From Candidatus Acididesulfobacter guangdongensis (lineage in GTDB: Bacteria; SZUA-79; Acidulodesulfobacterales; Acidulodesulfobacteraceae): 64,000 nucleotides of DNA. Made by a program: the position numbers and the translations under genes. Shown piece after piece: positions 1 through 64,000 of the stretch. The DNA is taken from assembly GCA_004195045.1 (NCBI GenBank), contig SGBC01000001.1, forward strand, positions 682,001 to 746,000, read 5' to 3'. Position 1 is the stretch's first letter. The number at the start of each line of letters is the position of its first letter. Under the pieces are notes generated by a model, which worked only from the letters and a program-made list of their open reading frames with translations, had not been told where the DNA came from and made no database searches.

Positions 1-154
1 AATATCTTGGTCTATCAGGTCGTTTCATTTCTCATTAATCATTTCTTGCAATTGATTTCCATTTTATTTAGAATAATTTGATTTGTTTTATTTTTAGCAT
101 ATTTTTCTCAGCATACCACTCACTATCCGACGGACGCATATCAGTTTATCAACT
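1..154. other. left-edge non-coding stretch
   Basis: AT-rich sequence before the first gene. I see no ORF with a ribosome-binding site, no RNA gene and no repeat with the rest of the window. It leads directly into the Pho-like box that starts at 155. Confidence 0.4.
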
Positions 155-209
155 TGTAACAAAAAATTAACCTAACCGTCATCATAATGCAATATTAATT
201 ATATATACT
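155..209 (+). promoter_or_regulatory. Pho-like box (four 11-bp repeats) and -10
   Basis: Seen: heptamers TGTAACA (155-161), ATTAACC (166-172), CGTCATC (177-183) and TGCAATA (188-194) at exact 11-bp intervals. A -10-like TATACT (204-209) follows 9 bp later. The spacing is that of PhoB-type activator sites, and the third unit resembles the classical TGTCAT. It is the most isolated of ten such sites here and would control the small gene at 316. Confidence 0.55.
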
Positions 210-315
210 ATAATAAAATTTCTCGTAAAAGGAAACGAAGCTTGTAATTGAAGTTTATAAATAAAATAGCTCAATAACTGAATACTAATTATATACGTTA
301 ATAGAGGTGAGAACT

Positions 316-531
316 ATGGATACGGAAAAAATAGAATACGGCATCGAAGAAAACTTTGCCTGTAATAAGGAAAATATACCGCCGTTAAACGGCAGCGAAA
401 AGTTTTTCGTCAAAACAATATCCGGAAAAGAACCTGAAACAGAAGTTGAAATTTACGAATCGTCTGAAGTTATAGATAAAATAAAAAAATCGGAAAAGCA
501 TTTTTTTGAATATTTCATAGGCTTGTGGTAA
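316..531 (+). CDS. small uncharacterised protein (71 aa)
   Basis: Not recognised. The ATG at 316 is preferred over the GTG at 307 because GAGGTG (304-309) sits 6 nt before it. The protein is charged, soluble in appearance, has no signal peptide or membrane segment, and ends in an aromatic tail (FEYFIGLW). It has a Pho-like box and -10 about 110 nt upstream, so it is probably transcribed alone and under the same regulator as the phosphatase/TonB island. That regulatory link is inference. Confidence 0.55.
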   Translation: MDTEKIEYGIEENFACNKENIPPLNGSEKFFVKTISGKEPETEVEIYESSEVIDKIKKSEKHFFEYFIGLW

Positions 532-688
532 AATAAAAAGATATAAATAGCATACATAGCGTTCGTGTTTTTATGCAGTAATATAATACTATATACATAT
601 ATTTATAGCACTATCGGGTATTGAATTATTAAATACTTTCAATAAGATGCTAATAATTGTGTAGAAAATAAACCGTAAAAAAGCCGCT

Positions 689-1417
689 ATGAAAACAATC
701 CAAAAAGAAAATTATTCAAAATCAGATACGCATATTCATACAAGTTATAGCGACGGATTAAATACTCCTGAAGAAATAGTTTGCGCCGCCGCCTGTAATA
801 ATTTGAACGTCATAGCTATTACCGACCACAATCGGGTGAAGGGAGCCTATATAGCAAAAGAGTATGCGGAAAAAAATCGCCATTTAAATGTCGATGTTAT
901 AATAGGAGAAGAAATATCTACAAAAAACGGACATTTAATAGGGCTTTTTATAAAAAATAAAATCATTCCGGGTAAAACCGCTCAGGATACTATCGATGAA
1001 ATACATAAACAGGGCGGTATTGCCGTATGTCCGCATCCGTATTATCCTATTTCTTACAGGGAGAAAGGCAGCAAACCGCTGCGTTATCTGTTGAGCACCC
1101 TTGATTTTGATGCCGTTGAAGTTATAAATAACTCGAGCATATTCGCTTTTTTTTATAATGCCTTATCCTCTCTTGCAAACGCTTCTGCCGGTCTTCCTGC
1201 ATTGGGGGTTTCCGATGCGCATTCTGAAGAATTTGTCGGCAAAGGTTTTACAAGATTTGCAGGCGTCAGCGCCGAAGATTTACGAAACACTATAGCTGCA
1301 AACAATATAACAGCCCATTTTAAAACATATTCTTTTAAAGATACAAATAAACAGCTCTATTATTCTATTAGATCGTTTTACCATTACATTACTATAAAAA
1401 ATCATGCAGGCTATTAA
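689..1417 (+). CDS. PHP-domain phosphoesterase
   Basis: A 242-aa protein of the polymerase-and-histidinol-phosphatase (PHP) superfamily, TrpH/YciV-like. Metal-ligand motifs run in the expected order: DTHIHTSYSDG near residues 13-23, ITDHN near 45, GEEIS near 73, CPHPYYP near 113 and GVSDAH near 176. PHP enzymes hydrolyse phosphoester bonds with a trinuclear metal site; members act on nucleoside bisphosphates or short RNA, and the substrate here cannot be read from sequence. No signal peptide, so cytoplasmic. The ribosome-binding site before 689 is weak. It stands alone, 157 nt after the small gene, with no clear terminator between them. Confidence 0.85.
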   Translation: MKTIQKENYSKSDTHIHTSYSDGLNTPEEIVCAAACNNLNVIAITDHNRVKGAYIAKEYAEKNRHLNVDVIIGEEISTKNGHLIGLFIKNKIIPGKTAQDTIDEIHKQGGIAVCPHPYYPISYREKGSKPLRYLLSTLDFDAVEVINNSSIFAFFYNALSSLANASAGLPALGVSDAHSEEFVGKGFTRFAGVSAEDLRNTIAANNITAHFKTYSFKDTNKQLYYSIRSFYHYITIKNHAGY

Positions 1418-1475
1418 TTATTATTATTTTTTTTTGTTGTGTTTTTTCTGATTATAATGTCATAATATAATTATA

Positions 1476-1886
1476 ATGATTACTATAAGAAAAAATAGAT
1501 TATTATCTTTTTTATTTTATATGCTCGCATTTTTGAGCGTTGCCTATCTGATAGGTATACACGATTTGAGCTATATTTTCAATACGCCGATGGTCATGGT
1601 TTTTCCCGTTAAAACATTGAATCAAAAAAGCATGGCTGTTCAAAAATATATAACAGGAAATATAAATAATAAAATAAAATTTTCAGATATCGCAGGTTCA
1701 AATTTTAAAATTGCTAAACAATTAGGTGCCGTTTATTGTTTTGAATGCGGCAATATCCCCGGTCTAAAGTTTTTAATCGCTGATTTTTCAGGCAGCATTA
1801 TCTTAGTATTGGCTGTTTTCTATTTCTTTCTAAAAAAACTTATCGCTTTTCCGCTCATTCACCCTCCAAAATATTCTTCATTTTAA
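1476..1886 (+). CDS. small membrane protein, unknown (136 aa)
   Basis: Not recognised. Two hydrophobic helices are visible: residues about 9-30 (after a basic RKNR start) and about 106-122. The loop between them, roughly 75 residues, contains a CFEC pair near residues 88-91 that could be a disulfide or metal site. With a single N-terminal and a single C-terminal span, the loop is probably periplasmic. No Shine-Dalgarno sequence is evident. The following 220 nt up to the efflux operon hold no ORF. Confidence 0.5.
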   Translation: MITIRKNRLLSFLFYMLAFLSVAYLIGIHDLSYIFNTPMVMVFPVKTLNQKSMAVQKYITGNINNKIKFSDIAGSNFKIAKQLGAVYCFECGNIPGLKFLIADFSGSIILVLAVFYFFLKKLIAFPLIHPPKYSSF

Positions 1887-2108
1887 TATTATTTTTCAGT
1901 TTTTTATTTTTTACTTATTTATTAAACCGTTTTTTTTATTTTTCAGTTTGCTTTATGCTGAAGTCAAAGTTGTTTAAAAAAAATAAGGAAATTTGTCGCG
2001 TTATATGTTCTATATTGCTGTACTGCGGTATTACGGCACTGCAATACACACATACGTGCAATATAATGCCTTCGCAACTTAATAATATTTAATAATGAGG
2101 AACAGATT

Positions 2109-3467
2109 ATGTTTTTTAAAAGAACATATTTCAGAAAAAATTATAATTTGATTTATTTTTTTTCATTTATTTTTTTATGCTTTTTATTTTTTTCGTTTTT
2201 TATGCTGCAGACCATGACATATCCTGTTCAAGCGGCAGAAGTACAATATAAATCTGGTGATGCAGGACATACGGCTGCAGCAAACGATATTGTATCTTTA
2301 AAATATCTTATTAATCAGGCTTTAAAAAATCCTGAAATAAAATCAAGTATATATAAATACTTAGGATATAAAGAAAATATATCTATTGCTAAAAGTCTTC
2401 CGGAGCCGGCACTCGGATTCGGAATAACGGATGCGAACGGTCTGAACAACCCGGATATAGGCATTAACTCTATGAGCTACTGGAAGTTCAGCGCATCGCA
2501 GGCGATACCGTTCCCGACTAAACTTATAATAAACGCCAGAATTAAAAAATCAATATATAAATCATTAAAGGACAAAACCATTACATTAAAACTTTTTACG
2601 ATTTTAAACGTTAAAGATGTATATTACAATCTTGCTCTGTTAGAAAAGGATATAAGCACCTTCAAAGAGAATCTGTCCCTTCTGTCCATTCTGCTGAAAT
2701 ATGCCGACGGAGATTATGCAAGCGGCAGATTAAGCGCAAGAGGTCCGATAAGAATAATTTTAGAAACAGACCAGATAAAAACAAGGTTGATATTATTCGA
2801 AAAACAAAAAAACAGATTAATTTATATATTGTCAAAATTAACCGGTCTTAAGCCGGCGTATTTTAAAAATAAGAAGGCAAAATTTACAGGGAAGGTTAAA
2901 CATTTTTCCGATAAATTTAATAAACTTATGAACACGGCTGATAAATTTAATCCTGCTTTAAAAGAAGCAAAAGAAAATATTAAAACTTCTCGGCTGGGTG
3001 TAGATCTGGCAAATCAGGGCTATTATCCAAATTTTTCTATTTTTGCCGGTTACGGAGACAGATATTCTCTTCAGCCGGTAATATCAGGCGGCATATCTGT
3101 CAGCATCCCTTTATATTTTAATGAAAGTCAGATCCCCAAAATAGAAAAGGCAAAAAAATACAGCATTAACGCCGCCTATAAGTATGACTGGGTTAAATTA
3201 AGAACAATTCAGAATTTAAAAACTGCGGTAAGCAATATAAAAAATGATTATAAAGCTTACAGCATTAACAAAAATATAACCGAACCGGAAGCAGAACTTT
3301 TATTTAATTCATACGCTAAAAGTCTGATGTCCGGAAAAGTGCAGACTTTTCCGCTATTAGACAGTTTTATAAAACTGCTTTTAATAAAACTTAAAACTTA
3401 TGAATTCAAAGCTGAATATTTTAAAGACGGCGCTTTTTTAGACGCCGTGATAGGGAAAAATTATTAA
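2109..3467 (+). CDS. cusC: TolC/CusC-family outer-membrane efflux protein
   Basis: A 452-aa outer-membrane factor forming the exit duct of an RND pump. It starts with a long signal peptide (hydrophobic about 12-38, cleavage after VQAAE). Family hallmarks are the LPEPALGFG motif near 98-106, ASQAIPFP near 128-135, and two alpha-helical hairpin halves (about 60-250 and 270-450), the OEP duplication. GAGG (2097-2100) precedes the ATG. First gene of a three-gene operon with the adaptor and the RND pump. Assignment to the copper branch rests on its partner CusA. There is no lipobox cysteine, unlike E. coli CusC. Confidence 0.82.
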   Translation: MFFKRTYFRKNYNLIYFFSFIFLCFLFFSFFMLQTMTYPVQAAEVQYKSGDAGHTAAANDIVSLKYLINQALKNPEIKSSIYKYLGYKENISIAKSLPEPALGFGITDANGLNNPDIGINSMSYWKFSASQAIPFPTKLIINARIKKSIYKSLKDKTITLKLFTILNVKDVYYNLALLEKDISTFKENLSLLSILLKYADGDYASGRLSARGPIRIILETDQIKTRLILFEKQKNRLIYILSKLTGLKPAYFKNKKAKFTGKVKHFSDKFNKLMNTADKFNPALKEAKENIKTSRLGVDLANQGYYPNFSIFAGYGDRYSLQPVISGGISVSIPLYFNESQIPKIEKAKKYSINAAYKYDWVKLRTIQNLKTAVSNIKNDYKAYSINKNITEPEAELLFNSYAKSLMSGKVQTFPLLDSFIKLLLIKLKTYEFKAEYFKDGAFLDAVIGKNY

Positions 3468-3616
3468 ATTATAAAATTTTATAATTTTAACTGCAATTTA
3501 AACTACGCGTTGCGTTATATATTTATACAATGTATATGTATATACGCAATGTGTATAAACAATGTATATAAATAGCGTTTATAAATAACAATAATAAAGA
3601 TAGAGGATGATATATT

Positions 3617-4774
3617 ATGAAAAAAATGAGTTATATAGCAGGTCTTGTTATAGCCCTAATAGCAGGTATTGCGCTGTCCGCAGCCTATTTTAGCAATTTT
3701 GGCAATAATAAGCCGCCAAAAAAAATAATAAAAAAAATGGTAATGCCGGTAAAAAAAGGAGTTTTTGTAAGTTCAAGGCAAAGGCAGCTTTACGGAATAA
3801 CCGTCGGTACGGTTAAATACAGAAAAATAAGCCGCATTATAAAATCGATAGGCGAACTCACGACGGCGGAGCCGCTCATCAAGAAAATATCGCTAAGATA
3901 TAGCGGATATATAACAAAACTTTATGCAAATAAACCCGGAATGAAAATTTTTGCCGGCGAAAAACTTTTTAAGATTTATAGTCCGTCTATTTTTAACGCA
4001 GAAAAAAATCTTTTTTTAGCCTATAAAAATTATAAAAATGCCAAAAAAACAAATTATAAATTTAATATTTCCGAAAGCAAACGATATTACCGGGCAGCCG
4101 AAAAAAGACTTGAACTATACGGCGGTATATCCGGCAGCCAGATAAATGAAATTAAAAAAGGTATTTATGTAAAATCAGATATTGCTATTTATTCTGATAT
4201 GTCGGGAATTTTATTAAAAAAATATGTATATTCAGGTCAGCATTTTACACGCGGACAGACACTTTTTAAGATAGCCGGTTTAAATAAATTATGGATGAAC
4301 GCATGGATTTATCAGAACGATCTAAAATTTATCCGCAAAAACAGCGGCGTATCGGTTGAGTTTTCAGCTTATCCGGGAAGAATTTTTAACGGCAGAGTAT
4401 CTTTTGTCTATCCTTATTTGAAATCCCGCGCAAGAATCACCGAGGCGAGAATTGTTTTTAATAACAGAAAAGGGCTGCTGCAGCCGGGAATGTTCGGAAA
4501 TGTCAAATTTGTAATAAAACCGCAGCGTCAATTATCGGTGAAAGCATCTTCTGTCTTATGGACCGGAACTAAACCGTTAGTTTTTATATACGGCGGCAAA
4601 GGCTATTTTGTGCCAGAGCATGTTGTTCTGGGTAAAAGATGGGGCAATTATTATCCGGTAATAAACGGTCTAAGAGCGGGCGAAAAAGTAGTAACTTCCG
4701 GCACGTTTTTAATTTCATCCGATGCAAATTTGAAACAGTCGGTTAATTCAATGGCAGGTATGCCCGGGATGTAA
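3617..4774 (+). CDS. cusB: CusB-like periplasmic adaptor (membrane fusion protein)
   Basis: A 385-aa HlyD/CusB-family adaptor joining the RND pump to the TolC channel. An N-terminal signal anchor spans about 5-26. The lipoyl/barrel-sandwich halves and the alpha hairpin (about 130-175) follow, then the beta-barrel with LWMNAWIYQNDL near 233 and the family GMFGNVKF near 295. The C-terminus is MAGMPGM, a methionine-rich tail typical of copper adaptors, which supports Cu(I)/Ag(I) as cargo. The start has GAGGATG upstream. It lies 149 nt after cusC and 126 nt before cusA; the spacers contain AT-rich direct repeats but no obvious terminator. Confidence 0.85.
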   Translation: MKKMSYIAGLVIALIAGIALSAAYFSNFGNNKPPKKIIKKMVMPVKKGVFVSSRQRQLYGITVGTVKYRKISRIIKSIGELTTAEPLIKKISLRYSGYITKLYANKPGMKIFAGEKLFKIYSPSIFNAEKNLFLAYKNYKNAKKTNYKFNISESKRYYRAAEKRLELYGGISGSQINEIKKGIYVKSDIAIYSDMSGILLKKYVYSGQHFTRGQTLFKIAGLNKLWMNAWIYQNDLKFIRKNSGVSVEFSAYPGRIFNGRVSFVYPYLKSRARITEARIVFNNRKGLLQPGMFGNVKFVIKPQRQLSVKASSVLWTGTKPLVFIYGGKGYFVPEHVVLGKRWGNYYPVINGLRAGEKVVTSGTFLISSDANLKQSVNSMAGMPGM

Positions 4775-4900
4775 GATGTAATTAGATAAAAATATACAAG
4801 TGGATTTATCAGAATTAAATACAGTATTAAAATATAGTGTTAAATTATACGCATATTTCAACATAAATATTAAATTTACAAAATTAGAGGTCTATATATA

Positions 4901-7900
4901 ATGATTAAAAAATTAATAGATTATTGCATAGAAAATCAATTTATAGTACTTATCTTCATGCTATTTTTGGGATTTTTCGGAATAATCGCCGTTCACAATA
5001 TCAGATTAAATGCTTTACCTGATATCGCTCCTACCGAGGTTATTATTAAAACTGACTGGTCGGGTGAACCGCCGAATCTCGTAAATTTGAGGGTGACATA
5101 TCCTATTGAATCTTATCTGCTGTCGGCGCCTAAGGTTAAAGAAGTGAGAGGAACATCCATGTACGGTTCTTCTTTTGTTACAGTAGTGTTTAACAGAGGG
5201 ACCCGGATTTCATGGGCAAGGGCGCAGATTTTAACATACATGAATCAGATTAAAACGCTTCTGCCTCCAGGCGTAACGCCCGTGCTTGGTCCTTATGCCA
5301 ATGCAATGGGCTGGGTTTATATGTACGGGCTAATCGATAAAAATCATAATGAAAACTTAGAACAATTGAGAACATTGCAGCAATATTATCTCAGATATGC
5401 TCTTGAGTCGGTTCCCGGTGTTGCGCAGGTTGCAACTTACGGCGGTTTTAAAAAAGAATATCAGGTTACGCTAAACCCTAAAGCTCTTCAATATTACAAT
5501 CTGTCAATCAGCCAGATTGATAATTCTTTAAAATCTTCCAATAACGATATAGGAGCAAGAGTGGTGGATTCGCCGTCGGGCGTTGAACATCTGATATTTG
5601 TCAAGGGATATCTGCATACACTGAAGCAGATAAGAAACATTGTAGTCGGTACAACGTCAAATCATGTGCCGATACTTGTAAAAGATATAGGCGTTGCAGA
5701 AAAAGTTCCGGCATCTCAGAGGTCATATTCCGATTGGAACGGCAACGGACAGATAGTGGGAGGTGTTGTTATCATGCAGCAGGGAGCTAATACTTTGAAT
5801 GTCATCAGCGCGGTTAAAAAGAAGATTAAATCGCTTGAAACTTCGCTTCCCAAGGGGGTTAAAGTTATCACTACTTATGATGAATCTTCTTTAATTCACA
5901 GGTCTATCAATACGCTAAAAACAACACTGTTAGAGATAATTATCATAGTTCTTCTGGTCTGTATTATTTTTCTGTTTCATTTCCGCTCGGCATTAGTGGT
6001 AATAATTATGATGCCGTTTGCAATACTGGGCGCTTTTCTGGCAATGTATCTATTGCACATAAGCGCAAATATAATGTCTTTATCCGGTATTGCTCTTGCT
6101 GTGGGGGCAATGGTGGACTCCAGTATAGTAATGATTGAAAATGCCCATTCGTATATAGAAAGATTTGAATACGAACCGGACTCCGTTCCTGAACACATAA
6201 AAGCGATTAAAGACAGAAAGAAAGCAAAAAAGATTTATATTGCGGAATCCGCAAAAGAAATGGGCAAACCGCTGTTTTTTTCTTTAATAATAATCGCTGC
6301 AGGATTTTTGCCTATTTTTTATCTGACAGGCGAAGTAGGAGCGTTATTTAAACCTTTAGCATATACAAAAACATTTTCCATGCTTTTTGCTGCTTTAATT
6401 TCTGTTACCTTAGTGCCTATACTTATGGTTCATCTGATAAAAGGCAAAATAAAACCGCTGGAAAAAAATCCTATTAACAGATTTCTGGTTTATATTTACA
6501 GACCTTCTTTAAAGTTTGTTATGCGTTTTAAATACATTTTTTTAGTTTTAACCTTGCTTTTAATGGTTGCGACTTATTTTGTATATACAAAAATAGGTTC
6601 GCAATTTATGCCGCCTCTGAATGAAGGCACGCTGTTATATATGCCGTCTGCGCTGCCCGGCTATTCCGGAACGGATGCTCTGAAACTGATACAGATTGAA
6701 GACAGAATAATTAAAAGTTTTCCGGAAGTCAAAATGGTTACGGCGAAAGCAGGCAGGGCGGATACCGCTCTTGACCCGGCAGGACTTTCAATGACGGAGA
6801 CGGTCATAGATTTAACGAGGCGCACAGACTGGCCAAGCGGCATGACGGTGACAAAATTAATAAGCAAATTGAATAAAGCGCTCAACGTACCCGGGCTTGT
6901 AAATGTATGGACAATGCCGATTAAAAACAGAATAGAAATGACGTCTGCCGGACTCCGCACACCTATAGGTATAAAAGTGTACGGTTCAAATGTTAACAAA
7001 CTTCAGAGTATCTCTGAAAAAATAGCATCCGCTCTTTATATGGTAAAAGGAACACAGAGCGCTTTTGCGAACAGGATAAATAACCGACCTTACATTGAAA
7101 TAAGTCCTGATTACGTAAAAATGGGATTTTACGGCATAACGCTTAAGGAGATTGACGATGCGGTAGATGCTTCAATAGGCGGAAAAACCATTACCACGCT
7201 GTATAACGGGCTGGCAAGATTTCCGTTATCCGTGAGATATCCGTACAAATACAGAAATTCTTTATCTGCAATACGCAATATTTTAGTTAAAACCAAAAAC
7301 GGTCCGTATGTGCCTTTAAAAGAAACAGCCCATGTAAAATATATAATCGGACCGGATTACGTCTCTTCGCAGGGCGGTATCCCCGACGATATTATAGATA
7401 TAACATTGAAGACTAAAAATATGGTAGGCTGGGTTAAAACCGCAAAAAAAATGATATCAAAAATGGTTCATATTCCGGCAGGATATCATATTGTTTTTTC
7501 AGGAGAATACAAATCGCTTCAGCGCGCCGATAAAAAGCTGCTGTTAATTATTCCTATTACTGTGATGATAATATTTTTACTTATTTATTTAAATTTTAAA
7601 TCAGTTCCGCTTTCTCTTATAGTTATGCTGTCTGTACCTTTTGCACTGATAGGAGGATTTTTTTATGTTTACCTGCTGCATATAACGCTGAGTATTGCAG
7701 TATGGGTAGGTTTTATTGCGCTTATCGGCGTTTCGACGGAGATAGGAATGGTTATGATAACAGTCTTAGACGGTCTGTTTAAAGAACGTGAGATGTCGGA
7801 GATAAAAGTTTTAGAAAATATGGAAAATGAAAACGAAAATGAAAATGAAAATAAAAACTATAAAAAGCTCAGCAGACAGGACATAGAAGACATCAGTCTT

Positions 7901-8131
7901 AACGGGGCAATAAAGCGGCTAAGACCGGTAGTAATGACGTCATTTGCTATAATTTTCGGTCTTCTGCCGGCAATGTTCGCTTACGGCGCAGGAGCAAGGA
8001 CAACAAAATTTATAGCCGCTCCTATGATTGGAGGAATGATTACCTCAACTATATTGAATTTATTGATGCTGCCTATTATTTATTCTATGTGGAAACAATA
8101 TGAAATTAAGAAAAAGGAAAAAAACAGATAA
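4901..8131 (+). CDS. cusA: CusA-type heavy-metal RND efflux pump
   Basis: A 1076-aa inner-membrane proton antiporter of the HME-RND family with the usual 12-helix layout and two large periplasmic loops. The TM4 proton-relay motif GAMVDSSIVMIENAH puts the key Asp at residue 406. The three methionines that bind Cu(I)/Ag(I) in E. coli CusA (M573, M623, M672) correspond to M581, M631 and M680, all with the same +8 offset, in LLYM, LSMTET and NRIEM contexts. This favours copper/silver over zinc/cobalt. Oddity: a Glu-Asn low-complexity insert (about 970-985, from repeated GAAAAT codons) in the cytosolic loop before the last helices. AGAGG precedes the ATG. Last gene of the operon. Confidence 0.93.
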   Translation: MIKKLIDYCIENQFIVLIFMLFLGFFGIIAVHNIRLNALPDIAPTEVIIKTDWSGEPPNLVNLRVTYPIESYLLSAPKVKEVRGTSMYGSSFVTVVFNRGTRISWARAQILTYMNQIKTLLPPGVTPVLGPYANAMGWVYMYGLIDKNHNENLEQLRTLQQYYLRYALESVPGVAQVATYGGFKKEYQVTLNPKALQYYNLSISQIDNSLKSSNNDIGARVVDSPSGVEHLIFVKGYLHTLKQIRNIVVGTTSNHVPILVKDIGVAEKVPASQRSYSDWNGNGQIVGGVVIMQQGANTLNVISAVKKKIKSLETSLPKGVKVITTYDESSLIHRSINTLKTTLLEIIIIVLLVCIIFLFHFRSALVVIIMMPFAILGAFLAMYLLHISANIMSLSGIALAVGAMVDSSIVMIENAHSYIERFEYEPDSVPEHIKAIKDRKKAKKIYIAESAKEMGKPLFFSLIIIAAGFLPIFYLTGEVGALFKPLAYTKTFSMLFAALISVTLVPILMVHLIKGKIKPLEKNPINRFLVYIYRPSLKFVMRFKYIFLVLTLLLMVATYFVYTKIGSQFMPPLNEGTLLYMPSALPGYSGTDALKLIQIEDRIIKSFPEVKMVTAKAGRADTALDPAGLSMTETVIDLTRRTDWPSGMTVTKLISKLNKALNVPGLVNVWTMPIKNRIEMTSAGLRTPIGIKVYGSNVNKLQSISEKIASALYMVKGTQSAFANRINNRPYIEISPDYVKMGFYGITLKEIDDAVDASIGGKTITTLYNGLARFPLSVRYPYKYRNSLSAIRNILVKTKNGPYVPLKETAHVKYIIGPDYVSSQGGIPDDIIDITLKTKNMVGWVKTAKKMISKMVHIPAGYHIVFSGEYKSLQRADKKLLLIIPITVMIIFLLIYLNFKSVPLSLIVMLSVPFALIGGFFYVYLLHITLSIAVWVGFIALIGVSTEIGMVMITVLDGLFKEREMSEIKVLENMENENENENENKNYKKLSRQDIEDISLNGAIKRLRPVVMTSFAIIFGLLPAMFAYGAGARTTKFIAAPMIGGMITSTILNLLMLPIIYSMWKQYEIKKKEKNR

Positions 8132-8221
8132 AAATAGGTATCTGCAAAAATAGATGTCTGGAAAAAAATATGTGTCTGAAGAATTTAAAAATATCTGCTA
8201 AAATAAAATTCTGTATAATAC

Positions 8222-8250
8222 TTGACATAATTTAATATTTTTAGTATTCT
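8222..8250 (+). promoter_or_regulatory. arsR promoter, nearly leaderless
   Basis: TTGACA (8222-8227), a 17-bp spacer and TATTCT (8245-8250) form a strong sigma-70 promoter. Its -10 ends only 6 nt before the arsR ATG (8257), so the transcript should start at or beside the start codon. No Shine-Dalgarno sequence is present, consistent with leaderless translation. ArsR operators commonly overlap such core promoters, but I could not define a clean palindrome. Confidence 0.6.
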
Positions 8251-8256
8251 GGAAAT

Positions 8257-8760
8257 ATGGAAATAATAGAAATAATAGACGATAAAGAAATTAAAAATCA
8301 AAATATTAATTTTAACGGCAAAGATGTCGTAAATCATAAAGACAACGACAATGATGACAATAAGAAAGATGAAAACTCATACGAAAATTATTATGATGAC
8401 GATGACGATGACGATTATGACAATGACAATCAGGATGCTGCAGAATTAAAATTTACAATAAAGTCGCTGGAAGCCCTTGCTAACGAAAGCAGGCTCAAGA
8501 TATTTCGAATGCTTGTTAAAGCGGGGCATTCCGGTTTGACCGTTACAGAGATGTCTAAAAGCTTAAGCATGCCTATGAGCACATTATCGTTTCATCTGGC
8601 AAAATTAAGCCAGGCGGATATAATTTTATCTGTTAAAAAATCTAGATTCATAATTTATTCAATTAATTTTAAATCAGTAAATAAACTTATAGGCTATTTA
8701 ACCGAAAGCTGCTGCAACGGAAATCCCGAAGAATGTTTTGATGATATTTGTAAAAAATAA
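8257..8760 (+). CDS. arsR: ArsR-family arsenite-responsive repressor
   Basis: A 167-aa winged-helix repressor of the ars operon. Residues about 65-150 form the ArsR fold, with LEALANESRLKIFRML, the recognition helix MPMSTLSFHLAKL and a wing near 128. Near the C-terminus lies C152-C153 with C160 seven residues on, similar to the C-terminal As(III) site described for Acidithiobacillus ferrooxidans ArsR (C95/C96/C102); the last spacing is one residue longer. Oddity: a 65-residue N-terminal extension, strongly acidic and Asn-rich with an Asp run (from GAC/GAT repeats), absent from ordinary ArsR (about 100-120 aa). No internal ATG could replace the start before the HTH. Confidence 0.9.
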   Translation: MEIIEIIDDKEIKNQNINFNGKDVVNHKDNDNDDNKKDENSYENYYDDDDDDDYDNDNQDAAELKFTIKSLEALANESRLKIFRMLVKAGHSGLTVTEMSKSLSMPMSTLSFHLAKLSQADIILSVKKSRFIIYSINFKSVNKLIGYLTESCCNGNPEECFDDICKK

Positions 8761-8909
8761 GATGTAATGTTTATTGAGTTTTTGCAAATTATGTTTTAAA
8801 TAATTTTAATTTAATTTAATTTAATTTAAATTTTTCACTATGATTATTAGTTTTTATATAGTTAAAATTTTTTCATTATTATAAATTATTATAATTTGAG
8901 GTAAGATCT

Positions 8910-9251
8910 ATGGAAAATTCAATAGTTTTAGAGATTTACGACCCAGCTTTATGCTGTTCAACAGGGGTTTGCGGTCCAAAACCGGATATAAAGTTGATAA
9001 AAATTAACGATATTTTAAATAAATTAAAAAATGATTTCGGCAATAAGATTGAAATAAAAAGGCACAGCATATCTAATGAACCGAAAGAATTTTTATCTAA
9101 TAAGACAATACGGGAAATAATAAAAAGCGGAGGCAAAGCGGCTCTGCCGGTATGTATATTAAACGGAGAACTTTTTACCCAAGGAAGATATCCTGAAGAA
9201 GGTGAACTTTATGCCGAAATATTAAAATCTTCACTTATTTTAAAACAATAG
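8910..9251 (+). CDS. arsD: ArsD arsenite metallochaperone
   Basis: A 113-aa chaperone that hands As(III)/Sb(III) to ArsA and raises its ATPase activity. The metalloid-binding triad is C15, C16 and C21 in the motif CCSTGVCGP, equivalent to C12/C13/C18 of E. coli plasmid ArsD. The later vicinal Cys pairs of the plasmid protein are missing, as in many chromosomal ArsD proteins. The start has GAGGTAAG upstream. It sits between arsR and arsA, the expected order, 149 nt after arsR. The intervening AT-rich spacer shows no terminator, so read-through from the arsR promoter is likely. Confidence 0.93.
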   Translation: MENSIVLEIYDPALCCSTGVCGPKPDIKLIKINDILNKLKNDFGNKIEIKRHSISNEPKEFLSNKTIREIIKSGGKAALPVCILNGELFTQGRYPEEGELYAEILKSSLILKQ

Positions 9252-9403
9252 ATTATAGCAATATATTTTAAAGATTTATATAATGCAGCTAAAGGCTGAC
9301 GGTGCGGCAGTTTTATAGCAGCTTGAGGACAAGTTTGATAATTTAAATTTTTAATCACAGGAGGCGTTTAAGTTTAGATTTATATATTTTCACTAGATTT
9401 AAT

Positions 9404-11596
9404 TTGTATGAACTTAAACCGGCAGCATCAACAATTATGAAATATATGTTTTTTTCAGGAAAAGGCGGGACAGGCAAAACGACGATTTCATCGGCTACGG
9501 CTCTAAACTTTGCATTAAACGGCAAAAAAACTTTAATAGTTTCTACAGACCCTGCATCTAATCTTTCCGATATATTTGAACAAAATCTCAAAGAAGAAGA
9601 AACGAAAATAATTGGCACGGACAACTTATATGCTTCTGAGATTAATGCGGCAGACTCTTTAGAAAGATATAAAGCTAAAGTGCTGGGCGATTCAATTAAA
9701 GATTTGGATAACGATGTTGTTTCCATGATAGAAGAAGAATTTAAATCACCCTGCACCGAGGAAATTGCCGGTTTTGATGCTTTTACAGGTTTTATAGCGA
9801 GAAAAGATTTTGACGTGATAATTTTTGATACCGCTCCCACGGGTCATACGCTCAGATTAATGAGCCTTCCGTTAAAGTGGACTACTTATATCGAAGAGGT
9901 TAAGAAAGGGGAAGGAAGGACATGCATGGGGCCGGTTACAAATCTTGAAGGTTCCATTGAAGTATATAACGAAGCGTTAAGGATATTAACGGATGAAACT
10001 TCAACCAATTTTTCATTTGTTATGCGTCCTCAAGAGCTGTCGCTTTATGAAACCCTGCGTTCTATAGAAGAAATTAAAAGCGTCGGCATCAAAAATATTG
10101 AAATTTTAATTAATCAGGTTTTACCCGATAAGCTTGCTAAATTTAATACATTTGAAGAGCAGTATAAACTTAATGAAAAAATAATTGGACAGGCGAAAGA
10201 AACCGGCTATAAAATAAAAAAATATTATTTGATTCCTGAAGAGATAAAGGGTCTGGATTCTTTAAAAAAATTTATACTTATGGAAGATAAAAATTATGCA
10301 GAAAAATATTTTGCACAATTTTTTGACGGCGACGAAAATATCGGCTACGCGGTAGAACGCGATAATAGATACAGCAATAACAATGCAGGTACGGCAGACA
10401 GAGTCACTATAAATAAAGATAATAATATAAACATGAACGTAAATAAAGATGCAGATATAAGCAGCAATACAGATATCAAAATAGGCATCAAAGAAAATAA
10501 TTCAAATATTATTGCAAAAATTATTGATAAAACAAAGGACAGCATTGCTAAGAATGAAAAAAACGGCGAAAACACCGAAAATAATGGAAATAATGGAAAT
10601 AATGGAAACAGCGTATCGGCTAATGCAACAAAATTTATTTTTTTTATAGGAAAAGGCGGGACGGGGAAATCTACTATTTCTCTTTTAACAGGTTTATATT
10701 TATCTAAGTATAAAAACAAAAAAACATTAGTCGTTTCGGTCGACCCTGCAAGCCATATCGGCAAAATAATGGGTGTTGAATCAGTAGGTCAGAAACCTGT
10801 CCAGACTGAAAACAAAAATTTATTTCTTTCGGTAATATCGCCGGATGCGGCTTTGAGCGATTATAAAACAGATACAATGCAATTTTTCAGGAAAGTTTCA
10901 AACAACGCCGATTCCCTTAAAGTTTTGGAAGAAGAGCTTAATTCGCCATGTACCCTTGAAATAGCCTATTTTAAAAAGTTTTATAATTATTTTAAATTAG
11001 GGTACGAAAAAAATAATCTAAACGGGAATGCTAATAATTCCGGTATAAACATCAATGCCGGCGGCAATTTAAATCTAAATATAGAAATAGATAATGATAT
11101 TCAAAATAATATCTATGAAAATAATACATATGATAGATTAAAAGATAAATTTGATTATATCATTTTTGACACCGCTCCCACTGGACATGCTTTGAGGCTC
11201 TTATTTTTAGCTTTTGAATATCAGAAAGAAAATAAGAATAATAACAGCGTCAGAGATGAAGAGCTTGAATTTTTAATTAATACTATAACTGACAAAGACA
11301 AAACATATTTTTCTTTAGCACTGTACCCAGAATTTACTCCGGTTGAAGAAGCGTACAGGGCTTATAAAGATTTGAAAGAAGCCGGTATAGAAGTATCATT
11401 TTTAAGTATTAATTATCTCTTGAACGCCAAACTTAAATCAATAAAATTTTTTAAGGATAAAATTAATCAGGAATCAAAATATTTAAATGTTATTAAAGAA
11501 AAGTTTAATCTGCCATCTTTATATTTTGAGCAGTATCCGTATGAAATAAATTATAGTAATATAGAAAAATTTTTAAAAAATTCATTTGAATTATAA
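9404..11596 (+). CDS. arsA: ArsA arsenite-activated ATPase (two-domain)
   Basis: A tandem P-loop ATPase that normally energises the ArsB permease. Half A1: GKGGTGKTT, STDPASNL and DTAPTGHT; half A2: GKGGTGKST, SVDPASHIG and DTAPTGHA. The three As(III) cysteines are conserved (C117, C174 and C516 counting from the TTG). The linker (about 315-405) and a second insert inside A2 (about 545-580) are Asn-rich low complexity, making it 730 aa against 583 for E. coli ArsA. The start is uncertain: TTG at 9404 or ATG at 9437; neither has a close ribosome-binding site, while a perfect AGGAGG (9359-9364) sits about 40 nt too far upstream, as if the start region had been altered. Confidence 0.93.
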   Translation: MYELKPAASTIMKYMFFSGKGGTGKTTISSATALNFALNGKKTLIVSTDPASNLSDIFEQNLKEEETKIIGTDNLYASEINAADSLERYKAKVLGDSIKDLDNDVVSMIEEEFKSPCTEEIAGFDAFTGFIARKDFDVIIFDTAPTGHTLRLMSLPLKWTTYIEEVKKGEGRTCMGPVTNLEGSIEVYNEALRILTDETSTNFSFVMRPQELSLYETLRSIEEIKSVGIKNIEILINQVLPDKLAKFNTFEEQYKLNEKIIGQAKETGYKIKKYYLIPEEIKGLDSLKKFILMEDKNYAEKYFAQFFDGDENIGYAVERDNRYSNNNAGTADRVTINKDNNINMNVNKDADISSNTDIKIGIKENNSNIIAKIIDKTKDSIAKNEKNGENTENNGNNGNNGNSVSANATKFIFFIGKGGTGKSTISLLTGLYLSKYKNKKTLVVSVDPASHIGKIMGVESVGQKPVQTENKNLFLSVISPDAALSDYKTDTMQFFRKVSNNADSLKVLEEELNSPCTLEIAYFKKFYNYFKLGYEKNNLNGNANNSGININAGGNLNLNIEIDNDIQNNIYENNTYDRLKDKFDYIIFDTAPTGHALRLLFLAFEYQKENKNNNSVRDEELEFLINTITDKDKTYFSLALYPEFTPVEEAYRAYKDLKEAGIEVSFLSINYLLNAKLKSIKFFKDKINQESKYLNVIKEKFNLPSLYFEQYPYEINYSNIEKFLKNSFEL

Positions 11597-11638
11597 ACAA
11601 ATTATAAATGTTTAAATTTTTAAAAAATAGGTGAATTT

Positions 11639-12064
11639 ATGAATATTATTTTTATATGCACGGGAAATTCTGCAAGGTCTCAAATGGCGGAAGGATTTGC
11701 CAAATATTACGGCGAAAAATACAAAATAGCCGATTTAAATGTATCCAGCGCGGGCGTTAATCCGAAACCGGTTAATCCTTTTGCGATAGCCGTTATGCTT
11801 GAAAAAAATATTGATATAAGCAGACAAAAATCAAAATCTATGGAGGTTTTTGATTTGAATACCTTTGATTATGTAATAACTCTATGCGGCGATGCAAGGG
11901 ATAATTGCCCTTTAATTACTTCAGAGAATATAAAACTGCACTGGGATTTAATTGACCCTGCAGGCATAGAAGGCGATAACGACGACAGGCTGAAAGCATT
12001 CAGAGATATAAGAGATGAAATTGAGAAAAGGGTGGAGGCTTTATTAAAAAATCAAAAAAATTAG
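11639..12064 (+). CDS. arsC: thioredoxin-coupled arsenate reductase (LMW-PTP type)
   Basis: A 141-aa enzyme reducing As(V) to As(III). It has the low-molecular-weight phosphatase fold, with P-loop C7-TGNSAR-S. The redox pair C83 and C90 is spaced exactly as C82/C89 of Staphylococcus aureus ArsC, indicating thioredoxin recycling rather than glutaredoxin. The general acid lies in the DPAG loop near residue 111. Start context AAAAAATAGGTGAATTT ATG gives a moderate ribosome-binding site. It is 42 nt after arsA and ends the ars operon; no arsB or acr3 follows. Confidence 0.95.
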   Translation: MNIIFICTGNSARSQMAEGFAKYYGEKYKIADLNVSSAGVNPKPVNPFAIAVMLEKNIDISRQKSKSMEVFDLNTFDYVITLCGDARDNCPLITSENIKLHWDLIDPAGIEGDNDDRLKAFRDIRDEIEKRVEALLKNQKN

Positions 12065-12123
12065 GAGCAGATTATAAATAATATTGTGTTTAAAATTTAT
12101 TAATTCTTTATAAGCTCAAGGAT

Positions 12124-12720
12124 TTAGTATATAGTATTTGTGTCTTTTAAAACTTGTACTTTTTGAGATATAATAATTTTTGTTTTGCCGTAATTGTAGG
12201 ATAAAAGCCATAAAAACGACAGATAGCTTGCGAAAATTTCCAGTATGAGTATAAAACCGCCTGTCCAGAAAAATAAAAGTCTTGCAGCAAGATTCAAAAG
12301 CAATGAACGCCAGAACATACCCCACCACAAGCGTATAGCAATATTCCATGTCAGAGGCATATTTAAAATATTGCCGCTATGTTCTATAGAAAAATTGGAT
12401 TCACTGCCTTCATAATAAAAACTTTTTTTAAATATGCCTGCCTTAAAAAGCCATACGCCGAAAACAAATAAAGCGATAAAAAAAATTAAAAGAAGCGACG
12501 GTATTATCAGTGCAATTTTCATATCGTACGGTGTGAAGTGCCGCAGGTGATTTTTTAGCATTTTGGCAAATATAGCGCCTCTTTTTGTTCCAAGCATAAA
12601 TTCCCCTGCAATAAGTAAAATAGTGCCGATAAATACCATAAACAGCCATAATTTCCAGGTATATCTCCACCATAAATGCAGAGCAGGATAAACATATTTT
12701 TTAGTATTTTCAACATTCAT
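12124..12720 (-). CDS. multispan membrane protein with internal WW repeat
   Basis: Not assigned. The likely start is the ATG at 12720 (198 aa), since GGAGGAG lies 13 nt upstream (12734-12740); an in-frame ATG at 12792 is less likely. About five hydrophobic segments are visible. Two similar halves begin with HLWWRYTWKLWL (about residue 15) and RLWWGMFWRSLL (about 128), suggesting an internal duplication. It is convergent with arsC, with about 60 nt between the stops and no clear terminator, and divergent from the next gene. A transport or envelope role is possible, but nothing ties it to arsenic. Confidence 0.6.
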   Translation of the reverse strand: MNVENTKKYVYPALHLWWRYTWKLWLFMVFIGTILLIAGEFMLGTKRGAIFAKMLKNHLRHFTPYDMKIALIIPSLLLIFFIALFVFGVWLFKAGIFKKSFYYEGSESNFSIEHSGNILNMPLTWNIAIRLWWGMFWRSLLLNLAARLLFFWTGGFILILEIFASYLSFLWLLSYNYGKTKIIISQKVQVLKDTNTIY

Positions 12721-12843
12721 AATAAATGATAAGCTCCTCCAAGTTTTTTGTTTATTTATATTTATTGTAAATATAAAAATAAATATTGTCAAATGTACAA
12801 TAAAATTATTTGATATAATAAAATATAATAAACTTATACTACT

Positions 12844-13284
12844 ATGCTAAATTATATCGCACTCATATTTATTAATATTAATCCTTTTTTTGGCGGCAGA
12901 CTGCTTGCCGTTTCCTATATAACGTTTATGGGGCTTAACCCGCTTTTATCCGTTCTTGTTATAATAGTTTCGGATATCAGCATATGTATTACAGGTTTTT
13001 ATTTTGCGCAGTATTTAAGAAAACTTAAATTTTTTAATAAAAGACTAAGCAAGATTGACGATAAATGGGTAAGAAACGGCGCTTACGTCGGCTTTTTTGT
13101 CGGACAGTTTTTTATAGGAACTTTTTTTGTGTCTTTAATCTTAGGGTTAATAAAACATAAAGGCAATAATATAGTATTTTTTTACATACCGCTAATAATA
13201 AGTGTTATTCTATATACTATTGTCTATTATTATTTAAGCTCCGACGGCATAGACCTTATAAAACACTTTTTATATTATAGTTAA
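12844..13284 (+). CDS. small multispan membrane protein (146 aa)
   Basis: Not recognised. Four hydrophobic stretches (about 3-20, 30-55, 80-100, 113-132) are separated by a short basic loop RKLKFFNKRLSK (about 59-70). The layout recalls small-multidrug-export or DedA-type fragments, but no diagnostic motif is present. It is not ArsB or Acr3: it is too short and lacks the family cysteine. There is no Shine-Dalgarno sequence; TATAAT-like hexamers occur at 12814 and 12824, so the transcript may have a very short leader. Confidence 0.5.
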   Translation: MLNYIALIFININPFFGGRLLAVSYITFMGLNPLLSVLVIIVSDISICITGFYFAQYLRKLKFFNKRLSKIDDKWVRNGAYVGFFVGQFFIGTFFVSLILGLIKHKGNNIVFFYIPLIISVILYTIVYYYLSSDGIDLIKHFLYYS

Positions 13285-13470
13285 AATAATTCATAATTCA
13301 TATAATTCATTCTGCATAGTTTTGCTCATAATTGCAATATTATCATATATATTCTATTCTATTTAATATTATTCTATCATGGCGTATTACCGGTTTATTT
13401 AGGTGCCGGCCGCTATTTACCCCTATTTGCCCCCTAGCTATCTATTCTGTTTATTTTAATTATTACAAAC

Positions 13471-13537
13471 TGTAATAAAACCTTAACAAATATTTAACAA
13501 TTCTGTAATAAAATCTTAACATTGTGTGTGTTAATAT
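13471..13537 (+). promoter_or_regulatory. Pho-like box (five exact 11-bp repeats) and -10
   Basis: Heptamers TGTAATA (13471), CTTAACA (13482), TTTAACA (13493), TGTAATA (13504) and CTTAACA (13515) start at perfect 11-bp intervals. TAATAT (13532-13537) follows the last by 10 bp, the spacing at PhoB-activated promoters with no -35. It controls the Tat-exported phosphoesterase at 13636. This is the cleanest of the ten sites and defines the unit TNTAAYA or CTTAACA. Confidence 0.72.
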
Positions 13538-13635
13538 TAGAAATCAATGACTTTATATGTAATAAAAATAGCAATAGAAATAAAATAAAATAAAAATATA
13601 AAAGTATCAATAATTCTTATTATAAAGGAGAAGAC

Positions 13636-14820
13636 ATGAACAGGAGGGATTTTATAAAATTAAGCGCAGCAGGTCTTATGGGCAGCATGGTTGCAGGCAG
13701 TTTAAACGTTAAACAGGCAGATGCAGAAACTAATAGCGGCGGTGCATCCGACCCCTCCGTATTGAAATTTAAAAAACCTGAGCATGTAGTTTTAATAATG
13801 CAGGAAAACAGAAGTTTTGACCATTATTTCGGCATGATGGACGCAACGATAAACGGGCAGCCGAAAAGAATATTGGAGCTCGGCATAACAAACGGCATGG
13901 ACGGAAGCATTAAGCCGTATGACCTGGGCTTCCATTACATAACGCCGGAGCATGTAGATCCTAACCATTCGTGGGAAGCTCTGCATACTATATACAACAA
14001 CGGAAAAATGGACGGATATTTCCTGAACGGAATAAATCAGCCTGTAAACGATTATAAAGTAATTATGGGCTATTACGATACAAAAAAAGCTCTTACTCCT
14101 TATTATTATTACGCAAAAAATTATACGCTCTGCCAGAATTATTTTCATTCTATAATGGGACCTACCCAGCCTAACAGGCTTTATCAGATTGCAGCGCAGT
14201 CTAACGGTCATATAACAGATTTAAAACCGTCAAGGCCGTATGAATTTCCAACTATATTTAACAGACTTGAAAAGGCTAAAATTTCATGGAAAATATACGT
14301 CGAAGGATGGCCGAATCCTGCAAAATATATTCACCACTGGGTACCTGTAATATGGTTTGAAAGTTTTATAAAAGACAAAAATTTATGGAACAAGATAAGA
14401 CCTGCCGCTGAATATTTTGAAGATATAAAAAAAGGAAATCTCCCTAAATTCAGCTGGCTTGTGCCGGATTTTAAACACTCGGAACATCCGCCTGCCGATG
14501 TAAAAACCGGTATGCTTTATTCAGTAAAAAGAATCGAAGCATTAAGAAAAAGTCCTCTTTTTTCAAAATCTGCAATATTTCTAAACTGGGATGAGTGCGG
14601 AGGATTTTACGACCATGTAGTGCCTCCTGTCGTTGATTATTACGGTCTTGGAATGAGAGTAGGATGTATAGTTATTTCACCGTTTGCAAAAAAAGGATAT
14701 ATTTCTAATGTAAGGCATGAACATGCTTCAGTGCTTAAATATGTTGAAAATCTTTGGGGTATCGACCCGCTTACAGACAGGGATAAATATGCAAACGGTT
14801 TTGAAGATGTGTTTGTTTAA
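13636..14820 (+). CDS. Tat-exported phosphoesterase (phospholipase C / acid phosphatase AcpA family)
   Basis: A 394-aa secreted enzyme of the Phosphoesterase family (PF04185: bacterial phospholipase C and AcpA acid phosphatase). The N-terminus [12 protein letters not shown] is a twin-arginine signal followed by a hydrophobic stretch, with cleavage likely near QADA (about 30). Active-site motifs: [12 protein letters not shown] near 55-66, [10 protein letters not shown] near 110, [12 protein letters not shown] near 170, and [12 protein letters not shown] near 317-328. GGAG precedes the ATG. Directly behind a five-unit Pho-like box and upstream of exbB-exbD-tonB, it likely frees phosphate from organic esters in the periplasm or outside. 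Lipase versus phosphomonoesterase cannot be decided here. Confidence 0.88.
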
Positions 14821-14851
14821 TGAAGTTTAATAAAAATAAAATATTTTGTTA

Positions 14852-14906
14852 TGTTACAAAAATTTAACGTAAACGTAATAATATTGCAACAATAACTTAG
14901 TATAAT
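14852..14906 (+). promoter_or_regulatory. Pho-like box (four repeats) and TATAAT
   Basis: Heptamers TGTTACA (14852), TTTAACG (14863), CGTAATA (14874) and TGCAACA (14885) sit at exact 11-bp steps. A consensus TATAAT (14901-14906) follows 9 bp later. It precedes the exbB-exbD-tonB operon, so the energy supply for the receptors appears to be under the same control as the phosphatase. Confidence 0.7.
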
Positions 14907-15035
14907 AGATTTAATTTAATTTAATTTGAACAAATATAAGAACTGAATTTAAAATTGAATAGAAAATTTAAAAATATGTGATATTGCAAGTACTGATAAT
15001 TAACTTTTATTTTATTTAAAATAAGGAGGAAAGTA

Positions 15036-15776
15036 ATGAATTTATCTTATATAGTTCACATTGCTTCAGTGTCAGGCGGTGTGCTCTATCTGATCATGAT
15101 AGTGCTTCTTGTGGCTCTGACCGTAATTATTGAACGCACATTGTATCTAAATAAATTAATTAACAAGGGGCGTGAGATTACTTCAAAAGTATCTGAGCTT
15201 AAAGTGGTTGACGATAAAATTCTGTCTGAAATAGTGCAATCTTCCGACAACGTGCCGCAAGCTAAGGTGTTAAATGTTGCATTAAATTTTCCGGAAGTAA
15301 GGAGCCACGATCATTTAGACAGATTGCTTGAAGAAGAAATAATGTGGCAGTCTCCGGCAATTGACAAAAGACTCTGGATTTTAGATTCTATAGTTACATT
15401 AGCTCCGCTTTTAGGTCTTTTAGGTACAATTGTAGGTATGTTTACGGCATTTTCAGTTTTGGGAGCTCCCGGCAGTGCTCCGCTTAAAGTCACTGGCGGT
15501 GTTGCAGAGGCTTTAGTTACGACCGGAGCCGGTCTATTTGTAGCCATTATCGGTCTGGTATTTTATAACGGTTTGAATAACTGGGTAAGATTAATTGTTC
15601 ATCAAATGGAGACACTTAAAATAATGTTAGTAAACCGTTTAGAAAGACCATGCTCAAAAGAAGATAAAGTATCCGGCCCTGAGTTGAATCACCAGAGAAT
15701 AGCCGAGAAAGGCAAAAATATAAATTCAATAGTTAAAAATCCATTTACAGCTAATGAGGAGGTTATAAATGGGTAA
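15036..15776 (+). CDS. exbB: ExbB/TolQ-type proton-channel subunit
   Basis: A 246-aa inner-membrane motor subunit that uses the proton gradient to energise TonB. Three membrane spans are visible, about 13-34, 119-143 and 155-179, with the family APLLGLLGTIVGM and the GAGLFVAI turn typical of MotA/TolQ/ExbB. A large cytoplasmic loop of about 80 residues lies after TM1. AAGGAGG precedes the ATG. Its last 8 nt overlap exbD, implying translational coupling. Placed beside TonB and several TBDRs, it is more likely ExbB than TolQ. Confidence 0.92.
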   Translation: MNLSYIVHIASVSGGVLYLIMIVLLVALTVIIERTLYLNKLINKGREITSKVSELKVVDDKILSEIVQSSDNVPQAKVLNVALNFPEVRSHDHLDRLLEEEIMWQSPAIDKRLWILDSIVTLAPLLGLLGTIVGMFTAFSVLGAPGSAPLKVTGGVAEALVTTGAGLFVAIIGLVFYNGLNNWVRLIVHQMETLKIMLVNRLERPCSKEDKVSGPELNHQRIAEKGKNINSIVKNPFTANEEVING

Positions 15777-16173
15777 TTACAGCTATTTGGGAAATGAAAA
15801 TAAAAAAGCAAAGATTGTAATCATTCCAATGATAGATATCATGTTGTTTTTAGTAGTTTTTTTTGCGCTTATTATGTTGAGGATGATACCTTCTTCAGGT
15901 ATTGCTTCGCAGATTCCTCACGCAAGTGCCGTGCAAGAAATGCCGCATCCAAAAGTGCTTATTTCTCTTTTTAAAAACGGCACTATAAAGGTTAAAGGAA
16001 AGGTTTTAACATTAAATGAACTTACGTCTTTACTTAGAAGTCATAATCCGAAAAAAACGATAGTGACTATTGCAGGTTCCAAAAAAGTATCCCTGCAGCA
16101 CCTTGTTTCGGTAATGAGTGCTTGCAAGAAAGCAGGCGTAAGCAAAATAGGCATTGCTGCTGCGAGGTCTTAA
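15769..16173 (+). CDS. exbD: ExbD/TolR-type motor subunit
   Basis: A 134-aa partner of ExbB. A single N-terminal span (about 18-40) carries the essential Asp in PMIDIMLFLVVFF (D23), the proton-binding residue of the family. A periplasmic domain with the conserved VxIxGsKkVslqhlV pattern follows. GAGGAGG for this gene lies inside the end of exbB. The stop is immediately followed by the tonB ATG, so the three genes form one compact operon. Confidence 0.92.
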   Translation: MGNYSYLGNENKKAKIVIIPMIDIMLFLVVFFALIMLRMIPSSGIASQIPHASAVQEMPHPKVLISLFKNGTIKVKGKVLTLNELTSLLRSHNPKKTIVTIAGSKKVSLQHLVSVMSACKKAGVSKIGIAAARS

Positions 16174-16911
16174 ATGGAAGATTATATTAATAATTCATCT
16201 TTTAATAACAGCAATAATAATAACGACTACAGGGAAATTCCCTTTGGTTATGCAATATTATTAGGCGCTGTTTTTGAGCTTGTGCTGGTTGTGGCTGCAA
16301 TATTAATATTGTCTCATATGCCCAAATATGTGCCGATACCACAAAAGCCAATGATGATATCTCTTGCGGCTATTCCAACGCCGCCAAAGCCTATACCTGT
16401 AGTTAAACCTAAACCAAAGCCTACGCCGCCAAAGCCGAGACCTGTTGTTAAACCTAAACCTACGCCTATACCTCATCCTAAACCGAGGGTAGTAAGACAT
16501 ACAGCTCAAAAAGTATTTAAAGCCGTTCATGTGAAAAACGTTCCGCCGTCGCCTGCAGTGCATGAAATAGTACCACCGTCACCGAGGCCAATGCCGGTTG
16601 TCGAACATGGTCCTATTAATCCGTCGCTTATAGCGATGCTTACGGGAGAGATAAGACAAAAAATTAAGTCCTCTCTTGTATATCCGTCAGCAGCTAAAGC
16701 TATGCGTATGCAGGGCAGGGTTAAGGTTCTTTTTACATACTATAACGGGACAATAAGCAAGATAAAGATTATTCGCTCCTCTCAATTTTCTTTATTAAAC
16801 AGCGGCGCTATTAAAACACTTGAATTAGCAAATTATCCTATGCCGCCTAAAAAGCTCAGAAACAGAATATTGCAGTTCAGTATATGGATAAGATTTAAAT
16901 TACACAGGTAA
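16174..16911 (+). CDS. tonB: TonB energy-transducing protein
   Basis: A 245-aa protein that transmits motor force to outer-membrane receptors. An Asn/Ser-rich cytoplasmic tail (about 1-20) precedes the membrane span (about 26-46). Then comes a long Pro/Lys-rich periplasmic arm (about 50-135, KPKP-type repeats). The C-terminal TonB fold (about 155-245) includes YPSAAKAMRMQGRVKVLF and the final SIWIRFKL strand. It begins directly at the exbD stop. Four complete TBDRs lie within 25 kb, its likely clients. Confidence 0.92.
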   Translation: MEDYINNSSFNNSNNNNDYREIPFGYAILLGAVFELVLVVAAILILSHMPKYVPIPQKPMMISLAAIPTPPKPIPVVKPKPKPTPPKPRPVVKPKPTPIPHPKPRVVRHTAQKVFKAVHVKNVPPSPAVHEIVPPSPRPMPVVEHGPINPSLIAMLTGEIRQKIKSSLVYPSAAKAMRMQGRVKVLFTYYNGTISKIKIIRSSQFSLLNSGAIKTLELANYPMPPKKLRNRILQFSIWIRFKLHR

Positions 16912-16915
16912 CATT

Positions 16916-17317
16916 ATGAAATTAAAAAGACTTAACAAGAAAATAATTATCGTATTTTCAGCAATATTATTGTTTAGCTTTATTTTTAGCGGCTGCGCGT
17001 ATTATGTTAAACCTACGCCTCCGCCTCTGGCTATATCTGAAATAATCAAGTTATGCAAGGAGCGGGTGCCGAATAGGACGATAATAAAAAAAATCAGGGA
17101 ATCGCATGAAGTATTTTATCTGACGGCAAGAGAAATAATTAAACTTCATAAAGACGGGATAACAGCGATAGTACTTGACTATATGCTCAGAACAGGCATA
17201 CGTAAAAAACAGCATCGGGCACTACAAAGAGGTTATCAGTTAAGACCGCATTACTGGATGTGGTATAACTGGCAATGGGCGCCTTACGCTCCATACCCTT
17301 ATTTTTATACGTATTAA
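16916..17317 (+). CDS. putative outer-membrane lipoprotein, unknown
   Basis: A 133-aa protein with a basic start, hydrophobic stretch and lipobox FSGC, putting the lipidated Cys near residue 27. The mature part has a Pro patch (PTPPPP-like), a helical middle with two similar ITARE/IIKLHKDG-type segments, and a Tyr/Trp/Pro-rich C-terminus (YNWQWAPYAPYP). No family recognised. It starts 4 nt after the tonB stop, so it is probably co-transcribed and may assist the TonB system. Confidence 0.65.
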   Translation: MKLKRLNKKIIIVFSAILLFSFIFSGCAYYVKPTPPPLAISEIIKLCKERVPNRTIIKKIRESHEVFYLTAREIIKLHKDGITAIVLDYMLRTGIRKKQHRALQRGYQLRPHYWMWYNWQWAPYAPYPYFYTY

Positions 17318-17427
17318 AATTAAGCAATCAAAGAATAAAACAATTATAAAATTAAATTAAAATAATAAAATATCGATTAGAAAAATATTAACGGTACTTA
17401 CTACAAGTAGTATATCAGGAGGGCAAT

Positions 17428-18183
17428 GTGCAAAAATCGTATTTAAATTTAGTTTCATCATTATGCTATGCCGTATTTTCTATGGTTGCGGTTTTAGGAT
17501 TTTCAATAATTTTATTTCAAACCCCTGCTTATGCAATTTCAAAATGGCAGCTAAATTATAATAAAGCGGTTGTATTTTTAAAGAAAAAAAAATACAACTC
17601 AGCTCTAAAATTTGCAAAAATATCTCTTAAAGAAAATAAAAATCCTTATACGTTTCAATTGAACGGCAATATACTTCAATTTTTAAAAAAGTATCAAAAA
17701 AGCAATTATTACTTTAAAAAATCACTTGCCTTAATTATAACCAAAGTAAATAAAAAAGGCAGCAATAATAAAAAGACAGAAAATTTTATAAAAATTATAA
17801 AAAATAATATTGGAATAAATTACCTTTTGGCAGGAAACAGGCAATTAAAAAAGAAAAACATTAAAGATGCGATTAAGAATTATAAAAAAGGTTTAACATT
17901 TGCCAATAAAAGGCATCTAAAAGATGATTTAATGATTAACGCCGCTATCAGCTATGAGAATATTAATAAATTCAAGCCGGCAATTTATTATTCAAAAAAA
18001 GTCGTAGCAAATAGTCCTAAAAATGCGTTCGGCTATTTTGTCAAAGGCAGAGCGGAGTATGGACTGAATGAACTTAATCCGTCTATTGCAGACCTTAAAA
18101 CCGCCGTTAAACTTTCGCCATCCGACAAATTGTTTAAAAGCGCGCTTAGATTAGTTGAAAAAAAGAAAAATGCAAAAAAATGA
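17428..18183 (+). CDS. secreted TPR-repeat protein
   Basis: A 251-aa protein starting at GTG with a perfect AGGAGG (17417-17422) upstream. A signal peptide (hydrophobic about 10-36, cleavage near AYA) is followed by tetratricopeptide repeats. Recognisable TPR helices include YNKAVVFLKKKKYNSALKFA (about 42-61), a pair near 140-165 and NAFGYFVKGRAEYGLNE near 207-223. It is very Lys-rich. TPR proteins are scaffolds; position after the TonB operon and before a TBDR suggests an accessory role in receptor assembly or uptake, which is inference. Confidence 0.72.
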   Translation: MQKSYLNLVSSLCYAVFSMVAVLGFSIILFQTPAYAISKWQLNYNKAVVFLKKKKYNSALKFAKISLKENKNPYTFQLNGNILQFLKKYQKSNYYFKKSLALIITKVNKKGSNNKKTENFIKIIKNNIGINYLLAGNRQLKKKNIKDAIKNYKKGLTFANKRHLKDDLMINAAISYENINKFKPAIYYSKKVVANSPKNAFGYFVKGRAEYGLNELNPSIADLKTAVKLSPSDKLFKSALRLVEKKKNAKK

Positions 18184-18214
18184 TGAATAAGAAACTTTCC
18201 GCAAGAATTTATTT

Positions 18215-18289
18215 TGTTACAAAAATATTACATTATTGTAACAAAATTTAACAATTCTGTAATAAATATGCAACATAAGGTTTTAATTT
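18215..18289 (+). promoter_or_regulatory. Pho-like box (six repeats) before TBDR-1
   Basis: Heptamers TGTTACA (18215), TATTACA (18226), TGTAACA (18237), TTTAACA (18247), TGTAATA (18258) and TGCAACA (18269) step by 11, 11, 10, 11 and 11 bp. A weak -10-like TAATTT (18284-18289) follows. The site lies 50 nt upstream of the TBDR-1 start codon. Confidence 0.68.
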
Positions 18290-18338
18290 TATTTCTTAAA
18301 TATAATCATCATAAGTAAAAATGGAGGAAAAAGAAAAA

Positions 18339-20753
18339 ATGGATAACAGGAAGGTTTTAATCAAAAAACCCGACATTAGAATAATTATCGGTATATTTAT
18401 TCTAACTCTAATGTCCGCCAGTTTATGGACTTGCCCAAATGCTGTCGCAGGGGTAATTTCAATTAAAGCAATCACAAAAAAAGTAAAGGTTAAAAGAACG
18501 CCGTTTACAGTTTCAAAAATCAAGAAAAAAGCTATTAAAAGAATGACTAACCCTATGACCAGTTTTGAAAGCCTTTTAAATGTTGCGCCTTCGATCCATG
18601 CAAGCACGAGCGGACCTAACAATATCAGGTCAAGGGTTGAGTTAAGGGGATTTGGAACGGGAGAAGTATCTGAAACCTTTGACGGGATACCTATTAATAA
18701 CATGTTTGACGGCGACTCAAGCAATTATATGGACATCAGAAACAATGTTCCTTTTACTCTTGGGGATGTTTCAGGCGTTAATATCTCCTATGGCGTAAAT
18801 AATCCAAGCGTGGATACTTTTGATTCCTTAGGCGGTCAAATAGGTTATGAACCCGTTATGCCGTCAAGTAAATTTAGCGCTTCAATATTCGGCGGATATG
18901 GTTCTTTTGCAACAAGGACTTACGGTTTTTCTTTGAATACGGGTAAGCTCTGGGAAGGCATAAGAATGTATCTAAGGGTTGAACACGACGACGCAAACGA
19001 CTGGTATGACGGTTCAAGCTATCCTAACAGAGACCACTCGTATTATTTTTCTTTAATAAAACCTTACAATAGAAACAGATCTGATATAAGTTTTATCTTC
19101 ATGCGAAACGATGATTACGCAAACGACCCGCATCTCGTCCCCGTTCCGCTTCTTAATCAGTTTGGATACAATTGGGGATGGCCGACTTCGGTTGAAAATG
19201 CGCAGGCTTATAATCAGGAATATTATGTAATATTAGGGTGGAAGGATTATATAGATAAAAATATAACGTTTAATAATAAAGCTTTCTATTCTGAAGACGA
19301 TATGTATAAAAATCTTTATATAAATCCCGCATGCCATCCAAGCGCTGCAAGCGCCGGAATCAGCACCGCATCATGCAATATACCTTCCAGTATATATGTT
19401 GACGGCGTGCAGCCTTATACATTAGGTTTTGGTCATGGAGACTGGAGTCCCGGTTTTTACCCGAATGATAGTTATTTAAACCAATTCAGCACTTCTGCGC
19501 AGTTAGCTTATGCAACCGATAATCACACAAAAGCTGTTAGCCTGACGCAATTTGGCGATTTTCCGACTGTTACCGTTAAATTACCGAGAAATACCGTTGT
19601 TTTCGGCGGACAATTCATTGACGGGAATTTTCATAAAACAGAGTGGCTTGGCGGTTCTGCATATACTCCCTTTACGCTAGGCTATAATGCTTATAACGAT
19701 CTAAGAGGCAGCGAATCAATGGATGCTTTATATGCGCAGGATAGATTAAGCATTATACCTCATAAATTATTCTTAGAGCCGGGCGTTAAATATCAATATG
19801 TAAATGAAAATATTTCTACCAATCCCGTTGATAATTATACGTATGGCGGAACTATTGCAAATAATTATACGGAAATAGAACCGACTGTCGGATTAAGCTA
19901 TAATTTATTGTCTAACTGGAACTTTTATGCGACTTACGGCAGAACTATGAAAGCTCCTAACTACAGTGAGTTTGAGACTTCACTCGGGAGTTTAGGTCCA
20001 AATTCTTCGGGTATTTTTGTATATTCTAAGCCTATAACTTCATTGAAACCTGAAATCGTTACCGATTATGAATTAGGCACAAGATACAGACTGCAAAATC
20101 TAACACTTTCGGCTAATATTTATAAAGAAAGTTTTACTAACACATTTGTTACATATTTAAATACAATAACTGAAACTACATATCAGGAAAATGCAGGAAA
20201 TTCTGTATATACTGGGTTTCAACTTGAAGGACAATATGATATTAACCGCAATTTGAATGTTTATGCAAACTATTCATTAAACACCGGAAAATACACATCT
20301 TCTTATTTTTTTCATCATAGCAGCAGCGGCGTAAATTATTCGGTTCAATCGGGAGAAAACGTTCCGATGATACCGAGGCATTTGGCAAACGTAGGCATTG
20401 ATGAAAATTATTTTCACATTAACGGAAATTTATCGGGAACATATACCGGCGAGCAGTTTGTCACAGACATAAACGGGCAGCCTACAAGCGCATATCATCT
20501 TGGCGGATACTGGCTGTTTAATTTAAATTTAAGCCATAAGTTTAATTTTAGAAATATACCGTTTTTTAAAGAAGCAGACTTAAAAAGCATGAAACTTAGT
20601 TTTACGGTAGATAATATATTGAATAGAAATTATCTTGAAGGCATAGTAGCTGGTTTTGCAGGACAATCTTATCCGACAGGAACAGCAACTTATGCTGAAT
20701 TCATGCCCGGCATGCCAAGATTTTACTATGTGTCAACATCATTCAAATTCTAA
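18339..20753 (+). CDS. TonB-dependent outer-membrane receptor (TBDR-1)
   Basis: About 804 aa from the ATG at 18339; GGAGG (18323-18327) lies 11 nt before it, while the upstream ATG at 18321 overlaps that ribosome-binding site. Signal peptide about 10-38, ending near AVAG. The plug domain has RVELRGFGTGEVSETFDGIP near 105-125 and the SLGGQIGYEP strand near 165. The 22-strand barrel carries alternating aromatic strands and ends in Phe (STSFKF). The ligand is not predictable, but the Pho-like promoter and nearby phosphoesterases suggest a phosphorylated compound or phosphate-rich chelate. Closest in-window relative by eye is TBDR-2. Confidence 0.9.
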   Translation: MDNRKVLIKKPDIRIIIGIFILTLMSASLWTCPNAVAGVISIKAITKKVKVKRTPFTVSKIKKKAIKRMTNPMTSFESLLNVAPSIHASTSGPNNIRSRVELRGFGTGEVSETFDGIPINNMFDGDSSNYMDIRNNVPFTLGDVSGVNISYGVNNPSVDTFDSLGGQIGYEPVMPSSKFSASIFGGYGSFATRTYGFSLNTGKLWEGIRMYLRVEHDDANDWYDGSSYPNRDHSYYFSLIKPYNRNRSDISFIFMRNDDYANDPHLVPVPLLNQFGYNWGWPTSVENAQAYNQEYYVILGWKDYIDKNITFNNKAFYSEDDMYKNLYINPACHPSAASAGISTASCNIPSSIYVDGVQPYTLGFGHGDWSPGFYPNDSYLNQFSTSAQLAYATDNHTKAVSLTQFGDFPTVTVKLPRNTVVFGGQFIDGNFHKTEWLGGSAYTPFTLGYNAYNDLRGSESMDALYAQDRLSIIPHKLFLEPGVKYQYVNENISTNPVDNYTYGGTIANNYTEIEPTVGLSYNLLSNWNFYATYGRTMKAPNYSEFETSLGSLGPNSSGIFVYSKPITSLKPEIVTDYELGTRYRLQNLTLSANIYKESFTNTFVTYLNTITETTYQENAGNSVYTGFQLEGQYDINRNLNVYANYSLNTGKYTSSYFFHHSSSGVNYSVQSGENVPMIPRHLANVGIDENYFHINGNLSGTYTGEQFVTDINGQPTSAYHLGGYWLFNLNLSHKFNFRNIPFFKEADLKSMKLSFTVDNILNRNYLEGIVAGFAGQSYPTGTATYAEFMPGMPRFYYVSTSFKF

Positions 20754-21078
20754 AATATATAAATATATAAATAAATTATAATGATAATAAATTAATAAAT
20801 TAATAAAATTATTTATTATGATTTAATTTTAGAGCTAGATTATTGTATTATGCAATAAACAGATTATGTTGAAAACAATTATATTAATTACTAATTAGCA
20901 ATGAATAATCACTAATTGCGTTAATCAGGATGAAAAATTAATTAGAAAAATAATTAAAAAATATTATTTCAATTACTGAAAATTATATTATTTTAATTAC
21001 AGATTGATGCAATTAGTTAATTTAATTAGCCAATTAAATAAACTAATTAAATGATTAATTAATTTTTCAAAATATCAA
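20754..21078. other. AT-rich intergenic, no gene seen
   Basis: About 325 bp of very AT-rich DNA after TBDR-1 with many ATTAAT-type short words. No ORF, box or long repeat is visible. It ends at the shared terminator hairpin. Confidence 0.4.
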
Positions 21079-21125
21079 AAGAAGAGTCCGACGGATAATG
21101 TTTTATTATTCGTCGGGCTCTTCTT
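21079..21125. terminator. bidirectional intrinsic terminator
   Basis: Arms AAGAAGAGTCCGACG (21079-21093) and CGTCGGGCTCTTCTT (21111-21125) form a 15-bp stem with one G-T pair. There is a T-rich run on the + side and an A-run on the other. It separates TBDR-1 from the convergent MNT/HEPN pair. Confidence 0.8.
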
Positions 21126-21180
21126 AATTTTCTTTATTTAAAGTTGAAAATAAATTTCCGTTTTCTATTTCCTTAATGAT

Positions 21181-21507
21181 TTAAATAACTTTCTCGCCTG
21201 TTCTCATAATTTCGGCGGCAGTCGGATTGCTTTCATTGAATTCATCTCTTAAATATGGGTGAGGTTCAATATTATAATCAATGTCCCTGGCTATTTTCAT
21301 TAATAAAAATTTAAAATCAAAATTATCATCTCCGACGATATTTTTAGTTATGACAGCTACATCTATATCGCTCCACTCCGTGGGTTTTCCTTTTGCGTAA
21401 GAGCCAAATAGGTAAGCTGAAACAATATCAATTTTTCTTTTTTTTAATTCATTAATATATTTGTTAATTAATTCAATTATTAGCTTTTTATCTTTTGTTT
21501 TAACCAT
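21181..21507 (-). CDS. MNT-domain nucleotidyltransferase (antitoxin-type)
   Basis: A 108-aa minimal nucleotidyltransferase. The signature FGSYAKGKPTEWSDIDVAVI gives the GS motif and the D-x-D metal site. In HEPN/MNT modules such a protein AMPylates and silences the HEPN RNase toxin. The reading frame overlaps the end of the upstream HEPN gene by 28 nt, the standard arrangement. The partner is frameshifted, so the pair may be inactive. The gene is intact and complete in length. Confidence 0.82.
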   Translation of the reverse strand: MVKTKDKKLIIELINKYINELKKRKIDIVSAYLFGSYAKGKPTEWSDIDVAVITKNIVGDDNFDFKFLLMKIARDIDYNIEPHPYLRDEFNESNPTAAEIMRTGEKVI

Positions 21508-21871
21508 TCTCTTAACCCCTTAATTTTTTCTATATTAATTAATGCAAAATCTTTTGTACATTTTTTATGAAAATCTTTTTTATAATCTTCATATCTTGTT
21601 TCTATATTAAATAAGGTTATATATTGCAATGAATCTTTCTGTTCCTCTGTTAAAGAAAGATTAGATTTAATAGCAAGCTTATATAAGTCATGAATTTTAG
21701 GCAATTTCAATTCAACATTTTTTACATAATAAGCTTTTAATAATTTTTCTATTGCAAGGTGACCGATAAATAACGACCAGACATATTCGCCGGCATTAAA
21801 CATATTGTCATTGAATTATAATTATCTTCAGACGAATTAATCCAGAATAGAGCAACTTCTTCTTTAGTCAT
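21480..21871 (-). pseudogene. HEPN-domain toxin gene, frameshifted near its start
   Basis: The downstream 107 aa (from 21803) match the HEPN fold, with the family hallmark SLFIGHLAIEKLLKAYY and an R-Y near the C-terminal third. Upstream, in another frame, an ATG at 21871 with AAGGA before it opens MTKEEVALFWINSSEDNYNS, which is the missing first helix of the same domain. The two halves join if one A is restored near 21807. A one-base deletion has therefore broken the gene, or it is a sequencing error. Partner of the MNT gene. Confidence 0.7.
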
Positions 21872-22013
21872 CTAAAATTTTCCTTATAATCACGCTTGCA
21901 TAAACGTTTTATATTATAATTAATTTTATTGTTTATTATATTATAGCATATTCAAATTATATTTGAGCGGCATTTATATGATTTACATGATAAATATCGC
22001 ACCAATTTTAAAT

Positions 22014-22069
22014 TATTACAAAAATTTAATATTACTGTAATAATCCTGTAATATTCCAAATGTTATAAT
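22014..22069 (+). promoter_or_regulatory. Pho-like box (four exact repeats) and TATAAT
   Basis: Heptamers TATTACA (22014), TTTAATA (22025), TGTAATA (22036) and TGTAATA (22047) start exactly 11 bp apart. A consensus TATAAT (22064-22069) begins after a 10-bp gap. Transcription would start near 22076, giving the propeller/phosphatase gene at 22394 an unusually long 5' leader of about 318 nt. Confidence 0.72.
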
Positions 22070-22306
22070 ACTCGAAATATAAATTAAATTATCAATAAAA
22101 TAACTGTTTTGTTTATTATTGCAAGTGCAATTTAAAAGTGCTCCGCTTTCGGCAGCTAAAAATGCGTCATTATTTAAATTAACTATACTGTTTAAATATG
22201 CATTCTCATATATTATTGCATTATATGTTTTTGTTTAATTAATAAACATAATAACGATTTTAACGGAGCCCTTGTATATAAATAATAATAAATAATTTTA
22301 AATCAG

Positions 22307-22401
22307 AGGAGGAAGGTAGTGATTTCATTGTTTTGTTTATTGTATAGTTTGTGGCAATGAAGCAATGCAATGTATTTTGCTATTTAATTGCGTATGGTTA
22401 A
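22307..22401 (+). other. two coupled micro-ORFs in the phosphatase leader
   Basis: The best ribosome-binding site of the region, AGGAGG (22307-22312), is 6 nt from a GTG at 22319. That GTG opens a 13-codon ORF (VISLFCLLYSLWQ) ending at 22360. Its TGA overlaps an ATG (22357) that opens a 14-codon ORF (MKQCNVFCYLIAYG) ending at 22401, which itself overlaps the main ATG (22394). The main gene has no ribosome-binding site of its own, so it may depend on this chain. Alternatively the first micro-ORF is the decayed original start, since it is in frame with the main gene. Confidence 0.45.
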
Positions 22402-25400
22402 AAAAAATATTTTAATTTTATCGGTATTATTTCTAATATTATTATCAGGTTTTATTATTGCTATTAGAATAAGCAAAAATACCGATGCAGGAATCCTTGT
22501 AAATAAAATTAACAAAAAAATATTAAAACCGGTTGATATTTCAAAAATCAATTATAAGCATTATATTTTTAAGCTTCCTACCGGCAGATTTATATCCCCC
22601 GCAGGGTTATTAAATAAAACCCCTAATTTTTCTACAAATGTTGTAACTCATGGTAAATATATAGCTGTTGTGGCTAACGGCGCTACATTTTTTCAGACTA
22701 TTACAATATATAACAGAAAAACTCTTAAAGAAGTAGCTCAGTATCGTGCGTATAAAGAAAAAAAATTTAAAAAAAGAAAATTTAAAAAATTTAAAAAAAT
22801 AATTTATAATCCTAAAAAGGCGCATCATTCAAGTTTAAATAAAGCATTCAGCCAGATGGTATATGCAAAAAATAAAAATCAGGATCTTTATCAGGGGATT
22901 GACTTTGCTTCAAACGGTATTCTTTATGCGGCAGGCGGCGGAGTGAACAATGTCGTTGCTTTAAAAGTTGGGAAAAACGGTAAATTACGAGTTATAAAAA
23001 AATATTACTTAAAATGGCAGCCGTTTCCTAAAAATCAGTATCCATATCAGTATCAAGGACATCAAAATGATAAACCTTATCTGTTTTATCCTGACAGTAT
23101 AGCAGTTTCAAAAAATAATAAAAATTTATATGTTACAGGACTCCTTTCAAACTCCGTTGCTAAAGTCAATTTAAAAACAGGTAAGGCGAGTTATGCAAAC
23201 GCTGGTTCTTACCCTTTTGACGTAATATTGGCGGACCACGGCAAAAGATTGGTAGTTTCCGACTGGGGATCAGATAGCGTTACAGTATTAAATGCGATTA
23301 ATTTAAAACCGGTCGGAAAAATTTTGGTCGGTAAAAAATTATCGCCTTTAAGCTATTCCCCCGGAGTCAATCCGACTGGATTGATACAGCTTGCCGGCAC
23401 ACCGTATGTATTTGTAACCGATTCAAATAATGATAAAATTTTCGAATTTAACTCGCAAAATTTAAAAGTTGTACGTATATTTAATGATGCGCCATATCCG
23501 CACGCTCCTTACGGCAGCTATCCAGACGGCGCAGCTATTTACAAGGGCTTTATGTATGTAGTGAATGCCGGCAATAATGATATAAGCGTTTTTAATATAA
23601 AAACAAGAAAGCAGGCTGGATTAATCCCTACAGCATGGTATCCGACATCTATAATTATTAGCAGAGGTGATATTTATGTTACTGATGCTAAAGGTTTAGG
23701 AAGCGGTCCTAATGTTCATTTTCAGTGGGTCGGCGATATGATGGAAGGGGCTATCGAAAAAATATCTATAAATAAAGTTATGCCTCAGCTCAAATTTTGG
23801 ACAAAGGTTGTTCTGCATAACGATTTATTTAGTTTATCGCAGAGAGAAAAAAGAAAACTTGCCGATGAAAAAATTGATAAATTTTTGAGAAAACATATAA
23901 AACACGTAGTATTTATCCTTCGCGAAAATAAAACATTTGACGAAGATTTAGGAGATTACAGCCGTGCTGGAAAATGGGCAGACCCGCATCTTGACTTATA
24001 TAATCAAAAAGAACTGCCTAATTTATATAAGCTGGCAAACGATTACGGGCTGTTTGTCAATTTCGATGCCGACGGCGAAGTAACGGCGCAGGGGCATCAA
24101 TGGACTACCGGAGCATCAGATTCCGATTTTGTTCAAAGAACATGGCCGGAGTACTATTCAGGAAGAGGATTAGTAGGTAATCCGGGGTGGACGCAGCCGT
24201 TAAGACCGCTAAATTTAAAAGATAGTTATAAATATATGCCTATTTATGATAGCCTATTGAGCTTAAAACACTGGTCTAATCCATGGATAAGCTACCCTTA
24301 CGGACTATATATATACAACGATATGTTAAAACATAATACGTCTTTTGAGGTTTTCGGCGAATTTGTTTCACGCAACAGGATAGGCGATATTTTACCTGCT
24401 ATGAAAAAACATATAGATTTATCATCTTACGGATGGGATAGATTTATTCTTGATACCCAAAGGGCGAAAGTCTTTTTAAATTTCGCAAAGAAGAAAATAA
24501 AGCATCATAAATTTCCGTCTTTTGTTTATATATGGCTACCCGACGACCATACAGCAGGCAGCAGACCCTGTTATTATACGCCGGATTATTATGTTGCCAA
24601 TAACGATTATGCGACAGGCGAAATAGTTGACTACTTGTCTCATTCTCCTGTATGGAAAAATACGCTTGTATTTATTACCGAAGACGATGCCCAATCGGGA
24701 GCAGACCATATAAATGCGCATAGAACATTTGCCGTTATGATCTCGCCGTGGGTAAAAAAAGGCGTTTTGATTAAGAAATTTTATTCGCAGATAAGTATTA
24801 TTAAGACAATAGAAGCTATATTTAAGATTTCTCCTATGTCTCAATGGGATGCGAATACTCCGGTTATAAATACCGGCTGGACGGATAAACCCGATATGAA
24901 ACCGTATAATGTAGTTAAGATGCAGGTTAAACCGGCGCTTAATCCCGGTATTTGCAAAAGCTATATAGATAAAATGCGGTTAAAATTAGGAAAAGAGGGT
25001 TTTTGGGAAGCCCCTGCAAATATTAATAATAAAAATATAGATAATAGAAATAAAAATCAACAATTAAGAAGGGCTGATAATCAACATAAAAATAAAAAGA
25101 CAGTCAGTAATAAAAATAAGTTGAAATTAACAGAATTTAAAGAAGTGCATAATAATAAATATCAAAAAAATGCGCATCAAGTATATAATGCTAAAAATTT
25201 TAACAGCAGTAAAAAAATTATTAAAAAAGATATAAATAGTAACGGCTCAGAATATTATACGCCGACTTCATTATTAAAAATAAGCGGACCGGAACAATTT
25301 AAACAGGAATGGATTGCATCAAAGGGGTTAAAATCATATGAAAAAGTTATAGCTTACATAAAAAAATTAGCGAAAAAAGAAGGGGCACCCATCGGCGATA

Positions 25401-25426
25401 TTTTAGCAGGAGCAAGCCCGGATTAA
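22394..25426 (+). CDS. YncE-like beta-propeller / alkaline phosphatase-superfamily fusion
   Basis: About 1010 aa. An N-terminal signal anchor (about 4-25) is followed by a beta-propeller (about 65-450) with YVTN-type blades such as NKNLYVTGLLSNSVAKV and FDVILADHGKRLVVSDWG. A phosphoesterase domain (about 500-860) has LRENKTFDEDLGDY near 507, WLPDDHTAGSRP near 713 and ITEDDAQSGADH near 760, carrying the expected metal-binding acids and histidines. The tail (about 875-950) is Asn/Lys-rich low complexity before a conserved end domain (ISGPEQFKQEWIASKGL). It lies behind a Pho-like box and 132 nt before TBDR-2, probably co-transcribed. Likely periplasmic phosphoester hydrolase; substrate unknown. 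Two broken paralogues occur at 29.3 and 43.9 kb. Confidence 0.87.
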   Translation: MVKKNILILSVLFLILLSGFIIAIRISKNTDAGILVNKINKKILKPVDISKINYKHYIFKLPTGRFISPAGLLNKTPNFSTNVVTHGKYIAVVANGATFFQTITIYNRKTLKEVAQYRAYKEKKFKKRKFKKFKKIIYNPKKAHHSSLNKAFSQMVYAKNKNQDLYQGIDFASNGILYAAGGGVNNVVALKVGKNGKLRVIKKYYLKWQPFPKNQYPYQYQGHQNDKPYLFYPDSIAVSKNNKNLYVTGLLSNSVAKVNLKTGKASYANAGSYPFDVILADHGKRLVVSDWGSDSVTVLNAINLKPVGKILVGKKLSPLSYSPGVNPTGLIQLAGTPYVFVTDSNNDKIFEFNSQNLKVVRIFNDAPYPHAPYGSYPDGAAIYKGFMYVVNAGNNDISVFNIKTRKQAGLIPTAWYPTSIIISRGDIYVTDAKGLGSGPNVHFQWVGDMMEGAIEKISINKVMPQLKFWTKVVLHNDLFSLSQREKRKLADEKIDKFLRKHIKHVVFILRENKTFDEDLGDYSRAGKWADPHLDLYNQKELPNLYKLANDYGLFVNFDADGEVTAQGHQWTTGASDSDFVQRTWPEYYSGRGLVGNPGWTQPLRPLNLKDSYKYMPIYDSLLSLKHWSNPWISYPYGLYIYNDMLKHNTSFEVFGEFVSRNRIGDILPAMKKHIDLSSYGWDRFILDTQRAKVFLNFAKKKIKHHKFPSFVYIWLPDDHTAGSRPCYYTPDYYVANNDYATGEIVDYLSHSPVWKNTLVFITEDDAQSGADHINAHRTFAVMISPWVKKGVLIKKFYSQISIIKTIEAIFKISPMSQWDANTPVINTGWTDKPDMKPYNVVKMQVKPALNPGICKSYIDKMRLKLGKEGFWEAPANINNKNIDNRNKNQQLRRADNQHKNKKTVSNKNKLKLTEFKEVHNNKYQKNAHQVYNAKNFNSSKKIIKKDINSNGSEYYTPTSLLKISGPEQFKQEWIASKGLKSYEKVIAYIKKLAKKEGAPIGDILAGASPD

Positions 25427-25558
25427 AATTATTGCTCTAAGTGAATATAAATAATTAATATAGCCAATTAATATTAGTATAAATATATATAAACATTTTA
25501 GAAATAACAAAATTAACAAAAATAATAACAATTAAATTAACAATAACTTGGAGGAGTT

Positions 25559-28252
25559 ATGAGAGTTATGAATTGTCAACGCGTAATTGAACAAATGACT
25601 GACCGCCTCTCTATTGTCTCAGGGGGGGGGCTTTACCATTATCAAGATAACCCAAAAAAGGAAAGAAATGACAGCAGATCGTATATTTTAATAAAAAATC
25701 AGGAGGGAATAGGAATAGAAGGAGTAAAATCACTTAATAAAAAACAATATGACAGTTTAAATGTAAAAGTAAATAATGTAAATTATTATAAGATAATTTT
25801 TAAAAGTCTTTTATTATTTATTGCCGCAGGTATGATGCTTTTATTTAATACAGGGCTTGCAAATGCGGATAGTAATAGTGCAACTGCTAATGCAAACACG
25901 CTAAATAGTTCTAATAATGTACATTTAATACCGAAAGTGGCGGTAAGCGCAAAGGAAATATCAAAAACCAAACAGCTTAAGAAAAAAGTATTCAAATCAT
26001 CGTTTTCCGAATCTCTTATCACAAAAAAGCAGATTAAAGCGGTAAATAATCCTATGATGGGCATCGCATCTATATTATCAACCAAACCGAGTATAAGCGC
26101 TCAATCATTCGGTCCGAATGGGATGCGCACTAATATTGAAATGAGAGCATTTAACGGCGGGCAGATAACCGAATCTTTTGACGGAATACCATTGAATGAC
26201 ATATTTAACGGCTCGGCCCAAAATTTTGCTTCCGTTAGAAATAATGTCCCTTTTACTTTAGGAGATGTTTCATCTATCAATATTTACAGAGGAATAAACA
26301 ATCCAAGTGTTAATTCATTTAATTCTCTCGGCGGCACTATAAATTATAATGCCGTTATGCCGTCTTATAAAGCAAACGGTTCAATATTCGGCGGATACGG
26401 TTCTTATGCAACGAGAAATTACGGATTTGATGTAAATACAGGCAAGCTTCCCGGCGGCATAAGGATGTATATCAGAATTACGAGAAACGATTCAAACGGA
26501 TGGATGAATAATACATCGGATAAAAACCATTCGTACTATCTTTCGTTAATTAAACCGTATAATGAAAACAGGTCAAACGTATCATTTATTTATATGAGGA
26601 ATGACAATACAGGTTTTACTCCTCATTCTATCCCGTTCCTATTGGAACAAAAATACGGGTATACATTTAATTGGCCGACTTCAATAGATTATTCAACTAA
26701 TACTGACGATAGCTATTACGCTATTCTTGGCTGGAACAATTATGTAAATAAATATTTTAATTTCTCAAATAAAGCTTTTTATCATAATAACCGTTACTAT
26801 AGAACTTCATATGCTAATCCACAGTGTCTTTCAGATGTTTATAATAATCCGTCAAGTCCAATTTATAATGCTGCAGGACAAGGAGTATGCGATGAAATAA
26901 CGATAGACGGACAACAGCCGTTTTATTTTGCCAATAGTCCTGATAAATCTGTACCTGCTTATGGAAACTATCCGCTTCCTTATGTTACGGCAGCACCTGC
27001 ATTATTTGGTTCGGCTTATTACGGAACAGATTATCACTTATATAGAAATACCACAGATGAAGCAGGGGATATTCCGCAATTTAACGTAAATTTGCCGTAC
27101 AATAAAATAACATTCGGTGGTCAATTTATATTCGGCACTCTTCGTTCTGCAGAATATTGGTACGGCAATTCAAATGTTCCTGAAGCAACAGGCTATAATG
27201 ACGCATGGAATGAACATGATACTAGAACTAACAATACTTTGTATGTTCAGGACAAGATACAATTATTGAATAATAAACTGAATATAGAACCTGGAATTAA
27301 ATACAACACTGTTAATACAAGCGATGCAGATAATGTCGGTTTTTATGATAATTCTGGAACTATTTCAAATATTTATAATTATATGGAACCGTCCGTTGGT
27401 ATCAGTTATAAACTTTTAAAAAACTGGATTGTTTACGGTTCATGGGGTAAAATTCAAAAAGTTCCTGACATTTCGGCTTATTACAATATTTTAGGGGAAG
27501 GAACCATAGACGGGAATCCTTATACACCTCCATTAACTGTTAAACCTGAATATGTAACAGATTATGAACTTGGGACTAGATATAAATATCACGGTTTGCA
27601 TTTATCTCTTAATGGATATAAAGAATTATTTGAGAACACATTCAGTTCTTCGTATAATCAGACATTAGGCGCTACTTATGAATATAATGCAGGCAATTCA
27701 ACATATGAGGGCATTGAATTTGCTTTAAGTTACAAAATTGACAGATATGCAACTGTTTTCGGCAACTGGTCATATAACACTGCATTTTATACATCAAATT
27801 ATTATACGGCTGCAAACATAGGCTATGGCAGTAGCACAAAAAACTATTTTTTTTCAGGCGAACACATTGCAAATGTTCCAAGGCATTTAGCAAATATCGG
27901 ATTTAACGGTCACATGTTTAATTCTCAATTAAAATTATGGGGAACGTATACAGGTCAGGAAATAAGCAATAATTTAAACGGAGAACCTGTCGGACCAAAT
28001 TACGGCGGATACTGGGTATTTAACGGATACTTAAGCCATTATTTCAATTTCAGTAAAATGGGCGGCGCATTGAAAGAAATGCATCTTAAAGGTGTTACGC
28101 TTTCTTTAAACATTGACAATATTTTAAATAAGCAATATAACGCGAATGTATATGAAGAATATGGAACATTGAATGGCTCAACATATGATTATGGGGTTGG
28201 TTTACCAGGTATGCCGAGGTTTACGATGTTGACGGCAACTGTTAAATTTTAA
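25559..28252 (+). CDS. TonB-dependent receptor (TBDR-2), possibly phase-variable
   Basis: 897 aa with GGAGGAG just before the ATG. The true signal sequence is unusually internal: YYKIIFKSLLLFIAAGMMLL followed by NADS, about residues 76-102. The first 75 residues are a polar extension containing the G9 tract. After cleavage come the plug (NIEMRAFNGGQITESFDGIP near 190-210, SLGGTINYN near 255) and a barrel ending LTATVKF. It lies 132 nt after the phosphatase fusion, so they probably form an operon under the 22014 box. A terminator follows. Ligand unknown; the pairing suggests the product released by the phosphatase. Confidence 0.9.
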   Translation: MRVMNCQRVIEQMTDRLSIVSGGGLYHYQDNPKKERNDSRSYILIKNQEGIGIEGVKSLNKKQYDSLNVKVNNVNYYKIIFKSLLLFIAAGMMLLFNTGLANADSNSATANANTLNSSNNVHLIPKVAVSAKEISKTKQLKKKVFKSSFSESLITKKQIKAVNNPMMGIASILSTKPSISAQSFGPNGMRTNIEMRAFNGGQITESFDGIPLNDIFNGSAQNFASVRNNVPFTLGDVSSINIYRGINNPSVNSFNSLGGTINYNAVMPSYKANGSIFGGYGSYATRNYGFDVNTGKLPGGIRMYIRITRNDSNGWMNNTSDKNHSYYLSLIKPYNENRSNVSFIYMRNDNTGFTPHSIPFLLEQKYGYTFNWPTSIDYSTNTDDSYYAILGWNNYVNKYFNFSNKAFYHNNRYYRTSYANPQCLSDVYNNPSSPIYNAAGQGVCDEITIDGQQPFYFANSPDKSVPAYGNYPLPYVTAAPALFGSAYYGTDYHLYRNTTDEAGDIPQFNVNLPYNKITFGGQFIFGTLRSAEYWYGNSNVPEATGYNDAWNEHDTRTNNTLYVQDKIQLLNNKLNIEPGIKYNTVNTSDADNVGFYDNSGTISNIYNYMEPSVGISYKLLKNWIVYGSWGKIQKVPDISAYYNILGEGTIDGNPYTPPLTVKPEYVTDYELGTRYKYHGLHLSLNGYKELFENTFSSSYNQTLGATYEYNAGNSTYEGIEFALSYKIDRYATVFGNWSYNTAFYTSNYYTAANIGYGSSTKNYFFSGEHIANVPRHLANIGFNGHMFNSQLKLWGTYTGQEISNNLNGEPVGPNYGGYWVFNGYLSHYFNFSKMGGALKEMHLKGVTLSLNIDNILNKQYNANVYEEYGTLNGSTYDYGVGLPGMPRFTMLTATVKF
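25622..25630 (+). repeat. G9 homopolymer inside the TBDR-2 coding start
   Basis: Nine consecutive G encode Gly-Gly-Gly at codons 22-24 of TBDR-2. Runs of G are otherwise very rare in this AT-rich DNA. Losing one G gives a stop about 20 codons on; gaining one gives a stop within about 8 codons. The aligned position in TBDR-3 and TBDR-4 has only four G followed by A. This is a classic contingency-locus tract. Confidence 0.7.
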
Positions 28253-28283
28253 GTAATACACAAGTATTGCGGATTAAATTTTG

Positions 28284-28315
28284 CGCCGCTTAGTTTTTAA
28301 AGAGCGGCGTTTTTT
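28284..28315 (+). terminator. intrinsic terminator after TBDR-2
   Basis: CGCCGCT (28284-28290) and AGCGGCG (28303-28309) form a GC stem around a 12-nt AT loop, followed by six T. It ends the phosphatase/TBDR-2 transcript before the unrelated acetyltransferase. Confidence 0.85.
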
Positions 28316-28370
28316 ATATTTATTAAATAAAATACATTAATTTTATAATTGACAGAGCTTTTAAAAATAT

Positions 28371-28892
28371 ATGAATTATTTTATCAGAGATATGGTATTA
28401 TCAGATTTTGAAGATGTTGCAAAAAATTACTATTTACGTTATGAAGAATTAAAATTTAATCCAAAGCTTGGAGTTAGCGTTAAAAAGGAACCGCCTACAT
28501 TTAGTGAAGAACTTGATTTTTTCGTAAACCTATATAAAAGAATAATTGATGGGGACGTTTTATGTAAAGTTGCAATAATTGATGACAATGTTGTTGGAAT
28601 TGTCAGCGTTCAACGGTTAGCCAAAGGATATGAGCATGACCACATTGGAATATTGGGTGTAGATATAAATGAAAAATTTAGAAATTTCGGTATAGGTCAA
28701 GCTTTGTTAAAAACTATTATTAACGATTCAAAGGCTAAATTTGAACTATTGACTTTAGAAGTATCCGTTGTTAATGAAATTGCAATACATATTTATGAAA
28801 AAATTGGATTTTCGCAGTACGGACTAAAGCCTAAAGCGTTAAAAAGGGGAAATAGTTATTTTGACTACATTCTAATGTATATGGAAGTTTAA
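28371..28892 (+). CDS. GNAT-family N-acetyltransferase
   Basis: A 173-aa acetyl-CoA-dependent acetyltransferase. Fold motifs in order: the N-terminal IRDMVLSDFEDVAKNYY, strand GIVSVQRL, motif A around LGVDINEKFRNFGIGQALL (the acetyl-CoA pyrophosphate loop FRNFGIG near 103-109), and motif B with EVSVVNEIAIHIYEKIGF near 124-141. A TATAAT at 28344-28349 and no ribosome-binding site suggest a short leader. Substrate unknown; possibly ribosomal-protein or small-amine acetylation as in RimI-like enzymes. It lies outside the Pho-like group. Confidence 0.87.
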   Translation: MNYFIRDMVLSDFEDVAKNYYLRYEELKFNPKLGVSVKKEPPTFSEELDFFVNLYKRIIDGDVLCKVAIIDDNVVGIVSVQRLAKGYEHDHIGILGVDINEKFRNFGIGQALLKTIINDSKAKFELLTLEVSVVNEIAIHIYEKIGFSQYGLKPKALKRGNSYFDYILMYMEV

Positions 28893-29006
28893 AATTACCA
28901 AATTACTTGTAAGGATTGATAGATTTTAGTTAGTTTGCCTCGATTTTTATTTTATAAAAAACCTTATTATTTTCCATAATAACTTAAATTTACTTAAAAT
29001 ATAGGC

Positions 29007-29075
29007 ACTTCCGAACTAAAGGGCGTAAAGGTAGCTAATTTTATAATTTCTGTAAATTCATTTTATAACATTATA
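29007..29075 (+). pseudogene. scrap of a TBDR joined to a repeated non-coding tag
   Basis: The segment at about 29007-29035 (ACTTCCGAACTAAAGGGCGT and on) nearly matches the 3' part of TBDR-4 at 41491-41520 (coding SGLKGVKVA). It then changes abruptly to a 40-bp sequence (29036-29075) that recurs at 41844-41883 beside another TBDR scrap. This marks an old recombination or deletion end point. Confidence 0.6.
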
Positions 29076-29138
29076 CAATAAATAATATCCTTAAATTTTC
29101 TGTTTATTATTTCGACCTTCGCCTAATTATCACAAAAT

Positions 29139-29224
29139 ATTAATAAAAGCGTAATAATCGTAACAAAACCTTAATTAATATTTAATAGTTTTGTAATCAT
29201 CCTGTAATAATATTTTGTTATAAT
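29139..29224 (+). promoter_or_regulatory. Pho-like box (seven repeats) and TATAAT, orphaned
   Basis: TAA cores at 29141, 29152, 29161, 29172, 29183, 29194 and 29205 (steps 11, 9, 11, 11, 11, 11) include CGTAACA, TTTAATA and TGTAATA. TATAAT (29219-29224) follows 9 bp after the last unit. The adjacent downstream sequence is only a decayed phosphatase remnant, so the promoter has outlived its gene; it might now serve the secreted protein at 29837. Confidence 0.62.
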
Positions 29225-29336
29225 CTTAAAAAAAATCGTAGTTTTAGTATAAATAAATAAAATAAATAAATGCAGGTTAGATTTAAAGACATGTTTTCAC
29301 GCTTCCGTTTTGCTTTTAAAAGCGCAGGTTCCGTGA

Positions 29337-29409
29337 TTAGAAAGAGTTTAAGCAGGAATGGATTGTGTCAAAGGGTTTAAAATCATATAAGAAAATTATA
29401 GCGTATATC
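29337..29409 (+). pseudogene. C-terminal remnant of a propeller/phosphatase paralogue
   Basis: Translation gives KEFKQEWIVSKGLKSYKK then IIAYI and a stop, almost the same as EQFKQEWIASKGLKSYEK in the end domain of the gene at 22394. The DNA is also closely similar. The rest of the gene is missing, so this is what remains of a second Pho-controlled phosphatase. Confidence 0.72.
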
Positions 29410-29501
29410 TGAAAATTAACAAAAAACGACAATAGACCGATAACTATCATATATTTTTTTATCTTAATAAAACATTAGAATTAAGAGGTAAAGTTCTTTG
29501 A

Positions 29502-29708
29502 ATAAGTTCAATTGATTCGGGTAATGGAGCTATAATTGGATTTCATGGTATACGAGGTTATTATGCATATTGCAATATTACTAACAAAAATTATCTCAAC
29601 CAAATATACAATATTAAAAAAGGACAAACTGTTTCTGTAATAGGTATATATCAACAAAAGATTATAGAATCGGGAATTAATTTGTATCAGTGCAGAATTC
29701 AATCCTAA
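29502..29708 (+). pseudogene. OB-fold (tRNA_anti-like) fragment without start
   Basis: An open stretch with no start codon and an in-frame stop just upstream (29499-29501). It reads IIGFHGIRGYYAYCNI, then a segment with IKKGQTVSVIGIYQQKI and a final C-R-I strand. The KGQTVSVIG strand and the paired Cys strands resemble the tRNA_anti-like OB domain found in small secreted bacterial proteins. Probably the 3' part of a broken gene; moderate certainty. Confidence 0.4.
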
Positions 29709-29836
29709 ATTAAGATAGCGGAAAACACATCAAAAATACAATAAATATTTTGGGGTGAAAAATAGAAATTATTAAAATTAAATGATTTTTAATTAAAAAA
29801 ATCAAAATAAATTAATTTAATAAGGGTGGTTAAACA

Positions 29837-30367
29837 ATGAATAAAAAAGTTAGAATAATAGCCGGCATATTTATAGCATTCTTTATGGTTTTTTCAATTT
29901 CTTCAACTGCCGTTGCAGGAAATTCTATTAACGGGATATTAGGCAGTGCAGTTAATCAATTTCAAAATTCCATAAATTCTATAAATAATGCGCCTAATAA
30001 TGTCCATAATAATGCTCCTGAAATCTTCTCCGTCAGTACTGTTTATCCAACGAATAATCAAAGGATTGTTATTAAAGGAACTGGCTTTGGATCACACTTT
30101 TCATATAACGGGGATTCAAGATTTATTAAAATTACCGATATTACAAGAAATTGGAATGCGGGAGATAGCGGAAATATGGTTCACTTGTATATATCCAGCT
30201 GGACAAACAACGAAATTGTTATTAATGGATTTACGGGTTCTTATGGTAACGGGTCATGGTCATTAATGCCAGGTGATCAAATTACTATCAAAATTTGGAA
30301 CTCTCGGTCATACAATTCTCAAAACAGATACGGCTCCCCTGGAATGTATAATCTAACGGTAGAGTAG
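29837..30367 (+). CDS. secreted IPT/TIG-like domain protein
   Basis: A 176-aa protein with signal peptide (about 5-30, cleavage near AVAG) and one Ig-like TIG domain. The hallmark is the strand pattern YPTNNQRIVIKGTGFGSHF (about 72-90), then WTNNEIVINGFTGSYG and GDQITIKIW. An Asn-rich linker (about 33-55) separates signal and domain. GGGTGG lies upstream of the ATG. TIG domains mediate binding at the cell surface. Whether it belongs to the Pho-like group through the box at 29139 is uncertain because 600 nt of debris lies between. Confidence 0.68.
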   Translation: MNKKVRIIAGIFIAFFMVFSISSTAVAGNSINGILGSAVNQFQNSINSINNAPNNVHNNAPEIFSVSTVYPTNNQRIVIKGTGFGSHFSYNGDSRFIKITDITRNWNAGDSGNMVHLYISSWTNNEIVINGFTGSYGNGSWSLMPGDQITIKIWNSRSYNSQNRYGSPGMYNLTVE

Positions 30368-30507
30368 AATTGCCATGATTCTATACCATAATAAATAATA
30401 AATAACCAGAATCGGTTAATTAACTACTTTAATGTATTTTATCTGTTCGTTTACTGTTTTGTCGTTCATATTTTTACACCATATTTAATTTATTATTAGT
30501 TCTGATT

Positions 30508-30564
30508 ATTACAAAACTTTAACAAAACTTTAACCCTATTGTAATAATAATTATGTTTTAATAT
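30508..30564 (+). promoter_or_regulatory. Pho-like promoter of predicted sRNA-1
   Basis: Units at TTACA, TTTAACA (30518), TTTAACC (30529) and TGTAATA (30540) are 11 bp apart, with TTTAAT/TAATAT at 30557-30564 as -10. The first 45 bp are almost identical to the box at 45241, including the CCCTA between units. No ORF follows before the terminator at 30602. Confidence 0.68.
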
Positions 30565-30569
30565 AGGGA

Positions 30570-30650
30570 AGTAAAACTTTTATGCTTTACCTCTTCTCTC
30601 TCATTTGCATGTTGTGATTAAGTGAAGTAATCACAGCATGCAAATGTTTT
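30570..30650 (+). ncRNA. predicted small RNA 1 (Pho-box driven)
   Basis: A transcript starting near 30570 would be about 80 nt. It contains a small hairpin (GTAAA 30571-30575 with TTTAC 30586-30590), then a C/U-only stretch CCTCTTCTCTCTC (30590-30602). An 18-19-bp terminator hairpin follows (CATTTGCATG..TGTGATTA, 30602-30620, with its complement 30628-30646) and then four T. The layout matches the second candidate at 45303. No ORF fits. The C/U-rich single strand could pair with purine-rich ribosome-binding sites. Not experimentally shown. Confidence 0.55.
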
Positions 30651-30680
30651 ATTACAATCAAGAATTACTTATTTTAATTT

Positions 30681-30803
30681 TAGAATCGTATTTATTCAGC
30701 TTTTCACAAAATATATGCTATAATAGCAAATTGTGAATAATGGAAATATACAATATAAAGATACCGAAAATACTTCAATTATACTTCAGAAAGCCAAAAA
30801 AAT
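30681..30803 (+). repeat. imperfect direct repeat with 31418-31541
   Basis: Both copies begin TTAGAATCGTATTT, include a TATAAT-like hexamer and run into the first 25 codons of an MNT gene. In this copy the start has become GTG and the frame ends soon. The copy at 31418 leads into the intact MNT gene, so this is a partial duplication of that gene's promoter and N-terminus. Confidence 0.7.
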
Positions 30804-30950
30804 GAATTTATTGAAGCAATTTGTTTTCATTGTCAGCAAGCAGCAGAAAAATATTTAAAGGCTTATTTAGCTTATAACAATAAAGAAATTAAAAAAACTC
30901 ATGAAGTAATAGATATAATTAAAATAGTAAAAGAACTGGAGGAAAACAAA
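30795..30950 (+). pseudogene. HEPN-domain fragment
   Basis: In the frame of the following ORF the translation reads NEFIEAICFHCQQAAEKYLK and continues AYLAYNN..THEVIDIIK. The FHxQQAAEKxLKA signature identifies a HEPN domain. It has no start and lacks its second half. It is spliced at its 5' end to the duplicated MNT start in a different frame, and at its 3' end runs in frame into the ORF at 30951. Confidence 0.65.
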
Positions 30951-31142
30951 ATGCCTATAACTATAAACTTAGAAGACGACCCATTTTATCTTGAAGGAAA
31001 AGCCGAAGGTATGAGTGCCGCTAAAAAAACTTATGTTATAAACTCTTATAAAAATCTTAATCTTTCTCCTGAGCAGATTGCTTCTATTGTTAACGATACT
31101 GCCGAAAATGTCATTGCCATATTACAAGAAGAAGGGTTATAA
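30951..31142 (+). CDS. 63-aa protein resembling an Rpn/PD-(D/E)XK C-terminal tail
   Basis: The ATG has GGAGG 9 nt upstream, so it may be translated. The protein has INLEDDPFYLEGKAEGMSAA followed by a helix pair ending LSPEQIASIVNDTAENVIAIL. This resembles the C-terminal helix-turn-helix tail found on transposase-like or Rpn nucleases (EGxxxG, then LSxExIAxItgls). It is probably the leftover end of a larger gene fused downstream of a HEPN fragment; function of the short product is doubtful. Confidence 0.4.
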   Translation: MPITINLEDDPFYLEGKAEGMSAAKKTYVINSYKNLNLSPEQIASIVNDTAENVIAILQEEGL

Positions 31143-31193
31143 ATAAAAATAAGATACAAAAAAGATATTAAAAAAATAGCCGATTTATTTATT

Positions 31194-31386
31194 AGTATTT
31201 TTTGGATGAAATAAAAGTAAAATTTCTTAAAAATGATATCTCAAAATAAATAAAAATGGCGTTTGATAATTTATTTTATTTTGATTTAAATGATTATTTA
31301 ATGTTTTTATGTCATTAAATTTTAACATATTTTTTTGCAAATAAGGAAATTTAATTTTAAAATTTCTTTATTAATTTATGGGTTCA
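31194..31386. repeat. 193-bp direct repeat, copy 1
   Basis: Matches 38509-38701 without any indel and with only two visible substitutions. It contains no gene; the longest conserved reading frame is a 20-codon ATG ORF (MAFDNLFYFDLNDYLMFLCH) without a ribosome-binding site. Terminal inverted repeats are not seen. The two copies are in the same orientation, 7315 bp apart. Confidence 0.9.
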
Positions 31387-31417
31387 TTATAGTATTAACA
31401 AATGACGACAATATATT

Positions 31418-31541
31418 AGAATCGTATTTTTCAATTTTTCACAAAATATAAATATATAGTATAATAATGAATTATGAACAATATAAATATACAATATAAA
31501 GATACAGAAAATACGGTAGTTATACTTCATAAAGCCAAAAA
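31418..31541 (+). repeat. direct repeat partner of 30681-30803
   Basis: Carries the promoter (TATAAT-like at about 31460) and first codons of the intact MNT gene that starts at 31474. See the copy at 30681, where the same block is fused to a HEPN fragment. Confidence 0.7.
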
Positions 31542-31836
31542 AATAATTACTGAAGAAATAGAAAAAGCCGACTACAAAGTCGAAGCTATCTACCTTTTCG
31601 GTTCAAGGGCAAGGGGAGACTATAAAGAAGACAGTGACCGGGATTTCTTTGTGATTACGGATAAGAACATACTTAAGGAAGATATGAAATTAATGTTGCG
31701 CAGTATCCGCAGAAAAATGGCTGACGACAATATATCTAACGACGTAATCGTTAAATCTAGATATATATATGAAAATCAAAAAAGGGATACCGGATTTTTA
31801 TCATATTATGTTAATAAAAAAGGGATAAGTTTATGA
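31474..31836 (+). CDS. MNT-domain nucleotidyltransferase
   Basis: A 120-aa minimal nucleotidyltransferase with IYLFGSRARGDYKEDSDRDF (about 37-56): the GS motif and a D-x-D metal pair, with Arg between the acids where Ile or Leu is usual. Its stop overlaps the next MNT gene by 4 nt, so two MNT proteins are coupled, which is uncommon. No intact HEPN partner remains next to it; the nearest HEPN is the fragment at 30795. Probably an antitoxin or orphan AMP-transferase. Confidence 0.75.
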   Translation: MNNINIQYKDTENTVVILHKAKKIITEEIEKADYKVEAIYLFGSRARGDYKEDSDRDFFVITDKNILKEDMKLMLRSIRRKMADDNISNDVIVKSRYIYENQKRDTGFLSYYVNKKGISL

Positions 31837-32117
31837 AGAAATCTGCCGAAATATTATTAAACAAAGCAGAAAAGGAATTTTTCAACGGCAAAGGAGCAGA
31901 AATTTTTTTATTCGGCTCCAGGGCAAAAGGAAATTTCCGTCCAACATCCGATATAGATTTGGCGGTTTTATCCGAAGGCGATATTTCTTATAAGATATCT
32001 TTGCTTAAAGAAATTTTAGAAAACAGTAATTTAGCTCAAAAAGTAGACATAATAGAATTAAAAAAAGCTCCTCAATTAAAGTCTGTAGTTGACAGTGACG
32101 GTATAAGATGGATTTAA
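31833..32117 (+). CDS. MNT nucleotidyltransferase (HI0073-like)
   Basis: A 94-aa nucleotidyltransferase with IFLFGSRAKGNFRPTSDIDL (about 29-48), giving an intact GS and D-x-D. It overlaps the preceding MNT gene by 4 nt and the following substrate-binding partner by 10 nt. That order, catalytic then helical subunit, is the HI0073/HI0074 two-subunit arrangement. The partner is frameshifted, which may leave this enzyme without its substrate-binding half. Confidence 0.78.
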   Translation: MKKSAEILLNKAEKEFFNGKGAEIFLFGSRAKGNFRPTSDIDLAVLSEGDISYKISLLKEILENSNLAQKVDIIELKKAPQLKSVVDSDGIRWI

Positions 32118-32290
32118 AAAAATTTAATGATTTTGTTGCATCTCTTGGGAAATTTAAAGAAGCTTATGAAAAAACTATCGCCAATGTAGGCAATAGTGAA
32201 TATTTCTTTTTTAGAGACTCTTCAATACAGAGATTTGAATTTACCGTAGAGGTTTTGGGAAACTATTAAAAAATATTTTAGAGGTGTATA
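32108..32290 (+). pseudogene. HI0074-like nucleotidyltransferase substrate-binding subunit, frameshifted
   Basis: The ORF from 32108 reads MDLKKFNDFVASLGKFKEAY, then FFRDSSIQRFEFTVEV, the hallmark of the HI0074 helical subunit (FRDSxIQRFEFTxE). It ends early at 32269. In the next frame the same stretch gives FWETIKKYF, the expected continuation of the helix. One extra base in the T-run near 32255 explains the break. Even repaired, the gene runs straight into vapB, so its C-terminal half is also lost. Confidence 0.7.
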
Positions 32291-32291
32291 T

Positions 32292-32492
32292 ATGAGAACA
32301 AATATTGATTTAAACGATTATTTAATTAATGAGGCTATCAGACTGACAAAAATAAAAACAAAAAAAGAAATTGTAAATTTAACGCTGGAAGAATTTGTAA
32401 CTAATTGCAAGAAAAAGAATTTAACTGAAATAAAAGGTAAAATAAAATTCGCTGATAATTATGATTATAAAACATTAAGACAGGAAAAATAA
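32292..32492 (+). CDS. vapB: VapB-family antitoxin
   Basis: A 66-aa protein of the short VapB (DUF2191) type. The N-terminal ribbon-helix-helix-like segment MRTNIDLNDYLINEA is followed by IKTKKEIVNLTLEE and the ELKGKIKF-like linker (here EIKGKIKF) that docks in the PIN toxin. GAGGTG lies 6-8 nt upstream of the ATG. It is followed at once by a frameshifted VapC, so it may now be an orphan antitoxin. Confidence 0.82.
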   Translation: MRTNIDLNDYLINEAIRLTKIKTKKEIVNLTLEEFVTNCKKKNLTEIKGKIKFADNYDYKTLRQEK

Positions 32493-32504
32493 ATAATCGT
32501 TCTC

Positions 32505-32904
32505 GTGGATACTTCCGTATTAATAAATTATTTTAAAGGTAATTTGAATGAGAAGACAAATTTATTTGAAGAAATATTGCAAAGTAACTTACAGTTTGGC
32601 ATTAACAACTTCATTTATCAAGAAATACTTCAAGGAGCGGCGACCGAAAAAGAATTTAATATTTTAAAAGAATATTTAAGCAGTCAATTGTTCTGAATTA
32701 AAATTTAATACAGAATCTTACGAAAATGCTGCAAGAATATATTTTAAAGTTAGAAAAAAAGGAATTACAATCAGGAGCGCTATTGATTTGCTTATTGCAC
32801 AAACAGCTGTAGAAAATAATTTGTTTTTGCCGCACGATGATAAAGATTTCACAAATATTGCAAAAATTTTTCAAGAATTAAAAGAATATAAGTCAATTTC
32901 TTAA
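32505..32904 (+). pseudogene. vapC: VapC PIN-domain toxin, frameshifted
   Basis: The first part (from GTG 32505) reads VDTSVLINYFKG with the first catalytic Asp and YQEILQG with the Glu. It stops at 32696. Shifting one base at about 32694 restores ELKFNTESYENAARIYFK, then IRSAIDLLIAQTAVEN and DDKDF with the remaining acids, ending at 32904. A one-base insertion (or two-base loss) has therefore split a complete PIN ribonuclease. VapB precedes it. Confidence 0.8.
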
Positions 32905-33323
32905 AATATAACCTATGAACAATTCAAACCATTTAAATTTTGGAGTTAATACAGACTTATCTACAGTTAAATTCTGCAAGCCTGCTTGAAGAATATAGGC
33001 AATTTTCTTCTAAAAGCATTATCAATGTTGTTAAAGCGTTTGACGGTTAACTATCTCCATCGATTGCTTTATCGTTTTCAAAGAAAACTTTTGCATTTAT
33101 TACACCATAACTTATTAATTTTTATTAATAGGTTGAAAATGAAAACATATATATAAAGATTTAAAAATAATTTCAAAGAAAATTTTTATAACCGAAGCTA
33201 TAAGGTTATAAGTAATATTAAAAATGTTTTTTTAATGCTCTTCAAATATTTTCCCCGTTTTATTAATCCTTTCTAAGCGTTATAATCATCAAATTTATCT
33301 AATAATCAGATTAATTTATTAAT
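32905..33323. other. non-coding/decayed stretch before the 33324 box
   Basis: About 420 bp with no intact gene. A short open stretch near 32945-33050 reads SASLLEEYRQFSSKSIINVV in one frame without a start, possibly a gene tail, but I cannot assign it. The rest is plain AT-rich DNA. Confidence 0.35.
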
Positions 33324-33420
33324 TATTACAATATCGTAACTTATTGTAATAAAAATTTAATAAATTTTAACTAAAACTTAACCTAAGTTTCACAATAATG
33401 TAATAATTATTTGATACGAT
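33324..33420 (+). promoter_or_regulatory. Pho-like box (eight repeats), the longest
   Basis: Heptamers start at 33324, 33335, 33345, 33356, 33366, 33377, 33388 and 33399 (steps 11 or 10). They include TATTACA, TGTAATA, TTTAATA, CTTAACC, TTTCACA and TGTAATA. A -10-like TACGAT (33415-33420) follows after 9 bp. It precedes the small TPR gene and TBDR-3. Confidence 0.68.
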
Positions 33421-33702
33421 TACAAAATAACAATTTTACAACAATCCTTTGAATATTTATATAGTTTGTGAGGGTCGTTATTTTAATTTTTACAGATTAT
33501 TTTAAATTTTTAAAGATCTTAAATATTTTAATTTTTTTTAATGTTTTATATTTTGACCCTAACTAATTATTGATTGGCAAGTGCATTCAGCAAGTAATAA
33601 TTTATAAAAAAACAATAGTAAAATGACTTGGAGAAAAAAATAGATATTATGAATAACATGACGACAATTTTATCTGCCAATAGGCAATATGAAAGGATGA
33701 CG

Positions 33703-34077
33703 ATGAAGAAGAAGATAAATAATGGTTTATATTTTAAAAAATTAACATATATAATAGCGATAATTTTATTATTTTATATACCTGCGAAAGCCTTTTCAAT
33801 GCAAAATACCGATACTCAATCCGCTAATTTTCAATATAAAAAAGGCTTAGGCGCAATAAATGGCAAATATTATTATACGGCGGTACAACATTTTCAAAAG
33901 GCAATAATAATCAGACATGATTTTTCTAATGCATGGGCACATATGGGTGTGGCTTTATATAAGTTAGGTTATCCGTCTCTGGGCATAGTATGTTTAGAAA
34001 CAGCTCTTAAATATAATCACAAAATTATATGGGCAGCTAATTTGTTAAAAAAATATAAACTTTCAAAAAAACGTTAA
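33703..34077 (+). CDS. small secreted TPR-like protein
   Basis: The ATG at 33703 is preferred (GAAAGGA upstream, signal peptide placed correctly); the frame is open from about 33628. The protein is about 124 aa with a signal sequence (YIIAIILLFYIPAKAFS) and then two or so tetratricopeptide helices pairs: YKKGLGAINGKYYYTAVQHF and NAWAHMGVALYKLGYPSLGI. It sits between an eight-unit Pho-like box and TBDR-3, as the larger TPR gene at 17428 precedes TBDR-1, so a TPR protein next to a receptor recurs. Confidence 0.62.
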   Translation: MKKKINNGLYFKKLTYIIAIILLFYIPAKAFSMQNTDTQSANFQYKKGLGAINGKYYYTAVQHFQKAIIIRHDFSNAWAHMGVALYKLGYPSLGIVCLETALKYNHKIIWAANLLKKYKLSKKR

Positions 34078-34164
34078 TTTAATTTAGTTATAGGATTATG
34101 CATAGGGACAACCCTGATTTGATAAGGATAAAAAAGAGTTTTCTTGATATTGCCAGTTTCAAAA

Positions 34165-34460
34165 ATAAATAGTTAACAAAAATAACAAAAATAATAACAA
34201 TTAAACTAACAATAACTTGGAGGAGTTATGAATAACAGAATTAAACAAGTAGCCGAATATCTTTCCTTATTTGTATTAGGGGATGGCTATTATCAAGATA
34301 ATACAAAAAAGTATCAACGCCGATTTAAAATTAAATTAAACACCGAAAGGAATAGCAATTTAAATGTAAATTATTATAAGATAATTTTTAAAAGTCTTTT
34401 ATTATTCATTGCCGCATGTATGATGCTTTTATTTAATACAGTGCTTGCAAATGCGGATAG
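34165..34460 (+). repeat. shared 5' module of TBDR genes, copy in TBDR-3
   Basis: About 260-290 bp covering the ribosome-binding site AACTTGGAGGAGTT, the first about 60 codons and the internal signal sequence are nearly identical to 39150-39402 (TBDR-4). The ends also match a diverged copy at 25500-25880 (TBDR-2). The sequence diverges sharply after the signal cleavage site, while the plugs and barrels are far less alike. This points to gene conversion or cassette exchange of the 5' end. Confidence 0.82.
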
Positions 34461-36690
34461 TTCAATTAATAGTTCAACTGCTAAGATTAAAAAAACGCAT
34501 AAAATTGCAGAGGTTACATCGCAGCAAATTTTGACAAAAACCAAAAAAGCTCTCAGGGAAATGAATAAAATATTAACCGCAAAAAAAATATTTAAATCAA
34601 CTCAGACTGCGGCAGTTCTAAATAGAAAAGGAATGAAGCAAGCTCAGGATACAGGAGGAGGCGCCGTCCAAGCCTTACAATTATTGCCGGGAGTGAGGGT
34701 TTCAAGCTATGGCGGCAATAGCGGGCTTGCTAGAGATGAAATTGCTATCAGGGGTATTAAAGTTGGATGGTCTTCTGTAGCAGGCGATTTAGAAAAAAAT
34801 GGCATTCAAATGTTATTTGACGGAATCCCTGTTACAAATCTTTCAGGCGCTAGTGGCGGTTTTGATTCTAATGAATACCCTATAGATCAATTTTTTAGCG
34901 GAATGAATGTTATATATGGTCCAGGTAATCCTGCTAGCAGATGGTATAATAGTTTAGGTGGTACAGTAAATATGATTCCAATTCAACCGACAATACGTCC
35001 ATTTAATGAAACTAATTTTTCTTTTGGATCTTTTGATACATATACATTAGATGATGAAATGAGTACAGGTATGCACGACGGCTGGGACGGTGTAGCAGCA
35101 GCCGGTTATACGCATGCAGACACTTTTAGAACAGGACCGTTTAATGCTCCAGGTTATGGGTATGCATTTTTCGGAAAGTTAATAAAAATTTTTAACGGAA
35201 ACTCATTTAGTTTAGGAGCCTATGCTTCAAGAACCCATGAATATAGACCTAATTTTATTCCTGTTTCTCCGATTTCAGGTATTACGACTGAAGGGTTAGA
35301 TGCCAATGCGCCGTTATATAGTGAACAAACAAGTGGATATTATTCATCACTGCCGTACAATATGTGGTATAAATTATTATTAACTCAAACAACGATGCTT
35401 TATTCAAAACTTAATATAAATTTGACTAAAAATTTAGGACTGCATACTTTAGTGTGGTATAGACATGGTTTTAGAGAACACGATAGAGTAGATAATTATT
35501 TTTTAACAGCAGGAGAAGCGTCTTATTACGAAATGTGGCAACCAAATTCTAATACATATGGAGAGAAAATATATTCTAACTATAAAATTTTAAATAATAA
35601 TTTAAAATTCGGAGAATATGATATATACGGAAGATTAAATTATAATTACTCTCCTTATACAAATACGGCTCCGACAAGCTATACAACTTATTATAATAAT
35701 TATTTATCAATTTTTGCTCAAGATAAAATAAAATTATTAAAAAATTTAATTATTGAGCCAGGTCTGGATTATGTTGGATTTGACACAAGTGATTTTACAA
35801 ATGAAACTTATTATCAATCAGCAGCTCCACCCGTAATTGCGCATATTTACCAATTAGAGCCATCTATCGGAATTAATTACCATGTTTTACATAATTTATC
35901 CTTATATGGAACTTGGGCTATTTCTTATCAAGCTCCAACGGCATCGGCATACGGTTATTCGAGTACTGTGAATGTTGCTGATACTGCTCCTATTAGAAAT
36001 ACAGATACTGAAGCAGGCTTTAAAGTAATGATAAAAAAAGATAAATATTTACATCATTTTGTTTTTAACGCAAATTATTTCCAGAATATATTATCCAATG
36101 AAACTATTTATATATATCAACCGTTTCCTACACCACATACTCTAGCTTCTAATGGCAGCGCATTTTATAAAGGAGTGCAAATAAGTGCCGCAGAAGACCC
36201 TTATACAAATTTACATCTTTATGCAAATTATACATATCAGAGTGCTAATTATAAAAATTTTTATTCAACAGTAAATCTTCAACAGTATCCTAATTATCCT
36301 GTGTCAAATATACCAAATTCAATTTATAATATCGGTGCTTATTATACTATTCCAGAAAATACAACAATTTATGATATTAAACTATGGGATATGTACACAG
36401 GATCGCAATATATGTTTAGTAATGTGTATGCAGGACCAACACGGCAAAAGATGCCATCTTATAATATCGTAAATTTCTCAATTAACGTTAAAACAGTTAA
36501 TTTTGACAAAATGGTGCCTGGGCTAAGAAGCGTGCAATTAAGTGCTTCAGTTTATAACTTATTAAATAAGAAATTTAATTCAAATGAATATTTCTCAAGC
36601 GGTAGTTATTTTGGAGCAGGTGCAGGTGCAGTGTTGGCTAACCCCGGTGCTCCTAGGATGTTTTTTTTAAGTGCCACTATGAAGTTTTAA
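34228..36690 (+). CDS. TonB-dependent receptor (TBDR-3)
   Basis: 820 aa with GGAGGAG before the ATG. An N-terminal extension of about 55 residues (MNNRIKQVAEYLSLF..) precedes the internal signal sequence (KIIFKSLLLFIAACMMLL, cleaved near NADS, about 75). The plug includes ALQLLPGVRVSSYGGN near 149 and DEIAIRGIKVGWS near 171; the barrel ends FLSATMKF. Its plug signature LLPGV/IRGI is closer to classical siderophore-type receptors than those of TBDR-1, -2 and -4. Preceded by a Pho-like box and a TPR gene. Ligand unknown. Confidence 0.9.
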   Translation: MNNRIKQVAEYLSLFVLGDGYYQDNTKKYQRRFKIKLNTERNSNLNVNYYKIIFKSLLLFIAACMMLLFNTVLANADSSINSSTAKIKKTHKIAEVTSQQILTKTKKALREMNKILTAKKIFKSTQTAAVLNRKGMKQAQDTGGGAVQALQLLPGVRVSSYGGNSGLARDEIAIRGIKVGWSSVAGDLEKNGIQMLFDGIPVTNLSGASGGFDSNEYPIDQFFSGMNVIYGPGNPASRWYNSLGGTVNMIPIQPTIRPFNETNFSFGSFDTYTLDDEMSTGMHDGWDGVAAAGYTHADTFRTGPFNAPGYGYAFFGKLIKIFNGNSFSLGAYASRTHEYRPNFIPVSPISGITTEGLDANAPLYSEQTSGYYSSLPYNMWYKLLLTQTTMLYSKLNINLTKNLGLHTLVWYRHGFREHDRVDNYFLTAGEASYYEMWQPNSNTYGEKIYSNYKILNNNLKFGEYDIYGRLNYNYSPYTNTAPTSYTTYYNNYLSIFAQDKIKLLKNLIIEPGLDYVGFDTSDFTNETYYQSAAPPVIAHIYQLEPSIGINYHVLHNLSLYGTWAISYQAPTASAYGYSSTVNVADTAPIRNTDTEAGFKVMIKKDKYLHHFVFNANYFQNILSNETIYIYQPFPTPHTLASNGSAFYKGVQISAAEDPYTNLHLYANYTYQSANYKNFYSTVNLQQYPNYPVSNIPNSIYNIGAYYTIPENTTIYDIKLWDMYTGSQYMFSNVYAGPTRQKMPSYNIVNFSINVKTVNFDKMVPGLRSVQLSASVYNLLNKKFNSNEYFSSGSYFGAGAGAVLANPGAPRMFFLSATMKF

Positions 36691-36786
36691 GTAAAATATA
36701 TAAGTAATTAATAACTAAATATATATATATATATATTAATAACTAAATTAAATTAACAAGTTATAATGTGTTAATGTTAATAAAAT

Positions 36787-36825
36787 TTTATGCCATAGAC
36801 CAAATGCTCTGATCTATGGCATAAA
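36787..36825. terminator. terminator after TBDR-3
   Basis: TTTATGCCATAGA (36787-36799) and TCTATGGCATAAA (36813-36825) form a perfect 13-bp stem with T and A flanks on both sides. It is about 100 nt after the TBDR-3 stop. Confidence 0.65.
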
Positions 36826-37050
36826 TTTATCTATTAATTATATAGTTATATTCGCCCCTATAGCTAACTAATAGGTGCCATAATTTATAAATAAATCAGT
36901 TGAAATGGAATAAGGATGAAGGTATTTTAAATTGTATGAAACTATATATATACTATATAATTTACATATCTTAAAAAAATTTTTCAGTTAAATAATTATA
37001 TATTTTTTATAATATGATATAATAATGAAATCAATTTAGAGATTTTAATA

Positions 37051-37221
37051 ATGACGAATTTTGAATTATCAACACACGCTCAAAATATGCTGAAAAGAGC
37101 GGAATATTTCCGAATAATGGCTATAAGATACTGTTGGTAATTATAATTGCAAGAACATAGGATACGACAATAATATTCATTATTTTAAAAGTATTTCTGA
37201 AGCGTCAGTTATATATAATTA
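37051..37221 (+). pseudogene. DUF4258-like protein, frameshifted with stops
   Basis: Starts MTNFELSTHAQNMLK. After one surplus A in the A-run near 37095 the frame should continue ERNISE, then W-L..DTVGNYNCKNIGYD, NNIHYFKSISEAS. The HAxxMLKERNIS and final HYFKxI patterns are those of DUF4258 proteins. Two in-frame stops near 37118 and 37126 also interrupt it. A dead gene, typical of toxin-antitoxin debris. Confidence 0.6.
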
Positions 37222-37350
37222 AATCATAAAAAAATACGAGTTAATTTACTTAAAAAGAAATTTAATTCTAATTTAATTTCTTTAAATAAATAATATATGA
37301 AAAATTAATAATATTAATTAATAATATTATTTAAAGGATGGTTATATTAT

Positions 37351-38433
37351 ATGGCTAATAAAACATCGGAAGGAATTAACTTAAAAAGCACGAAGCAGGA
37401 AATTTTAGAAGCATACGAAAATGTTAAAAAAGATTTGGAAGAAAAGGAAAAACAGTCATTAAACGCCAATAAAAAAATTGAAGAAAAGAAAAATACGGAA
37501 ACAATTGAAAAAGTAGATAAAATAATTGAAAATAATGTAAACGATAAAATAAGTTCATTAAAATCAGATATAATAAATTCCCTTAATGAATTGTCGTCAA
37601 AACTGTCTCAGGCCGATATTGATTATAAAAACATCAAAACGGCAATTGAAATAAAAGATAACGACCTTAAGGAAATTTACGGTATAGAGCATTCCGCTTT
37701 ATCTTTAGCTTCGCTTATAGAAGCCAACAACGTAAAAATAATTCAGCTTGAAAAAGATTATTCCGTTAGAAACAATACATTAGAAACAGAGCTTAGCGAA
37801 TTAAAAAATAAAATTGAATTTGAAAAGAAATCTTATGAAAATCTTTCTAAAGAAAAGGAAAATGAGTTTAAGCTATACTGGGACAGAAAAAAAGAAGAAT
37901 TTGAATATAATTTCAAAAGAGAAAGTGACCAGAAGTTAAATGAGCTAAACGATGAGTTAAAATCCCTAAAACGCTCAATAGAAGAAGAAAAAGATAAATT
38001 CCAAAAAGATATTGCAGAAAAAAATAAAGAATTAGAATTAAGAGAGAATAAAATATCGGAAAAAGAGCAGTTTAATACCGAACTTGCCGAGAAAGCCTCC
38101 GCCTTCCCTGCCAAACTTGAAGCTGAAGTATTAAATGCCGTTAAAACAACGACAGAAAAACTTAAATCGGAATTTGAATTACAGAAAGAATTAATTCATA
38201 AAGAATATGAAGGCAAGATTAATGTTTTAAATACAAAAGTAGAATCCTTAGAAAAGATTATAAACGAACAGGATAAACATATATCCGTATTAACTTCTCA
38301 GCATGAAAAAGCATATATGCAGGTACAGCAGATAGCTACCAGCGCAATACAAGGAAATGCAGATAAAAATTCTCAAAATAAATTTGAACAAATTCTTGAT
38401 AAAATTGGAAAAATACAGGTTTCAGAAAAGTAA
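37351..38433 (+). CDS. coiled-coil protein, unknown (360 aa)
   Basis: Not recognised as a family. Almost the whole length is predicted helix with heptad-rich Glu/Lys/Leu sequence. Two coiled-coil blocks (about 10-60 and 120-320) flank a less charged segment (about 95-120, EIYGIEHSALSLASLIEAN). No membrane segment or signal. A conserved-looking end, QVQQIATSAIQGNADKNSQN, follows. Similar coiled-coil proteins of unknown role are scattered in related genomes by my recollection, but I cannot name one. AAAGGATGG is the likely ribosome-binding site. It lies between debris and the second copy of the 193-bp repeat. Confidence 0.6.
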   Translation: MANKTSEGINLKSTKQEILEAYENVKKDLEEKEKQSLNANKKIEEKKNTETIEKVDKIIENNVNDKISSLKSDIINSLNELSSKLSQADIDYKNIKTAIEIKDNDLKEIYGIEHSALSLASLIEANNVKIIQLEKDYSVRNNTLETELSELKNKIEFEKKSYENLSKEKENEFKLYWDRKKEEFEYNFKRESDQKLNELNDELKSLKRSIEEEKDKFQKDIAEKNKELELRENKISEKEQFNTELAEKASAFPAKLEAEVLNAVKTTTEKLKSEFELQKELIHKEYEGKINVLNTKVESLEKIINEQDKHISVLTSQHEKAYMQVQQIATSAIQGNADKNSQNKFEQILDKIGKIQVSEK

Positions 38434-38508
38434 AGATGTATTTATTTTTTTAAAAAATACCGCTTTTTAAACTTGACTGCTATCAAAAAAGTTGTATAAA
38501 TAATCTTA

Positions 38509-38701
38509 AGTATTTTTTGGATGAAATAAAAGTAAAATTTCTTAAAAATGATATCTCAAAATAAATAAAAATGGCGTTTGATAATTTATTTTATTTTGAT
38601 TTAAATGATTATTTAATGTTTTTATGTCATTAAATTTTAACATATATTTTTGCAAATAAGGAAATTTAATTTTAAAATTTCTGTATTAATTTATGGGTTC
38701 A
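38509..38701. repeat. 193-bp direct repeat, copy 2
   Basis: Colinear with 31194-31386, two substitutions only. Its right end abuts, within a few bases, the point where a minus-strand gene is cut (38707). Recombination between the copies would delete or circularise 7.3 kb that includes TBDR-3, vapB and the MNT genes. Confidence 0.9.
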
Positions 38702-38706
38702 GTATA

Positions 38707-38825
38707 ATGGTCCCCATTTTATTAGACAATCTTCCGAATTCTTGATTTAGCTTTCTATGCTCCTCGCGGTTTTCTTCTTTGTATTGTTTTAAATCGTAGC
38801 GCATCTCGTTCTTGAAATTTATCAT
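38707..38825 (-). pseudogene. N-terminal fragment of a coiled-coil/nuclease-type protein
   Basis: From the ATG at 38825 the minus strand reads MINFKNEMRYDLKQYKEENR, then EEHRKLNQEFGRLSNKMGT. The pattern NxxfGxLsnkmGTxxED is the lead-in to a family of PD-(D/E)XK/DUF3782-type proteins. The reading is cut after GT, exactly beside the 193-bp repeat, so the rest was removed when the repeat arrived or recombined. Confidence 0.55.
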
Positions 38826-38883
38826 TTATTCCTAAAGATGTATAAGTGCTTCTTCAAGCCTTTAACTCCGCAAGGATTTATTT

Positions 38884-38959
38884 TATTACAAAAATGTAAC
38901 AATATTGTAACAAAAATTAACAAAACCTTCATAATACTGTAACAATTTTCTGTTAGAAT
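38884..38959 (+). promoter_or_regulatory. Pho-like box (six repeats) and TAGAAT
   Basis: Heptamers TATTACA (38884), TGTAACA (38895), TGTAACA (38906), ATTAACA (38916), CTTCATA (38927) and TGTAACA (38938) are followed after 9 bp by TAGAAT (38954-38959). It lies 212 bp before TBDR-4. Confidence 0.7.
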
Positions 38960-39149
38960 CTTACTAATGTATCGAAAAATAAATTATAAATAAATTATAA
39001 GTAATGAATGTCTTTGTCTGCTCTTAACATTTAATAGTTAAAAATGTAATCAACTAATTGTTATCATTCAAGTATTGGCAGTTTGTGGTATATATATAGG
39101 TAATCGGCTCAAAACAGGATCAGTTTTGATTGAGAAATAACAATGACAA

Positions 39150-39402
39150 TAACAATAACTTGGAGGAGTTATGAATAACCGAATTAAACAAGTAGCCGAA
39201 TATCTTTCCTTATTTGTATTAGGGGATGGCTATTATCAAGATAATACAAAAAAGTATCAACGCCGATTTAAAATTAAATTAAACATCGAAAGGAATAGCA
39301 ATTTAAATGTAAATTACTATAAGATAATTTTTAAAGGTCTTTTGTTATTTATTGCCGCAGGTATGATGCTTTTATTTAATACAGGGCTTGCAAATGCGGA
39401 CA
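39150..39402 (+). repeat. shared 5' module of TBDR genes, copy in TBDR-4
   Basis: Near-identical to 34186-34460 over the ribosome-binding site, N-terminal extension and signal sequence. See that entry. Confidence 0.82.
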
Positions 39403-41666
39403 GCAATAGTGCAACTGTTAGTCAAACTGCAAATACCACCAATGCTAATACAAAGAAGGCAATTAAAATTGCAAAAATTACTAAAGAAGCTAAAGAACTT
39501 AAGAAAAAGGTCCCATTAAAGGCAACCTATACTGAAAACATTATTAGTGCTAAAACAGTGCGCAATGCATCTCCAATGCAAAATGCTCAAACTATTTTAG
39601 CGAGTAAGCCTTCCATAGATGCTTTTAGCACAGGTCCAAACGGGATGAATTCTACGGTTACTTTTAGAGCATTCCAAGGAGACCAGTTTTCTGAAACATT
39701 TGACGGAATTCCCATGAACAACCCATTTAATGGGTATGCTACTAACGGCGCTGATATGTACAATAGCATTCCTTTCACATTAAACGACATATCAAACATT
39801 AATATTTATAACGGTATCAACAATCCATCCGTTAACTCTTATAATTCTCTGGGAGGCACTATTAATTTTCAGCCTCGTCAGCCGTCAAAACATTTTGATG
39901 CTTCGGCAGGCATCGGCTACGGCAGTTTTGATACTATCAATTGGAATGCTCTTATAAATACAGGTTCCGTAGATGGTTTCAGGCAGTTATTTGCAATTAA
40001 CAGGCAGACAAGCGGCGGATGGGAACAAAATGTTAACGATCAAAATACCAATTTTTATTACGCGGGAATTTTACCTTACAATAGTGGATTATCCGAGGTT
40101 TCAGCATATTTAATAGTTAATCAGAATGCAGGATATCAATCAAATGAGATACCGTTACCGTTACTCAACCAATATGGATATGATTATTACTTTCCGCTCA
40201 ACGATCTTTATTATTACAATACTGATATGAGGCTTAATGCCATAATAGGAGATAAAAGCTACATAAGCCGCTATATGACTATGAGCGCGAAGGCTTATTT
40301 TACGAATGATAATTATAGAGATCGTGAATTTAATAACCCCAATTTGACTCAATATCAAAGAAATCTTTTTGGTCTATATGACGCTTATGCTTCCAAATAT
40401 AATAGCCCTCAACAGACCTATCAATTATATGGTCAAATCACATCTACCTTTGGGTTTACTCCAAAAATAGAATTAAAGTTGCCTTATGATAATTTTGTAA
40501 CAGCCGGCGGAAATGTTCAATATAGTTTAGGACATTCAACAAGCTTTGAGGCGGCTTCTTATAATGTACCTGAAATTTTATCCGGACCGCTCCAAAATGA
40601 CAACTGGGACGAGCATTATAATTCAGTTATGGCAAATGGTTATGTTCAAGATAATATCAGCCTACTTGGCGGGCATATACATATAACGCCGGGATTAAAA
40701 TATCTTTATCAATATGATAGTTCTAACGATGATTCAACACTTGGCTATAGCGGGTACTACGTACCGGCAGGTTCAATATCTAACGCAGGTACTTTTCTTT
40801 CCCCGACTGTAGGCATAAATTATTTACCTGTTAAACATCTCAGCTTTTATGCAGCATGGGGTCGTAATATTAAGTTTGCCAATATTGGAGATTATTACGA
40901 CAGTGTATCACAATATAACAGAAGTACAGGAAATTATATTAATCTTCCTTTGGTATTAAAACCGGAATATGTTAACGACTATGAGATTGGAACTAGGTAT
41001 AAAAGAAATGGATTTTACGGTATGCTCGATTTCTACAGGGAGAATTTTACAAATACTTTTATTTCTGTTCCTGTCCCCGGGATTCCTTTGTCGGCGGGTC
41101 TTGATGAAACAATAAACGGCGGTAATTCCCAGTATGAGGGTATGGAGGTTTCATTATCTCAGCATTTGGGACATTTACTTTTGGGACACTGGACAATTTA
41201 CGGTAACTACTCTTATAATCAGGCGGTATTTACATCAACATTTACTACAGATAACAGCGATGGAAAAGTCACAGCCGGAGAATCGCTTGGAGATACTCCA
41301 AAAGATATGGCAAACATTGGTTTACGATGGGGTTATAAATATATGCATCAGCATATTAAAGCACATTTGTCGAGTAAGTTTGTAGGTTCTTATTTTACCA
41401 ATGAGTCTCAGACGGGTCTGCCGAATGGAATGTCCGTACCGCCTTATTTTATTATGAATTTAGGCGTATCTGATTATATTCCTGTCAAAGCTTCCGGACT
41501 AAAGGGCGTAAAGGTAGCATTATATGTAGATAACATTTTTAATAGAGAATACTATCCAGAGGCTTATGCTAATAATTATGGTAATTCAGTTTATCCCGAA
41601 GGATACTTATCTGTTATGCCCGGCATGCCGCGTTTTGTATTTGCAAGCGCAACCGTTAAATTTTAA
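39171..41666 (+). CDS. TonB-dependent receptor (TBDR-4)
   Basis: 831 aa; GGAGGAG precedes the ATG. The N-terminal extension and internal signal sequence (KIIFKGLLLFIAAGMMLL, cleaved near NADS) are shared with TBDR-3. The plug has TVTFRAFQGDQFSETFDGIP near 160-180 and NNPSVNSYNSLGGTINFQP near 217-236, making it a sister of TBDR-1 and TBDR-2. The barrel ends FASATVKF. It has its own Pho-like box. A scrap of a gene like its 3' part occurs at 29007, so this subfamily has been duplicated and lost before. Confidence 0.9.
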   Translation: MNNRIKQVAEYLSLFVLGDGYYQDNTKKYQRRFKIKLNIERNSNLNVNYYKIIFKGLLLFIAAGMMLLFNTGLANADSNSATVSQTANTTNANTKKAIKIAKITKEAKELKKKVPLKATYTENIISAKTVRNASPMQNAQTILASKPSIDAFSTGPNGMNSTVTFRAFQGDQFSETFDGIPMNNPFNGYATNGADMYNSIPFTLNDISNINIYNGINNPSVNSYNSLGGTINFQPRQPSKHFDASAGIGYGSFDTINWNALINTGSVDGFRQLFAINRQTSGGWEQNVNDQNTNFYYAGILPYNSGLSEVSAYLIVNQNAGYQSNEIPLPLLNQYGYDYYFPLNDLYYYNTDMRLNAIIGDKSYISRYMTMSAKAYFTNDNYRDREFNNPNLTQYQRNLFGLYDAYASKYNSPQQTYQLYGQITSTFGFTPKIELKLPYDNFVTAGGNVQYSLGHSTSFEAASYNVPEILSGPLQNDNWDEHYNSVMANGYVQDNISLLGGHIHITPGLKYLYQYDSSNDDSTLGYSGYYVPAGSISNAGTFLSPTVGINYLPVKHLSFYAAWGRNIKFANIGDYYDSVSQYNRSTGNYINLPLVLKPEYVNDYEIGTRYKRNGFYGMLDFYRENFTNTFISVPVPGIPLSAGLDETINGGNSQYEGMEVSLSQHLGHLLLGHWTIYGNYSYNQAVFTSTFTTDNSDGKVTAGESLGDTPKDMANIGLRWGYKYMHQHIKAHLSSKFVGSYFTNESQTGLPNGMSVPPYFIMNLGVSDYIPVKASGLKGVKVALYVDNIFNREYYPEAYANNYGNSVYPEGYLSVMPGMPRFVFASATVKF

Positions 41667-41790
41667 ACTTATAAATATATAATTTGAAAGATTTAATCAT
41701 CATCAATACATATAAATTTAAATAAAATAAAAAAATTAAACAAAGTTTAAAAATTTAAGTTAATATAAAATATTATTTAAAAGATCTTCT

Positions 41791-41839
41791 ATCAAATTGA
41801 ACGTTGAAAAATAAAGAGTTTTTTAACGTTCAATTTGAT
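41791..41839. terminator. perfect 15-bp hairpin after TBDR-4
   Basis: ATCAAATTGAACGTT (41791-41805) and its exact complement (41825-41839) around a 19-nt loop. It is 125 nt beyond the TBDR-4 stop and has a weak T tract, so it is a probable terminator or RNA-stabilising stem. Confidence 0.55.
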
Positions 41840-41843
41840 AAAT

Positions 41844-41883
41844 AATTTTATAATTTCTGTAAATTCATTTTATAACATTATAC
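41844..41883. repeat. 40-bp tag repeated at 29036-29075
   Basis: Begins TAATTTTATAATTTCTGTAA and runs to ACATTATA. Both copies lie beside TBDR scraps and mark recombination boundaries. Confidence 0.75.
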
Positions 41884-41910
41884 TTATACCAATAAGATAT
41901 CCGATTTATT

Positions 41911-42136
41911 TATTCATTATTATAATTTCAGTAAAATGGGAGGCACTATAAAAGAAATGCATCTTAAAGGTGTTACGCTTTCTTTAAGCATAGATGATAT
42001 GTTAAATAAACAATATTACGCTGCTGATATGTTTATAAATAGTATAATGTTAAACAACGGATTAGCATATAATTTTGAACAAGGTTTGCAGGGTCTTCCA
42101 AGATTTACGATGTTGACGGCAAAGGTCAAGTTTTAA
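41911..42136 (+). pseudogene. C-terminal fragment of a TBDR-2-like receptor
   Basis: Reads HYYNFSKMGGTIKEMHLKGV, then TLSLSIDDMLNKQYY and LPRFTMLTAKVKF. This closely matches the end of TBDR-2 (HYFNFSKMGGALKEMHLKGV .. MPRFTMLTATVKF). Only the last strands of the barrel remain; there is no start. A lost fifth receptor. Confidence 0.82.
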
Positions 42137-42162
42137 TTTTAATATATAAGATTTTTATAATT

Positions 42163-42556
42163 ACTCTGGCGTATTCTGATTCTCTATATATTTTTTAATA
42201 ATACTCAACGAAGCTCCGCCACAGGACACCGCAAAATACGACGGGCTCCATAGAGTGTTCTTCCATTAATGCTTTTTAATTTCAGGAAATTCGTTTTTTA
42301 ATTTTCTTGACGATACTCTCTTTAAAGAATTTAAAAGTTTAGATATAGAGATTTTAGGCAGATAATTGATTAATAAATGAACGCAGTGTCTTCCAGTTCT
42401 AATTTCTATTGACTTATCTATAGACTAATAGTATATAATATACTTATTAAAATAAATCAAGCATATAAATTCAAACTTAAGACCAATTCAGATGAAGTAG
42501 CTAGTTAGCGGTTTGCTAAAGAATCCTCAAGCTTATAGCGGGAGGAGAAGGTCAAG
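42163..42556 (-). mobile_element. IS200/IS605 remnant: broken tnpA and element end
   Basis: On the minus strand 42163-42420 encodes the C-terminal part of a Y1 transposase: HLLINYLPKISISKLLNSLK, VSSRKLKNEF, a stop, then WKNTLWSPSYFAVSCGGASL and IIKKYIENQ with the catalytic Tyr. The first His of the HUH site reads Cys, and an in-frame stop follows KKH. At 42500-42556 the sequence GAATCCTCAAGC..GGGAGGAG..GTCAAG resembles the right end of such elements. tnpB and the left end are missing. Confidence 0.72.
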
Positions 42557-42559
42557 AAA

Positions 42560-42925
42560 ATGAAAACTGAAAAATACTATAAGATTAAAGAGTTACCGTT
42601 TAATAAGGTTCTTTTTTGGTCTTATGATTTTGATAAATCTGAATTATCTTTGTTTTTAATAATGATTTCCGTAATAGAAAAAGGTGATTTAGACGATTTA
42701 TTTATGCTTTTTAAGATTTTTTCCTTTCAGGAACTACATGAAACTTATTTCAATGAAATAAGGCCTATGTTGTCAGGCGAAGATAAGAAATACTATAAGT
42801 TTAGGCCGGATATGAAACCGGATATTAAAAGCGTTAGATTAATGGATATGATATTTAAAGCAATTAAAGAAATAAAAGGGCGTCAAATAAATATTATTAA
42901 TAAATCGAATTTAAATGTGGCTTAA
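42560..42925 (+). CDS. putative antitoxin partner of the AbiEii-like gene
   Basis: A 121-aa protein with no recognised motif. It is short, soluble and rich in aromatic and acidic residues (VLFWSYDFDKSELSLFL). It overlaps the AbiEii-like toxin gene by 11 nt, the usual coupling of an antitoxin to its toxin. The ribosome-binding site GGGAGGAG 14-21 nt upstream appears to be supplied by the end of the IS200/IS605 remnant. Function is inferred from position only. Confidence 0.5.
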   Translation: MKTEKYYKIKELPFNKVLFWSYDFDKSELSLFLIMISVIEKGDLDDLFMLFKIFSFQELHETYFNEIRPMLSGEDKKYYKFRPDMKPDIKSVRLMDMIFKAIKEIKGRQINIINKSNLNVA

Positions 42926-43583
42926 AGAAACTGAAAAGGTTTTGAATCTTCTATCTACGGAAGAAAAATTAAGCGATTTTGTTTTTGTAGGCGGTTCTGC
43001 CATTTCATACTACATTCACCATCGTTTATCCGAGGACATTGATCTTTTTTGCACTTATAATCAGTTAAAACAAAGGATTCTTAATAATATAATTGAAAAA
43101 TTACGAAACAATGAACATAATATTGTAGTATTGCCAGTTGAAGATAGAACTATTCAAATGGATTTGGATATAGATGGAGTAAAAACTACTTTTTTTTCGT
43201 GGAGTTTGGATTTATTAAAAACAAACAGTAAAGCGTTTAAAGGCTATATTAAAATTGCGGATTTAGAACTTTTGGCAGGAATGAAAGCATACACTTTCGG
43301 CCGCAGATTAAAAATAAGGGATGCCTATGATTTATATGCTTTATCGCAAGAGATAGGTTTTGAGAATATAATTGAGCTCGCCAAAGATTTTTTTGGGAGC
43401 CTTTTTAGTGAAAGACTTTTTATAAATCAGGTGCAGGATTTAAGTTTATTGCAAGGTGATAAAATAGAAGATTACTTAAATCCTAAGTATAAAGTCTCTA
43501 AGAATGATATGGAAAACTACTTTACGGCAGAAGTCGAAAAGTATATTTTAAAAAGTCTAGAGCGGGAAATAGAAAACAAATAA
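42915..43583 (+). CDS. AbiEii/AbiGii-type nucleotidyltransferase (toxin-like)
   Basis: A 222-aa member of the nucleotidyl transferase AbiEii/AbiGii family (PF08843). The hallmark FVFVGGSAISYYIHHRLSED followed by IDLF gives the GG, HR-x-S and D-x-D features. A mid-protein KIADLELLAGMKAYTFGRR..RDAYDLYAL matches the family's D-x-x-DL helix. AbiEii proteins transfer nucleotides to block growth during phage attack (type IV toxin-antitoxin). Intact and coupled to the upstream small gene, this is the only apparently complete module among the TA debris. Confidence 0.8.
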   Translation: MWLKETEKVLNLLSTEEKLSDFVFVGGSAISYYIHHRLSEDIDLFCTYNQLKQRILNNIIEKLRNNEHNIVVLPVEDRTIQMDLDIDGVKTTFFSWSLDLLKTNSKAFKGYIKIADLELLAGMKAYTFGRRLKIRDAYDLYALSQEIGFENIIELAKDFFGSLFSERLFINQVQDLSLLQGDKIEDYLNPKYKVSKNDMENYFTAEVEKYILKSLEREIENK

Positions 43584-43723
43584 TAACTAATGTGAAATCA
43601 TTGCGATTTCCCTTTAGTTTGTTTAAATCCTCGATAAAAAAATGTGTTTTAACCCAACTTCACCACTTTTATTGTTCTAAAATTATAACATATTGATATT
43701 ATTACATTCTATTACTTCTTCTA

Positions 43724-43893
43724 ATGCTTAATCTAAAAAAAACCATTAAAATTGCGAAAATTACAACATCCAGCGCTTATTCTCAAACGCAGAAACAGCT
43801 TATGAAGATAAGCAAAAAATTTACTAAAAAACACATTTTTAAATCTACGCAGGATGAACATCTGGTGACAAAAAAACAGATAATTTGCTGTTA
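43724..43893 (+). pseudogene. N-terminal fragment of a TBDR (post-signal segment)
   Basis: Reads KKTIKIAKITTSSAYSQTQK, then KKFTKKHIFKSTQDEHLV. TBDR-3 has KKTHKIAEVTSQQ.. KIFKSTQTAAVLN and TBDR-4 KKAIKIAKITKEA at the same place. The signal sequence and everything after the plug start are gone, ending at a stop at 43893. Confidence 0.7.
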
Positions 43894-43934
43894 GAGAATA
43901 TAAATATTAATTAAGAGCTTTGGAGAGATTATAA

Positions 43935-44950
43935 ATGAAAAAAAATTATAAATTCAAAATATCTATTGTTATATATACGTTATTCACCGGCTTTTTATTT
44001 TATTTGATGCCAATATCTGCTGCTTACGCTTATAATTATATACCGCTGCCCCATTATCTTCCAAATAATTTTCTTAAGCAAATACTTGTTAAAATCACTA
44101 AACAAAATATTAAGGAATATACGCATGAACTCCCTACAGGTAGATTTATCAGCCCTGTCGGTAAAATTACGGCAACGCAAAATTTTCCGACTAATGTAAA
44201 AGTTTATAAAAACTATATTATTATTGTTAGCAATCCATCAAAAAAAATCCAAAAATTAACATTATATAACAGAAAAAATTTAAAACCTATTGCGATTCTG
44301 GAAGCTTTTGAAGGAAGAAATAATGTTGAATATAACGGTCCTATAATAGAATTTGCGCAGCCGTCTGATTTAAAAAAATATCCCGAATACAATACATCTT
44401 CTGAACTATTTTCAAGTAATATTACTATTCCTTATTCTAAAATTCCGACCACCGTTATAACTCACCAGAGCTTTTTTCAGGGTCTTACGGTAAGCAAAAA
44501 CGGAACAATGTACGCTGCTGGCGGAGTAACAGGCAATGTTTTGGCGGTTAAATACATAAAAGGCAGGCTTAAAGCTTTAAAAAGCTATCATCTTAAATGG
44601 CAGAGTTTTCCTAAAAATCAATATCCTTATCAGTATCAGGGTCATCAGAATATACGCCCTTATCTTTTTTATCCCGACTATGTTACGCTGTCAAAAAATC
44701 AGAAGTCTATTTATGCAACAGGTCTGCTTTCAAATTCAATAGCTAAAATAAACTTAAAGACGGGCGTTGTAAAATATGCGAACGCTGGACCGTATCCTTT
44801 TGCGGTAAGTCTTGCGGATAACGGAAAAAGAATTATAGTAAGCGACTGGGGAGGCGATGACGTAAGGGTATTTACTTCTTCGCTTAAATATTTAGGTAAA
44901 ATATCATTCGATAAATGTTTAACGATAATACCGGCATACCGTCACATCAA
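43935..44950 (+). pseudogene. propeller/phosphatase paralogue cut by a deletion
   Basis: The ORF (346 aa in frame) has a signal peptide and the first about 320 residues of the propeller found at 22394: ELPTGRFISPVGKI, HLKWQSFPKNQYPYQYQGHQ, YATGLLSNSIAKINLKTG and ADNGKRIIVSDWGGD align one to one. At about 44905 similarity stops and the DNA becomes the 3' end of a TBDR in another frame. The phosphatase domain is absent, so the product could at most be a propeller with a foreign tail. The order matches an ancestral phosphatase-TBDR pair like 22394-28252. Confidence 0.8.
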
Positions 44951-45202
44951 ACCATGCCCGGATACAATTTGTTAAATGCGTCATTAAGCTTCAAGATTCC
45001 TTTTCCTCATTATGTTGCAGGCAGTCCTAAAGTGGCAGATATAAAATTAACAGTTTTAAATTTATTAAACAAGCAATATGATGGTTATGAAGATTTTTCT
45101 TCAGGAGGATATTACGGTCCTAATACCAATAGCGTAGGTGCAATATTAGCTTATCCAGGAATGCCGATATCCGCTTACGCAACATTAACTTTAAAATTTT
45201 AA
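44915..45202 (+). pseudogene. C-terminal fragment of a TBDR-3-like receptor
   Basis: Reads MPGYNLLNASLSFKIPFP, then IKLTVLNLLNKQYDGYEDFS, SGGYYGPNTNSVGAIL and YATLTLKF. TBDR-3 ends with MPSYNIVNFSIN.., VYNLLNKKFNSNEYFSSG and LSATMKF. The upstream barrel was deleted together with the phosphatase half, joining the two genes. Confidence 0.8.
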
Positions 45203-45240
45203 AAAAATTTCTTAATAAGGCAAAAAAATAGATTATGGAA

Positions 45241-45297
45241 TGTTACAAAACTTTAACAAAATTTTAACCCTATTGTAATAATAAGTATGGTTAAATA
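45241..45297 (+). promoter_or_regulatory. Pho-like promoter of predicted sRNA-2
   Basis: TGTTACA (45241), TTTAACA (45252), TTTAACC (45263) and TGTAATA (45274) stand at exact 11-bp steps, with TTAAAT/TAAATA (45291-45297) as -10 after 10 bp. It is nearly identical to the box at 30508, although the genes upstream of the two differ. Confidence 0.7.
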
Positions 45298-45302
45298 TAA
45301 AT

Positions 45303-45393
45303 AAGTAAGCATATTGCGCTTGCATCTTCTCCTCCCCCTGCTGAATATTGTACTTAAGTTATTTTAATTGCAATATTCAGCTTTTTATTTTTT
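45303..45393 (+). ncRNA. predicted small RNA 2 (Pho-box driven, anti-SD-like)
   Basis: Predicted start near 45303. A 6-bp hairpin (GTAAGC 45305-45310 with GCTTGC 45318-45323) is followed by the C/U run TCTTCTCCTCCCCCT (45325-45339). A terminator stem comes next (GCTGAATATTG 45340-45350 with CAATATTCAGC 45371-45381), then T5-A-T7. CTCCTCC (45329-45335) is the exact complement of GGAGGAG in the ribosome-binding sites of TBDR-2, -3 and -4. Same order of parts as sRNA-1. A structured but untranslated leader scrap is the alternative. Confidence 0.57.
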
Positions 45394-45523
45394 TATTATT
45401 GTATGCAATATATCTTTTTCGCATCCTTTCTCTTTTTATAATTTTAAAGCCTCCTTGCCTAACTTCACCAATTTTATTATTTTTAATTATAGGTATATTA
45501 TTATATTATTTTGTTTTATATTT

Positions 45524-45690
45524 TTATCTTCCATAAGGTATATATACTCCGATAAACACCGTTGTATCATATGTTCGCGGTGAATGGGATAAAGTTGAAC
45601 CTATGTGAGTATTAAACTTACTTGAGTTGCTCGCGGGAATTTCATACCCCAGTTTTATTCGAACTGCGAAAACAAAAAATATATTATAGA
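45524..45690 (-). pseudogene. possible outer-membrane protein tail
   Basis: On the minus strand an open frame without a start reads FVFAVRIKLGYEIPASNSSK, then FNTHIGSTLSHSPRTYD and VFIGVYIPYGR before the stop. Alternating aromatic strands suggest a beta-barrel end, but I do not recognise the family and the region could be chance coding potential. Confidence 0.3.
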
Positions 45691-45902
45691 AAATTAAAAT
45701 CTTCGCAAACTAGCTATAGTCCGCTTAAATAGTCCGCTAAATCTACCTATATTAATGAAGTTGTTTTATTTATAATAATTTTTTGTTAAAATAATCGTTC
45801 GCTTTTCGACTATTTTTAATAAAGCGTGTAAGAATCAAAGTAATTTTTTTTATTTTTAATTTACATTAATCAGCTGAGAAAACAGCAAAGAGGAGAGAGG
45901 GT

Positions 45903-47498
45903 ATGAACACATTTAACGGGACAGAAAAGCGAAGGTTGAATCAGCCGGGTCTAAACCAAAAATACGTATTTTTTATTTTGGTTTTTGGATTTATTGCAGT
46001 TCTAAGTTTTGCGGTATTGCAGATAAAAACGTCTTATGCGTCGGGACAATCCGCATTAACGGGAGGAGGCATTAATCTTTACGAAAACCCGGCAACCGGC
46101 GAAGTATTTTTAAAATCGGGCGCGGGAAGAGTAAAGATAGGAAAAAAAATGACGGATAAACTCTTTAAAACCAAAAGCGCCGAGTCTTCAGACATACCGT
46201 CCATGCCGTCATGGCTGAAAAATATTCAGCTTCACGCCCTTATCTACATGGGATACGGGTATTTTACCAATACGGGCTTCAGCGGTCAGATGCAGCTTGA
46301 AGAAGAACCGCCTGCAACCGGTAATAACGGATATAACGCTTTTAACGTCAACAGGGGATATTTAATATTTATCTACCAGCCGAATAAAAACTGGTTTTTA
46401 AAGATTACGCCTAATATAGTTAAAACGTCAAATTCCGGAATAACGGGAGGAAGCGAGTTTTACCGTCTTAAATACGCATTTGTGCAGTTTAACCGTGTTT
46501 ATAACGCTGACGGGCTTACGGCAAATATAAAAGTAGGTCAGTTTCCGACTCCTATGATAGCATGGGAAGACGGACTTTTAGGCTACCACTTTGTTGAAAG
46601 AACCCCATGGGGATTTTTAGGCGTAACATCTACTCAGGCAGGTTTAGGCGTATCCGGCAAATTCAGAAATGACGGTAAGATATATTTGGCGTATAACGCC
46701 GGTATTTTTAACAATGCGGCTTTTCATAATTCCGAAGAAGCAGACCAGAAGAGTCCTCAGGTAAGGTTAAGCTACTATCCGTTCGGCGCATCTTCAAATT
46801 TAAACGGTTTAGGCGTAAGCGGGTACTATTCATGGGGAATGAACGACAGCAGTTTTGAGCCGTCCGTGTCTGATGCAAGTTCTTCAAATCTTTCGGTTAC
46901 AAGAGCGTCTTTGATTCTTAATTATAAAACGGACAGATACAATATTGTTCTTCAATATGATTATGCAAGAAATTTAACATATCCGTTAGGCGGAGTACCC
47001 ACCAGTTTCGGAAACAGCGAAGATGCCGGAAGCGCATGCTCTCCCATAGGCGAATATTCCACTTCAGAACCAAATACAACTTGTAATCCTAACGGCTCTT
47101 TGCCGTTCAATGTCGGTTTGCCGTCAAGCGTGACAGGCGCGATTTCAAATAATAGCGAGCACGGAGTAGACGCTTTCGGATATTATAATATAACAAATAA
47201 AATAGGCGTATTCGGACTTATTCAGGACTGGTTTATGCAGCCTAATGCCGGAACTCCCGTTGCAAGCAGCGGTACAAGTAATTTATACGAAAGTCCTTAT
47301 AATTTTCAGAGACTCGTAATAGGCGTCGGGTATAAACTAAACAATAATATTCAGCTTGCATTAGACGACCAGAATTTCAGATTCTTAAACGACAGCGCCT
47401 ATAGAAACGCTCCTGAAACATCGCCTGCGTATATTAACTATGGACAGTGGATGGGAGATACTAACGCAATATTCTTAAATGCGAGGATAGCGTTTTAG
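45903..47498 (+). CDS. outer-membrane porin (beta-barrel)
   Basis: 531 aa. Signal peptide with a long polar n-region (hydrophobic about 22-44, cleavage near SYAS). A short helical lead (about 60-95) is followed by a barrel of alternating strands such as LHALIYMGYGYFTNTGF, RGYLIFIYQPNKNWFLKI and NIVLQYDYARN, closing with AIFLNARIAF (terminal Phe for BAM). The lead plus FPTPMIAWEDG loop resembles phosphate-selective porin O/P-like proteins, which would fit the neighbourhood, but the call is by eye. A GAGGAGAGAGG ribosome-binding site is present; there is no Pho-like box directly upstream. Base use is richer in GC than the broken genes before it. Confidence 0.75.
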   Translation: MNTFNGTEKRRLNQPGLNQKYVFFILVFGFIAVLSFAVLQIKTSYASGQSALTGGGINLYENPATGEVFLKSGAGRVKIGKKMTDKLFKTKSAESSDIPSMPSWLKNIQLHALIYMGYGYFTNTGFSGQMQLEEEPPATGNNGYNAFNVNRGYLIFIYQPNKNWFLKITPNIVKTSNSGITGGSEFYRLKYAFVQFNRVYNADGLTANIKVGQFPTPMIAWEDGLLGYHFVERTPWGFLGVTSTQAGLGVSGKFRNDGKIYLAYNAGIFNNAAFHNSEEADQKSPQVRLSYYPFGASSNLNGLGVSGYYSWGMNDSSFEPSVSDASSSNLSVTRASLILNYKTDRYNIVLQYDYARNLTYPLGGVPTSFGNSEDAGSACSPIGEYSTSEPNTTCNPNGSLPFNVGLPSSVTGAISNNSEHGVDAFGYYNITNKIGVFGLIQDWFMQPNAGTPVASSGTSNLYESPYNFQRLVIGVGYKLNNNIQLALDDQNFRFLNDSAYRNAPETSPAYINYGQWMGDTNAIFLNARIAF

Positions 47499-48005
47499 AA
47501 ATTATAAATACGAAAGTAAGTTAAAAATTGAATTAATATAAATTAAAATCAATTAAAGACTGCATTAGTACAGTAAAATAAAGTAGTAAATAAAAAATTT
47601 TCAATTACATTAATTATTTATTATTATAATATGGTATAATCATTGCATTAATTGCATTAATAATCATTATTATAATAATTGTCACTAAGGGGCGGGCGAT
47701 TACTTATCTTTATAAAAATTGTCTTTCCGCAATTATATAACGTAATTAAATAACGCAATCAAATAAATAGTTACATAAAAACATTTTATTATAATTTTTG
47801 TTATTGACATAACCAGTTAAATTAAATAGAATAAATAGTTTATCACGTATAAATATTAGCGCGTAATTTATAATGCGTAATTATAACACGCGATATTTAC
47901 TGCTGAATTTTGAAACTGCTTATTACTGCAGACAAACAAATAAAACAGTATAACTATAACTATATCTGTAACTTATAACTATAACTAATACAATATATTA
48001 CAATA
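47499..48005. other. intergenic before ffh
   Basis: About 500 bp without an ORF. A TTGACA (47814-47819) with a weak -10 about 16 bp on may drive ffh. A GC patch AAGGGGCGGGCG near 47689-47700 stands out in AT-rich DNA but has no recognised role. No 4.5S RNA was seen. Confidence 0.35.
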
Positions 48006-49364
48006 ATGTTTGATAATTTAAGTTCAAAATTAGAAAAAGTATTTAAACATCTGAGGGGCTTCGGAAAATTATCCGAAAAAAATATTGAAGACGCCCTTAA
48101 AGATGTGAGGTTAAGCCTTTTAGAAGCCGACGTTAATTACATTATAGTAAAAGAATTTATTGAAAATGTAAAAAATAAGGCTATAGGCGAAAAGGTTATG
48201 GACAGCCTTACGCCATCTCAGCAGATGATTAAAATCATCAGGGATGAGATGGTTGCGCTGCTTGGAGAATCTGAACCTTTAAATATAAAAGCTAAGCCGC
48301 CCGTCATTATTATGCTCGCAGGCTTGCAGGGTTCCGGCAAGACTACTACGGCAGGAAAACTTGCGCTTTATCTTTCCCGAATAAAAAGAAGCGTTTATCT
48401 CGTGCCTGCCGATGTTTACCGTCCGGCGGCTATACTGCAGCTGAAAAAAATAGGGGCGAGTATAAGCATACCGGTGTACGACACAAGAAATGAAATTAAT
48501 CCGGACGAAAAACCGTCTGAAATAGTTAAAAACGCAATTAATATTGCCGAAAAAAATGCGTATGATACCATAATAATAGATACGGCGGGACGTCTTGAAA
48601 TTGACGAACCGCTCATGGATGAACTGAAAGAATTAAAAAATAAATTTGCTCCCAATGAAATTTTATTTGTTGCCGATTCCATGCTTGGACAGAGCGCTGT
48701 TAATGTCGCTAAAAAATTCAACGATTTGCTCGGCATAACAGGCGTAATCCTGACGAAAGTTGACGGCGATTCTAGAGGTGGAGCGGCGCTGTCTATTAAA
48801 AAAACTATTAATAAACCGATTAAATTTATAGGTACAGGCGAAAAATTAAGCGACTTTGAAGTTTTTCACGGAGACCGCGTTGCCGAAAGAATTTTAGGTA
48901 TGGGCGACGTCCTGTCTCTTATTGAAAAGGCGCAGGAATCAATAGATGAAAAAACAGCAAAATCATTAGAAGCAAGTATTACGAAAAAGGATTTTACAAT
49001 TAAAGATTTTGCAGACCAGCTTGGAATGGTTTCTAAAATCGGCGGGGTTGCGCAAATTGCTTCCATGATACCGGGTTTTTCAAAAATAAAAGATAAATTT
49101 AATCCTGAAGCTGCCGAAAAAGAACTTGTTAAAATTAAGGCAATAATTAATTCAATGACGGAGAAAGAAAGAAAAAATCCTGACATATTAAACGGCGGAC
49201 GAAGAAAGAGAATAGCTCTCGGAAGCGGTGTTACGGTTAATGATGTGAATATTTTTATAAACAAATTTGAAGAAGTAAAAAAAATGATGAAATCATTTAA
49301 AAAAAATAAGTTTGGCGGTCCGCTGAAAAATATAAAAAATATGTTTAACAATATCAATCAATAA
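48006..49364 (+). CDS. ffh: signal recognition particle GTPase Ffh
   Basis: A 452-aa SRP54 protein that targets nascent membrane proteins with 4.5S RNA and FtsY. N domain about 1-90. The G domain has GLQGSGKTTTAGKLA (about 106-120), the insertion-box QLKK region, DTAGR (about 196-200) and TKVDGDSRGGAAL (about 251-263). The M domain (about 300-452) carries the RNA-binding GGRRKRIALGSGV. Standard length. The C-terminus is Lys/Phe-rich rather than strongly Met-rich. Followed 12 nt later by rpsP, the conserved ffh-rpsP-rimM-trmD-rplS order. Confidence 0.97.
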   Translation: MFDNLSSKLEKVFKHLRGFGKLSEKNIEDALKDVRLSLLEADVNYIIVKEFIENVKNKAIGEKVMDSLTPSQQMIKIIRDEMVALLGESEPLNIKAKPPVIIMLAGLQGSGKTTTAGKLALYLSRIKRSVYLVPADVYRPAAILQLKKIGASISIPVYDTRNEINPDEKPSEIVKNAINIAEKNAYDTIIIDTAGRLEIDEPLMDELKELKNKFAPNEILFVADSMLGQSAVNVAKKFNDLLGITGVILTKVDGDSRGGAALSIKKTINKPIKFIGTGEKLSDFEVFHGDRVAERILGMGDVLSLIEKAQESIDEKTAKSLEASITKKDFTIKDFADQLGMVSKIGGVAQIASMIPGFSKIKDKFNPEAAEKELVKIKAIINSMTEKERKNPDILNGGRRKRIALGSGVTVNDVNIFINKFEEVKKMMKSFKKNKFGGPLKNIKNMFNNINQ

Positions 49365-49376
49365 AGGAGATTTAAA

Positions 49377-49631
49377 GTGTCGGTAAAAATCAGATTAGCT
49401 AGAGTAGGTTCTCACAAAAAACCATATTATCGTATTGTTGCGGCATCATGCGAAAAATCGGCTACCAAGAAATTCATTGAGATTTTAGGGACTTATAATC
49501 CACATCTTGATCCGGCTGATTTTAAAATAAACAAAGACAAGTTTGACAAATGGATGAGTCTTGGCGCTCAGCCTTCCGATACGGTCAAATCTTTAATTAA
49601 AAAAAATAGTAAGTTAGCTGCCATAAATTAA
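49377..49631 (+). CDS. rpsP: 30S ribosomal protein bS16
   Basis: 84 aa, GTG start with AAAGGAG upstream. The family start VKIRLARVGSHKKPYYRIVA and the EILGTYNP motif are clear. It is needed for 30S assembly. The KH-domain gene (khpA) that often sits between rpsP and rimM is absent here. Confidence 0.97.
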   Translation: MSVKIRLARVGSHKKPYYRIVAASCEKSATKKFIEILGTYNPHLDPADFKINKDKFDKWMSLGAQPSDTVKSLIKKNSKLAAIN

Positions 49632-49729
49632 TTATAAATAAATAAATAAATTAATTAATGCTATTTATTAATGCTATTTAATTTATAGTTGTATAAATTA
49701 TATAATTATAATAGTTACTTATAATATTA

Positions 49730-50371
49730 ATGTCTGAGTATATTGCTGTAGGCAGCATCATTAAACCCCACGGTATTAAAGGGGAGATTGTCGTGAGATT
49801 TTTTAATCCCGACTTTATTTTTAATGAACAGTTGATTAAAACCAAAGAATTAATGCTGTATGTGTCGGATTCTGGCAATTATACTGAAAAAGCAGCGGGC
49901 GTCGGTTTTAATAGAATCAATATCGGAAATCATCAAGAAAATTGTAAAGATTGTAAAGACGATAGCGCGAATATTTTTTCAAATGTTTTAAAATCAAAAA
50001 CAGGCTATATGCCGTTATTTATCGAAGGAATAAAAAAAGGGAATAAACAATATTTTATTAAAATAGAAAATATTAATAGCATTGAAGACGCCGAAAAATT
50101 TAGAAATGCTAAAGTTTTTACAAAAAAAGAGCAGCTGCGTCTTGAAGAAAACGAATATCTGGTTTCCGATTTAATAGGCTTAAAATGTTTGAACATTTTA
50201 AATCAAGACTTAGGCAGCGTTACGGAAATATATCAGGGCGATACCGACATTGCGGAGATACAATCGAAAGATGCCTTGTATTTTTTGCCTATGACGGACG
50301 ATAATATTCAGGAAATAGATATTAAAAACAAAGTCATAATAGTAAAAAACGAAAACTTATATAAAATATAA
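49730..50371 (+). CDS. rimM: 16S rRNA processing protein RimM
   Basis: 213 aa; binds bS-side head protein uS19 and helps 30S head maturation. The N-terminal RimM beta-barrel starts VGSIIKPHGIKGEIVVRFF; the PRC-barrel half has LVSDLIGLKC and ends FLPMTDDNIQEIDIKNKVI. Oddity: an Asn/Cys/Lys insert of about 30 residues between strands of the first domain (about 60-95, with CKDCKDD) lengthens it beyond the usual 165-185 aa. Confidence 0.93.
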   Translation: MSEYIAVGSIIKPHGIKGEIVVRFFNPDFIFNEQLIKTKELMLYVSDSGNYTEKAAGVGFNRINIGNHQENCKDCKDDSANIFSNVLKSKTGYMPLFIEGIKKGNKQYFIKIENINSIEDAEKFRNAKVFTKKEQLRLEENEYLVSDLIGLKCLNILNQDLGSVTEIYQGDTDIAEIQSKDALYFLPMTDDNIQEIDIKNKVIIVKNENLYKI

Positions 50372-50402
50372 ATATAAATATAAAATATAATTTAAGAATG
50401 TT

Positions 50403-51179
50403 ATGAAAAAAGTAATTGACATTATTTCTATAATGCCTGATTATTTTAGTTCTTTTATATCAACAGGATTAATCAGCAGGGCTATTAAAGAAAATATCAT
50501 TGAAATTAATATAATCAACCCGAGAGATTTCACGCAGGACAAGCACCGCAGAGTTGACGATAAAGTGTACGGCGGCGGAGCCGGTCAGCTCTTAATGCCT
50601 GAGCCTATTGTTAAAGCATGGGAACATGCAAACAATGTTTATCAAAAGAAGGTCGTTGTCAACGGCTATAACGCTGATTTAGAAGAGGCTGCCGACGCAG
50701 AAAAGCCGTTGCTGCCGTCTTCATCTGTAATAATGTCTGCATCAGGAAGGTTATTAAATTCAACGCTTGCAAAACAGCTTGCATCAAATGACCATTTAGT
50801 GATTATTTGCGGACGATATGAAGGTATAGACGCACGCGTTGCAGAGTTTACAGAAAGCATGGAGGTTTCAATCGGAGATTATATTCTTTCCGGAGGAGAA
50901 ATTGCTTCCATTGTGCTAATTGAAACAGTTTGCAGATATTATTCAGGTTTTATGGGAAATACAGAATCATTGACAGAGGAAAGCTATTCAGCCGATTTGT
51001 GCGACAAAAAAGGAAAGCAGCTGCTTGAATATCCGCAATTTACTAAACCTAGAAATTTTAGGAATTTAGAAGTTCCGGAAGTGCTGCTAAGCGGCAATCA
51101 TAAGCATATAAACGAATGGAGATTAAAAAACGCTATAGCAAAAACAGTGAAAAATAGACCCGAATTTTTATCAAATTAA
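50403..51179 (+). CDS. trmD: tRNA (guanine-37-N1)-methyltransferase TrmD
   Basis: 258 aa SPOUT methyltransferase making m1G37 in tRNA to prevent frameshifting. The trefoil-knot SAM site is seen in ICGRYEGIDARV (about 136-147) and SIGDYILSGGEIAS (about 156-170). The conserved VDDKVYGGGAGQLLMPEP (about 52-69) is the second hallmark. A linker insert with Ala/Glu residues (about 88-105) is slightly longer than usual. It lies 31 nt after rimM. Confidence 0.97.
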   Translation: MKKVIDIISIMPDYFSSFISTGLISRAIKENIIEINIINPRDFTQDKHRRVDDKVYGGGAGQLLMPEPIVKAWEHANNVYQKKVVVNGYNADLEEAADAEKPLLPSSSVIMSASGRLLNSTLAKQLASNDHLVIICGRYEGIDARVAEFTESMEVSIGDYILSGGEIASIVLIETVCRYYSGFMGNTESLTEESYSADLCDKKGKQLLEYPQFTKPRNFRNLEVPEVLLSGNHKHINEWRLKNAIAKTVKNRPEFLSN

Positions 51180-51397
51180 TTTTTTAAAACTGAGTAATAA
51201 TGCTTCAACCTCTTAAGGCCGGAGTTGTTAGCCAAGCCAAAGATAAATAGTTAGACAATGTTAGATAACGAGAATAAAAAAAATAAGATAATAATATAGA
51301 TAATAATATTAAATGTATTAGACAACGTGATGTTAATAAGAATAATAAAAAAATAATAATATTAAACATATAATAAGAATAAGGAGCGTAAATTATT

Positions 51398-51799
51398 ATG
51401 AATATCGTGGACAAAATTGAGCAGGAATCTTTAAAATCTGATATTCCTGAATTTAAAGCAGGCGATACACTTAGAATACATCAGAAAATTAAAGAAGGCG
51501 ACAAACAGAGGATACAGATTTTTGAAGGAGTAGTTATTGCAAAGAGAGGCTCCAATATAAGATTTTCATTTACCGTCAGAAAAAATTCATACGGTGTGGG
51601 CGTTGAAAAGACATTTCTTGCCCATTCCCCGCTGATTGAAAAAATAGAGTTTGTTTATAGCGGCAAAGTCAGAAGAGCAAAACTTTATTATTTAAGAGAT
51701 AAAACAGGCAAAGATGCTAAGATAGAGCGCAGGGATTTGTTTAACACTAAAGGCAAAGCTGACAAGGCTAAAAAAGCAGATGCGGCAGCGCAGATTTAA
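51398..51799 (+). CDS. rplS: 50S ribosomal protein bL19
   Basis: 133 aa with AAGGAG before the ATG. The core [27 protein letters not shown] and [18 protein letters not shown] motifs are intact, and it ends in a Lys/Ala-rich tail beyond the usual about 115 aa. It is at the 30S-50S interface. A diverged, inverted and chimeric copy lies at 61457-61865. Confidence 0.97.
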   Translation: MNIVDKIEQESLKSDIPEFKAGDTLRIHQKIKEGDKQRIQIFEGVVIAKRGSNIRFSFTVRKNSYGVGVEKTFLAHSPLIEKIEFVYSGKVRRAKLYYLRDKTGKDAKIERRDLFNTKGKADKAKKADAAAQI

Positions 51800-51940
51800 A
51801 TATATTTTGAATTATCGTATTAAATTTATTTATACATATTTAGCAGTAAAACTTTTAGTTTGTGTTTTAGACGCATTAATCTGTTTTCAATATTAACTTA
51901 TTATAGTATATCTATTTATAATATTTGTTTATTTGTTATA

Positions 51941-52122
51941 CCTTAATCTTGCAATAGAAAATATTTATGCATTTCTTTGCTCGGTTAAGCAAAATATAAG
52001 GAAAAAGTGTCGGATTTTATTTTTTTTGCATATGGAGTAGTTCAATTAACAAAGAAAATATTTGCAAAAAAATTAATCTGACACCTTTTCCAATTGGATA
52101 ACTTTCTATTGCAGGATTAAGG
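51941..52122. repeat. nested palindromic element (REP/BIME- or MITE-like), copy 1
   Basis: Outer arms CCTTAATCTTGCAATAGAAA (51941-51960) and their complement (52103-52122, one mismatch) enclose inner arms. The inner pair is 52000-52030, beginning GGAAAAAGTGTCGGATT, and 52063-52091, ending TCTGACACCTTTTCC. The whole can fold into one long hairpin. It lies between rplS and acyP. The inner GTGTC/GACAC hairpin resembles repeats dispersed by IS200-like (RAYT) transposases. An inverted relative is at 62028-62117. Confidence 0.75.
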
Positions 52123-52142
52123 TTATATTCAGGTATTGACTT

Positions 52143-52421
52143 ATGAGTGAAAAATCTTACAGGGTTATTATTAAAGGCATAGTTCAGGGTGTTAATTTCA
52201 GAAACTTCACTAAAATAGAAGCCGACAGAATAGGCGTGAGAGGTTATGTTCAAAATACCCATGACGGACATGTAGAGGCTTTTTTTGAGGGAGAAGAAGA
52301 AAGAATTAAAGAACTTATATCAATGGTTCATGTCGGACCTGCCCATGCCAAAGTAAAAGAAGTAAAACTGTATGAGCAGGATTCTCTTTCAAATTTTAAG
52401 GACTTTAGAGTAATAAGATAA
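52143..52421 (+). CDS. acyP: acylphosphatase
   Basis: 92 aa small enzyme hydrolysing acyl phosphates. The active-site loop is GIVQGVNFRNFTKIEAD (about 12-28), with the catalytic Arg in NFR and Asn in the GYVQNTHDGHVEAFFEG strand (about 33-49). The usual GRVQGVGFR loop has Asn in place of Gly before Phe. Its C-terminal half is duplicated, fused to bL19, at 61457-61580. Confidence 0.92.
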   Translation: MSEKSYRVIIKGIVQGVNFRNFTKIEADRIGVRGYVQNTHDGHVEAFFEGEEERIKELISMVHVGPAHAKVKEVKLYEQDSLSNFKDFRVIR

Positions 52422-52520
52422 AATATAAATAATACCGGTTAGGTAACCTATTTATATGTGATATGTATAATAATATATATCATTACATAATATATTATAA
52501 TTAGTTAAACGGTTAACACG

Positions 52521-52558
52521 CCCCGCTCTATTATTTATTGATTAGAGGCGGGTTTATT
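52521..52558 (+). terminator. terminator between acyP and bcp
   Basis: CCCGCTCTA (52522-52530) pairs with TAGAGGCGGG (52543-52552, one bulged G), followed by TTTATTTTT. It ends the acyP transcript facing convergent bcp. Confidence 0.75.
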
Positions 52559-52559
52559 T

Positions 52560-53033
52560 TTAAGATGCGGATAGAAAAGACAGAACTGCCGCAACGTGGC
52601 CTTTAGCTTTTACGTTATGCCATATTTTTTTAACCGTGCCGTCTTTTGATATTAAATATGTAGACCTTATAATGCCTTTGGTGATTTTTCCGTATAATTT
52701 TTTTTCGCCGTATGCGTCATATACTTCGGCTATTTTTTTATCAGGGTCGCTTAATAGCGAAAAAATCAAATTTTGTTTTTCTTTAAATTTTATATGAGAA
52801 GCGACGCTATCCGGACTTACCCCCACAACATTGTAGCCTTTTGACAGCAGAGCATTAAAATTATCCCTGAAATCGCATGCCTCCGTAGTACACCCGGGCG
52901 TATTGTCCTTTGGATAAAAATATAATATTAAATCTTTATCCAACAAATCTTTTAATGAAAATATTTTTTCATTCCCGCTATTATCAATGCCGGACAATTT
53001 AAAATCGAATGCTTTATCCCCTTCTTTTAACAT
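52560..53033 (-). CDS. bcp: thioredoxin-dependent peroxiredoxin (Bcp/PrxQ)
   Basis: 157 aa peroxidase that reduces hydroperoxides. YFYPKDNTPGCTTEACDFRD carries the peroxidatic Cys in PGC and the resolving Cys five residues later, the PrxQ arrangement. GVSPDSVASHIKF and the final strands are typical. No signal, so cytoplasmic. It is divergent from the hyf genes, and a perfect 20-bp palindrome (53122-53141) lies in the shared upstream region. Confidence 0.95.
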   Translation of the reverse strand: MLKEGDKAFDFKLSGIDNSGNEKIFSLKDLLDKDLILYFYPKDNTPGCTTEACDFRDNFNALLSKGYNVVGVSPDSVASHIKFKEKQNLIFSLLSDPDKKIAEVYDAYGEKKLYGKITKGIIRSTYLISKDGTVKKIWHNVKAKGHVAAVLSFLSAS

Positions 53034-53121
53034 AACCTACACCCGCGCTTTAAGTTTTATTTAGCATTATTAATATTATATTATATTTTACATAATATAA
53101 TATTAATATGTTATGTCCATT

Positions 53122-53141
53122 TTGTATATGTACATATACAA
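53122..53141. promoter_or_regulatory. perfect 20-bp palindrome between bcp and hyfB
   Basis: TTGTATATGTACATATACAA is an exact inverted repeat. It sits 89 bp from the bcp start and 179 bp from hyfB, between divergent genes, so it may be a dimeric-repressor operator. The regulator is unknown. Confidence 0.4.
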
Positions 53142-53319
53142 GAATTATATTAACATTACATTTAAGAATTTTCAATTATTTTAAACTCAAATTTTTTTCT
53201 TGCAATTTAAAATATATAAATGTATGATTAAAAATAATTAAAATTATATATGATATAATATGAGGTCAATTTGCTGCTAAAATGACAAAAACAACAACTA
53301 TTTTATTTATTTTTACAGG

Positions 53320-55521
53320 GTGCAAGGCAATACTTTGAACGGCATATCTATTTTATTCTTGTTCCTTCTGCTAATACCTATTATTATTTCATTTAATCCA
53401 AGACTATCTTTAATATTCAGTTCCGCAATATACCTGCTTCTTTCAGTTTTTTTGCTGTTTTCGCTATTATTCGGTTTTACAAAATTATCGCTGATGTTTC
53501 CGTTTTCGGTTCAACTGAATGATTTGTTCGGATTGAGTAATGCGTCTAATTCCGACCATATCACTTATCTAACCTCTATACCTTATCTTAATTTTTCATA
53601 TCTATTTGACAGCCTGTCGCTGCTTTTCGGTTTTTTAATAGCATTTTTAGGTTTCATCGCTTCGCTGTATTCAGTTAATTATTTATATGAAGAACATTAT
53701 AAAAATAAATCATTGTTTGTAATATTATTTAACGGGTTTATTATTTCAATGCTTTTTGTGGTGTTCAGCGCTAACGGTCTTTCATTTCTTATATTCTGGG
53801 AAATTATGTCAATCCTTTCATTTTTTCTTGTCCTGTTTGAATATGAGAAAGAAGAAAGCAAAAAAGCGGCAAATCTTTACATAATAATGACCCATATCGG
53901 CACATTTTTCATTTTTCTGCTATTTCTTTATATGTTCACGAAAACCGGCAGTTTCTCTTTTGAAGCTTGGAAGCGTTTAGGTATAAGCGGCAGTCTGAGC
54001 GCCGCAGGCATGCTGACGATATTTATTCTTACTATGCTTGGTTTTGGTATGAAAGCGGGTATCTTTCCCCTTCATGTATGGCTTCCGAAAGCTCATCCAG
54101 AAGCGCCGTCCGGCGTATCGGCGCTGATGTCCGGTATTATGATAAAAACTGCAATTTATATGATGATAAGATTTTATTTTGAATTTATGCAGTCGTACGG
54201 GTGGGGATTTGGCTTTACCGTTCTTTTAATAGGAGCACTGACACTGATTTACGGGGTTCTGAACGCCGGAATTCAGGATAATATAAAACGGCTTCTTGCA
54301 TATTCTTCAATGGAAAATATTGGAATAATGCTTATGGCATTGGGTTTAGCCATGATATTTTATTCTCAGAATATGTTTCTTCTGTGCGCGTTTGCGCTCA
54401 TGGCTCTTTTATTTCATATTATGAATCACGCCTTGTTTAAAGGACTTTTATTTCTGGGTTCCGGCGCTATTGCTTCGCAGGCTCATACAAAAGACATGAA
54501 TAAATTAGGCGGGCTGATTAAAAAAATGCCCAAAACATCATTTATTTTTCTTATAGGTGTTTTATCGGCGGCAACGCTTCCTCCGTTTAACGGTTTTGTC
54601 AGCGAATGGATGATTTATCAGTCTTTACTCATGGCAAGCAGCGTCAACGTTGAAATTATCAGGATATTTACCCCTATATTTGCTTCGGTTATGGCATTAG
54701 CCGGCGGGCTTGCGGCACTTGCGTTTGTCAAGGCATACGGTATATCTTTTCTTGGAAGAGCAAGGTCGCAGAGAGCAAATAACGCAAAAGAGCCCCCATT
54801 TTTAATGCTTGTGTCAATGAGCATTCTTGCATTCTTATGTTTTCTGCTGGGCATATTTTCATTTATAGGACTTTTGCCTATAAACAAAGCAGTTGAGGAA
54901 ATTACCAATGTATCTATTTATAAAAATATTGCAATATCTTACGGTTCAATAGTTACCCTTCCAAAGTACAGTCTGGGGGTTATTTCTCCAGTCGGGCTTC
55001 TGCTCGCAGGAATAGTTTTTATAAGCGCAATTTATCTGTTTATAAAAATATTCGGGAATATGAAGACTAAAGTTTTTGAAACATTTGCATGCGGTCTTGA
55101 GAATAAAGACGCTTATAATATTTCCGATGCTCAAATCAGTCAAAATATTTGTAATGCCGGCGATAATAATAACAATAATGATGATATAAATGTATATGCT
55201 AAAAGAAATAATTCTCAATATAGTTCAACCGGTTTTTCTCAACCTCTTAGAAGAATTTTTTCAGGACTTTATAATATTAAAGAACATTTAATAAATGAAG
55301 AATATAAAAGAAAATATTTTTTTCCGATTAAAAATTACGTATTTAAAGCGGGCGATCTGTTTGAATATTTTTATAATTCGTTTGCCGAAAAATTTTTGGA
55401 TAAGATTTCAAAATTGAGAGCACGCATTCAGGGCGGTGTAGTTCAAACTTATATAGCCTATATAGTAGGCACACTGATAATTTTATTAATATGGTTCAGC
55501 TGGTTTCATCACGCATTGTGA
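53320..55521 (+). CDS. hyfB: hydrogenase-4/complex I-like antiporter subunit HyfB
   Basis: 733 aa NuoL/MrpA-type membrane subunit with about 16 spans. The proton-translocation core has SFLVLFEYE, GMKAGIFPLHVWLPKAHPEAP and ALMSGIMIKTAIYMMIRFYF, then RLLAYSSMENIGIM with the channel Lys/Glu. The C-terminal part resembles HyfB/HycC rather than NuoL (FETFACGLEN near 580). An Asn-rich insert (about 600-640) interrupts that cytosolic end. GTG start with CAGGG before it. First of five hyf genes in one direction. Confidence 0.9.
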   Translation: MQGNTLNGISILFLFLLLIPIIISFNPRLSLIFSSAIYLLLSVFLLFSLLFGFTKLSLMFPFSVQLNDLFGLSNASNSDHITYLTSIPYLNFSYLFDSLSLLFGFLIAFLGFIASLYSVNYLYEEHYKNKSLFVILFNGFIISMLFVVFSANGLSFLIFWEIMSILSFFLVLFEYEKEESKKAANLYIIMTHIGTFFIFLLFLYMFTKTGSFSFEAWKRLGISGSLSAAGMLTIFILTMLGFGMKAGIFPLHVWLPKAHPEAPSGVSALMSGIMIKTAIYMMIRFYFEFMQSYGWGFGFTVLLIGALTLIYGVLNAGIQDNIKRLLAYSSMENIGIMLMALGLAMIFYSQNMFLLCAFALMALLFHIMNHALFKGLLFLGSGAIASQAHTKDMNKLGGLIKKMPKTSFIFLIGVLSAATLPPFNGFVSEWMIYQSLLMASSVNVEIIRIFTPIFASVMALAGGLAALAFVKAYGISFLGRARSQRANNAKEPPFLMLVSMSILAFLCFLLGIFSFIGLLPINKAVEEITNVSIYKNIAISYGSIVTLPKYSLGVISPVGLLLAGIVFISAIYLFIKIFGNMKTKVFETFACGLENKDAYNISDAQISQNICNAGDNNNNNDDINVYAKRNNSQYSSTGFSQPLRRIFSGLYNIKEHLINEEYKRKYFFPIKNYVFKAGDLFEYFYNSFAEKFLDKISKLRARIQGGVVQTYIAYIVGTLIILLIWFSWFHHAL

Positions 55522-55675
55522 AAATGCATATTGGGTGAGACAATCAACTATTAAATTAATTTAGCCGGTTAAATCTGCATATAATTCAGCATAAATAGGC
55601 GCAGATGCAGTGAAACTGCAAATTAATTAAAATAAATATTAAATTAATTTGAAATAGGTTAATTCAAAAGATTCA

Positions 55676-56662
55676 ATGTTAATGTTAAATAATGATTTAT
55701 TAAATTTTAATGCTGTTTTAATAGGAATTGCACAAATTCTGATTCTTATTTTAATAGCGCCGTTTGTAAACTCTTATATAAATAAAATAAAAAGTATTTT
55801 AAGAGGGCAGCAGGGAAGACCTTTATTTCAAGGGTATAAAGATATCTTTAAACTTATACGCAAAGAAGTCGTCCTTTCGGAAGATGCGTCATACATTTCA
55901 AGATTCGCGCCGTATATAGTTTTTGTTTCTATTTTGGTTTCCGCCTGTTTTTTGCCGGTATTCAGTTCTGATGCGCTTCTGTCGTTTACCGGAGATATTA
56001 TAGCGTTGGTTTATACCATAGGACTCGGCACTTTTTTTATGGCATTATACGGTATGGACCAGGCTTCAAGTTTTGGAGGTCTTGGTTCCAGCAGGGACAT
56101 TCTGATAGCTTCTCTGGCTGAGCCGACTTTGATGCTGGTTATCTTTACTTTTGCGCTGCAGACAAGAACTACCAATATAAGCCAGATTTTTATAGATATA
56201 CATAAAAACGGTTTTTTAAATTATCCTGTTTCATATGTTTTAGCATTGATGGCATTTTTAATAATTTCTATTGCCGAAAACGGAAGAATACCCGTTGACA
56301 ATCCAGATACCCATCTGGAACTTACCATGGTTCACGAAGCTATGATACTTGAAGGTTCAGGAAGGCATCTTGCTTTGTTTGAATATTCGTCTTATTTAAA
56401 ATTAATAATATTCATAACGCTCGCTTCTAATATATTTCTTCCTATAGGGGTGTACGGCGGCATCCCGCATTCGCTATCGTCATTTTCGTTTTTGACAATA
56501 TTATATGCAATTTTATTTTATATTCTAAAAGTGTTAATTTTTGCAACGCCAATAGCTTTTATTGAGATATCGATGGCGAAATTGAGGTTTTTCAGGGTGC
56601 CTGATTTTTTGATGCTGGGATTTGTTCTGTCTATAATTTCATTAGTTTTGTATTCTATTTAA
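55676..56662 (+). CDS. hyfC: HyfC/HycD-type membrane anchor (NuoH-like)
   Basis: 328 aa with about eight spans, homologous to NuoH. Hallmarks are SILRGQQGRPLFQGYKDIFK (about 40-60) and VDNPDTHLELTMVHEAMILE (about 203-222), the acidic quinone/hydrogenase-facing loop. It anchors the catalytic module to the antiporter subunits. Confidence 0.92.
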   Translation: MLMLNNDLLNFNAVLIGIAQILILILIAPFVNSYINKIKSILRGQQGRPLFQGYKDIFKLIRKEVVLSEDASYISRFAPYIVFVSILVSACFLPVFSSDALLSFTGDIIALVYTIGLGTFFMALYGMDQASSFGGLGSSRDILIASLAEPTLMLVIFTFALQTRTTNISQIFIDIHKNGFLNYPVSYVLALMAFLIISIAENGRIPVDNPDTHLELTMVHEAMILEGSGRHLALFEYSSYLKLIIFITLASNIFLPIGVYGGIPHSLSSFSFLTILYAILFYILKVLIFATPIAFIEISMAKLRFFRVPDFLMLGFVLSIISLVLYSI

Positions 56663-56666
56663 ACGG

Positions 56667-57326
56667 GTGATTATGCTGAATATAACAAGTTTTATTGAAC
56701 TTATGGGCGCATTTGTTTTATTTTTTGCCATACTGCAAACAGCAAGCCACAGAGTTGATTTTTCAATTAAAGTTTACAGTATTCAATCGTTGTTTTTAAG
56801 CATAACTATTTTTGTTATGGGCATATATTCCAATAATGCCGAACTGTATCTGTCAAGTTTTCTTACTTTTGCCATAAAGGTTATAGCGATACCGTATTTT
56901 TTAAATAAAGTAACCAAGAGAATCTCTATAAGAGAAAAGATTGTCCCATATATTAATATGACTAATTCCGTATTGATTACCGGCGCTATAACAATATTTG
57001 CTTTTTTTATAACTAAGGGGGATTTTGCAAGTCATGAATTTATTGCGCGCAGGGTTTTTCCTACAGCTTTGGCGGTTATTTTAATAGGCGTTTTTATAAT
57101 GATTGCGCGTAAAAAAGCAATTATACAGATTATCGGTTTTTTAACTTTAGATAACGGAATTATTCTTGCGGCGACCTCTATCACTAAAGGTTTACCGCTT
57201 GTTGTAGATATAGGGGTGTTTTTTGACGTGTTTATAGGGGCTATTATGGCGGGCGTGCTGATATACCGCATAAGAACATCGTTTGACAGTCTTGATACAT
57301 CAAAGATGTCTAATTTAAAAGAATAA
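56667..57326 (+). CDS. hyfE: HyfE-type membrane subunit
   Basis: 219 aa, about seven spans, HyfE family (related to NuoK/MrpC). Typical features are YFLNKVTKRISIREKIVPYI in the first cytosolic loop and GFLTLDNGIILAATSITKGL near 155-175. It starts 4 nt after hyfC (GTG 56667, or ATG 56673). No HyfD gene is present between C and E; a B-C-E-F-G layout is also known for related complexes. Confidence 0.88.
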   Translation: MIMLNITSFIELMGAFVLFFAILQTASHRVDFSIKVYSIQSLFLSITIFVMGIYSNNAELYLSSFLTFAIKVIAIPYFLNKVTKRISIREKIVPYINMTNSVLITGAITIFAFFITKGDFASHEFIARRVFPTALAVILIGVFIMIARKKAIIQIIGFLTLDNGIILAATSITKGLPLVVDIGVFFDVFIGAIMAGVLIYRIRTSFDSLDTSKMSNLKE

Positions 57327-57404
57327 TCAGAAGAATAATCAGAATAAAACAATATAATAACATTAATTGTCAATTTAAATATTTAAACGGGAAAAATAAG
57401 TCAA

Positions 57405-58871
57405 GTGGCTATTTTAGTTTTAACATTTTTGATTTTTGCAATTTTATACAGATTTATCAATATAAAACTGACATTTTTTATTCAGCCGGTTATTACACTT
57501 TTAATTTTGCTGTACGCTCTATTTCTTACCGGCATTGTTCTTAAGCACCGGATAATATTCGGCTTTTATCACCTGTTATTTCTGGATTCTTTAAATGCCG
57601 TTCTTATTATTATAATCGCTTCGCTGTCTTTTTTAGTTGCTGTTTACTCTATAGGATATTTTAAAAATGAATTAAGATCAGGGCTTCTTGAAAATAAAGT
57701 AAAAGAATATTATTTCTGGATGAATTTTTTTATTTTTGCTATGCTTTTGCTTTCAATTTCAAACAATCTCGGTATCTTGTGGGTAGCGATTGAAGGCACT
57801 ACGCTTGCAACCACTTTTCTTATCAGTTTTTACAGAAATAAAGAAGCGGTTGAAGCCGGCTGGAAATATATTATAATATGCTCTGTCGGAATTGCTTTTG
57901 CTTTTTTCGGAATTGTGCTTTTATATTTTGTATCTTCAAGTTTTCTTGGCGAAGGTTTGAACGCTCTTAACTGGACTGATATAATGAAAGTTGCGCCGCA
58001 TCTTAATAAACATATTTTAGATATTGCTTTTATTTTTGTTTTAGTCGGTTTCGGCACAAAAGTCGGTTTTGCTCCATTCCATTTCTGGCTGCCGGATGCG
58101 CATTCGGAAGCGCCCACGCCGGTCAGCGCTTTAATGTCCGGAGTGCTGCTTAATTGCGCATTGTATGCTATCATAAGAATTTATGCTATTTTAAATATGG
58201 ACGGGCAGGCGTATTTTGCCAATGAACTTCTGATGTTTTTTGGATTGTTTACGGTATTTATCGCATCTATTTTTATAATCAAACAAAATGACTATAAAAG
58301 GCTTCTGGCTTATTCTTCAATGGAGCACATGGGCATAATTGCTTTTGCGTTCAGCATAAGTACTCCGCTTGCTATATTTGCGGCGATTCTTGGAATGATA
58401 AACCACGCCTTTACTAAAAGTCTCATGTTCTTTTCAACCGGTTCAGTGCTGTCAAATTATCATACGAAGAAAATCTCGGATATCAGGGGCTTGTTCAAAA
58501 TTTTGCCTTTTACGGCAGTATTTATGATAATAGGCGTTCTGGCTATTACCGGAAATCCTCCGTTCAGTATTTTTATAAGCGAATTTTTAACGCTGATAGC
58601 TTCGTTTAAAGCAAATTACGCTCCAGAAGGCATATTGATGCTGAGTTTTTTAGTTGTCATATTTATAGGGTTTATCAGGCATTTTGTGGGAATGGCTGCA
58701 GGAGAGCCTGTTCTTGAGAAAAAAAAGGAAAGTATTTATATGATTTTACCGATGTTCTTAATTTTAATAGTTATATTGACTTTCGGAATTTATATTCCAG
58801 AAGATTTTAAAATTCTGATAAATAATATTGTAGTGATAGTTAAAGGTGTTCATGGCAGCAAGCTGCAGTGA
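57405..58871 (+). CDS. hyfF: HyfF-type antiporter subunit (NuoN/MrpD-like)
   Basis: 488 aa with about 14 spans. The conserved core ILWVAIEGTTLATTFLISFY, GFGTKVGFAPFHFWLPDAHS, PVSALMSGVLLN and RLLAYSSMEHMGI gives the channel Glu, Lys and His residues of the family. GTG start 78 nt after hyfE. Second antiporter-like subunit of the complex. Confidence 0.9.
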   Translation: MAILVLTFLIFAILYRFINIKLTFFIQPVITLLILLYALFLTGIVLKHRIIFGFYHLLFLDSLNAVLIIIIASLSFLVAVYSIGYFKNELRSGLLENKVKEYYFWMNFFIFAMLLLSISNNLGILWVAIEGTTLATTFLISFYRNKEAVEAGWKYIIICSVGIAFAFFGIVLLYFVSSSFLGEGLNALNWTDIMKVAPHLNKHILDIAFIFVLVGFGTKVGFAPFHFWLPDAHSEAPTPVSALMSGVLLNCALYAIIRIYAILNMDGQAYFANELLMFFGLFTVFIASIFIIKQNDYKRLLAYSSMEHMGIIAFAFSISTPLAIFAAILGMINHAFTKSLMFFSTGSVLSNYHTKKISDIRGLFKILPFTAVFMIIGVLAITGNPPFSIFISEFLTLIASFKANYAPEGILMLSFLVVIFIGFIRHFVGMAAGEPVLEKKKESIYMILPMFLILIVILTFGIYIPEDFKILINNIVVIVKGVHGSKLQ

Positions 58872-58915
58872 ATATTGCCGGATTAATAAAATAATAAGCA
58901 TTAAATTATTAAAAA

Positions 58916-60388
58916 GTGGAAAAAATGGAAAATAAATCAGTAAATAAATCGATCATTAAATCACTTAATAAAGCTGATTTTATTAAAAATTTAAGCAATG
59001 ATATTGTAAATATTATTAACGAATATTTTTTTAATCGTGATAACGAGCTTGTTATAAAAATTAATCTGAAAGATTTAAAAAAAATATGTCTTTATTTTTC
59101 TAAAGATTTAAAATTTTATTTATTGTCGGCTTTTGCAGCCTATGAGAGCGGATATGCGTCTTCAGGAAAGACATACAGTAAAAATAGGAGCGATAATTAT
59201 AAGAATAATAATAAGACTAACGATAATAATTCCGGTGACGATATAGATGATAATAATAAGAGCAATAATTTCAAATTAAGATACATTTTCTCTCATTCGT
59301 CTATGGATTTATTTATAATTATAGAAACATATGCCGATGCAGACGGAATATTCCCGTCTTTATCGGCGGATATGCCGGTTTTAAATTGGTATGAAAGAGA
59401 GATTAAAGACTTGTTCGGATTAATCCCTGAAGGACATCCCGACCCGAGACCGCTTATGCTGTTTCCCGAAAATTATCCTCAGGATATCAAGAATAAGGAT
59501 GATTTTGCAAACGATGCACATGATGATAATACTTATGTGCCGCCGCTGAATAAGGATAACGTTGCAGACAATACGGAAACTGATGCCGATAAGCTTAATA
59601 TCGGCAACTCCGCAAACGATATGCAGAACAGAAATAGTTTTAATTTTAATTCTGCAAAATGTCATCCTCTCAGAAAAGATTATCCGTCAGATTTGAGACC
59701 AGAATTTAAAAAATACGGAGAATATAATTATAATAAAGATGTTAAAGGAGACGGGGTTTTTAATATATTGGTCGGACCGGTTCACGCAGGCATAATCGAA
59801 CCTGGCCATTTCAGATTCTGTATGTCGGGAGAACCAATACTGCAGTTAGAAATAAGGCATTTCTGGAAACATAGGGGAATAGAAAAAATTGCTGAAGGAA
59901 AAACAATAGATGAAGCACTGTCTTTAGCCGAAAAAATATCTGGCGACCATTGCGTAGCGCATTCTTTGGCCTTTTTATCTGCGGCAGAAAAGATTTTAGA
60001 TATAAAAATATCTGATAGAGGACTATACCTGAGGACTATTTATGCCGAATTGGAAAGGCTGCTGTGTAATATTAATGATTTTGCGTGGCTGTTCCAGGAC
60101 GCGGGATACAGCTTTGGTGCACAGGAGACCTTTGTGCTTAAAGAAGATATTATGGAATTGAACAAATATCTGTCAGGGAGCAGGTTCAACAAAGGCGTTT
60201 TATCTCTCGGCGGTATAAATGCATGCGGAGATATAGATGAATTGAAAAAAAAGATTTTGCTGGAAAAATTACCAGATTTTAAAAAACGTTATTTGAATTT
60301 GAAAAAAATGCTTTTAAATTCTTCTACTATTCAGGAAAGATTTGAAGAAACAGGATATATAAACAAAGAAACCGTGTTGGATTTATGA
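58916..60388 (+). CDS. hyfG: HyfG-like large subunit, truncated and lacking Ni ligands
   Basis: 490 aa: an N-terminal NuoC-like domain (WYEREIKDLFGLIPEGHPDP near 160-180) fused to the start of a NuoD/hydrogenase large-subunit domain (VGPVHAGIIEPGHFRF near 285-300, EIRHFWKHRGIEK near 312). At the first nickel motif, where group 4 hydrogenases have ERxCGxC, it reads EKISGDHC: Ser342 and His345 replace both cysteines. The protein stops right after TGYINKETVLDL, so the second half with the C-terminal CxxC is absent. Two Asn/Asp-rich inserts (about 85-120 and 195-255). Small subunit gene (hyfI) also absent. Confidence 0.85.
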   Translation: MEKMENKSVNKSIIKSLNKADFIKNLSNDIVNIINEYFFNRDNELVIKINLKDLKKICLYFSKDLKFYLLSAFAAYESGYASSGKTYSKNRSDNYKNNNKTNDNNSGDDIDDNNKSNNFKLRYIFSHSSMDLFIIIETYADADGIFPSLSADMPVLNWYEREIKDLFGLIPEGHPDPRPLMLFPENYPQDIKNKDDFANDAHDDNTYVPPLNKDNVADNTETDADKLNIGNSANDMQNRNSFNFNSAKCHPLRKDYPSDLRPEFKKYGEYNYNKDVKGDGVFNILVGPVHAGIIEPGHFRFCMSGEPILQLEIRHFWKHRGIEKIAEGKTIDEALSLAEKISGDHCVAHSLAFLSAAEKILDIKISDRGLYLRTIYAELERLLCNINDFAWLFQDAGYSFGAQETFVLKEDIMELNKYLSGSRFNKGVLSLGGINACGDIDELKKKILLEKLPDFKKRYLNLKKMLLNSSTIQERFEETGYINKETVLDL

Positions 60389-60463
60389 TAAATAATTCTT
60401 AATTAAAATTTTAAATTAATAATTATAAGTATTATATAAGAACTAAACCTCTTATAATTTGCG

Positions 60464-61408
60464 CTAAATTTGATGAGCAACGCAATAACCGTTGTTTTTT
60501 TTACACATTGTTAGTTCAGGCTGTATTACGGTATGATTTATTTTAAACTTCTTTGACAGCATATATTGAATATTATTTATTATACAACATAAGTCGGCGG
60601 AATCTTTAATTTTATCATCTATCAACACATGCGAGCTAAGAAGTATAAAAGACTTTGAAAGACTCCATATATGAAGATCGTGAACATTTTTTACACATTC
60701 TACTTTAAGGATTTCTTCCTGAACTTTTATGTAGTCTATTTCTTTAGGGACGGCTTCCAGCAATATATTTATAGTCTCATTTATTACTGAAAAAGCCCCA
60801 ATGGCAATGATAGGCGCTACAAATAAACCTATAGTTGTGTCAAAATAATATAGCCTCGTTAAATATGTTAAAATACCTGCTATTATTATTGAAAAAGAAA
60901 TAATGCTATCTCCTATTATATGAAAAAAGGAGCTTTTTATGTTTAAATTTTGATGAGTATCTTTATAAATTTTAAACCCTATTATTATATTAATAATAAA
61001 ACTTATTGACGCAAACAAAATCATAAGTTTAGAATTTACTATTTCAGGATGAATTAACCTTAAGTAGCTTTCGTACATTAAAACAATAGAAATGATTAAT
61101 AATAAAGCCGCATTCAACAAGGCGGTAAGTATGCCAAGCCTATGAAAACCGTAAGTATTTTTAGCGGTAGGTTCTTTTTTTATCTGAGATTGAGCAATCC
61201 ATGCAAGCAATAAAGAAGACGCGTCCACAAAAATATGACCGGAATCGGCATAAAGCGCCATGCTTTTTGATATTATGGCGCCGAAAAATTCCGTTGCAAG
61301 CACGCATAATGTTAAAATAAAGGCTAATTTTAAATTTTTTTCATGCCGAATATGATTATGTTCATCCATAAATAATATATCATAAACAATATATAAAAAA
61401 GGCTTCAT
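60464..61408 (-). CDS. CDF-family divalent-metal exporter (ZitB/CzcD-like)
   Basis: Up to 314 aa; the better start may be ATG 61369 (301 aa), giving the family's His-rich opening MDEHNHIRHEKN, but neither start has a clear ribosome-binding site. Six spans. The transport site is ADSGHIFVDAS in TM2 and HIIGDS in TM5, a D-x3-H-x3-D type arrangement with H-x3-D, typical of zinc-group CDF proteins. The C-terminal ferredoxin-like domain has NVHDLHIWSLS. It probably exports Zn/Co/Cd/Fe. It is convergent with truncated hyfG and lies only 76 nt from it, so the break in hyfG is at this junction. Confidence 0.9.
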   Translation of the reverse strand: MKPFLYIVYDILFMDEHNHIRHEKNLKLAFILTLCVLATEFFGAIISKSMALYADSGHIFVDASSLLLAWIAQSQIKKEPTAKNTYGFHRLGILTALLNAALLLIISIVLMYESYLRLIHPEIVNSKLMILFASISFIINIIIGFKIYKDTHQNLNIKSSFFHIIGDSIISFSIIIAGILTYLTRLYYFDTTIGLFVAPIIAIGAFSVINETINILLEAVPKEIDYIKVQEEILKVECVKNVHDLHIWSLSKSFILLSSHVLIDDKIKDSADLCCIINNIQYMLSKKFKINHTVIQPELTMCKKNNGYCVAHQI

Positions 61409-61456
61409 ATTTTATATATTGTTTAATTTTAATAAAATAACTAATTTTGCTTTAAT

Positions 61457-61865
61457 TTATTTAATTACTCGGAAATCTTTAAAATTTGAAAGACTATCTT
61501 GTCCATAAAGTTTTACTTCTTTCACTTTAACGTGAGCAGGTCCGATATGAACTATAGGTATAAGTTCTTTAATTTTTTCCTCTTCTCTTCTGACTTTACC
61601 GCTATAAACAAATTCAATTTTTTCAATTAATGGCGAATGGGCGAGAAAAGTTTTTTCAACGCCTACGCCGTATGAATTTTTTCTAACCGTAAATGAAAAT
61701 CTTATTCCCGAACCTCTTTTAGCAATAACTACGCCTTCAAATATCTGTATTCTCTGTTTATCGCCTTCTTTAATTTTCTGATGAACTCTAAGAGTATCCC
61801 CTGCTTTAAATTCCGGAATATCTGTTTTTAAGGCTTCATGTTCAATTTTTTCTACTGATATTCAT
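61457..61865 (-). pseudogene. chimeric rplS::acyP relic, inverted
   Basis: The first about 85 codons are a second bL19: [40 protein letters not shown], ending SGKVRR. They continue in the same frame into the last 43 residues of acylphosphatase: [34 protein letters not shown] and stop. An extra A after ATGAATATC (near 61854) removes the start from frame. Differences from the genuine rplS and acyP are mostly synonymous, so the parts diverged under selection before joining. Opposite strand to the functional pair at 51.4-52.4 kb. Confidence 0.88.
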
Positions 61866-62027
61866 TGAATAAATCTGTTTCACTCTTTATTATAATATTA
61901 AACTGTTCCCTTTGTCAATACTTTTTTTTAATACCAAATAGGTGGATTAGTTAAACGTATATTTTAGTATTTTATATTAAATTATAATTATTAGCCTTTG
62001 GAAAGTCTGAAAAATAAAATTTATTTC

Positions 62028-62117
62028 GGAAAAAATATCAGATTAATTTTTTTGCAAATATTTTCTTTGTAAATTGGATGTTTCGTATACAAAGAAATAA
62101 ATCGGATACCTTTTTCC
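62028..62117. repeat. palindromic element, copy 2 (inverted relative of 52000-52091)
   Basis: GGAAAAAATATCAGATTAAT (62028-62047) and on through TTTTTTGCAAATATTTTCTTTG matches the reverse complement of the inner part of copy 1. The right arm is 62090-62117, ending ATACCTTTTTCC. It lies next to the rplS::acyP relic, as copy 1 lies next to rplS and acyP, so both were part of the same duplicated block. Confidence 0.72.
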
Positions 62118-62285
62118 ATTTATAAATTTAAAAAATAATAGAAAATATTACAAGGTTCAATGAAATAAAATAAAAAAATGACTGCAGAAAAGTCAAACTT
62201 GGGGATTATTTTTTTCTAATGCAGGATTAAAGATTAGTTTGTTTGATGATTGATTTTTTAAAGGTTGGACTGTATAATACTAATT

Positions 62286-63293
62286 ATGAATGCAATTAAT
62301 AATACTGAAGATGCTTGCGATAACCATAACAGCCATGTTTCAAATTGCCTGATATGCGGAAGCAAATTACAATATCTGCAATCTTCTAAGGAATTGACCT
62401 GTTTTTACTGCGGAAAAAAAGAAAAATCAAATATTGTCTGCGCAAATGACGAATCGCATTACGTCTGCGATGATTGTCATAGTATCTCTTCAATTAATTA
62501 TATTAAAGAATTTGTTATAAATACTGTCATCGAAAATCCTTTTGAAATTGCATTGTCTATATTAGAAAATAAAGACATTCCAATGCTTGGATGTCATCAT
62601 TGCTATATTTTAACCGGTTCAGTTCTTGCAAGTTTGAAAAATAAAAAGCTTTTTAATATAGGCAATGAGGATATAGAAGAGGCTTTTTTCAGATTATCGA
62701 AACAGGCTGTAGGAGGCTATTGCGGACTAAGCGGCGTGTGCGGAATTGTCCCTGCCTGCGGTGTTATTTATTCCATTTTAACGGGGGCGGTTTGCGGCAA
62801 AGATATTGAGCAAAAAATTACTATGGGTTTAACATCGGCTGTTTCAAATGCCATTTATGAACTCACAGGACCTTCATGCTGCAAAGCATATATGTTTAAA
62901 GCTCTTGAAATTATCATTACCGATATTTACAGGGATTTCGGAGAAGTCATTTCCGGTAAAGATTTTGAAATAAAATGCGGTTTTGTCGAATTACATCCTC
63001 ACGGGTGCAGAAAAGAGAAATGTCCTTATTATTCAGGCGTAATATTTAACTATAATAATAATGAATTTTCTTGCATATCGGCAGCCGCTGCGGAAAACAA
63101 AAATTCATTAATCTCAACTTCTTCAAATTTATTATCTGCTTCGTCTTTATCCGCTTTATCCGCGGCTGATTTAAATGCCGGTTCGCCGGTTGTCCCAGAA
63201 CAGTTTGAAAAACAGCTTGAAAACAATAAACTCAATGCCGTAAAATATACGTTTGGCGAAAATAAGGTAAAAGCTGACAGCGCTCCATGCTGA
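62286..63293 (+). CDS. DUF5714-type cysteine-rich protein
   Basis: 335 aa from ATG 62286. The N-terminus has two Cys pairs of zinc-ribbon type (CLICGSKLQY.. LTCFYCGKK) and CANDESHYVCDDCHS. The body contains LGCHHCYILTGS, GGYCGLSGVCGIVPACG and GPSCCKAYMFKAL, then HPHGCRKEKCPYYSG, more than 15 cysteines in fixed spacing. This is the DUF5714 family, often near radical-SAM or corrinoid-linked genes in anaerobes; its function is not established. The last 60 residues are Ser/Ala/Asn-rich and unconserved in appearance. Cytoplasmic. Confidence 0.72.
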   Translation: MNAINNTEDACDNHNSHVSNCLICGSKLQYLQSSKELTCFYCGKKEKSNIVCANDESHYVCDDCHSISSINYIKEFVINTVIENPFEIALSILENKDIPMLGCHHCYILTGSVLASLKNKKLFNIGNEDIEEAFFRLSKQAVGGYCGLSGVCGIVPACGVIYSILTGAVCGKDIEQKITMGLTSAVSNAIYELTGPSCCKAYMFKALEIIITDIYRDFGEVISGKDFEIKCGFVELHPHGCRKEKCPYYSGVIFNYNNNEFSCISAAAAENKNSLISTSSNLLSASSLSALSAADLNAGSPVVPEQFEKQLENNKLNAVKYTFGENKVKADSAPC

Positions 63294-63332
63294 GGCGCTA
63301 AATAAAGCCTGAGTTCAGGTTCTTCTATAATA

Positions 63333-63647
63333 ATGGGAATGAATAAAATAATAGAAGTAGAGGTAAAGACTGGTTCAAAATTTAAAAAATTTGAAATCAT
63401 AGAAAACGGCGGCAAAATTTGCAGCAGCAATAATAATAATAATAATTATGATAACAATAATAACAATAATGATATAACTGAAAATGTAGATAAAATTAAA
63501 CTTTATATTACTGAGCGTCCTATAAACAATAAGGCTAATGAAGCTATAATTAAATATCTTTCAGAAATATTTAATACGCCGAAAAAGAATATTGAAATAA
63601 TTAAAGGGCTAAAGATTAAGAATAAGCTCGTTAAAATTACCTTTTGA
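63333..63647 (+). CDS. DUF167/YggU-family protein
   Basis: 104 aa (start 63333 or ATG 63339). The halves IEVEVKTGSKFKKFEI and LYITERPINNKANEAIIKYL, then KKNIEIIKGLKIKNKLVKI, are the DUF167 fold. Between them is a run of Asn/Asp (about 31-50, AAT repeats) inserted in a loop. Function unknown. Its 3' end overlaps the convergent ATPase gene by 39 bp. Confidence 0.8.
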   Translation: MGMNKIIEVEVKTGSKFKKFEIIENGGKICSSNNNNNNYDNNNNNNDITENVDKIKLYITERPINNKANEAIIKYLSEIFNTPKKNIEIIKGLKIKNKLVKITF

Positions 63648-64000
63648 TAATAAATTGAGAATATGTTTATGGTGTGTAAAGTATATAATCTGTGTTTTCT
63701 TTGATATTTCAGAAAAAATTTTCAAACATTCAAAAGCCCTTTCATCGTCAAAATTCACTAAAGCATCGTCTATTATCATCGGCATCGGTTCATTTGATTC
63801 GATATATTTTTCAAAACTGGCAAGGCGAAGCGAGAGGTAAAGCTGGTCGCAAGTGCCCTCGCTCATACCGCCGACATCTATTTCCTGTATTTCTTCACCG
63901 GCACCTTTCCTTAAACCGACGAGTATAGCCTCGTCCTTTTCTGTATAAGATGTTCTGAGACCTGAAAATGATTTCAATGTCAGAGCCGAAAATATGCGGC
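63609..64000 (-). CDS. YhaN/SbcC-like AAA ATPase, C-terminal part (runs off the window)
   Basis: The frame is open to the window edge (upstream of 63977 it reads RIFSALTLKSFSGLRTSYTE), so this is the end of a long gene. Signature IDVGGMSEGTCDQLYLSLRL is the ABC-type LSxGT loop. MPMIIDDALVNFDDERA is Walker B with the D-loop, and IIYFTHHKHIL the H-loop. These are typical of Rad50/SbcC-like coiled-coil ATPases of the YhaN group, linked to DNA-end handling. Confidence 0.85.
   Translation of the reverse strand, partial: RIFSALTLKSFSGLRTSYTEKDEAILVGLRKGAGEEIQEIDVGGMSEGTCDQLYLSLRLASFEKYIESNEPMPMIIDDALVNFDDERAFECLKIFSEISKKTQIIYFTHHKHILNLLSKGNFNELILNL

Follow-up and report, generated by a model that had tools for sequence, protein, structure and literature searches.

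Knowledge of bacterial small RNAs (sRNAs) comes mostly from model bacteria that possess Hfq. Pyrimidine-rich motifs resembling the anti-Shine-Dalgarno (anti-SD) sequence are found in the CCUCCUCC-motif sRNAs of alphaproteobacteria (CcsR and similar), which occur in multi-copy arrays, and RepG of Helicobacter pylori, whose host is not known to possess Hfq, has a defined target and carries its C/U-rich pairing region in the loop of the terminator. The site on which RepG acts is a G-rich stretch of an mRNA leader (PMC8295292). In the AT-rich genome of Staphylococcus, the Hfq-independent sRNA IsrR pairs with SD sequences through single-stranded C-rich regions, and the rarity of G-rich stretches outside SDs in AT-rich genomes has been put forward as an argument for C-rich sRNA seeds in this genus (PMC9410917). 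The window analysed here, a 64,000-nt stretch of contig C1 (33% G+C, 67% A+T), belongs to a 2.2 Mb genome in five contigs (G000) of Ca. Acidulodesulfobacterales, an uncultured acid-mine order (PMC6776010). It contains two loci, sRNA-1 and sRNA-2, which we consider fairly likely to be paralogues in an undescribed family of Pho-controlled, trans-acting and probably Hfq-independent anti-SD sRNAs. Searches of Rfam at gathering and relaxed thresholds returned no family and only chance matches (E of about 0.2-0.5), and no multi-copy Pho-box sRNA family of this anatomy was found in the open-access literature, whose coverage is incomplete.

The initial annotation had described two near-identical boxes followed by no ORF, and these are present as arrays starting at 30506 and 45240. 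Scored as four 7-nt units at an 11-nt period, the array of sRNA-1 (TTATTAC-AAAA-CTTTAAC-AAAA-CTTTAAC-CCTA-TTGTAAT, 30506..30549, + strand), which is conserved in relatives, reached 32.5 and that of sRNA-2 (ATGTTAC-AAAA-CTTTAAC-AAAA-TTTTAAC-CCTA-TTGTAAT, 45240..45283, + strand) 32.7; random Markov sequence gives about six matches scoring at least 24 per 64 kb. At the pstS promoter of contig C2, an independent reading gave an array of the same four-unit, 11-bp-period kind with a score of 37.0. As in Pho-regulon promoters, direct repeats of about 7 nt stand in the -35 place at an 11-nt period, and a -10 element lies about 11 nt downstream. This element is an extended -10 in both cases (TGT TTTAAT at 30554..30562 for sRNA-1 and TGG TTAAAT at 45288..45296 for sRNA-2, both +), and its motif, TATGnTTWAAT, is kept in all aligned copies except one small variant. 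A search of viral contigs for the promoter core, bearing on spread by viruses, gave no match.

Predicted starts near 30569 and 45303 and ends at about 30652 and 45386 give RNAs of about 84 nt each (sRNA-1, 30569..30652, from promoter geometry, terminator, fold and full-length homologues; sRNA-2, 45303..45386, from fold and covariance-model match; both +), which corrects the ends of 30650 and 45393 proposed earlier. The fold z-scores are -6.2 and -8.3, respectively, and none of 200 dinucleotide shuffles was as good. The order of parts first described, namely a 5′ stem, a pyrimidine run, a hairpin and a T-run, is correct in both RNAs; the small 5′ hairpin has its place in this order, but being weak and absent from several relatives it cannot be counted as conserved. 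The pyrimidine run of sRNA-1, CCTCTTCTCTCTC (30590..30602, +), is an unpaired seed region of 13 nt (shuffle p 0.007), and that of sRNA-2, TCTTCTCCTCCCCCT (45325..45339, +), has 15 nt, includes CTCCTCC at the position claimed for it (45329-45335) and, with the bases preceding it, can form 16 bp with the start region of an outer-membrane protein mRNA discussed below. The terminators consist of a 19-bp hairpin and T-run at 30602..30650 in sRNA-1 and a hairpin and T-run, supported by covariation and fold z, at 45340..45386 in sRNA-2 (both +). The longest ATG-initiated peptide within sRNA-1 has 11 aa and lacks an SD, and no ATG occurs anywhere in the transcript of sRNA-2; a small coding peptide is ruled out, as a conserved start or SD is absent.

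Conservation was followed by DNA searches of 60 relatives and with a covariance model, R1, which yielded 12 strong full-length matches in five of the seven genomes of the genus, at one to three copies each (two in G000, three each in G002, G004 and G006, one in G005). A further copy, in G013, is interrupted by a contig end. An sRNA-1 type (A subtype) and an sRNA-2 type can be distinguished, and the proposed relatedness of the two RNAs is supported. In the joint alignment of both subtypes, 10 of the 12 predicted terminator pairs show at least one double pair-keeping change; in the A subtype alone six pairs show double compensatory changes, a number attained by none of 500 shuffles and not approached by six slid registers. 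A pyrimidine run of at least 11 nt with at least four C is found in all 14 g1-type members, a set that takes in G013 and one G019 locus, against a background of 1.4% of 45-nt genome windows. The distance from run to stem is normally 0-3 nt (14 nt in G019). Seed sequences drift among copies while the pyrimidine content stays. The initial annotation had named a promoter kept in relatives without hairpin and C/U run as the outcome that would count against it; box, run and hairpin are all kept, and this combination of a conserved structure bearing compensatory changes with a conserved unpaired seed is that of a trans-acting sRNA. Against the sRNA reading, three type-B copies are without the U-tract. 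As a separate observation, two type-B copies, on G004:C68 (L111:540-620) and G006:C34 (L121), lose it to an identical downstream sequence, AATACAATGACC...TTAGGGACAGA, which is perhaps the end of a mobile element inserted at the hairpin.

A second branch was reached with another covariance model, R2, built from three weak matches, which identified about 10 divergent loci in a second genus (G013, G018, G019, G020, G021, G022, G024, G027, G028 and G029, those of G013 and G024 being identical within the stretch read). Every locus combines a Pho array, AATACTGTAAGC near the expected 5′ end and a long hairpin. AATACTGTAAGC is invariant in this branch except for one G-for-C variant in G022, and it recurs unchanged on G002:C40 in the first genus. 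The cores, for example ATTACCTCC, TTCACCTCCC or TCTCTCCCCC, are pyrimidine-rich and anti-SD-like, with ACCTCC or CTCCCCC in most. Most of these loci adjoin a PF04185-type phosphoesterase or a phosphate:H+ symporter-like gene, the neighbours being named by similarity to already typed proteins. In several genomes of the second genus (L247-L253) the Pho-driven RNA also has a gene for a small CxC...CxxC protein (about 60-100 aa) in its vicinity. In G022 and G027 this gene begins about 30-40 nt past the hairpin and has a G-rich RBS, and the RNA there may therefore have a local (cis) role.

Within the window, arrays of the same type as those of the sRNAs lie on the + strand upstream of phosphoesterases at 13636 and 22388, exbB at 15036, TBDRs at 18321 and 39171 and a TPR/TBDR pair at 33628/34228, so that the window contains a Pho-regulon island, among whose best-scoring arrays are those of sRNA-1 and sRNA-2. 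The island (13470-41666), with Pho arrays ahead of two PF04185 phosphoesterases, exbB/tonB and TBDRs, suggests TonB-dependent uptake of organic phosphate compounds. C-terminal remnants of TBDRs and an exact 41-nt repeat (28990-29076, 41843-41883 and 44915-45202) mark repeated TBDR recombination in the island. Nucleotidyltransferase (MNT/AbiEii-type) toxin-antitoxin-like genes and fragments are found between the TBDRs (31474-32117 and 42560-43583), and the Ffh gene adjoins sRNA-2. The Ffh protein shares 95-98% identity with MAGs among which is Candidatus Acididesulfobacter diazotrophicus AP1, and about 80% with SZUA-79 types, which places the genome in Ca. Acidulodesulfobacterales.

A mechanism can be proposed in which, upon phosphate starvation, phosphorylated PhoB would bind the 11-bp repeats, the extended -10 would direct transcription of the RNA, and the long hairpin and U-tract would end the transcript. 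The pyrimidine stretch 5′ of the terminator would stay single-stranded and pair, probably without Hfq, with purine-rich SD regions, blocking the translation of selected mRNAs; for sRNA-2 and an outer-membrane protein (OMP) mRNA at G000:C1:634806, the duplex would cover SD and start codon. With the Pho regulon active, the predicted effect would be to curb competing synthesis, be it non-phosphate outer-membrane synthesis or another kind. For Hfq, no match to PF17209 was found in the 99%-complete genome, with positive controls. Targets were sought in 723 predicted ORF start regions on C1 and 292 on 400 kb of C2, using heuristic start calls, and seed-pairing energy mostly tracked SD strength (r 0.61 and 0.64). 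The best match of sRNA-2 was the OMP (-29.4 kcal/mol, rank 1 of 723), with GCAUCUUCUCCUCC and its neighbours pairing over 16 bp with AGGAGGAGAGGAUGCG across SD and AUG. Only 1 of 150 shuffled seeds matched this energy anywhere in the 723 regions, and the terminator remains folded in the co-fold. This OMP, which has no Pho array, is the best candidate target of sRNA-2 as judged from the predicted pairing; the strong pairing occurs in this genome only, pairings of the orthologues being weaker (-15 to -18). The best target of sRNA-1 was not significant (matched by 16 of 150 seed shuffles). The earlier suggestion of a C/U stretch that could pair with SDs is supported in that each RNA has an exposed run; one target was significant for sRNA-2 and none for sRNA-1. 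Since seeds drift among copies, there is no single conserved target set. Outer-membrane barrels were over-represented among sRNA-2 matches on C1 in a post hoc comparison (p 0.002 after SD correction, 12 proteins); the independent sample from C2 comprised three outer-membrane genes only (p 0.09) and did not confirm the excess, which therefore stays a lead and is not adopted as a general rule. Separately, a paralogue of the candidate-target OMP lies directly upstream of pstS (G000:C2:222194, L215), with GGAGGTAAAG ahead of its ATG.

The dependence of pairing energy on SD strength agrees with another reading, in which the RNAs are general translation brakes with no defined targets, mimicking the anti-SD of the 16S 3′ end and competing for strong SDs, or titrating ribosomes or an RNA-binding protein. 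ACCTCC/CACCTCC-like cores kept in the second genus and seeds that drift with their pyrimidine content kept are likewise as expected; however, one mRNA stands far above expectation for sRNA-2, and at sRNA abundance ribosomes would outnumber free anti-SD RNA, making this reading unlikely. Similarly improbable is a version in which the multi-copy, Pho-induced RNAs, with an exposed ACCUCC-like 16S anti-SD mimic beside a rigid terminator, would under phosphate starvation slow the translation of strong-SD mRNAs broadly and without Hfq, the drifting seeds of the paralogues adding targets such as the OMP mRNA.

The surroundings of the genes bear on a third possibility, that the elements are not regulators at all and that their Pho promoter and terminator insulate or attenuate neighbouring genes, having been carried along when TBDR 3′ ends recombined. 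Throughout the first genus the gene upstream of the sRNA shares its strand, and in many cases it is a TBDR, the C-terminal remnant of one, a PF04185 phosphoesterase or a GT4 glycosyltransferase. sRNA-2 directly follows a C-terminal TBDR remnant (44915..45202, +), and on G004:C68 both sRNA copies likewise have this remnant ahead of them. This pattern fits a joint duplication of TBDR 3′ ends and sRNA genes, and the position just 3′ of a same-strand gene, as well as the small genes close behind the hairpin in G022 and G027, would suit an insulator. There is, however, no consistent downstream gene: the downstream neighbour varies, and at 6 of 10 relative loci its orientation is convergent. Moreover, the pyrimidine run and the 5′ AATACTGTAAGC are kept though unneeded for insulation, and the hairpin pairs covary, even if a terminator alone would select for covariation too; insulation is accordingly quite unlikely. 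The variable and convergent downstream genes also rule out a leader or attenuator for the first genus, so the initial annotation was right to see sRNA genes here instead of leaders, and each has, at the sequence level, the make-up of an independent short transcription unit with its own promoter and terminator and no ORF. Downstream of sRNA-2, 511 nt past the terminator, lies a beta-barrel porin-like gene (45903..47498, +) with a C-terminal ARIAF and no Pfam or NCBIfam match, which may serve the order as its phosphate porin. In most family genomes the orthologue is preceded, at a distance of 116-212 nt, by a Pho array of its own; no such array was found in G000, G003 and G004, and in L009 and L010 the sequence ahead of the porin gene yielded neither array nor sRNA. 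The adjacency of sRNA-2 and porin is not general. The porin was rejected as a target, its purine-rich RBS being kept equally in genomes without a detected sRNA and shuffled seeds pairing equally.

The neighbouring TBDR mRNAs had been proposed initially as the specific targets, to be repressed or timed via GGAGGAG. This heptamer, complementary to CTCCTCC, does lie ahead of the TBDRs at 25559, 34228 and 39171, which make up 3 of the 12 C1 genes having it, and sRNA genes adjoin TBDRs at many loci; since pairing energy tracks SD strength, the complementarity alone is weak evidence. TBDR-2, -3 and -4 ranked 63-90 for sRNA-2 and 84-217 for sRNA-1 among the 723 start regions, 9-17 of 48 SD-matched genes equalled them in the case of sRNA-2, and with sRNA-1 the real seed was usually matched by shuffled ones. 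Their start regions are paralogous copies (TBDR-3 and TBDR-4 share 96% identity across 268 nt surrounding the start), and several TBDRs have Pho arrays of their own upstream. Because these regions have no pairing advantage over matched genes and the pairing is not conserved in relatives, where TBDR start regions reach only -4 to -12 kcal/mol against their own sRNA seeds, a TBDR-specific repressor is very improbable and was rejected.

The favoured reading, a family of predicted Pho-controlled anti-SD sRNAs, would place a structurally supported sRNA family tied to phosphate starvation, a stress to be expected in iron-rich acid waters, in an uncultured acidophilic order without detected Hfq. It would also link a Pho-regulon island of phosphoesterases, ExbB/TonB and TBDRs to predicted post-transcriptional control, for which sRNA-2 offers one concrete, testable candidate target. 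With the PhoB/PhoP-controlled sRNAs of other bacteria, sRNA-1 and sRNA-2 share a Pho-box promoter and, by prediction, transcription during phosphate limitation. They differ from CcsR and the other CCUCCUCC-motif sRNAs in having no Rfam match, other promoters and another lineage, and from RepG, whose pairing region sits in the terminator loop, in that their pyrimidine run precedes the terminator stem. By their predicted action, the closest likeness of kind is to IsrR and to FsrA of Bacillus, which are also nutrient-stress sRNAs directing a C-rich single-stranded region against SDs in an AT-rich genome. IsrR and FsrA, however, are Fur-controlled and have several C-rich regions, whereas sRNA-1 and sRNA-2 stand under a Pho array and have one 3′ pyrimidine run; the targets differ, and no relation in sequence or synteny was seen. 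Nutrient-stress sRNAs that carry a C/U-rich anti-SD seed are thus already represented by FsrA and IsrR, and on their predicted mode of action sRNA-1 and sRNA-2 are a new family of that kind under putative Pho control.

Follow-up and report, generated by a model that had tools for sequence, protein, structure and literature searches.

The operon considered here encodes four membrane subunits and a large subunit, HyfG, that has no nickel ligands and stops early, which raises the question of whether it specifies an ion channel of new function or is a complex of known type that has been damaged. It lies in a 64-kb stretch of DNA, hereafter the window, which corresponds to positions 682001-746000 of contig C1 (906 kb) of genome G000 (2.22 Mb, 5 contigs, completeness 99.19%, contamination 0%).

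Table 1. Features of the disrupted operon and its surroundings, in window positions.
Feature	Position	Strand	Size	Remarks
hyfB-like antiporter subunit	53320-55521	+	733 aa	Intact; NCBIfam hydrogenase 4 subunit B, E=1.3e-173, under the curated cut-off
hyfC-like (NuoH-type) subunit	55676-56662	+	328 aa	Intact; Pfam NADHdh, E=1.4e-34
hyfE-like subunit	56667-57326	+	219 aa	Intact; NCBIfam hydrogenase 4 membrane subunit, E=1.7e-23, under the cut-off
hyfF-like antiporter subunit	57405-58871	+	488 aa	Intact; NCBIfam hydrogenase 4 subunit F, E=2.2e-137, under the cut-off
hyfG, truncated Ni-less Ehr large subunit	58916-60388	+	490 aa	L1 site SGDH, residues 342-345
Tract identical to G003	60191-63049		2859 bp	Flanking identity about 92%
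String GATTTATGATAAAT at the break	60380-60393	+	14 bp	Found in full-length G001 74 bp further into hyfG
Replacement segment	60388-61986		1599 bp	Substitutes for 1142 bp of G005 sister sequence
CDF-family cation efflux gene	60464-61408	-	314 aa	TIGR01297, E=2.2e-64
Acylphosphatase (acyP) region fragment	61432-61587	-		92-93% identity to G002/G006, where it lies beside the CDF gene
rplS (L19) fragment	61585-61898	-		93% identity to the G002/G006 type
hyfI remnant	61987-62017	+	31 nt	Last 31 nt; ..LLAFGKSEK-stop, in sisters ..LLAFGKPIK/PVK-stop

The antiporter-like and NuoH-like membrane subunits of an Ehr complex are all present, and the open reading frames of hyfB, hyfC, hyfE and hyfF are intact, as originally predicted. 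The charged channel residues of the window HyfB are kept in 10 of 10 aligned family sequences. The gene set hyfB/C/E/F differs from the Mrp set.

The start codons of the sister genomes point to the ATG at 58925 as the start of hyfG. In Pfam searches, its product showed a NuoC-like domain (residues 111-187), the beginning of a NuoD-like domain (residues 404-489, limited to positions 10-93 of the 271-position profile) and a NiFe-hydrogenase match below threshold. Aligned to the full-length HyfG of G005, the stub keeps 420 of 599 residues, corresponding to about half of the hydrogenase-like domain. Asn/Asp-rich low-complexity inserts occur at residues of about 80-115 and 195-245 and are absent from the sister species; such inserts are also present at window positions 8257-8760 and 9404-11596, in otherwise ordinary proteins.

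Codons 342-346 of the window HyfG read S-G-D-H-C, which bears out the replacement of both cysteines of the first nickel motif by Ser342 and His345. Group 4 [NiFe] hydrogenases carry CxxC at both L1 and L2; in the window protein L1 is SGDH and the L2 region is missing. Full-length HyfG of the sister genomes has SGD at the first CxxC and LSYxG (LSYAG) at the second, with a C-terminus of ..FPIVNKSLNLSYAGNDL, so that the second motif is replaced too. Among the best 80 of 579 confirmed loci in a scan of named genomes, whose search patterns were built on the query and are biased towards sequences like it, 67 have a HyfG lacking both CxxC motifs and 12 have both; the other one (L103) has a Ni-less first site followed by the end of the contig, and it is uninformative as an independent truncation. 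In the HyfG tree (98 rows with 8 left out, a quick method and several long branches flagged), one branch with a support of 96 separates 82 Ni-less rows, including the window sequence, from 16 rows with CxxC. Because the same replacements are found in full-length sister HyfG and in 67 of the best 80 of 579 loci, the loss of the nickel ligands is ancestral and family-wide. The window HyfG is thus a group 4-like large subunit without Ni ligands, as in Ehr complexes. Non-hydrogenase relatives of group 4 complexes with lost Ni sites are established. In the accessible text of PMC10284858 and PMC4378227, Ehr large subunits without CxxC nickel motifs are described as being of unknown function, and Ehr complexes with a Ni-ligand defect also appear in that of PMC6349859.

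The truncation is a different matter. Homology of the window to G001 and G005 breaks at 60387 and resumes at 61987 (blastn and alignment), with the loss, through the intervening replacement, of the 179 C-terminal codons of hyfG and of hyfI apart from its final 31 nt. Because homology to the sisters breaks instead of shifting frame, the hyfG stop is neither a sequencing error nor a point mutation. The original prediction placed the end of the protein just before the region leading to the second CxxC; the stop is indeed early, but the alignment leaves a gap of about 150 residues. When aligned with HycE of Escherichia coli, the stub stops ahead of the region with Arg395, Glu437, Arg478, Asp529, Cys531 and Cys534 (the last placed from the CxxC spacing); the roles of the first five are treated in the accessible part of PMC9474812.

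The 60388-60470 junction was compared in the relatives. In five of the seven genomes of the genus (G001, G002, G004, G005 and G006), the reading continues as a full-length hyfG with the C-terminal 179 residues and an adjoining hyfI, giving the complete large and small subunits of an Ehr complex, which are missing in G000 and G003. All seven further family loci (L042-L048) likewise have a full-length HyfG and an adjacent HyfI-like ORF. The missing HyfG C-terminus and HyfI have no credible match anywhere in the 64-kb window, and a whole-genome search placed them on no contig of G000 or G003, yielding distant paralogues only; the idea that the missing half lies elsewhere in the genome was rejected. 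At the locus, the proximal [4Fe-4S] ligands of a small subunit are absent, with only the hyfI tail remaining. The absence of a small subunit gene therefore holds for the locus but not for the genome, which has paralogues in a second hyf-like cluster and in Nuo. We conclude that the HyfG truncation is a local lesion, a replacement at this locus, and that it and the nickel-ligand loss have separate causes, one recent and one old. A 158-aa frame in G017 says nothing on truncation because the contig ends there, at 52871. A literature search on truncated Ehr or HyfG found nothing relevant, and the accessible part of PMC6776010 makes no mention of hyf or hydrogenase.

The first 8 bp, GATTTATG, of the 14-bp string at the break also occur at the break position in the intact hyfG of G001, and after them the window follows the second G001 copy for 6 more bases. 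A short-repeat deletion may have created the TGA stop of hyfG, although this pattern is suggestive only. Downstream of mbdU in G006 there is a second hyfI-like fragment (L040:13473-13658; G006:C60:23472-23657) with 68% identity and one stop, which hints at repeated rearrangement at this spot.

The CDF gene in the replacement segment shows 93-94% DNA identity to that of G002, G006 and G004. In G002 and G006 this gene adjoins rplS and acyP, and a counterpart is found in G004. The acyP and rplS pieces of the window are debris because the intervening parts are missing, and the own rplS of G000 is about 86% alike to the rplS fragment. These identities point to a chromosome segment resembling a related species of the G002/G006 type as the probable donor.

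The disrupted junction is common to the G000 and G003 assemblies and lies within a tract that is identical in both. Between 60191 and 60387 a single site of 197 separates the window from the intact G001, whereas identity at 59640-60190 is 93.1%; this part of the disrupted haplotype therefore diverged recently from a G001-like allele that was intact. Over window 62261-63000, which belongs to the mbdU part of the tract, the G000/G003 pair is about 93-94% identical to G001. This fits the opposite direction of transfer and makes the tract a mosaic, for which a single clean donor is a poor fit. The lesion looks recent, and these identities suggest either a recent transfer of the disrupted haplotype from one species of the genus to another or chimerism of one of the contigs. 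The mbdU homologue itself (metal-binding double selenoprotein; window 62265-63293) matched NF045648 with 299.5 bits, below the cut-off of 600. A repeat of about 90 bp at window 62026-62114 and 52002-52091 occurs at dozens of places in G000 and at few in the relatives, and its strand folds into a hairpin.

The sharp edges of the identical tract could possibly come from a chimeric G003 contig, and they also bear on whether the truncation is an assembly artefact, with an intact hyfG-hyfI in the true genome and a mis-joined CDF junction. At the left edge, an exact match to G001 over 135 bp could make a short-read assembler switch paths, and the named records of the genus are metagenome bins. However, the same junction is present in two assemblies, the hyfI tail has the correct place and orientation, exact runs with G001 near the right edge reach only about 32 bp, and neither genome has the missing pieces on another contig. 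Given also the length of C1 and the completeness and lack of contamination of G000, we regard an artefact as unlikely. Full-length hyfG-hyfI in sister genomes had been named as a finding that would refute the original reading and point to a simple deletion or misassembly; the sister genes exist, but a simple misassembly of one genome does not account for G003, which has the same junction, even though its contig could be chimeric.

In our judgement, the window very probably contains an Ehr operon of known type in which the end of hyfG and hyfI were replaced by the CDF segment, leaving it inactive and in early decay. The intact operon has the order hyfB-C-E-F-G-I and a large subunit without a nickel site. 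HyfI of intact relatives keeps the four proximal [4Fe-4S] cysteines (CxxC..C..C), and the intact complex can therefore carry the cluster. By analogy with the complex I superfamily, electrons reaching HyfI would drive ion movement via HyfC, HyfE, HyfF and HyfB. Because of the cluster cysteines of HyfI and the redox genes flanking the full-length operon at L042, the sister complexes can be read as redox-driven ion translocators. In the window lineage, a segment that resembles the chromosome of a related species and contains the CDF gene and the remains of acyP and rplS has taken the place of the 179 C-terminal codons of hyfG and of hyfI apart from its tail, and the remaining genes would represent an operon in early decay. 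A complex that has lost its electron route, cluster site, substrate cavity and the canopy and proton-path region should be inactive, and the window complex is most likely dead. The two options of the original prediction, a Ni-less complex that was truncated in addition or an operon cut off at the CDF junction, thus hold together, and its interpretation is partly supported overall. A reading from a single genome merges two separate causes into one seemingly exotic enzyme. A broken energy-conversion operon can also be common to two species, inside a tract with a metal-efflux gene.

One point speaks against decay: the reading frames of hyfB, hyfC, hyfE, hyfF and the hyfG stub are all open, and purifying selection has acted on them. 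In the G000-G003 comparison, dN/dS was 0.10 for hyfB, 0.03 for hyfC, 0 for hyfE and 0.05 for hyfF, with no internal stops. For the part of hyfG before the tract, it was 0.22 in the same pair, a value that includes poorly aligned low-complexity stretches, and 0.10 between G003 and G001. Given the apparent youth of the lesion, these values reflect mostly the time that preceded it, and we rejected them as proof of a functioning stub complex. If the lesion were old, the purifying selection would argue for continued use of the stub operon.

The selection values, together with channel residues and membrane genes that are intact in both truncated genomes, could also be taken to mean that HyfB-C-E-F and the stub are retained to work as an ion channel or antiporter independent of redox chemistry. 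Relatives in which both HyfG and HyfI lack redox ligands keep the channel residues as well, and redox centres are therefore not strictly needed for the persistence of such complexes. These relatives, however, have full-length HyfG and HyfI, whereas the stub has lost half a domain and HyfI altogether, and dN/dS can hardly cover the time after a lesion that looks so young. Retention as a channel is therefore highly unlikely in our view, and the proposal of a new-function channel built from an antiporter module and a stub found no support, as selection before the lesion explains the low values. The chance is similarly slim that the rump HyfB-C-E-F, as a reduced form of the six-subunit complexes without redox ligands in these relatives, moves ions without a redox step and is useful alongside the imported CDF exporter in acid, metal-rich water.

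A second hyf-like cluster with the order C-E-F-G-I-B lies downstream of the broken operon, at a distance of about 16 kb (G000:C1:758-766 kb; L033:16087-19001 and L034:1-5177). It also lacks the Ni motifs (IAGTHAF and YNFSVAA) and has a ferredoxin-HyfI fusion. A small-subunit paralogue is found in the Nuo operon of G000 at about 285 kb. The stub might conceivably borrow a small subunit and a C-terminal half from this cluster or from Nuo, as a hyfI-like gene with SGSCGAC and GCPP motifs is among the genes of the cluster. However, it already has a full set of C, E, F, G, I and B, its HyfG C-terminus and HyfI are only about 24-35% similar to the missing parts, and supply in trans of half a folded domain is implausible, which makes borrowing exceedingly improbable.

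The broken-operon reading places the window copy among the Ehr complexes, with which it shares HyfB/C/E/F/G(/I) homologues and a large subunit without either CxxC nickel motif; it differs in lacking the last 179 HyfG residues and nearly all of HyfI. FDH-Ehr complexes have been proposed for Riflemargulisbacteria and Saganbacteria, according to the accessible text of PMC6349859. The gene neighbourhood of L042, where a molybdopterin oxidoreductase and a NuoE-NuoF fusion flank the full-length operon, is compatible with that proposal, whereas no such genes were seen beside the window operon. The best match of solved structure in the profile search was E. coli formate hydrogenlyase (HycE, 7z0s; E=3.8e-90). 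HycE and hydrogenase-4 have the same NuoC-NuoD fusion layout as the window HyfG, but HycE contains all four Ni cysteines and the window family none. The MBS of Pyrococcus furiosus (6u8y) is likewise a group-4-derived complex that lost Ni binding, and it works via the proximal cluster (PMC7684303, accessible part). MbsL keeps two of the four cysteines and MbsJ has its own cluster arrangement, whereas the window has no small subunit.

Separately, small-subunit ligands were scored in a wider set. Loci L075-L152 have a HyfI-like ORF in 67 of 78 cases, and with five reference rows 72 sequences were compared: 53 have four proximal cluster cysteines, one retains three, and the other 18 retain one or none. 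The 18 cysteine-poor sequences, which have lost 3-4 of the 4 cysteines and mostly have Asp instead (GSDNAC, GDDA, GDPP), come from 16 loci (L126, L127, L141, L097, L108, L123, L143, L114, L130, L139, L140, L142, L149, L135, L147 and L151) and the reference rows L049 (G048) and L050 (G043). HyfG has neither CxxC in all 16 loci and both reference rows. Six separate subunit ORFs are present in 14 of 17 loci (L050 not included; the HyfI frame of L097 is incomplete); in two others HyfE is missing as a separate ORF and the HyfC ORF is oversized, probably owing to fusion, and one is cut by the contig end. HyfB Glu161, Lys245, His252, Lys323, Lys374 and Glu429 are kept in 16 of 16 sequences and HyfF Glu130, Lys219, Lys298 and Lys338 in 17 of 17, as are key HyfC residues where examined; several other family-conserved charged residues are lost. 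A literature search found no description of Ehr or CPR complexes in which the small subunit lacks these cysteines; Marreiros et al. 2013, cited for Ehr, was outside that search, and an earlier description may exist. These operons occur in CPR bacteria, methanogens and others, outside the window clade, whose HyfI keeps the cysteines. They are possibly redox-free members of the complex I superfamily, which would make the question of an ion-pumping arm without electrons directly testable and would be more interesting than the broken operon.
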